DNA of 24,671 nucleotides from a virus: IMG/VR virus record IMGVR_UViG_3300030098_001573, positions 1-24,671 of that record; one strand, written 5' to 3'. A program made the translations under genes and the position numbers. Numbering within the stretch: the first letter of the stretch is position 1; every line of letters begins with the position of its first letter. This document shows positions 1-24,671 of this stretch, piece by piece. The notes under the pieces were generated by a model. That model had not been told where the DNA came from and ran no database searches. It worked only from the letters and a program-made list of their open reading frames with translations.

Positions 1-229
1 CACTTTCGATGAGGTTGATCGCTTCTTGTGCATCACATCCCAAATGGGCTGACAGGGCGATGACTTCGCTTGTGATGCCTAGCTCTTCGAGCAATTCCTC
101 GTCAGACATATCCTTGATATGTTGCGGGATTGGGTCGATTGCCTCGGCGATGTCAAACAACTGGCTACTAGTCAGATCGGGACAGGCTTTGCAAATTGCG
201 GACATCAAATCGTTGGCGGTAGGTAGCAT
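1..229 (-). CDS. Small leftward phage protein, 3' end outside window
   Basis: Reads leftward from an ATG at 229 and stays open for 76 codons to the window edge, so the C-terminus is missing. The protein begins MLPTANDLMSAICKACPDLT and contains a run of acidic and leucine residues (MSDEELLEELGI). It looks mostly helical, with no signal peptide or membrane segment. An AGGAGA ribosome binding site lies 6 bases before the ATG, in a 14 bp stretch (227-240) that is repeated exactly at the start of the leftward gene at 702. It is the third certain gene of a leftward group that begins near 805. I do not recognise the family. The start is well supported; the function is unknown. Confidence 0.7.
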   Translation of the reverse strand, partial: MLPTANDLMSAICKACPDLTSSQLFDIAEAIDPIPQHIKDMSDEELLEELGITSEVIALSAHLGCDAQEAINLIES

Positions 230-257
230 ATCGTTCTCCTCAGTAGTTGGGATGGGT

Positions 258-503
258 TCAAAAATCACCATTCTGTGCCGCGAATATGGCATCATCTTGA
301 GTTTTGTATGGTCCAAATGGGCTGGAGTCTGGAAGACATCCGCCGAAGCAATACCAGAAGTAGAAGCCTTCTGGATAGACTCGCTCGCCTTGTTCGTCCA
401 ATTCATCATCATGCCCATACTCAGAGGAATGGAACACCTCAACATCGGAGGTCATCATCAGGTTGGATTCGTTTTCTGGATTTGAATAGATACGTACGGA
501 CAT
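258..503 (-). CDS. Small acidic hypothetical phage protein
   Basis: An 81-residue leftward protein starting MSVRIYSNPENESNLMMTSD. It is acidic, and its C-terminal half is rich in aromatic residues and glycine (EGFYFWYCFGGCLPDSSPFG), with two cysteines four residues apart that could suit a small folded domain. The end (FGPYKTQDDAIFAAQNGDF) resembles the 'kT..eAi.Aa' end of small phage proteins that I know only as hypothetical. An AGGAAAG ribosome binding site lies just before the ATG at 503. It sits between two other leftward genes with about 30 bp gaps on each side, which fits a single leftward transcript. A longer open frame on the opposite strand over the same bases lacks these signals. Confidence 0.75.
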   Translation of the reverse strand: MSVRIYSNPENESNLMMTSDVEVFHSSEYGHDDELDEQGERVYPEGFYFWYCFGGCLPDSSPFGPYKTQDDAIFAAQNGDF

Positions 504-534
504 GGTTTTGTCTTTCCTGTTTTTAGTGGGTGGA

Positions 535-702
535 TCACTTGACGTAATCAGTGACGATCACACGGAGCGATTGAGCTACGTGGGCCATATGCCGCTTGAT
601 ATCCGCAGGTGTCATGCGGTCGAAGTCCTGAGCGACTGCTTCTGCCATGTAGCCACATAGCCTCAATTCTTTACGTATGGATTTAGCTTCTTTCTTCGTC
701 AT
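535..702 (-). CDS. Small basic hypothetical protein (55 aa)
   Basis: A leftward protein of 55 residues, starting MTKKEAKSIRKELRLCGYMA and ending in VIVTDYVK. It is basic at the N-terminus and looks largely alpha-helical. The AGGAGA ribosome binding site and spacer are identical to those of the leftward gene starting at 229 (14 bp, 700-713). It is the first gene of the leftward group with a strong ribosome binding site and lies about 100 bp from the divergent control region. I do not recognise the family. Its small size, position and regulated-looking upstream region suit an early-expressed host-interaction protein, but that is only inference from position. Confidence 0.7.
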   Translation of the reverse strand: MTKKEAKSIRKELRLCGYMAEAVAQDFDRMTPADIKRHMAHVAQSLRVIVTDYVK

Positions 703-721
703 ATCGTTCTCCTAAGCATGT

Positions 722-805
722 TTAAATGGCTGGTCGAATTCGTCGTTCGACAGGTGCCATGATACCAGCCTTATCGTCAGGATCAAGTCCAAGCATTAGC
801 AACAT
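722..805 (-). CDS. Possible 27-residue leftward leader peptide gene
   Basis: A short leftward frame from ATG at 805 to TAA at 722-724, with a protein-like composition (LGLDPDDKAGIMAPVERRI). There is no Shine-Dalgarno at a normal distance. However, a promoter-like pair TTTACC / GACAAT with 16 bp spacing reads leftward and would start RNA close to the ATG, so leaderless translation is possible. A GTG at 820, preceded by AGGGG, would give a 32-residue version. It would be the first gene of the leftward group. It could also be chance, since a frame of this length is not significant alone. Confidence 0.4.
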   Translation of the reverse strand: MLLMLGLDPDDKAGIMAPVERRIRPAI

Positions 806-860
806 GTCACAAATTGTCACCCTACCCCTAAAGGGGTAAATAAAAGTAAAATTCTGCCTC
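805..860. promoter_or_regulatory. Divergent control region with palindromic operator candidate
   Basis: This 56 bp gap separates leftward from rightward genes. It holds a perfect palindrome at 823-838 (TACCCCT-AA-AGGGGTA) and a direct repeat TGTCAC-N4-TGTCAC at 805-820. A weak leftward promoter can be drawn with -35 TTTACC (complement of 835-840), a 16 bp spacer and -10 GACAAT (complement of 813-818). The palindrome overlaps its -35 box and fills most of the spacer. Rightward, TAAAAT at 847-852 matches the -10 consensus in 5 of 6 positions and lies just past the palindrome. A repressor bound here could control both directions; the helix-turn-helix protein at 861 is the natural candidate. Confidence 0.5.
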
Positions 861-1163
861 ATGAGTATGGACAGGCATATACCGAGCGAGACTAGGCGAC
901 GAGCGCAACTGCGGATGAACGTATTGCAAGCGTACTTCAGAGCGATTGAGCAGAATGGTGTACCAGCTACTCAGGAGGCGATAGCCAGCGAGTGTGACGT
1001 GAGCATGCACGCAGTCGGACGTGTGTTGAGATGGGCAGAAGCTCGCGGTCTTCCCGTTTTAGCTGATAGCCGACGTGGGAAGCATGCGGACGCCACGAGC
1101 GAAAGCGTGAGAGCATCGCTTGAAACCATGCGCATAAACAGTCGAAGACTGTCCGACACCTAG
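861..1163 (+). CDS. Helix-turn-helix DNA-binding protein, putative regulator
   Basis: A 100-residue basic protein. Residues about 36-65 (TQEAIASECDVSMHAVGRVL, then RWAEARGL) read as a helix-turn-helix: 'eaIA.ecdVS...v.rvl', followed by a wing-like segment. The N-terminal 30 residues are arginine-rich and helical. It is probably a small transcription regulator acting on the adjacent divergent region, which carries a perfect palindrome 22 bp before its ATG. No Shine-Dalgarno precedes the ATG at 861. A TAAAAT box 8 bases upstream suggests a leaderless message, as for some phage repressors. A second ATG at 867 is possible. Target and direction of regulation are inferred. Confidence 0.65.
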   Translation: MSMDRHIPSETRRRAQLRMNVLQAYFRAIEQNGVPATQEAIASECDVSMHAVGRVLRWAEARGLPVLADSRRGKHADATSESVRASLETMRINSRRLSDT

Positions 1164-1172
1164 TGTGGGCTG

Positions 1173-1406
1173 ATGGATCTACCTCCAGTGGATGACAGAT
1201 CGAAACGACTGCTTTCAGCAGTGATCCGTAGGTCTGGCAATAGATCGGATGATCTCCTTCAGGAGGCATGGCTCGCTTACCTCGAAGGCTTAGACCCACT
1301 CAGGCATGTTTGGCGGATCGATAGATCCGAGAGGCGTATGCAAGCTAAGGAACGCCTGAGAGGCGACATGGACCTACCAGAGGCAAGAGTGAAGGAGCGG
1401 TGGTGA
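1173..1406 (+). CDS. Small protein with sigma-region-2-like patch
   Basis: A 77-residue protein starting MDLPPVDDRSKRLLSAVIRR. Residues 24-40 (RSDDLLQEAWLAYLEGL) resemble the core-binding helix of sigma-70 region 2, where 'D-DL-Q-E-aw-a-l' is typical. No region 4 or promoter-reading helices follow, and the protein ends in a charged helix. It could be a remnant or mini sigma-like protein, or an unrelated helical protein with a chance match. It begins 9 bases after the helix-turn-helix gene ends, and its stop overlaps the next start (TGATG at 1404-1408), so the three genes are likely co-translated. The ribosome binding site is weak. Confidence 0.6.
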   Translation: MDLPPVDDRSKRLLSAVIRRSGNRSDDLLQEAWLAYLEGLDPLRHVWRIDRSERRMQAKERLRGDMDLPEARVKERW

Positions 1407-1621
1407 TGACGAGGGAGACAGACTCTCAGACAGTAAGGCTGTCCGGCCGAGATTGGCTCGGATTAGCTGCGTTAGCAGTGGGTTTGCTTGGAGCATTGAC
1501 CACCCAATACTTGCGGCACGACCGGCTCCTTACGGAGGTTCTGGTCCGGCAGGCTGCGATGCAAGAGAGAGTACAGCAAGTGGAGAGAGCCGTAGAACGG
1601 TTAGAAGATCGTCGCCCGTGA
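1406..1621 (+). CDS. Small single-pass membrane/coiled-coil protein
   Basis: A 71-residue protein with a polar N-terminus (MTRETDSQTVRLSGRDW), one hydrophobic segment at about residues 18-38 (LGLAALAVGLLGALTTQYL) and a charged coiled-coil tail rich in E, Q, R and V. This one-membrane-helix-plus-coil layout is seen in small phage lysis accessory or holin-like proteins, but there is no specific match, so lysis is a guess. AAGGAG at 1392-1397 is correctly spaced for ATG 1406. Two in-frame GTG codons at 1400 and 1403 are too close to it to be used well. The gene overlaps the preceding stop by one base. Confidence 0.65.
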   Translation: MTRETDSQTVRLSGRDWLGLAALAVGLLGALTTQYLRHDRLLTEVLVRQAAMQERVQQVERAVERLEDRRP

Positions 1622-1739
1622 CGCGCGCATGACCCACCCCCATGAGCGCGAAGGGGGTACCCCCCCCGCTTAGGTACCATCGCAGCATTGCATCAATCAA
1701 AGGTACCCCACGCCAAAATTCACATGCTAAATTACACAC
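1622..1739. promoter_or_regulatory. 118 bp gap with GGTACC repeats and possible promoter
   Basis: This non-coding gap precedes the late gene block. It holds a perfect 12 bp palindrome GGGGGTACCCCC at 1653-1664 and two further GGTACC sites at 1673 and 1702. A CGCGC / GCGCG pair (1622-1626 and 1646-1650) could form a weak stem. TGCTAAATT at 1725-1733 looks like an extended -10 element 6 bases before the ATG at 1740, but no -35 is visible. The GGGGTA/TACCCC half-site also occurs in the palindrome at 823-838, so one regulator may act at both places. No U-tract terminator is present. Confidence 0.4.
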
Positions 1740-1961
1740 ATGCCTAGAAACTACCGAAAAGAATACGACACCTACCACAAGAAGAAAAAGCAGCGTGTGA
1801 ACCGTAGTAAGCGCAATAAAGCTAGGCGGCAACTGGGTTTAAAGAAAGGTGACGGTATGCACGCCGACCACATTAAGCCTATTCGTAAGGGTGGCGGAAA
1901 TAGCAAGTCGAATGTTCGGAAGGTGACAGCGAAGAAGAATCTGTCGCGGAGGAGGAAATGA
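1740..1961 (+). CDS. HNH-type protein with DH..N..N core
   Basis: A 73-residue, very basic protein. Residues 41-67 carry an HNH-fold signature: D43-H44, then KPIRKGGGN, N58, and an asparagine (N67) where the last histidine of classical HNH nucleases would be. The N-terminal 35 residues are almost all charged or aromatic and would bind nucleic acid. Similar short HNH-like proteins occur near the packaging genes of marine phages, where HNH endonucleases can assist terminase cleavage. Whether this one cuts DNA is uncertain because of the replaced histidine and the absence of zinc-binding CxxC pairs. No Shine-Dalgarno is visible; a -10-like box lies 6 bases before the ATG. The stop overlaps the start of the next gene. 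Confidence 0.75.
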   Translation: MPRNYRKEYDTYHKKKKQRVNRSKRNKARRQLGLKKGDGMHADHIKPIRKGGGNSKSNVRKVTAKKNLSRRRK

Positions 1962-2116
1962 TGGCTAAGCGAGGTTTGTACGCAAATATCCATGCCAAGC
2001 GTAAACGTATCAAGGCGGGCAGTGGCGAAAAGATGAGGAAGCCGGGAGCCAAGGGGGCACCCACGGCCAAGGCTTTTAAGCGTAGTGCTAGGACGGCTAA
2101 AAAGAAGAAGCGTTGA
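1961..2116 (+). CDS. Conserved short basic phage protein (MAKRGLYANI type)
   Basis: A 51-residue protein starting MAKRGLYANIHAKRKRIKAG and ending in KKKKR, with about one third Lys/Arg. I know closely similar short proteins from uncultured marine and cyanobacterial phages, always unnamed; the 'GEKMRKPG.KGAPTA' segment is the typical core. The likely role is nucleic-acid contact, but no function is established. AGGAGG at 1950-1955 is spaced 5 bases from ATG 1961; an in-frame ATG at 1958 is too close. It overlaps both neighbours by a base or more (ATGATG at its start, TGATG at its end), so it is coupled to the HNH-type and DUF6321-type genes. Confidence 0.75.
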   Translation: MAKRGLYANIHAKRKRIKAGSGEKMRKPGAKGAPTAKAFKRSARTAKKKKR

Positions 2117-2415
2117 TGGCTGCCAGAAGACAGAAGTCAATACGGCGTACTACGTCTGGCAAAAGCCCTAACTACCGGAAAACGAAGTCAGGTGCTGGGA
2201 TGACTGCTGCTGGGGTCAAGCGGTACAGGAAAGCGAATCCCGGCAGTAAGTTGAAAACGGCTGTGACGGGCAAGGTCAAGAAGGGTAGTGCTGCGGCGAA
2301 GAGGCGTAAGTCTTATTGCGCTCGCAGTGCTGGTCAGTTGAAGCGATCTTCGGCTAAGACCAGAAATGACCCTAATAGCCGTATTCGCCAAGCGAGGCGA
2401 CGTTGGAAATGCTGA
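2116..2415 (+). CDS. DUF6321-type basic phage protein
   Basis: A 99-residue, very basic protein. The stretch from GAGMTAAGVKRYRKANPGSK through the Lys-rich middle to KSYCARSAGQLK and DPNSRIRQARRRWKC closely follows the pattern I associate with the DUF6321 family of phage proteins ('GlT..GvkaYrranPgSkLktAVt...KrrKsfCaRs.G....sak.a.dPnSrin.A.rrW.C'). Its function is unknown. The two cysteines (CAR and the terminal C) and the Lys/Arg content suggest a compact nucleic-acid-binding protein. The ATG overlaps the preceding TGA by one base, and its own TGA overlaps the ATG of the next gene. It is one of five strongly basic proteins encoded upstream of the terminase. Confidence 0.75.
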   Translation: MAARRQKSIRRTTSGKSPNYRKTKSGAGMTAAGVKRYRKANPGSKLKTAVTGKVKKGSAAAKRRKSYCARSAGQLKRSSAKTRNDPNSRIRQARRRWKC

Positions 2416-2936
2416 TGCGTCCTAAGAATCTCCTTTACGCCCTCCCCCTTGCCGTCTCTGGCTGTGCGGCTACCCGCCCCTTCCCTCCTGCGGGAATGCC
2501 CGGTCATGAGATGGCGAGAGGGGGCGGCCTAGCGGAGACGGCTGCGGCTACTGGTCTGGTTTGGCCTGTAGCAGTCGGGGCTGTTGTAGCGATACTTAGC
2601 GGTGTCGGGATGCTGCTTCTAGGCTCCCGTAGCACTGGCATTATTTTGATAGCTGTCGGGGTTCTTATGGCTTCGGCAAATGTGTGGGCATTGGAGGTGC
2701 TGGAGCATCTCGTAGTGCCATCTGCGTGGCTACTGGGTTTTTGCGGTCTCCTTGGTGTGGCCTACTTTGCTGGAGTTTTGTGGCAAAGGTGGGTAACAAG
2801 GAGGCGTTTGGCGGCACGCGGAGCGTATATTGAGTCGCAAGTGGACTTTGAGTCTCTGACCCCAAAGTCGGTCAGGAAAGTTCTTGAGCATGTGGCTGAT
2901 CGCAAATTTGACCCTGAAGAAAAGGTAACTGAGTAA
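2415..2936 (+). CDS. Polytopic lipoprotein with three membrane segments
   Basis: A 173-residue protein with an N-terminal lipoprotein signal: a short basic start (MRPKN), a hydrophobic stretch and the lipobox VSGC with cysteine at position 17. After a Pro/Gly-rich linker, three hydrophobic segments follow (about residues 48-70, 75-93 and 103-123). The C-terminus is charged and cytoplasm-like (RRRLAARGAYIES... to EEKVTE). A lipidated protein with several membrane helices is unusual. It could alter the host envelope during infection or lysis, or exclude other phages, but no family is recognised. ATG 2415 overlaps the preceding TGA; an in-frame ATG at 2409 would leave the signal peptide intact. 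Confidence 0.7.
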   Translation: MRPKNLLYALPLAVSGCAATRPFPPAGMPGHEMARGGGLAETAAATGLVWPVAVGAVVAILSGVGMLLLGSRSTGIILIAVGVLMASANVWALEVLEHLVVPSAWLLGFCGLLGVAYFAGVLWQRWVTRRRLAARGAYIESQVDFESLTPKSVRKVLEHVADRKFDPEEKVTE

Positions 2937-3067
2937 TGGGTATTTCATGGCTTTGTTTGGCCGCCTTCGGCGGTTTTGTAGCCGGTGCTGCTTTGCAATG
3001 CACGGGCTTTTTCTGTTGGCTTTATGCAAAAATGCCGTGGGGCAAGTGCAAGGGTGGGTGTAACTAA
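2936..3067 (+). CDS. 43-residue cysteine-rich membrane peptide
   Basis: A short gene linked to both neighbours: its ATG overlaps the preceding TAA (TAATG at 2934-2938) and its TAA overlaps the next ATG (3065-3069). The product starts MGISWLCLAAFGGFVAGAAL, forms one hydrophobic segment of about 30 residues and ends in a basic cysteine-containing tail (KMPWGKCKGGCN), with five cysteines in total. The layout fits a small membrane protein such as a holin-like or lysis-regulating peptide, but there is no specific match. A GC-rich hairpin with a T-run lies inside the coding region (2959-2978), so the segment may have a double role. The evidence is the two coupled junctions and composition. Confidence 0.6.
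   Translation: MGISWLCLAAFGGFVAGAALQCTGFFCWLYAKMPWGKCKGGCN
2959..2978 (+). terminator. Terminator-like hairpin inside a small gene
   Basis: CCGCC-TTC-GGCGG (2961-2973) followed at once by TTTT resembles a short rho-independent terminator. It falls inside the 43-residue membrane peptide gene, where it encodes AAFGG. It could attenuate late transcription upstream of the paralogue pair, or it may simply be codon choice for alanine and glycine. Confidence 0.35.
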
Positions 3068-3408
3068 TGGCTGTAACAATTTCATCGCATCAGCGAGATG
3101 GAGTTCTTTGCACACTAACGGTAACGGCTGACGCTAATGGCAACGTAACCACTAGCAATACGGTAGTCGGCCAAATCGTTCAAGTGGCGGTTACTCGGTC
3201 AGGCAGTCAAACGTGTACGCTTACGCTTGAGGATACCTCTAATGGTATGACCTTATTTACTAAGTCTTCATTTGCTGCAACAGACATCACGCCTGACAAT
3301 GTAAACGCTGGTGGTGGCGCGTATTGCAGGGGTCCTCTGAAGGCAACTGTTTCTAGTATTAGCAGTGCGGATTCGCAGACATTTGTAATTTACTACATAA
3401 GAATGTGA
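3067..3408 (+). CDS. Tandem paralogue A, small beta-rich protein
   Basis: A 113-residue protein rich in Thr, Ser and Val with an alternating pattern that suggests beta strands. Shared landmarks with the next gene are RDG.LC near residue 11, VVG.I.QVAVT, TLTLEDTSN.M, and GGGAYCRGPLK near residue 90, then a final strand ending in IYY. Two cysteines (LC and YC) are conserved between the pair. No signal peptide or membrane segment is present. Small beta-sandwich proteins of this kind in phages are often capsid decorations or fibre attachments, but that is inference from composition. Its ATG overlaps the preceding TAA; one base separates it from its paralogue. Confidence 0.7.
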   Translation: MAVTISSHQRDGVLCTLTVTADANGNVTTSNTVVGQIVQVAVTRSGSQTCTLTLEDTSNGMTLFTKSSFAATDITPDNVNAGGGAYCRGPLKATVSSISSADSQTFVIYYIRM

Positions 3409-3409
3409 T

Positions 3410-3751
3410 ATGACACTTACGATAACTAATTCAGAACGCGATGGTAATCTGTGCGCCATATCAGTTACTTCTAGTAGCTCAGGCGGCAATGCCACTACCG
3501 ATGTGGATGTTGTTGGCAAAATAACTCAAGTTGCCGTAACCCTTGCTTCTGGTATTGCTGGCGGTGGCACGCTTACACTCGAAGACACGTCAAACAATAT
3601 GCAGCTTTTAAGTGCTGCTGTTAATACAAGTGATCTGGGTACATCAGATATAAACGGTGGTTCTGGAGCATATTGCAGAGGCCCTTTGAAAGTCACAATG
3701 GGTGCGACATTAGCAATACGAAATATGAAAATTTATTACGAGAAATTTTGA
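3410..3751 (+). CDS. Tandem paralogue B, small beta-rich protein
   Basis: A 113-residue protein, the same length as its upstream neighbour and clearly homologous to it. It keeps RDG.LC, VVG.I.QVAVT, TLTLEDTSN.M, GAYCRGPLK and the IYY end, while loops have diverged (for example SSSSGGNATTD against ADANGNVTTSN). The pair arose by duplication. Identical length with conserved cysteines suggests both fold alike and perhaps form a hetero-oligomer. The function is not known; a surface or structural role is possible. It starts one base after the previous stop and is followed by an AGGTGA ribosome binding site for the next gene. Confidence 0.7.
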   Translation: MTLTITNSERDGNLCAISVTSSSSGGNATTDVDVVGKITQVAVTLASGIAGGGTLTLEDTSNNMQLLSAAVNTSDLGTSDINGGSGAYCRGPLKVTMGATLAIRNMKIYYEKF

Positions 3752-3759
3752 GGTGATCT

Positions 3760-3918
3760 ATGCCTAGAGGTGGTGGTGGCGGAGGAACAAGCATTTCAAG
3801 CAAGCAGAGATCTGCTAGAACCACGTCGCGTTTTACAAGATCAGCAAAGCGGTCATCTGCACGCAAAAGCGTAAAGGCTTCTAGCCCGTCCAAAAGGAAA
3901 CGCAAGCGCAAGAACTGA
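3760..3918 (+). CDS. 52-residue protamine-like basic protein
   Basis: A tiny protein made of a glycine run (MPRGGGGGGTSISS) and a Ser/Arg/Lys-rich tail ending KRKRKRKN. About two fifths of residues are basic and there is almost no hydrophobic core, so it is probably disordered and binds nucleic acid by charge, like a protamine or histone tail. The AGGTGA ribosome binding site at 3751-3756 is well spaced for ATG 3760. Its TGA overlaps the next ATG (TGATG at 3916-3920). It lies among four other basic proteins before the terminase. A role in DNA condensation or packaging is inference only. Confidence 0.65.
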   Translation: MPRGGGGGGTSISSKQRSARTTSRFTRSAKRSSARKSVKASSPSKRKRKRKN

Positions 3919-4451
3919 TGTCTGGTAAAGAACTAATGGCTTTTAATGAAGAGTTGATTGTAGCTGATATCAAGCAATGGATATTCAATTACTTAGATAT
4001 ACCCAGTAAGCACTACAACAATCTAAAACCGTGTCCGTTTGCAAAAACAGCTTGGATAAGAAACAAAGTGAAGGTTGTTTTCGGCAGTAAAGACGAGGTA
4101 GAGCAGCAGATATCAGATTGGAACAATACGCATCAGCTTGTCATCGTAGTCTACGACGCAGACGATTGGCACGCTGAAGAATGGACTCAGGAAAGAAACA
4201 GGCAGCTATGCAAAGACAACTTGTACTTGATGCCGTTTGACCCTGACAGCGATGACCCCGATGATGAAAGCTTAGATCCTGAAGAATGGGGATCAGTTAC
4301 AGAAGATGTTTACGGGATGGTGTTCATCCAAAACCTCAGTGAGTTGAATCACTTTTCTGAAATCTTAGACAAACAGGGTTATTACAAAGGTTTGTCCAAA
4401 GAATTCAACAATTACGTCGAAAGACGGGAGTTAGCAAATGGCAAAGGCTAG
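3918..4451 (+). CDS. Hypothetical acidic protein with CPFA motif
   Basis: A 177-residue acidic protein. It has a conserved-looking segment at residues 38-49 (PCPFAKTAWIRN), a predicted strand pattern (VKVVFG, LVIVVYDADD), a strongly acidic linker (FDPDSDDPDDESLDPEEWG) and a hydrophobic strand (GMVFIQNL). The CPFA segment resembles a conserved 'CPFA' box I have seen in unnamed phage proteins. The fold could be alpha/beta and the lone cysteine might be functional, but I do not recognise the family. A second ATG seven codons in (MAFNEEL) is possible. The start overlaps the preceding stop, and the end overlaps a 34-residue basic gene by 14 bases. Confidence 0.65.
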   Translation: MSGKELMAFNEELIVADIKQWIFNYLDIPSKHYNNLKPCPFAKTAWIRNKVKVVFGSKDEVEQQISDWNNTHQLVIVVYDADDWHAEEWTQERNRQLCKDNLYLMPFDPDSDDPDDESLDPEEWGSVTEDVYGMVFIQNLSELNHFSEILDKQGYYKGLSKEFNNYVERRELANGKG

Positions 4452-4542
4452 AACAAACGGAAACGGCAAAAGAAAAATGGCCCCGAAAAAGACCAAGAAA
4501 AACAAACGATCTATGACAACAAAAAGAAAAATGAGTCGCTGA
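4438..4542 (+). CDS. 34-residue highly basic peptide
   Basis: A short peptide, MAKARTNGNG followed by a Lys/Arg-dominated tail (KRKMAPKKTKKNKRSMTTKR). About half the residues are basic, so it should be an unstructured nucleic-acid binder. GGGAG at 4426-4430 stands 7 bases before the ATG. The gene overlaps the end of the CPFA protein by 14 bases in a different frame, and the terminase small subunit starts 8 bases after it. The combination of ribosome binding site, position and composition matching other basic proteins here supports it; at this size the call remains moderate. Confidence 0.55.
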   Translation: MAKARTNGNGKRKMAPKKTKKNKRSMTTKRKMSR

Positions 4543-4549
4543 GTTAGGC

Positions 4550-5044
4550 ATGGAAAGACGCATACCCGAATCATTTGATCTGACTGTTAACCAGCGTAAG
4601 TTTCTCGAAGCTCTTTCGATAATCGGAACTATCTCTGGTGCAGCAAAGGCTGCTGGTGTCACAGACCGGCAGCATTACCGTTGGATTAAAGAAGAAAGCG
4701 ATTACCCACAGGCTTTCAGAGAAGCACGGGTACGCGCTGCCGATGAAATACTAGAAACATGTAGAGAGGTAGGCATACGGGACAGGAATGTCCCTATGCT
4801 TATCCATCTTTCTAGGGGCTACTTCCCAGAAATGTTTGGTACTAATCGGCACGAATTCTCTGGCCCCGCAGGTGGGGCAATAGAGATGTCGAACACTTCT
4901 AAGAAAACAACAGATCAACTTATGGAGCGGCTGCGTGACCTCCAACAAAAACACACAACAACTGCATCCCTTGGTGACACCTCCATTTGTGAACTGTCCG
5001 CTGACGGGGTGGCCGATACCGAAGGAAGCGAGAGCGAACTGTGA
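4550..5044 (+). CDS. terS: Terminase small subunit
   Basis: A 164-residue protein. Residues about 14-50 (NQRKFLEALSIIGTISGAAK, then AAGVTDRQHYRWIKE) form the N-terminal helix-turn-helix typical of small terminases. It is followed by a helical segment (YPQAFREARVRAADEIL) for oligomerisation and a polar, probably flexible C-terminus. The small subunit recognises phage DNA and hands it to the large subunit, which lies directly downstream. The start is ATG 4550 after GTTAGGC, a weak ribosome binding site; the nearest upstream gene ends at 4542. The last 110 bases overlap the large subunit in another frame. Family membership is clear from motif and context, while its DNA site is unknown. Confidence 0.8.
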   Translation: MERRIPESFDLTVNQRKFLEALSIIGTISGAAKAAGVTDRQHYRWIKEESDYPQAFREARVRAADEILETCREVGIRDRNVPMLIHLSRGYFPEMFGTNRHEFSGPAGGAIEMSNTSKKTTDQLMERLRDLQQKHTTTASLGDTSICELSADGVADTEGSESEL

Positions 5045-6770
5045 ATCGCGCCAGTGGTTGTTGGAGGCGACAGCGACCAAAGAGGAAGAGCGTAATCGTG
5101 TCTGGGAGACCTGCTCGGAGTCCCCGATATTCTGGCTTAACTACTTCGGGTGGACCTACAACGTCAAGTCCGTGGACGAGACGGGGCGAGAAATACCCGC
5201 CGAGCAACAACATGTGCCGTTCATAACGTGGGCGGTACAGGACTCTGCCTTAGTCACACTCATGGAGTGTATAGACGATGGTAGGGACTCGATCATTGAC
5301 AAGTCAAGAGATATGGGAGCGTCATGGCTATGCGTAGCCTTGGCGACTTGGTATTGGATCTTCAGGGATGATTCCCAGATACTTTTGGTTAGCCGTGTAG
5401 AGGATTTGGTTGACCGCAGGGGCGATCCTGACTGCCTGATGTGGAAGATTGATTACATGCTTTCTTCTTTACCTGAATGGATGTTGCCATCCAATATCAA
5501 GGATTTTGAAGTAGGCGGCAGGTACAGAAGGCATTTGCAGTTGGTCAATCCAAAGACGGGATCAACAATATCAGGACAGGCAACTACGGCTCACGTTGGC
5601 CGTGGTGGTCGTAGGACGTTCATCTTGTTTGATGAGATGGCGTCTATGGATCACGCGACGGACGCATGGCGTTCGGCTGCTGACACGACTTCATGTCGCA
5701 TCGGAAACTCTACCCCACTTGGTCCGGGTACTGAGTTTACGCGGCAGAGAAACTTGGGATTGATGCACGATGCTCCAAAGATCATCACGCTGGGGTATTG
5801 GGATCATCCACAGAAGGGGCTTGGGAGAGATTGGCGTGTAGATGAAGACGGGGAAATGACCAGCATCAGCGGTCGCGGCTATTGGTGGACGCCGTGGTTT
5901 GCGGAGCAGGTCAAGAGGCGTTCTGACCCGGCTGACGTTGGCCAGAACATTTTGATTGACCACACCACTTCAGGAGACTTGTTCTTTAACTCTGCTGTAG
6001 TCACTCAGCACTTGAACTCTTACGGCATGGACGCTGTAAGAATGGAACTCATTGATGGGGTCTTCAAGGAAACGAGCGGTGGAAGGTGGTTTGTGTGGGC
6101 AGAATTGACCAATGGCATACCTACACAGTCTTGCAACTATGCAATGTTTGCAGATATTGCTTCAGGCAAGGGGTCAAGCAACTCAGCAATAGCGGTTATG
6201 GACAGAGAATCAGGCACGATAGTAGCGGAATTTGTAGACCCACACACGGGTCCGCACGAACTAGCCCAAGAGGCGTGTATGGCGGGGGCTACTGTATTCG
6301 CGGGCGGAACAGAAGGGGCTTTCCTTGGGTGGGAAGCAAACGGCCCCGGTGAGGCTTGGTATGAGGATATCAGGGCTGAGAACTACACAAATGTTTACTT
6401 CAGAAGGCAGTTAGGCAAGCGAAGCGACAGAAAGACAAGGGATTACGGTTGGCGTTCGGACAGAAAAGGCAAACGGGTTTTGTTATCGGGCTTGAGCAGG
6501 GCAATCATCCGTAACGAAATCAACATTCCTTCTAAGCAGGGTTTGGCAGAGATGCTGGAATACGTCTACTACCCAGACGGAAGCATCGGGCCGGGTCACA
6601 TGCACGATGAAACAACCGGAGCAAGGGAGTCTCACGGTGACAGGGTTATCGCCTATGCGGGTGTGGTTTATATGCGACAAGAGGCACCAAGATTCCTTGA
6701 GGAAAGCGTTAGTTATCCGCCGGGATCAATGGGCGAAATTCTCGGCCATGCCGAAGTCATGGAGGGCTGA
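4935..6770 (+). CDS. terL: Terminase large subunit
   Basis: A 611-residue packaging motor. The ATPase half shows an SRDMGASW segment at about 124-131, the Walker-A-like/adenine region of this terminase group, and Walker B ILFDE at 230-234. The nuclease half has the RNase-H-like acidic residues: FADIASGKG (D407), GWEANGPG (E467) and HGDRVIA (D569). The protein cuts concatemeric DNA and pumps it through the portal. There is no ATG near the start. GTG 4935 is preceded by GGAG at 4924-4927, 7 bases away, and gives a plausible N-terminus inside the small-subunit gene; GTG 4974 or 4989 are alternatives. Its stop is followed by an overlapping start signal for the next gene. Confidence 0.93.
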   Translation: MTSNKNTQQLHPLVTPPFVNCPLTGWPIPKEARANCESRQWLLEATATKEEERNRVWETCSESPIFWLNYFGWTYNVKSVDETGREIPAEQQHVPFITWAVQDSALVTLMECIDDGRDSIIDKSRDMGASWLCVALATWYWIFRDDSQILLVSRVEDLVDRRGDPDCLMWKIDYMLSSLPEWMLPSNIKDFEVGGRYRRHLQLVNPKTGSTISGQATTAHVGRGGRRTFILFDEMASMDHATDAWRSAADTTSCRIGNSTPLGPGTEFTRQRNLGLMHDAPKIITLGYWDHPQKGLGRDWRVDEDGEMTSISGRGYWWTPWFAEQVKRRSDPADVGQNILIDHTTSGDLFFNSAVVTQHLNSYGMDAVRMELIDGVFKETSGGRWFVWAELTNGIPTQSCNYAMFADIASGKGSSNSAIAVMDRESGTIVAEFVDPHTGPHELAQEACMAGATVFAGGTEGAFLGWEANGPGEAWYEDIRAENYTNVYFRRQLGKRSDRKTRDYGWRSDRKGKRVLLSGLSRAIIRNEINIPSKQGLAEMLEYVYYPDGSIGPGHMHDETTGARESHGDRVIAYAGVVYMRQEAPRFLEESVSYPPGSMGEILGHAEVMEG

Positions 6771-6798
6771 TGTGGTTTTTTCTCCGGAAGGGTGGATG

Positions 6799-7122
6799 AT
6801 GTTTGATAAAGAAGAAAACCAAGATTATCTAATCACATCTGGCGAGGTAGACGAAAACAGCAATGTGCCGGGTATGCTAGAGCTTGCAATCGAATATTTC
6901 CAAAAGGAAGACCCCGAGTCTACGGCAATGGGATACCTACAATCGGGGAAAGTTGGCGAAGAACCTTGGGCGGTGATCATGGCCGCAGACCCAGAAGCAC
7001 TTTTAAGACTTGCTATTGAGATATTGCAAGAACATTGCCCAGAGGTTTCAATAACAATGATTGATTCGCCCGACGTAGTAGACGAAGATTTTGACATAGA
7101 AGAACTTCTTGGAGACGATTAA
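6799..7122 (+). CDS. Small acidic hypothetical protein
   Basis: A 107-residue very acidic protein starting MFDKEENQDYLITSG, with helical segments (VPGMLELAIEYFQ and PEALLRLAIEILQEHCP) and an acidic end (DVVDEDFDIEELLGDD). GGAAGGG at 6786-6792 favours ATG 6799, or ATG 6796 three bases earlier. GTG 6772, with GGAGGG at 6761-6766, is an alternative that would add nine residues. The frame stays open upstream, back into the terminase gene, but those extra residues are not needed. It lies between the large terminase and a Gly/Met-rich protein and could be a packaging or portal accessory factor, purely by position. Family not recognised. Confidence 0.65.
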   Translation: MFDKEENQDYLITSGEVDENSNVPGMLELAIEYFQKEDPESTAMGYLQSGKVGEEPWAVIMAADPEALLRLAIEILQEHCPEVSITMIDSPDVVDEDFDIEELLGDD

Positions 7123-7535
7123 TGAATAATCCTTACATGGCAATGGCTGGTGCTGGCGGATTGCCTAACCAAATAAACTTAGGCATGACTGGTGTTTTTG
7201 AAAACGCTCCAATGTTTGGCGGCATGGGCGCAATGGGCAGCCAAATGCAACAGCCTATGTTTGGCGATTCTTCAATGAACAGAAGTCCATTGGGCGGCAT
7301 GGGTCAAGAGCGTTCAGGCGAATACATGCCGATTGAAGGCCAGCCGGGTTACTTCACCAATCCTGATGGGCATCGTTACAAGAAAAAGGGGCCACACTAC
7401 ATACCTGCTGACCCAGTTGGCCCAAACTATTACCAACAACCACGGCCACCTCAAAGACTTCCCGAATGGCTTGAATATTCCAATCCGTTGCACATGGTAA
7501 ACCCATTCCGGCTGTTGCCCGGAATATTGGGTTGA
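7122..7535 (+). CDS. Gly/Met-rich hypothetical structural protein
   Basis: A 137-residue protein. The N-terminal half is low complexity, rich in Gly, Met, Asn and Gln (MFGGMGAMGSQMQQPMFG), and is followed by an ordered-looking segment with GEYMPIEGQPGYFTNPDG and RYKKKGPHYIPADP. The C-terminus is Pro/Tyr-rich and ends WLEYSNPLHMVNPFRLLPG. It is probably a flexible linker or short structural protein near the portal. Its ATG overlaps the TAA of the previous gene, and only 7 bases separate it from the portal gene. No family is recognised; methionine-rich tracts of this kind are rare in virion proteins. Confidence 0.65.
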   Translation: MNNPYMAMAGAGGLPNQINLGMTGVFENAPMFGGMGAMGSQMQQPMFGDSSMNRSPLGGMGQERSGEYMPIEGQPGYFTNPDGHRYKKKGPHYIPADPVGPNYYQQPRPPQRLPEWLEYSNPLHMVNPFRLLPGILG

Positions 7536-7542
7536 TTTAAAT

Positions 7543-9285
7543 ATGCTAAAAGTTACCCCAGACAATCTTTATCTCGAAATCCAGTCCGCCGAAACTCTGC
7601 GTGACACATATCTCGAATCCTTCGAGGATATCGTTGACAGGTTTACGGGGGAGTCGTACCAAGACGGGCACGGGATCTCTATCCCCGAAAACCACGTTTA
7701 CGAGTACCTCAGTCTCACGGTCCCTAAGTTGATCTACGACAACCCGCGTGTGCATGTTTCTACCAGACGGCCTGTAACGCAACGTGGTGTTGCCGAGGCT
7801 ATGGAGCATGGTATCAACAGGTGGATCAGAGATTCAAGGTTTAGAGATGTTCTTGAGCGTGTTGCTTACGACATGCTTATTGCTTACGGGGTAATACTAA
7901 CTTCAGAAGCTCCGCAGCCCGGTTATTCGCCAGCAGATGCAAACGCGCCGCATTGGCCTACTTGCTACAGGATTGCACCGCAGCGGTTCTTCATGGACCC
8001 GATTGCCGGAAGTTTGTCTGACGCTAGGTTTGCTGGACACAAATGGGTTCGTGACAAAGAAGACTTGATCGAAGAGGCTGAAAACGATAATACTTGGAAC
8101 AAAGAAGTAATTGAGTCTTTGTCAGAAAACCACGGTCTTGACGAGTACGGCAGGGGTACCGAAGACGTGCCAGATAGGCACGAAATAGTCGGATACGAAG
8201 TTTGGGTTCCAGAAATTGGTATGCCAAACTACAATAATGAAGAATCTACATTTAACGGAACCATTTACACCATTGGTGTTTCTGGGCCGGGTGAAGATGG
8301 AAAAAAGCGCAGCGATTTCATTAGAGAGCCAAGGAACTTCTATGGCCCTAAGCACGGCCCTTATAGCGTATTTGGTGTCTACAGCGTTCCTGAACGCCCT
8401 TACCCATTATCTCCAATTGTCGCAACGCTCGGACAAATGGATGACCTGAACGCGCATGTTCAGTCCGCAACTTCTTCGGCAGCACAATACAAGCGGCTTG
8501 TGTTTGTGGACGCAAGAAATAAGAAACTGGTTCAAGACATTAAGAGCCAGCCAGATAACTATGTGGTTCCGGTGGAGGGTTTGGCTGGTGACAGTATTGT
8601 GCCTGCGGAATTTGGCGGCATTACCCGACAGCAAATCGAATACATTTCGATGGCTAGAGAACGCCTTGACCGCAACAGTGGAGTGGGCGAAGCGCAGCGT
8701 GGCATTGCTACAGGCGAAGCTACGGCTACAGAAGTTGCAGTTGCTGAGTCAGCCGGTAGTCTCCGGTTTGCTTACATCAAACGTCGGTTTCAAGAGGCGG
8801 CCAGACGCACTATCGAAAACGCCGCTTGGTACATGTATTACGACAATAGAGTAGTGTTCCCGCTTGGACCCAAGGCTGCGGAAGCTCTTGGTATGCAAGA
8901 ACCTTTCTTTGTAGGCGGCATTCCCGAGCAGATTACTGGTGCGAAGTTTACCGATGTAGAGTTGGAAATTGACACCTACTCAATGGAGCGCGCTAACGAA
9001 GTACTCCTTCAACGTAGGGCAATGGAATGCTACAACATGGTAATGCAGTCGGCACAGTTGATGGTCAACACTCCATATGTAGACTGGTCTGCGATGCTGT
9101 CTAAGCTTGGCGATGCTATGAACATACCTGAGCTTGGCGAAATGATTAACCAAGAACAGCTTATGCAAATGATACAGGCCCAGCAGCAGCAGCAGCAGCA
9201 GGAGCAGGCTGTAGCACAAATGCAGGCGCAGGCATCAGCGGCACAGTCAAACGCGCAGGCGCAACAAATGCAGAGGAGTGAATAA
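7543..9285 (+). CDS. Portal (head-tail connector) protein
   Basis: A 580-residue protein between terminase and scaffold. The N-terminal region (DNLYLEIQSAETLRDTYLES and following) and the segment with RYLE-type aromatic residues lead to a central domain. The stretch GVGEAQRGIATGEATATEVA at about residues 384-403 is the conserved 'G...AqRG...tATEV' box of podovirus-type portals and precedes the long helix (KRRFQEAARRTIENA). The C-terminus is a Gln-rich helix with a run of seven CAG codons (9181-9201). The dodecameric portal forms the DNA channel at one vertex of the capsid. The ATG at 7543 has a weak ribosome binding site. Gene order and motif together make this strong. Confidence 0.87.
   Translation: MLKVTPDNLYLEIQSAETLRDTYLESFEDIVDRFTGESYQDGHGISIPENHVYEYLSLTVPKLIYDNPRVHVSTRRPVTQRGVAEAMEHGINRWIRDSRFRDVLERVAYDMLIAYGVILTSEAPQPGYSPADANAPHWPTCYRIAPQRFFMDPIAGSLSDARFAGHKWVRDKEDLIEEAENDNTWNKEVIESLSENHGLDEYGRGTEDVPDRHEIVGYEVWVPEIGMPNYNNEESTFNGTIYTIGVSGPGEDGKKRSDFIREPRNFYGPKHGPYSVFGVYSVPERPYPLSPIVATLGQMDDLNAHVQSATSSAAQYKRLVFVDARNKKLVQDIKSQPDNYVVPVEGLAGDSIVPAEFGGITRQQIEYISMARERLDRNSGVGEAQRGIATGEATATEVAVAESAGSLRFAYIKRRFQEAARRTIENAAWYMYYDNRVVFPLGPKAAEALGMQEPFFVGGIPEQITGAKFTDVELEIDTYSMERANEVLLQRRAMECYNMVMQSAQLMVNTPYVDWSAMLSKLGDAMNIPELGEMINQEQLMQMIQAQQQQQQQEQAVAQMQAQASAAQSNAQAQQMQRSE
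9181..9201 (+). repeat. (CAG)7 run coding polyglutamine
   Basis: Seven perfect CAG codons near the end of the portal gene encode seven glutamines, within a longer Gln/Ala-rich tail. Such runs can change length by slippage without changing frame. The neighbouring residues are also Gln-rich, so this may reflect composition rather than a mobile repeat. Confidence 0.8.
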
Positions 9286-9587
9286 TGCCACTGTACGCAT
9301 TCGTGGACCAAGAAGGTAATGAGCATGAGTTGTTTTACAACTCGTCTGACGCTCCAAGTATTGGAAGCACGGTCGAGGGAGATGGAAAGGTTCTCACTAG
9401 AGTTGCATCATTCATACTCGACACAGCAGGAATTGAAAGAAAGACACACAAATACCCCTATGTGAGCAGAGCGTTGTCTCGCAATCTTGAGGGGGTAGGT
9501 AGTTATGACGGTCAGGGAAGGCCGATCATTAAAAGCCAAAGCCACGAAAGGGACGTGGCTGCAAGACATGGAATGATTAAGGAATAG
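9285..9587 (+). CDS. FmdB-like protein lacking zinc-binding cysteines
   Basis: A 100-residue protein beginning MPLYAFVDQEGNEHELFYNS and continuing to VLTRVAS. The pattern matches the small FmdB zinc-ribbon family, whose members begin 'MP.Yey.C..CghefE...' and have a second CP.CG pair. Here the first pair is replaced by D-Q-E-G and the second by S-T-V-E-G, so no cysteine remains and zinc binding is unlikely. The rest (KTHKYPYVSRALSRNLEGVG) is a phage-specific extension. The gene overlaps the portal stop (TAATG) and lies 2 bases before the scaffold gene. Its place in the head operon suggests an assembly role, but that is inference. Confidence 0.65.
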   Translation: MPLYAFVDQEGNEHELFYNSSDAPSIGSTVEGDGKVLTRVASFILDTAGIERKTHKYPYVSRALSRNLEGVGSYDGQGRPIIKSQSHERDVAARHGMIKE

Positions 9588-9589
9588 AT

Positions 9590-10615
9590 ATGAGCGAAGA
9601 AATCACTGACATTCAGCAAGAAACTAACCCCGTAGAAGAGTCTGCGGCTAACCCGATCTCAGAGCGTGTCACTGTTGACAACGAGATGAGTGACGATGCC
9701 ATGCTAGATAAAATTATGGGAAGTTCGGAGCCTGAAGGCAGTGTTGCAGAGGCCGAAGTAGAAAGCGTACAGCTTGAAACGGAGGTTGCGGCTGACACAG
9801 AAGTTGCGACGGACGCTGTAACACCCAGCGAACCCGGCGAAGACTATCACCGTGCTATGGCCGCGCTACAACGTGACGGTACACCAAGAGATGTGCTGGA
9901 CTACATGTATGAGCAAGATCCTGACAGCTTTGTAAGCTGGGGACTTAAGCGTGAAAAGGTTCAAAGAGACGGCGACAAGTTTGGAGATGAATACTCTAAG
10001 TTGAAGTCACGACTTGAGCAACTTGAAGCAGGTGGAGAACAACCCACTGCGGACAGCACGCAAGAGCAACCCCCGGAACAGGCTGTAGCAGATCCCGCAA
10101 GAACACCTGTAGCCAACCAAACTTTTGAAAAGACTAAGGCTGACATGTCAGAAATCTTCGGCGAAGAAGCCGCAGAAGTTTTGATGCAGCCAATAGCTCA
10201 ACTGTCGCAATCTCTTGCTGCGGCAATTCAACAGATTCAGACGCTAACAGGCCATGCTGAAGCTAGAGAATTGTCGGTAGCAAAAGAATCCCTGCGGGAA
10301 CGGTTTCCGCAGTTGGATGCCGAGGATGCGTATCAGTCAGTCGTTGACCGCATGAAAACGCTTTACAAAAGCGGCGATTACGACAACATCAGATCACTGA
10401 TGACTGATGCGGCAAGAATTGTGTTTGCTGACGAAGCACCGCCTAGAGACACTGCGGCTGAAAATAAAGCCAAGTCTTTGGGTCAGCCTACTGTTGCTAC
10501 CAAGACTAAGACTGCAACAAAGACGTTTACGCACGAAGATCGTGAAGACGCGGCTTTGGACGCAATCTTTGATGGCGATGGCTTGGATGGTGCTAAGAAG
10601 GCTTACACTATTTAA
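9590..10615 (+). CDS. Putative capsid scaffolding protein
   Basis: A 341-residue protein with a very acidic N-terminus (residues 1-85, rich in E, D, T and S), a helical Gln/Glu-rich middle, and a tail of a basic Lys/Thr tract (TKTKTATKTFT) and a final acidic segment (DALDAIFDGDGLD-like). It is probably the internal scaffold that directs capsid assembly and is then removed. Size, composition and position directly before the major capsid gene are the usual hallmarks; no sequence family is diagnostic. It starts at ATG 9590, two bases after the FmdB-like gene. The helix at 218-260 could mediate dimerisation. Confidence 0.72.
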   Translation: MSEEITDIQQETNPVEESAANPISERVTVDNEMSDDAMLDKIMGSSEPEGSVAEAEVESVQLETEVAADTEVATDAVTPSEPGEDYHRAMAALQRDGTPRDVLDYMYEQDPDSFVSWGLKREKVQRDGDKFGDEYSKLKSRLEQLEAGGEQPTADSTQEQPPEQAVADPARTPVANQTFEKTKADMSEIFGEEAAEVLMQPIAQLSQSLAAAIQQIQTLTGHAEARELSVAKESLRERFPQLDAEDAYQSVVDRMKTLYKSGDYDNIRSLMTDAARIVFADEAPPRDTAAENKAKSLGQPTVATKTKTATKTFTHEDREDAALDAIFDGDGLDGAKKAYTI

Positions 10616-10637
10616 ACCATGAGAAAGAGGAATAGCT

Positions 10638-11816
10638 ATGGGAACTGCCCTTGCTAATTTTAACGACTTCATGGCTGCCACCGGCCCTCGCTACCTGACC
10701 TCTGCTGAAGATGTCATTAACGAGGCCGTAAAGAATACCTATGTTCTCTCACGATTCCTTCGTGGGCGTGGAATGGACAAGGTTATTCAGGGCGGCAAAA
10801 CGATTAACGATGTAGTCCTTCTGGATGAATCATCGACTTACAACCACTATCAGCCTAACGACACGTTTAGCTGGACTAACCCACAAGTCGTAGACACTCT
10901 TGAGATTGACTGGAAGTTCTCCGTCGATCACATGAGTTGGACCGATCAGGAAGTCGAGCTTAACATGGGCGAAGGTCTCTCCCGTGATGCTCAAAAGGGT
11001 GTCTACAAGAAGCTCAAGCGTATCAAAGAGATGCGTCTCTGGACTTCGATGCTCAACGGCATGGAAGACGATCTTTGGAAGGCTCCTAACGAAGCAGGAA
11101 TGGAAACCAATACGGGCAAGCTTCCGTACTCCATCCCAACCTTCATTCAGGAAAACGATGGTGGCCTCCCAGCCGGATTCTCAGGCACAGACCTTCAGGG
11201 TCTTGGCGTAGCTGCTAACAGCAACTACCAGAATCAGGTTTCAACTTACGACGCGAATGACCCTGACGGAATCATCGGCGGCGGTACTGGAAGCAGCGAT
11301 TCGCTGGTTGCAGCCTTCGACGAGATGTTCCTGAAGTGTCAGTTCATCCCACCGGCAACGAAGCAAGAATACTTCGAGAGCGACATGCTCAGTCGGCAGA
11401 TGATCTTCGCCAGTCGTGCTGGTGTCAATCAGTACAAGCGCGCTCTCCGAGCAAGCAATGACTCACTGATCTCGGCACAGGACCCTGCATACAACAACCC
11501 ACAGTATAGCGGCATCGACGTTATCTACTGTGCGGCACTGGACACTGCTGCTATCTACAGCAACAACTACGGTAGCGGTAGCCACACTGGGTTCCATGCA
11601 GAAGACAGCGCATCTGCTGCCTTTACTGGTTCACGTTACTACTGGGTGAATGCTAACTACATGACCCCTGTTTATCACTCCCGTCGCTACTTCGAGAAGC
11701 ACGATCCAATGAGGCACCCCAACCAGCCATTCACAAGCGTTCAGCCTGTCGATTGCTGGTGGAACCTCTTCTGCAACTCGCGTAAGCGTCAGGGTATCGT
11801 CCGTCCATCTGCTTGA
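10638..11816 (+). CDS. Major capsid protein
   Basis: A 392-residue protein directly after the scaffold, with a good AGAGGAAT ribosome binding site before ATG 10638. Its size and composition (Trp/Tyr-rich, with segments such as GKTINDVVLLDESSTYNHYQ and SYPSGTDL-like loops) fit an HK97-fold capsid protein of a short-tailed phage. I recognise no single catalytic motif, so the call rests mainly on gene order and length. It should form the icosahedral head shell and be the most abundant late protein. Codon use favours C-ending codons more than the neighbours, as expected for a highly expressed gene. Confidence 0.83.
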   Translation: MGTALANFNDFMAATGPRYLTSAEDVINEAVKNTYVLSRFLRGRGMDKVIQGGKTINDVVLLDESSTYNHYQPNDTFSWTNPQVVDTLEIDWKFSVDHMSWTDQEVELNMGEGLSRDAQKGVYKKLKRIKEMRLWTSMLNGMEDDLWKAPNEAGMETNTGKLPYSIPTFIQENDGGLPAGFSGTDLQGLGVAANSNYQNQVSTYDANDPDGIIGGGTGSSDSLVAAFDEMFLKCQFIPPATKQEYFESDMLSRQMIFASRAGVNQYKRALRASNDSLISAQDPAYNNPQYSGIDVIYCAALDTAAIYSNNYGSGSHTGFHAEDSASAAFTGSRYYWVNANYMTPVYHSRRYFEKHDPMRHPNQPFTSVQPVDCWWNLFCNSRKRQGIVRPSA

Positions 11817-11858
11817 TAAGACGGTTTCTATAACACTCTTTGACTGAGGAGAAATACG

Positions 11859-12353
11859 ATGTCAACTGGAGTACCTATTGGCGGACCTTTGGGACTGGAA
11901 ATTCCAGTAGTAGAGTTCCGTGCAATCAACCGAACAGATGCTACTTTGACGGTTGGTGATGTTTTGATGATTGATATGGGTGGAACGGCAGGCGAAGTTT
12001 CTGGAACAGACAACACTGTTGCAGGCGCATCAGATGCCGGGCTTTCTAATGTTGTTGCACCTACAGACAATCTTGCTGTAGGCGTTGGAATCCTGTGTGT
12101 TGCTCTTGAGGCTACTACAGACAACTCAACAGGACGATTCCTTTTGCAAGGAAGAACAACTGCAAAAACGAGCGAAGCAATTAACAATCTTGGTGCTGCT
12201 CTTACTGTAGACAACAGTTCTACGGCTTTGAGTGACACTGGTGGTGTTAATCAGGGGTTCTTTGCCTACGCTCTTGAGGAAACTTCTGGTGCTGGAACAG
12301 CTCAGGTTCTCTTCAACGGTTTTGGTTGGGGCAATCAGGCTTCGTCTGACTGA
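11859..12353 (+). CDS. Probable capsid decoration/stabilising protein
   Basis: A 164-residue protein rich in Gly, Thr, Val and Ala, with a beta-strand pattern (VEFRAINRTDATLTVGDVLM, and later FLLQGRTTAKTSEAINNLG). This is the composition of decoration proteins that sit on the outer capsid surface. The position immediately after the major capsid gene supports that role. A strong AGGAGA ribosome binding site stands before ATG 11859, matching high-level expression. A strong RNA hairpin follows 20 bp after the stop. No family motif is diagnostic; a minor head protein is an alternative. Confidence 0.65.
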   Translation: MSTGVPIGGPLGLEIPVVEFRAINRTDATLTVGDVLMIDMGGTAGEVSGTDNTVAGASDAGLSNVVAPTDNLAVGVGILCVALEATTDNSTGRFLLQGRTTAKTSEAINNLGAALTVDNSSTALSDTGGVNQGFFAYALEETSGAGTAQVLFNGFGWGNQASSD

Positions 12354-12372
12354 TCCTAACGGATTGATTCGC

Positions 12373-12402
12373 GTCATCTGTCCCCTTCGGGGGGCAGATG
12401 GC
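12373..12402 (+). terminator. Strong hairpin with UUCG loop after capsid genes
   Basis: The stem CATCTGTCCCC / GGGGGCAGATG closes a TTCG loop flanked by C and G, the very stable cUUCGg tetraloop. It has 11 pairs including one G-T, plus two outer pairs. It stands 20 bp after the decoration-type gene. No T-run follows (GCATTCTC), so it may stabilise or process the mRNA 3' end, or slow polymerase, rather than stop it fully. Confidence 0.6.
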
Positions 12403-12461
12403 ATTCTCTAGCGTAGCGAGTGGGTCTACGCAAACTTTACCTACAGGCAGGAGAAAATAAA

Positions 12462-12809
12462 ATGCCTAGTCCTTTCCAAACGCGAGTAATCGCAACACAA
12501 CAGGCTGGTGGCCCTCCCGGCATTAACAATGAAACCTTGGCTGCAAACAAAACGCTTGTTGACAGTGATGTCAAGCATCAGCGTCTTGACGCTGGCGGCA
12601 GTGCAAGAGATGTTATTCTTCCAGCGGAAGAAGGCTCTACTGGCCGCGAGTTCTGGATTTGGAACGCATCTGATGCTGCTGAAAATCTAGTTGTTAAAGA
12701 CGATGCTGGCTCGACAATCGGTACTCTTAATCAGAACGAGATGGGTTGTTTCGTATGCACAGGCTCGGCTTGGCTTGTATGCAACATCATCACTGGCGCA
12801 ATTTCCTAA
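12462..12809 (+). CDS. Small structural hypothetical protein between two hairpins
   Basis: A 115-residue protein starting MPSPFQTRVIATQQAGGPPG, with Val/Asp/Thr-rich segments (KHQRLDAGGSARDVILPAEE, and GREFWIWNASDAAENLVVKD). Its end is beta-like with FVCTGSAWLVCNIITG. It looks like a small beta-rich virion protein, such as a head fibre or second decoration protein, but no family is recognised. CAGGAGA precedes ATG 12462 at a good distance; a longer frame from GTG or ATG near 12420 would run through the spacer and lacks such a site. The gene is bracketed by strong hairpins at 12373-12402 and 12824-12852, so it may form its own expression unit. Confidence 0.65.
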   Translation: MPSPFQTRVIATQQAGGPPGINNETLAANKTLVDSDVKHQRLDAGGSARDVILPAEEGSTGREFWIWNASDAAENLVVKDDAGSTIGTLNQNEMGCFVCTGSAWLVCNIITGAIS

Positions 12810-12823
12810 TAAACCTTAGCTGC

Positions 12824-12852
12824 GGCGGGTGCTGGCAAACCCAGCACCCGCC
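12824..12852 (+). terminator. 12 bp perfect-stem hairpin between structural genes
   Basis: GGCGGGTGCTGG (12824-12835) pairs perfectly with CCAGCACCCGCC (12841-12852) across a five-base loop, CAAAC. It stands 15 bp after the preceding stop and just 2 bases before the GGAG ribosome binding site of the next gene (12854-12857). There is no T-run after it. It could be an incomplete terminator, an mRNA stability element or a block to ribosome access. Confidence 0.6.
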
Positions 12853-12864
12853 CGGAGATTAACA

Positions 12865-13356
12865 ATGCCAAACGTAACTGTATATCAGTATTTTACGTTC
12901 ACAGATGACGCGGGCAATGAATACAAAGACGGATCGCTAACAGCAGGACAGACTATTACGGCAGCAACAGGCGAAGTCTTTGACCGCACTTACGACGTTG
13001 CGCAAAACACAATCAAAGAAATTCTCAACGACGATTTAATTGCAGACTTTGATTTCTTGTTTATCAGTGCCGATGCAGACTCCGAAATTATGATGCTATG
13101 TACTGACGGAGGCAATCTGTCTGGCGGCAATATAGAAAACGGTTTTTGCCTCAAGCTCACTGCCAATGTGCCTTTTATATTGTCTAGAGACGATGCTAGA
13201 AACATGGGCAACATGGATGGTGGTTTTAGTGAGTCTAACTACAACGCCGAATTAGAAACTTGGGAAACCAATTGGGTTGCAGATGATATTGACAGGATTG
13301 AATTTTACTGCACTGGATCTGGTGGAGCAAAAGTCCGCGTTTTCGCGGTGACCTAG
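12865..13356 (+). CDS. Hypothetical structural protein (163 aa)
   Basis: A 163-residue acidic protein starting MPNVTVYQYFTFTDDAGNEY. It has alternating hydrophobic strands (FDFLFISADADSEIMMLCTD), an asparagine/glycine-rich middle and a beta-like end (DRIEFYCTGSGGAKVRVFAV). This looks like a compact beta-rich virion protein. ATG 12865 is chosen because GGAG at 12854-12857 is 7 bases away; the open frame continues upstream through the hairpin to a GTG at 12829 without a ribosome binding site. It lies between decoration-type genes and the adaptor candidate, so head surface or connector is the likely location, not proven. Confidence 0.65.
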   Translation: MPNVTVYQYFTFTDDAGNEYKDGSLTAGQTITAATGEVFDRTYDVAQNTIKEILNDDLIADFDFLFISADADSEIMMLCTDGGNLSGGNIENGFCLKLTANVPFILSRDDARNMGNMDGGFSESNYNAELETWETNWVADDIDRIEFYCTGSGGAKVRVFAVT

Positions 13357-13357
13357 T

Positions 13358-14071
13358 ATGCTTACTCTGACTAATCTTAAATCGCACGTTACACATGCCC
13401 TCGGCGGTACACCTGCTTCGGAAATTACTTCGACAGACATAGTGAACCAAGCTGGCAGGCATATGTTTTCTTATGCTTGGAAGTTTAGGTCTAGGCCGTC
13501 TGTAGATATCAGCACGGTATCTTCTCAGTCGTATGTGGATTTGCCATCCGACGTTGGCGAAATCATCACCATACGGATGAAAAACGGTCTTAACGACAGC
13601 ATTGAATTGACATCATACGACAAGCTTCTGTTGATTCGCAATGGCAGCCTGTCTACAGGACGGCAGTTTCATGCAGCAATATCCTATTATGATTCGACTG
13701 GTGTCACAGACACAACGATTGCAATTACTCCGCGACTTGAGCTTGCCCCGACTCCAACGGGCGTGGATCAAATCTCAATCTTTTATAGGTCTAAGTGGAC
13801 AGGGCTGTCGAATGACAGCGATATTGCACCGATACCGGACTGGGCAGAAACCCTTTTGATTTCTTATGTCAGGGCGTTTGCACAAGGGTATGAAGAAGAA
13901 AACTTTATGCAGCGTGTAGCAGAAATAGATCAATCTCCACTGTACCACCGCACAGCAGTTCAAGACGGAATGCTGTTGCCTGAGTACGGTCCAATAGAAG
14001 GCGGACACATTAGTTCGTACCGCACAAATCAACGACTGCCATTTGACACTATTGCAGATCCATCTTCATGA
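13358..14071 (+). CDS. Putative head-tail adaptor (tail tubular A-like)
   Basis: A 237-residue protein. The N-terminus (MLTLTNLKSHVTHALGGTPA) leads to a helical segment with NQAGRHMFSYAWKFRSRPS, which is common in podovirus adaptor proteins, then a beta-rich region and a C-terminal helix (TLLISYVRAFAQGYEEENF). This helix, 'I.yv.a.aq..Eee....', is typical of adaptors that extend the portal toward the tail nozzle. The next large gene is the nozzle candidate, which fits the usual order. It starts one base after the previous stop. The assignment is from architecture and position; sequence similarity to named adaptors would need a profile search. Confidence 0.65.
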   Translation: MLTLTNLKSHVTHALGGTPASEITSTDIVNQAGRHMFSYAWKFRSRPSVDISTVSSQSYVDLPSDVGEIITIRMKNGLNDSIELTSYDKLLLIRNGSLSTGRQFHAAISYYDSTGVTDTTIAITPRLELAPTPTGVDQISIFYRSKWTGLSNDSDIAPIPDWAETLLISYVRAFAQGYEEENFMQRVAEIDQSPLYHRTAVQDGMLLPEYGPIEGGHISSYRTNQRLPFDTIADPSS

Positions 14072-14460
14072 ACGTGAAATACAAAAATTACGAAACTGTA
14101 AAAGGGGTATTTCAGCCAAACACGGGTGGCACGCCTACGCAAATGCTTGGCACCACGCTTGCATCTAAAAGCAACTTCGACAGGCGAAGTGCTAAAGTTC
14201 GTCAGTTTTATCAAGCAATGATTCACAGTGACAAAAATGGAGTAAACACATACAACGTACAGCTTTCAGTGATTTCAGGCTCAACAGAATACAGGCTTGA
14301 AAGCCTTGACGTAGCCCCCGGAGAAAGCCACGTCTTTAACGATCAAGACTACGGCGTTGATTTAGCTCCAGATGAATATGTCAGGTTTGCGTGGTTGTCT
14401 AGTTCAACCCATTCCAGTGACAAGCTAACGTTTTTTCTTAGAACAAGGGATATTGTTTGA
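14068..14460 (+). CDS. Hypothetical protein before tail nozzle gene
   Basis: A 130-residue protein starting MNVKYKNYETVKGVFQPNTG. Segments NTYNVQLSVISGSTEYRLES and DEYVRFAWLSSSTHSS have the alternating pattern of beta strands. No signal peptide or membrane segment is present. It is read in ATGA overlap with the adaptor candidate (14068-14071), and its TGA overlaps the next ATG, so the three are coupled. It may be a minor tail or connector component. No family is recognised. Confidence 0.65.
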   Translation: MNVKYKNYETVKGVFQPNTGGTPTQMLGTTLASKSNFDRRSAKVRQFYQAMIHSDKNGVNTYNVQLSVISGSTEYRLESLDVAPGESHVFNDQDYGVDLAPDEYVRFAWLSSSTHSSDKLTFFLRTRDIV

Positions 14461-17400
14461 TGGCTAAAAATCCGTCTAAAGACATAGAGCTTCCATTTCC
14501 GATCCAAGGAATACAAGAAGTGGGGCCGCACGCCAGTCAGCCTGCGATGTCTACGCATGGTTCTAAAAATGTTGTTCCGTTCGATACTGAAGAGGGACGT
14601 ATGCGTGGCGGCAGACGTCGTGGCATTGATGTTGTTTCTAACGACACTGGAGGCAAAGTACAGCTTCTGGACGAGATGAAGGTTCCTAAAGCAAACATAA
14701 CAGGGTACACAGGGGGGATGATTGCATACAACGGAGAATCAACAACTTACGACGGTGTTTCGCAATCTGTAACATCAAATCTATCTAAGATTTTGCGCGA
14801 CCCAAATCAAGATGGAGATATAACAGATAGCCGTGAACTTCAAGGACCTATAAGTTACATAGGTCCAAGCAATCTGCCAGATAACCCAACTTTGCCTATA
14901 GACATGTATGAGTCTACGAGCATTTGGCCCACGCTATCTTCTTGGGACGGTGTATACACGCCGATGAAATCTACTGTTTTAACTAATTCTGACCTTGAAT
15001 CAAACAATTTGTCTTCTAAATACAAAACTGATGGCGAAACAACAGCTTTGCCAATTGTGACTGATGGCAGCGCATTGAACAGCCTAGATTCTAAAACTGG
15101 AAATATACAAAAAGGCATTTGGTGTTGCAAAGAGGTTGATGGCAAAACAGCTACGGTTTATCCAAGGCCGCCATTTGACACAGACGGTTCTACATCTAAC
15201 CCCGGCAAAAATACTCATTATCACCCTGTTGCATCTGAGCTAGGATATTACGTTGACGAAAGCGGTTTAGCTGGCAAACACGTTAGCAGCGTTTTGTTGC
15301 CTGCCGCTGATTTTACAGAAGAACCTTACAACAGTGGCGTAGAAAACAATAACAACTATGCGATGACTTGTTCAATAAAAACTCCTGCTGCAACACCTAC
15401 AGCGTATGGTGCATTGGCGGGAGCTTTGAATAATACTGTTAATGATTTTATTGCTCGCGGCTACGAATTAATTCCTGATGTGGGTACCGGAGCTATTACA
15501 AGCGCAGTGGTGGGTGCTACTACTTATAACGCACAAATAACCAACGGAACATTTGTGTTAGCACCGTCTGGTGGCGGCGGTACTGTAATGAGCGGGGATA
15601 TGGAGGCAGGCTCAAAGCTTTTGTCGAAACGTTCTATTGGTATACAAAGCGGAGACGGTTTGTTTTCTGCTGAAAGATTTTATGGATTTGTTTTCAAACT
15701 AAAAGCAAGTATTAGTGTCGCTGATAAATCGGTAGATGTATCGGCAGAAAATCCTAGTGTAGACGACCTACTTTTTGTAGGTTTTCACGATTCGCCAAAT
15801 GTACAACCCGGTGGATCTGAAAGCTTTGTAACAAACAAACCGAAATTAGTTATTGCAAAAATTTCTAACAAGAAAAGCACTAACGACACTCCCTTGGCTG
15901 ATCAAGAATCTTTGTTTTTGACTGACATATACGAAGCAACCGGCACACAGCTTCCTGAATTTGAACATGGCTCTTGGTACGAGCTTGCCGTAAGACACAT
16001 AGATGGCAAAATTTCTGTTTCCATAGGAGGAACAGACGTTATTCCATTTAAGCAAGGTGATGGAAATAGTGTAAACAGCATTGCAATATCCGATTACATG
16101 GGAATAGATGACAATGCAGAAAGCATATCTTTGTCTAGGGCCAGAAGTGGTCTGGTTTATTACAGCACTAGAATGGCAAAGCCCGGCTCTGGAAACCATC
16201 TTGTTGGCTCTGTATCTACTAATGTAAGCGACTACGAACTGACGCAAAAGTTTGTTAGCCAAGGCTCCAGTGGTGTATTTGATGGGTCTATTTTAAGTGC
16301 AAGTATAGATGAAATAACAGGTGTTGTGGATGGCAAGCTGGTTGGAACAATACGCGGATCAGTATCTCCCGGTGTTGTGACGGCCTCTGCTCCATGCACA
16401 TGGACTCTTAGCGAAAACAGCGCACTGGACAACCAAATTTATACTGACAGCCCATTGCAGGGTCTTACACGCTACGTCACAAGTGATGCGGAGCCTTCTG
16501 CGGCAGCACAAGACGGCAAATACACTCACAGATACACAAGTAGCGGCACTCGAACTAGCATAAATAATATTGATTTCAGTGGTGTTGGTGGAGACTGGGT
16601 GAGAGAGTGGTCGCCAGCATATTTCCACAATGTTACTTGGCGATCTGCTGACGCTGACGCAACTGCCGATTCAACAAAGTTGACAATAGCTGTTTCTGGC
16701 GGAGTTCCACAAATATCCGGCGATGCAAGCGAAAGCTATGTTGGTCTAACAGGTGGAGAAAATGCAAACCTAAATTTGTCTGAGACTGTTTCTAGGGTTG
16801 GCGGAACAGTTATGTTTGACAGATACTATTTAGTTGATGGAAATAAGTACCTGTTAATTGACACGCCTAAGCGAGAATTATTCGATTGGTCAGCAATGAC
16901 CAGTAAGGACGATGGGGCTACTTACCTGATACCGGGTGGTAAAAACGGCGAAAACCCAGAAAATCCTAGATGTAGGCTTATAACCTCATGGCTGGGCCGA
17001 ATAGTTATGGCTGGGAAAAACGATGAGCCAAACAACTGGTTTATGTCTGCTATTGCTTCTACAGCAGATTACAACGACAACCCAGATACATCGGTGGGCG
17101 CAAACGACTGGGATTTGTCTGCAACGGGTACAGACGGCTTGGGTGCGATTGCGGGAAACAGTTCAAACTTGGCTGAAATAGGCGACCCAATAACAAGTCT
17201 ATTCGCATACCGTGATACCGCTCTTGTGTTCGGATGCACTGGCTCTATTTTTATGCTAACTAATGATCCGGGGCCTGTAGAAAACAACGCACAAATACTT
17301 ACTTTAAGCAAAGATATTGGAATTGTTTCACCTGATGCTTGGTGCTACGGTCCAAACAGGTCTCTTTATTTCTTTGGCCAAAACGGCTTGTACCGAATGG

Positions 17401-18095
17401 CACCAAACGAATTCAACGTGGACCAAAGCAACCGCTTGTCTTCTGGCAGGCTTGACAAAACTTTTTCTTCTATAGATGCTTCTAGGTACGACGTTTCTTT
17501 GCATTACGATTACCACACTTATGGCGTCCATATTTTCCTACACAATAAAAACACGCCAAGTACGCTTATGGAAAGCCATTATTACTACGATGAGCGTAGT
17601 AACAGCCTGTGGGAAATGGAATACCCGTCTGCGCTTGGACCTTCGGCAGCTTTGTCTTACAACCATGTTGACCCAGACAAGCGACGTGTTTTGCTTGGTG
17701 GATACGACGGTGTAATTAGGTATTTTAGTGATTTGGCGCATCACGACACGTCGCAATCTGGATCAACAGCTATTGACAGTTTTATTTGGATTGGGCCAAT
17801 AGCCATGGACGGAGTTACAGAATCTAAGCTTATGCGAATAGCTGCTGTTTTAGATGAGCAATCAGCTAATTTAGATTACGCAGTTTATGTTGGAGACACA
17901 GCAGAACAGGCAAAAAACTCTGAGGCTGTAATTACAGGCACATGGACAAAGGGCAGAAACAATCATAGCTATACAAGAGCCAGAGGCCAAAGCATATTTG
18001 TCAAGCTTTCTAGCAGCTTGCTTGCAGTGCCTTGGGCAATTGAAACAATCACAGCAAGAATAGCGGTAGCTGGCCGCTCAAGAGATAGAGGATAA
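14460..18095 (+). CDS. Large tail nozzle-type protein with LamG-like insert
   Basis: A 1211-residue virion protein, much longer than T7 gp12 or P22 gp10 (about 800 and 470 residues), which it may correspond to. Residues about 380-570 contain a segment with GSWYELAVRHIDGKISVSIG at about 505-524, the 'gtWyhva...dG.i.vyvdG' pattern of concanavalin/LamG jelly-roll domains. Residues about 790-1100 contain repeated strand-turn units with FFGQNGLYRMAPNEF and WEMEYPSALGPSAAL, typical of beta-propeller nozzle cores. It probably closes the tail channel and may bind sugars through the insert. TTG 14457 and ATG 14460 both exist; the ATG, in TGATG overlap, is preferred. The exact fold is inferred. Confidence 0.7.
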   Translation: MAKNPSKDIELPFPIQGIQEVGPHASQPAMSTHGSKNVVPFDTEEGRMRGGRRRGIDVVSNDTGGKVQLLDEMKVPKANITGYTGGMIAYNGESTTYDGVSQSVTSNLSKILRDPNQDGDITDSRELQGPISYIGPSNLPDNPTLPIDMYESTSIWPTLSSWDGVYTPMKSTVLTNSDLESNNLSSKYKTDGETTALPIVTDGSALNSLDSKTGNIQKGIWCCKEVDGKTATVYPRPPFDTDGSTSNPGKNTHYHPVASELGYYVDESGLAGKHVSSVLLPAADFTEEPYNSGVENNNNYAMTCSIKTPAATPTAYGALAGALNNTVNDFIARGYELIPDVGTGAITSAVVGATTYNAQITNGTFVLAPSGGGGTVMSGDMEAGSKLLSKRSIGIQSGDGLFSAERFYGFVFKLKASISVADKSVDVSAENPSVDDLLFVGFHDSPNVQPGGSESFVTNKPKLVIAKISNKKSTNDTPLADQESLFLTDIYEATGTQLPEFEHGSWYELAVRHIDGKISVSIGGTDVIPFKQGDGNSVNSIAISDYMGIDDNAESISLSRARSGLVYYSTRMAKPGSGNHLVGSVSTNVSDYELTQKFVSQGSSGVFDGSILSASIDEITGVVDGKLVGTIRGSVSPGVVTASAPCTWTLSENSALDNQIYTDSPLQGLTRYVTSDAEPSAAAQDGKYTHRYTSSGTRTSINNIDFSGVGGDWVREWSPAYFHNVTWRSADADATADSTKLTIAVSGGVPQISGDASESYVGLTGGENANLNLSETVSRVGGTVMFDRYYLVDGNKYLLIDTPKRELFDWSAMTSKDDGATYLIPGGKNGENPENPRCRLITSWLGRIVMAGKNDEPNNWFMSAIASTADYNDNPDTSVGANDWDLSATGTDGLGAIAGNSSNLAEIGDPITSLFAYRDTALVFGCTGSIFMLTNDPGPVENNAQILTLSKDIGIVSPDAWCYGPNRSLYFFGQNGLYRMAPNEFNVDQSNRLSSGRLDKTFSSIDASRYDVSLHYDYHTYGVHIFLHNKNTPSTLMESHYYYDERSNSLWEMEYPSALGPSAALSYNHVDPDKRRVLLGGYDGVIRYFSDLAHHDTSQSGSTAIDSFIWIGPIAMDGVTESKLMRIAAVLDEQSANLDYAVYVGDTAEQAKNSEAVITGTWTKGRNNHSYTRARGQSIFVKLSSSLLAVPWAIETITARIAVAGRSRDRG

Positions 18096-18097
18096 AG

Positions 18098-19051
18098 ATG
18101 GGTTTTTTAGACTTCCTTTTTGGTGGCGAAGAAGAAACGCCAAACCCAATGCGTCAGTGGGGCATTCAGGGGCCGCAGGCTACTTGGAATTATTACGAGT
18201 CTGCTATAGCTGATTCTCGTAGAGTAATGCGAGATTATTGGAGCATATGGACACAGCAAATGGATGCTGTAAAAAATATGTATTCAGGTTCTATGGACTC
18301 TATCGAGTCTAATTACAACGCTGCTCGCGCCAACATAGCTTTGCAAAGAAGTGATTATAACGATTGGGAAAGGCAGCAGCGTCAGGATCTTAATCGGCAG
18401 CGAGACAAGCAAATAAAAGACATCAGAGATCAGGAAAAAACTGGTGCTGCAAACTTGACGCGAAAATCTTATGCTTCTGGTTTAATAGGTTCTACTGCTG
18501 CTAAACAATGGCAAGCTGGTTTAGAAGACAGGGCAAACGAGGCTGTTGCGGAAGTAGAAGAAAACAGGGCAAATATGGCAAATGACTTGTCTGCAAGACG
18601 GGTGCAGGCAGAGCGCGGTTTTACGGCTGCTGAAGCAGATTTAGCTGCAAGGCGAGCGGCTATGGAACAAGCTTCTATGCAATCGCAAATGTCTAGCCTT
18701 ATTGACGTACTTGGTCGTGCGCCTATTGCAGCAGACCCCGGTATTGATTTGAAGCTTGCACAAGCGCAAGGCTTTTACGGCACGCCTTGGGAAAGTTACA
18801 CCAACCCAATCGTAACTGAAACTCCGGGTTTAATTACTGACACCTTGTTGCCAGCTGCTACAGGCGGATTAGTAGGCGGTTTTACTGGCGGATTTGGTTC
18901 AGCGTTTGGCAGCGGCTTCGGCGACCAAGCATCTAGTTGGTTTGGAAACTTGTTTGGCGGAAGCGGCGTAAGTGTTAATCCCATGGCTGGTACTGTTACT
19001 GGCGGCGGCGGTACATTTAACTTAGGCAATTTACTAAACCCTATGGGTTAA
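18098..19051 (+). CDS. Internal virion (ejection-type) protein
   Basis: A 317-residue protein. It starts MGFLDFLFGGEEETPNPMRQ and has long charged helices at about residues 25-205 (for example QRQDLNRQRDKQIKDIRDQE, and AAEADLAARRAAMEQASMQS). It ends in a Gly/Phe-rich hydrophobic region (GGLVGGFTGGFGSAFGSGFG). Coiled coil plus a membrane-seeking glycine tail is the layout of T7 gp14-like proteins that enter the cell envelope during DNA delivery. AGAGGATAAAG gives a good ribosome binding site for ATG 18098. It directly follows the nozzle candidate and precedes two longer proteins of similar type. The role is inferred from layout and order. Confidence 0.62.
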   Translation: MGFLDFLFGGEEETPNPMRQWGIQGPQATWNYYESAIADSRRVMRDYWSIWTQQMDAVKNMYSGSMDSIESNYNAARANIALQRSDYNDWERQQRQDLNRQRDKQIKDIRDQEKTGAANLTRKSYASGLIGSTAAKQWQAGLEDRANEAVAEVEENRANMANDLSARRVQAERGFTAAEADLAARRAAMEQASMQSQMSSLIDVLGRAPIAADPGIDLKLAQAQGFYGTPWESYTNPIVTETPGLITDTLLPAATGGLVGGFTGGFGSAFGSGFGDQASSWFGNLFGGSGVSVNPMAGTVTGGGGTFNLGNLLNPMG

Positions 19052-19067
19052 ATTAAACGGATTTATA

Positions 19068-21116
19068 ATGGCATACCCTAACCCTCCATTGAATGTTGCT
19101 GGCGTGTACCAACAAGGCCGAACAATACGTCAAACTAACATTGACGCGGCTGCAACAATCGAACAGATTAATCGCAGAAACGATAGGCAGTACGCATTTG
19201 AACAAACTCGTTTGACTAGAATTGGCATGAATATCTTTGGTGAAACCATGAAGAAGATGTCCGAGGACATTTCTTATGCCACTGGTGGATATTTGCTAGA
19301 TCAAAACATACGCATGAAGCAGCTTGATGTAGCTGCTGCTGTGCAAGAAAGATTGTCAAACGAAGCTGTGTCGGCAGGTGCCTTGATAAGCTTTGATCCC
19401 GGTCCAGACCCAGATCAAGCTGTAGCTGAAGTGCAAGAGATTGCTGACAACAGCAAGCGGATTAGTGGCATACCGGCTGAGCGCGAAGGCACTACTTATG
19501 CTGGCCCCCCTGTTCCTGTTACTGGAGAAGAAGACGGTGCGGAAGCTGAACCACCTGTGCCAACAAATGAGGACCGCCGTACTGAATACGTTACTAAACG
19601 GGAAGACAAGGACATTCCTGTTGTTGCAGCAGGTCAAGATGCAAGCAAAAACATTGATGCTGTCAGGCGAAAGGGTGCGGAAAGGGCTGCACGTCCTAGT
19701 CAGCCGCGCAGGCCAAAGCACACTAGAATAGGCACTACAGAGATTTTTGCAAACCCTACGACTGGCGGCATGTTTGCAAGAACAGCAAAGGGTCTAGTTG
19801 TACCTATCAACGATTCGACTTTCCGCAATCTAATAGGCTTGCAGCAGTCAAACGCAGAAATTCACATGTTCAATCAGATAGCAGCTTACAAAGACGCTGA
19901 AGCTGGTTGGTTAGATTCAATTACTAACGAGCAACTAGCTGCGAATAAAGCTTTGGCTAACGCTATGATCGACTCGCACTTGAATGAGGGAGTTATTGAC
20001 GAAAGCCTCGCTGAATCTTTGCGGGAGGCCGCTAATTCTGGTGCAGACCCCGAGAGCATTCTTCGTATGATGAATGAGTACGCTAGAAGAGGACCGGCTG
20101 CTGGCGACAATTACCGTGCAAAAGAATTGGCTGACGTTAGGGCTGGTTATGAAAGAGCCGCTAGAGACGCTTCTAGAACGAAAACTGCCGAAATAAAAGG
20201 TCTGCAAGATGCTTACGATGTCATTATTGCAAGCAGCGGCGCAGAAACAATAGGCGACATAGGCCCAAGCGAACCAGTTCGTAGACAGCTTGACGCTTTG
20301 CAAAGGCAAATAGACGCAGCAAAGCACGAAAGAGACGAAAACAATTTGAAGGGAAAAATTTACGGCGATCTTTCTGCACATAAAACAAGACAGGCAAGAT
20401 CGTTGTCTGTACTTGAACCAGAAGCTTTGCAAGCTTTTTATGATTATTCTCTTCTTAACGCTGGAATTACGGGCAGCAACTTTGTGGAAAGAAGAGAAAA
20501 GTTTAGGAGTCTAGTAGAGTCAGATCCCACACAGGCCGCTCGGGTCGAAGCATCTTGGAAAACTTTGCTCAACCACTTTGGTTTAGTTCAAAACGAAGCA
20601 TCGGCAGTTCTCTTTGCCAATTTTACTGGGCAAGAAATTTCTAGAGAAGATGTTGCCGCAACATCTGCTAGTGGTTTTAGGACTCCACAAAATATGGCGG
20701 GTGGCAACATGATGAACTTGAGTTCACCTAGAGACGGTGTAATGTCGCAAGAGGAATTAGAGGTTCAGGAAAAGCAGATCGGTCAATACGTTAAAAACCT
20801 CGGCATAAACATAACTCGCGGCAACACGTTGGATTATTTTTTGTCTGACACAATAGAAAGTCCTTATCAAACAGAAATACAAGCTATTTCACGGGCTTTC
20901 AAACAAGGCGGATTTGAACAAGCTAAAACTGTTTACGAGTCATATAGTCAAAATGTAAGAGCCGACAATGGCGTACAGAAATTGATGGCTGTATTGAACC
21001 AAAATGCATTAACAAATACTCAAATTGACACCGATGAGATAATAAAAAAACGCGAGGCAAATAAAAGCAAACAAAAAGAAATTGAGTCGCGAATGCCGTC
21101 GTTTGGAGGGTCGTGA
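19068..21116 (+). CDS. Large coiled-coil internal virion protein
   Basis: A 682-residue protein with a mostly helical, charged sequence. Residues 20-60 are helical (AATIEQINRRNDRQYAFEQT), then comes a low-complexity Pro/Glu/Ala linker at about 140-210 and helical domains to the end. There is no signal peptide or membrane helix. Its composition fits the middle component of the ejection apparatus of short-tailed phages, packed in the head and delivered with DNA. The ribosome binding site before ATG 19068 is weak. Three bases separate its stop from the next start. No domain is recognised by eye. Confidence 0.6.
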   Translation: MAYPNPPLNVAGVYQQGRTIRQTNIDAAATIEQINRRNDRQYAFEQTRLTRIGMNIFGETMKKMSEDISYATGGYLLDQNIRMKQLDVAAAVQERLSNEAVSAGALISFDPGPDPDQAVAEVQEIADNSKRISGIPAEREGTTYAGPPVPVTGEEDGAEAEPPVPTNEDRRTEYVTKREDKDIPVVAAGQDASKNIDAVRRKGAERAARPSQPRRPKHTRIGTTEIFANPTTGGMFARTAKGLVVPINDSTFRNLIGLQQSNAEIHMFNQIAAYKDAEAGWLDSITNEQLAANKALANAMIDSHLNEGVIDESLAESLREAANSGADPESILRMMNEYARRGPAAGDNYRAKELADVRAGYERAARDASRTKTAEIKGLQDAYDVIIASSGAETIGDIGPSEPVRRQLDALQRQIDAAKHERDENNLKGKIYGDLSAHKTRQARSLSVLEPEALQAFYDYSLLNAGITGSNFVERREKFRSLVESDPTQAARVEASWKTLLNHFGLVQNEASAVLFANFTGQEISREDVAATSASGFRTPQNMAGGNMMNLSSPRDGVMSQEELEVQEKQIGQYVKNLGINITRGNTLDYFLSDTIESPYQTEIQAISRAFKQGGFEQAKTVYESYSQNVRADNGVQKLMAVLNQNALTNTQIDTDEIIKKREANKSKQKEIESRMPSFGGS

Positions 21117-21119
21117 TTT

Positions 21120-24100
21120 ATGACATCAATTCCAAATGTCAATGTAGATTTTGATTTTGGTGCAGAGCAGCGTCGTATGCGTCGTAGCCCTGACCGCAGT
21201 GTTGCTCCTGCAATTATTAACGGTAAATACGAATACGACCCAACTGTATGGAATAACGCTACTGAAGCTGTTCGTGCAAAAATGGAGTCGCCTGCGGATT
21301 ACAGAACACGACTGGAAGCAGAAGCTTACATTGAACGATTGAAGAAAACGCAGTTTCCAGATCAATACAGGCAGCAGCAAGCTGAATTGCAACAACTTGC
21401 AGATGCAAATGAATACATAACGCAACTAAAATTAGATGCTGAGGGACGCGATAGTTTCATGGCTAACGTCCAAGACCTTGGGACTAGCATTTGGGATTTT
21501 TTAGGTGTACAAGCCCCGTCGCTTGCTATGCGCATGGTTGCTTCGCCAGATGACGTAGAGTTCCAAGAAGCCATTGACGAATTGCAGTCAGGTGAAATTT
21601 ATCGTTCTTCGTTTGTAGAAACCGCTCGCAATGTACTTGGCGGCGTAGGCATAGGCGGCGGCATGACCGGCGGTTCTGGGATTACAAGAACACCAGAAGA
21701 GTTGGCTAATAGATTTAACAACCCAGAGGGCTGGGGTAGAACTGTTGGGCAAGCTGCTGGGTCTGCTTTGCTTTCTGCTGCTGCAATAATTGAACCAACG
21801 CCATTTGGCGAAATAGCAGTTCTTGGTGCATTTGGCGTTATGGGAGTGGGGTCTGGGTTTGAGAAGTACGACGAGATTGTAAGAAAAAACAATATTGACT
21901 CGGCTACTAGAGACAGGATACTTGTTGGATTAGGTTACGCGGCAGCAGAAGTCGGTGCAGAATACATTGGTTTGGGCATTGCCAAATCAGGAGCGAAGCG
22001 GTTAGGCATTGCGATGGCTTCCAAAACCGCTAGGGCAGTTGGTGCCGAGGTAATTGAGAAAGGCGTTGCTGCTGGAGTTAAGCGTTGGGGCAGCTCAATC
22101 GGAGTCAGTCTCTTTACTGGCGGTATATCCGAGGGCATGGAAGAAGCTCTTACGCAAGTTGCACAGAACCACATTGACATTCTTGCTGACCCCGGCCAGA
22201 ACTGGAGCCGTGCAGACGCGCTTGAAGGTACGGTAGATGCGTTTGTGATGGGTGCTGTTGCAGGTGGCATGGTTGTTGGTCCGGCTATTTACTCCAAGAG
22301 TCGCACTGAGGCTAAGAAATACGCTGCCTTGGGCGAAGCTTTGCTTGAAGACCGTGACGTTGCAATAGCAAAACAGGCGGAGGCGGTAGCAGAAGAAGCA
22401 GAAGCCGATGTTGTAGAACAGCAGCCGGAAGTTCAGCCTTCTGCAATCGTTGTCAAGGACGCTGATGGTGAGGTCAGGGAGGCTTATCCATACGACGAAA
22501 CAGACGAGCTTAGTCTTGAGGCGGCAGAAACACAAGCTGACGGATTGTTGCAGCAGCTTGGGCCAGCGGGCCAGAATTGGACAACAGAAAAAGCAACACC
22601 AGAACAATACGCTGAGATTACTGGTGCAACTGCGGTCGCTGAAGAAACAGCGCAAGTTGTGGAAGAGGCTGTGCCAGAACAAGCTGAAGCTCCTGTGGTT
22701 GACCAGCCTGTAGCAGAAGAGCCTGTTGTTGAACTAGACCCTGTGCAGCAACAGCAGCAACAGGATCGGCGGGCAGAAGTACAAATTGATACTGCCGTGC
22801 GTGAAGCCAGAGGTCTTGACCCGTTGGCTGAAGGCGAGCAGCCTATGGTCAGAATTATTCCTGAAGAGGAAGAAACTAACCAGCCTAAGATTTTGACCAA
22901 GCTTCGAGAAGTTGCCGCGAAGACCTCTGAAGGCACTGGCGTGCCCTTGCGTATCGTGCAGGTTGACACTCAGGCTGGCGAGCAAGCTGCTCCGTTTGAC
23001 GGACTGTACTACGGTAACACCATTTATGTTGATGCCAACCGTGTTAGAGAAGGCGAAACGGCAGGCAGCGACAAGGTGTTTACTCGGATACTTGCACATG
23101 AATTGTTGCACGCAACCAAGGATGTAAACCCTGAGTTGTACGAGCATATGGTCAAACGTCTTGGCAAGAAAAAGCTTGGCAGGATGGCAGTTAAATATGC
23201 TGAAAGACTAAGCAACGGCGAATACGCCAGAATGAATCCAGAGGCCCAGATTGAAGAAGCTCTGGCACAAGCGTTTGAAAGCGATCTCGCAGCCATTGCC
23301 AATGGCACGTTCAGTGGTGACAGGACTCTTGCTGGCAAGATCGTAGACTTTGTTCGACAGACCGCTGACCGCTTGGGCTTGCGTGGCGGGTTCAAGAAAG
23401 ACCTTGACAGTATTGTTAGGCAACTGGCTGAAGGCAAGTCACTACAAGATCTTAAGCTTGCAAGCATGAAGCCCGGCAAGCCGCAGGCACAGGCACAGGC
23501 ACAGGCAGAAACACGCCCCGAAACTACGGATCAGGCGGGGCCAATGCTTTCCCCCGCTGATAATCAGGTTACATCTTTGTCTGCTAAGAGTGTTCAAAAT
23601 AAAGTTGAAGCAGAGTCTGGTGTTGTATTTGACGGTTTCGTTTCAAGTGCTTTGTTCGACCAAGACATTGGCCTTCGATTTTCTCCTTCTCCAGTATTGC
23701 CAAAAGCTAGAATACCAAGAAATGTTTCGTTAACTGATTATGCTGGGCAAGAAGCGTTTGTATATTTTTCTGACCGCATGAAAGTTGGAAATTACCCCGG
23801 GCTAGATCCAAAATCAGGAATTAACATTCCACTTCAAGGCGGCCCCGGCTATCCATTTATTATTGGAAACAAGAACAAGGCTGTTTGGGCATTTACTGCT
23901 CATAAAGCAATGGTAACCTCTTGGCTAAACAGGGCTAATCAGGTTGGTGGATTGGGTGCAGTAGCTTTGATGGCAAGGGGCAATGTTCGGGGCAACCCGA
24001 CATTCTTAAAAGCGTATTTTGAAGAGCTTAACTGGGCAATTGAATCAGGAAAGCTAGAGGGCGGCACAACAAGAGCGTTGGAAGTTCTAAACGATTTACG

Positions 24101-24671
24101 AAGTAAAGCTATTGCCAGCAAGGAATTTCAGGTTAAAGTTCGCGGCGATGAGTTGTGGAAAGTTTCGTGGGAAACACTATCGCAAGCTGAAGCAGCGATG
24201 GAAGCGACTACGTTTGATGTCCGTAGCTCAAAAATTTTTGGGTGGTCGCCCGGAAAAAAGAGTTACAACAAAGGGTCAAAAATTGGCGCTGATGCTTTGC
24301 TTAAAGAAGGCTTTCCTGATTTGACCAAAATGGTTGATGCTATGGAAGAGCCAAAGTTTAAAAATTTAAATTATGGCGACATAGTTGCATTAATAAAAGC
24401 AAAGCCCGGGCAATCAGAACCATCTTCCGCGTCCAGCTTGGGTGTGCAAGATCATCTTAGCTATCCGTTTGTAGTTGAGGGCAACGGCATTGGATGGTTG
24501 GACACCCCAATTAATGTTTTGAAGTATTTGAAAACCGAAAAACCTGCAAAAGACGCGCTCACGTATGCCCGCACATCAATGGCTCCAATTCGTTTGTCAC
24601 CGGCTGAAGACTACGGCTTTGCTGACGTAGAGCCATTGCCTGTCAAGACACTGACTTCTAAGCTACAGCCT
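21120..24671 (+). CDS. Giant ejection/polyvalent protein with metallopeptidase motif, partial
   Basis: The frame opens at ATG 21120 and stays open for 1184 codons to the window edge. Residues about 210-290 and 350-400 have Gly/Ala-rich, membrane-like helices (AFVMGAVAGGMVVGPAIYS). A Glu/Gln/Pro/Val-rich linker spans about 420-560. Residues 660-664 are HELLH in RILAHELLHATKD, the HExxH zinc-peptidase signature, with a likely third ligand in IEEALAQAF (E712 or E713). A C-terminal globular segment follows (GGPGYPFIIGNKNKAVWAF and after). Such multi-domain polyvalent proteins are packed in phage heads and ejected with DNA; a protease could act on the host envelope or on cellular proteins. The function is inferred. 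Confidence 0.75.
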   Translation, partial: MTSIPNVNVDFDFGAEQRRMRRSPDRSVAPAIINGKYEYDPTVWNNATEAVRAKMESPADYRTRLEAEAYIERLKKTQFPDQYRQQQAELQQLADANEYITQLKLDAEGRDSFMANVQDLGTSIWDFLGVQAPSLAMRMVASPDDVEFQEAIDELQSGEIYRSSFVETARNVLGGVGIGGGMTGGSGITRTPEELANRFNNPEGWGRTVGQAAGSALLSAAAIIEPTPFGEIAVLGAFGVMGVGSGFEKYDEIVRKNNIDSATRDRILVGLGYAAAEVGAEYIGLGIAKSGAKRLGIAMASKTARAVGAEVIEKGVAAGVKRWGSSIGVSLFTGGISEGMEEALTQVAQNHIDILADPGQNWSRADALEGTVDAFVMGAVAGGMVVGPAIYSKSRTEAKKYAALGEALLEDRDVAIAKQAEAVAEEAEADVVEQQPEVQPSAIVVKDADGEVREAYPYDETDELSLEAAETQADGLLQQLGPAGQNWTTEKATPEQYAEITGATAVAEETAQVVEEAVPEQAEAPVVDQPVAEEPVVELDPVQQQQQQDRRAEVQIDTAVREARGLDPLAEGEQPMVRIIPEEEETNQPKILTKLREVAAKTSEGTGVPLRIVQVDTQAGEQAAPFDGLYYGNTIYVDANRVREGETAGSDKVFTRILAHELLHATKDVNPELYEHMVKRLGKKKLGRMAVKYAERLSNGEYARMNPEAQIEEALAQAFESDLAAIANGTFSGDRTLAGKIVDFVRQTADRLGLRGGFKKDLDSIVRQLAEGKSLQDLKLASMKPGKPQAQAQAQAETRPETTDQAGPMLSPADNQVTSLSAKSVQNKVEAESGVVFDGFVSSALFDQDIGLRFSPSPVLPKARIPRNVSLTDYAGQEAFVYFSDRMKVGNYPGLDPKSGINIPLQGGPGYPFIIGNKNKAVWAFTAHKAMVTSWLNRANQVGGLGAVALMARGNVRGNPTFLKAYFEELNWAIESGKLEGGTTRALEVLNDLRSKAIASKEFQVKVRGDELWKVSWETLSQAEAAMEATTFDVRSSKIFGWSPGKKSYNKGSKIGADALLKEGFPDLTKMVDAMEEPKFKNLNYGDIVALIKAKPGQSEPSSASSLGVQDHLSYPFVVEGNGIGWLDTPINVLKYLKTEKPAKDALTYARTSMAPIRLSPAEDYGFADVEPLPVKTLTSKLQP
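23484..23507 (+). repeat. (CAGGCA)4 tandem repeat coding Gln-Ala
   Basis: Four perfect copies of CAGGCA encode QAQAQAQA between the metallopeptidase region and the next domain of the giant ejection-type protein. It probably marks a flexible linker. Copy number could vary without changing the frame. Confidence 0.75.

Follow-up and report, generated by a model that had tools for sequence, protein, structure and literature searches.

A probable ejection-type polyvalent protein with a zincin-like metallopeptidase domain in a short-tailed phage

The window analyzed here, the whole 24,671 bases of IMG/VR record IMGVR_UViG_3300030098_001573 and probably a fragment, ends within a giant gene that probably encodes an ejection-type polyvalent protein of a short-tailed phage with a zincin-like metallopeptidase domain. 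As a zincin-bearing ejection protein, it is a well-hidden further member of a class that has already been described, that of polyvalent proteins with zincin-like MPTase domains (Iyer et al., 2017; PMC5512222). The evidence comprises the position of the gene, a HExxH motif and downstream glutamate that are conserved among divergent homologs, and the profile relation of the domain to a second clade of giant phage proteins.

The giant open reading frame begins with an ATG 3 bases past the stop codon of the preceding gene and has no stop codon before the record ends (Table 1). It lies among the late virion genes, which run from terminase through portal, scaffold, capsid, and adaptor to a nozzle-type gene. 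Directly behind this 1212-aa gene lie two genes of 317 and 682 codons and then, third in the row, the giant gene with at least 1184, which is the layout of a gp14-gp15-gp16-like cluster. A comparable order was also identified in relatives, and the arrangement from portal to giant gene resembles those of phiKMV and N4. The giant gene occupies the slot of T7/phiKMV gp16 and of the N4 virion RNA polymerase (vRNAP), behind the genes for capsid, adaptor, and nozzle and those for two smaller internal proteins. No sequence homology to known gp15 or gp16 proteins was detected, and neither the giant protein nor the family of its 682-aa neighbor had a match in the PDB. An earlier note, made from the letters of the window, had described a giant ejected protein; the ejection-protein slot is supported by these observations, while the full size of the protein is extrapolated from relatives, as the window holds only 1184 residues. 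Upstream of the small terminase gene, a gene at positions 3918–4451 matched phrog_28122 (E 7e-15), a family with no assigned function.

Table 1. Positions in the window of the giant gene, its segments, and neighboring virion genes.
Feature	Positions	Strand	Basis or remark
Portal (T7 gp8-type head-tail connector)	7543–9285	+	phrog_332, E 1.1e-22
Major capsid protein, query for finding relatives	10638–11816	+	phrog_9953, E 2e-13
Tail adaptor (SU10_adaptor)	13358–14071	+	Pfam PF24175, E 2.2e-9
1212-aa protein, presumed tail nozzle	14457–18095	+	Kept in 12 of 17 related records; gene order
317-aa coiled-coil protein, position of T7 gp14 / phiKMV ORF35	18098–19051	+	Gene order
682-aa protein, position of T7 gp15 / phiKMV gp36	19068–21116	+	Gene order; homologs
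5' 1184 codons of the probable giant ejection-type (polyvalent) protein gene	21120–24671	+	Truncated at record end; relatives have a longer frame
N-terminal Gly/Ala-rich helical module, residues ~1–400	21120–22319	+	Presumed translocation/membrane module; homology, hydropathy
Acidic E/Q/P/A-rich linker, residues ~401–600, probably disordered	22320–22919	+	Composition in 40-residue blocks
Zincin-like metallopeptidase domain, residues 601–780	22920–23459	+	Alignments; hhalign to second clade; AlphaFold2 element order
HELLH, putative zinc-binding/catalytic motif (H660, E661, H664), residues 660–664	23097–23111	+	Conservation in homologs
E713, probable third zinc ligand, within EEALAQAF (712–719)	23256–23258	+	Invariant in five-sequence alignment; on later long predicted helix
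Second low-complexity linker, residues ~781–827	23460–23600	+	Sequence
C-terminal segment, residues 831–1184, incomplete, unassigned	23610–24671	+	Absent from retrieved relatives

The N-terminal module of the protein matched the profile of phrog_30335 (E 2.8e-5), and its similarity to the beginning of phrog_2206, a virion RNA polymerase family, was not significant (E 0.054). The highest 19-residue Kyte-Doolittle mean was 1.72, at residues 372–390, and the sequence is elsewhere Gly/Ala-rich. The membrane-like helices proposed previously are thus weak, while the disordered linkers proposed with them are represented by the acidic stretch that precedes the zincin-like domain.

The HELLH motif of the giant protein is the only HExxH across the 21 putative genes of the window, and it is followed by a glutamate on a later predicted helix, as in zincins. 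With the window protein as the query, no relatives were recovered from IMG/VR, annotated phages, or GTDB genomes; relatives were reached only via the conserved nozzle-type and capsid genes. The capsid query identified 39 related contigs, and comparison of the window protein with 17 records of capsid-related contigs yielded four matches (L047, L048, L049, and L050), in all of which the giant gene likewise follows two smaller genes that lie behind the nozzle-type gene. Overall identity of these homologs to the window protein ranges from 19 to 40%. The closest, L047, is 40% identical over residues 34–436 and 41% identical over residues 429–790, with its gene ending at the contig edge, while L048, L049, and L050 are 19–23% identical across the full alignment. 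The L050 gene, with 2,872 codons, is the sole complete relative with the zincin domain. H660, E661, H664, and E713 are common to all five aligned sequences, as are N670, L673, Y674, A716, and A718. The pairing of HELLH with a downstream EEALAQAF segment, to which the earlier note had drawn attention, is therefore borne out by homologs. From this conservation we infer that H660, H664, and E713 bind zinc and that E661 serves in catalysis, presumably by activating water.

In a second clade (L053, L054, L055, and L065), whose giants have more than 2,700 residues, the comparable position is occupied by HHExxH or YHExxH. An hhalign comparison between the clades gave a P of 2.3e-5 and a score of 40.8; the best of 150 column shuffles that kept the HExxH block scored 24.1. 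A score so far above those of motif-keeping shuffles indicates that the likeness reaches beyond the HExxH motif. The alignment of the E713 equivalent in this remote clade is uncertain. Together with the conserved motif and the third-ligand glutamate, this profile relation supports the zinc-peptidase interpretation offered earlier, in the form of a zincin-type domain. The L054 giant has a second HExxH (VFAHEMMHAA) near residue 1863, in a region not common to L053.

AlphaFold2 models built with five and nine sequences had mean pLDDT values of 57 and 66, with values of ~70–83 for the HExxH helix and subsequent helices. At this modest confidence, the predicted order of elements is two to three strands, the HExxH helix, a long helix, and the E713 helix (107–127 of the model). 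The zincin fold has been described as an N-terminal helix, a three-stranded sheet, and two active-site helices (PMC5512222), and the modeled order and profile comparisons would fit such a fold. Foldseek searches with the two models returned no zincin and nothing significant. Likewise, no significant family match for the domain was found in Pfam, PHROG, NCBIfam, or the PDB, with curated peptidase families below the cut-off. Matches to the Peptidase_M91 effector and eCIS_core profiles were weak and non-significant (E 0.04–0.05) and were not taken as assignments. The top PDB profile matches (terpene synthases, tandem-repeat designs, and NCK-interacting protein) were dismissed as fortuitous helical similarity.

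The absence of a significant curated peptidase match, the low-confidence structural model, and the lack of a Foldseek match would be consistent with HELLH having arisen by chance within a structural, helical part of the protein. However, shuffling the composition of the giant protein produced an HExxH in 51 of 20,000 cases, an expectation of only 0.0026 per protein, while HELLH and E713 are invariant among homologs that are 19–40% identical and the second-clade profile match extends well past the motif. We therefore consider a chance origin very improbable.

HExxH was retained in every homologous sequence found, at identities down to ~20%, with a single exception. L056 (8718–9416, minus strand) and L067 (6001–6699), which derive from different metagenomes, share a degenerate GFEEAIH where close relatives have AHHEVMH, and the remainder of their domain is ~37% identical to that of L053. 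Decay of the motif in an otherwise conserved domain indicates that the metal site can be lost. This would be expected if the main function of the zincin fold lay in the structure or packaging of the giant protein, with proteolysis slight or absent, as is possible for N4 vRNAP, which is unprocessed when packaged and yet requires its MPTase region for encapsidation (PMC5512222). Collectively, the N4 protein and the degenerate branch suggest that catalysis may be dispensable. Yet retention of HExxH in all other homologs suggests selection on the metal site, and we regard a mainly structural role as somewhat unlikely.

Downstream of the zincin domain, homologs carry an ART-PolyVal domain (L049, E 2.4e-20; L047, E 8.6e-5, which is below the Pfam cut-off, the domain being truncated at the contig end). 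Homologs thus combine several disparate domains, while in the truncated window gene the zincin alone is assignable. The ADP-ribosyltransferase of the relatives lies at the place matching the C-terminal segment of the window protein, and that segment may, as the earlier note proposed, be another effector. Residues 831–1184 had no match in any collection searched or to the cargo modules of relatives; the part at window positions 23700–24300, with GGPGYPFIIGNKNKAVWAF, was matchless in every collection searched. The GGPGYPF...WAF stretch of the segment may resemble motifs of other giant phage proteins, a likeness that found no support in the searches. The last 700–1000 residues of giants L049, L050, and L053–L056 are conserved at ~21–53% mutual identity and have no Pfam match; this region may correspond to the helical C2 portion of N4 vRNAP.

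Other records encode different giants behind closely related capsids. The giant of L051 (native positions 3272–12352; capsid 93% identical to that of the window) combines a C5 methylase with a ParB-type domain and lacks HExxH, and that of L052 (native positions 377–11380; capsid 83% identical) carries an AAA_34/strawberry-notch helicase pair together with a possible N6 methylase. Neither giant has detectable similarity to the window giant, and hhalign of their N-terminal module against that of the window family gave an unconvincing P of 0.034 over 17 columns. Judged from these sequences, the ejection slot of L051 and L052 is apparently a case of whole-gene replacement. Across capsids that are 83–93% identical, unrelated giants carry a zincin with ART, a cytosine methylase with ParB, or a strawberry-notch helicase with a possible N6 methylase. 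ART-PolyVal, methylase, ParB, and helicase are module types listed for polyvalent proteins (PMC5512222). A speculative proposal, which we hold to be rather doubtful as a whole, is that the ejection slot acts as a cargo port in which a dedicated, previously unclassified zincin clade would release the cargo once it has been ejected; at least one branch of the clade would have become a pseudo-enzyme.

The presence of predicted effectors (ART-PolyVal, methylases) among the other modules of the slot, and the weak Peptidase_M91 effector and eCIS_core matches, which fell short of significance, are in line with an ejected effector protease that would cleave host defense or envelope proteins, as the earlier note suggested, or other host proteins. 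The class literature considers a host-directed role possible but places self-processing first (PMC5512222), and the zincin is retained beside differing cargos, which suits a service role. Attack on host proteins is, in our judgment, unlikely.

We rank self-processing first among the functions of the domain, followed by a structural or packaging role and then by host cleavage. By analogy with the class, self-cutting is the likeliest use of the zincin, with a probability that we place slightly short of even. The giant protein would be packaged and ejected and would be positioned like gp16 (PMC8954989) or vRNAP. From the N terminus onward, it would be built of a translocation module, a disordered linker, the zincin-like domain, and variable cargo, such that the zincin would lie between translocation module and cargo with acidic linkers separating them. 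In the head or after ejection, the zincin would then cut the giant polypeptide itself and release the downstream cargo; no cleavage site was evident in the giant protein. HExxH domains of phage ejection proteins are seen repeatedly, in N4 vRNAP, in phiKMV gp37, and in the present lineage, where the neighboring cargo varies. The natural comparisons offered by this lineage, between copies with an intact and a decayed motif and between giants with ART and methylase cargo, could separate self-processing, structure, and host attack.

The window protein shares with the class of Iyer et al. (2017; PMC5512222) an HExxH helix preceded by strands, a glutamate on a later helix, and its nature as a giant multidomain phage protein encoded near virion genes, with relatives that carry ART, methylase, ParB, and helicase modules. 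It differs in that its zincin has no significant curated-family match and is unassigned among the 12 described clades. Phage P1 DdrB is likewise a packaged polyvalent protein with an MPTase domain and is reportedly processed before packaging (PMC5512222). Like the genes of phiKMV gp37 and T7 gp16, the window gene comes third in a row of ejection-type genes behind the tail genes and is the largest of the three. It differs in that its product matched no solved ejection protein in sequence, and in that the gp16-like proteins listed in PMC8954989 have up to 1337 aa, against 2,872 in the complete relative identified here.

N4 vRNAP is a giant ejected protein, as presumed for the window protein, and both are encoded by the last gene of a capsid-to-ejection run; the C1 part of vRNAP is an HExxH domain (residues 2124–2375; PMC12633501). 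A C1 profile aligned over 11 phages matched the window family by hhalign with a P of 1.3e-4 and a probability of 54%, covering the strands and HExxH only. That P was reached by none of 200 full shuffles and by one of 200 shuffles that kept the motif block, and the N-terminal module, used as a negative control, gave a P of 0.5. The profile similarity of the window family to the N4 vRNAP MPTase clade is at most suggestive. Both proteins have an IYL/IYV strand followed by LIHELVHAS in N4 and LAHELLHAT in the window, and then a NEFMAW or EEALAQA segment. They differ in that no RNA polymerase module was recognized in the window or in the scanned relatives, and also in motif position, which is residue 660 in the window protein and residue 2228 in N4. 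With the N4-type domain profile, PDB entry 9sfn was recovered as well (E 7e-7), an internal virion protein of 1337 aa; the equally long phiKMV gp37 carries HEAVH at position 423. Together, N4 vRNAP, the 9sfn protein, and phiKMV gp37 show that HExxH domains recur in large ejection proteins.
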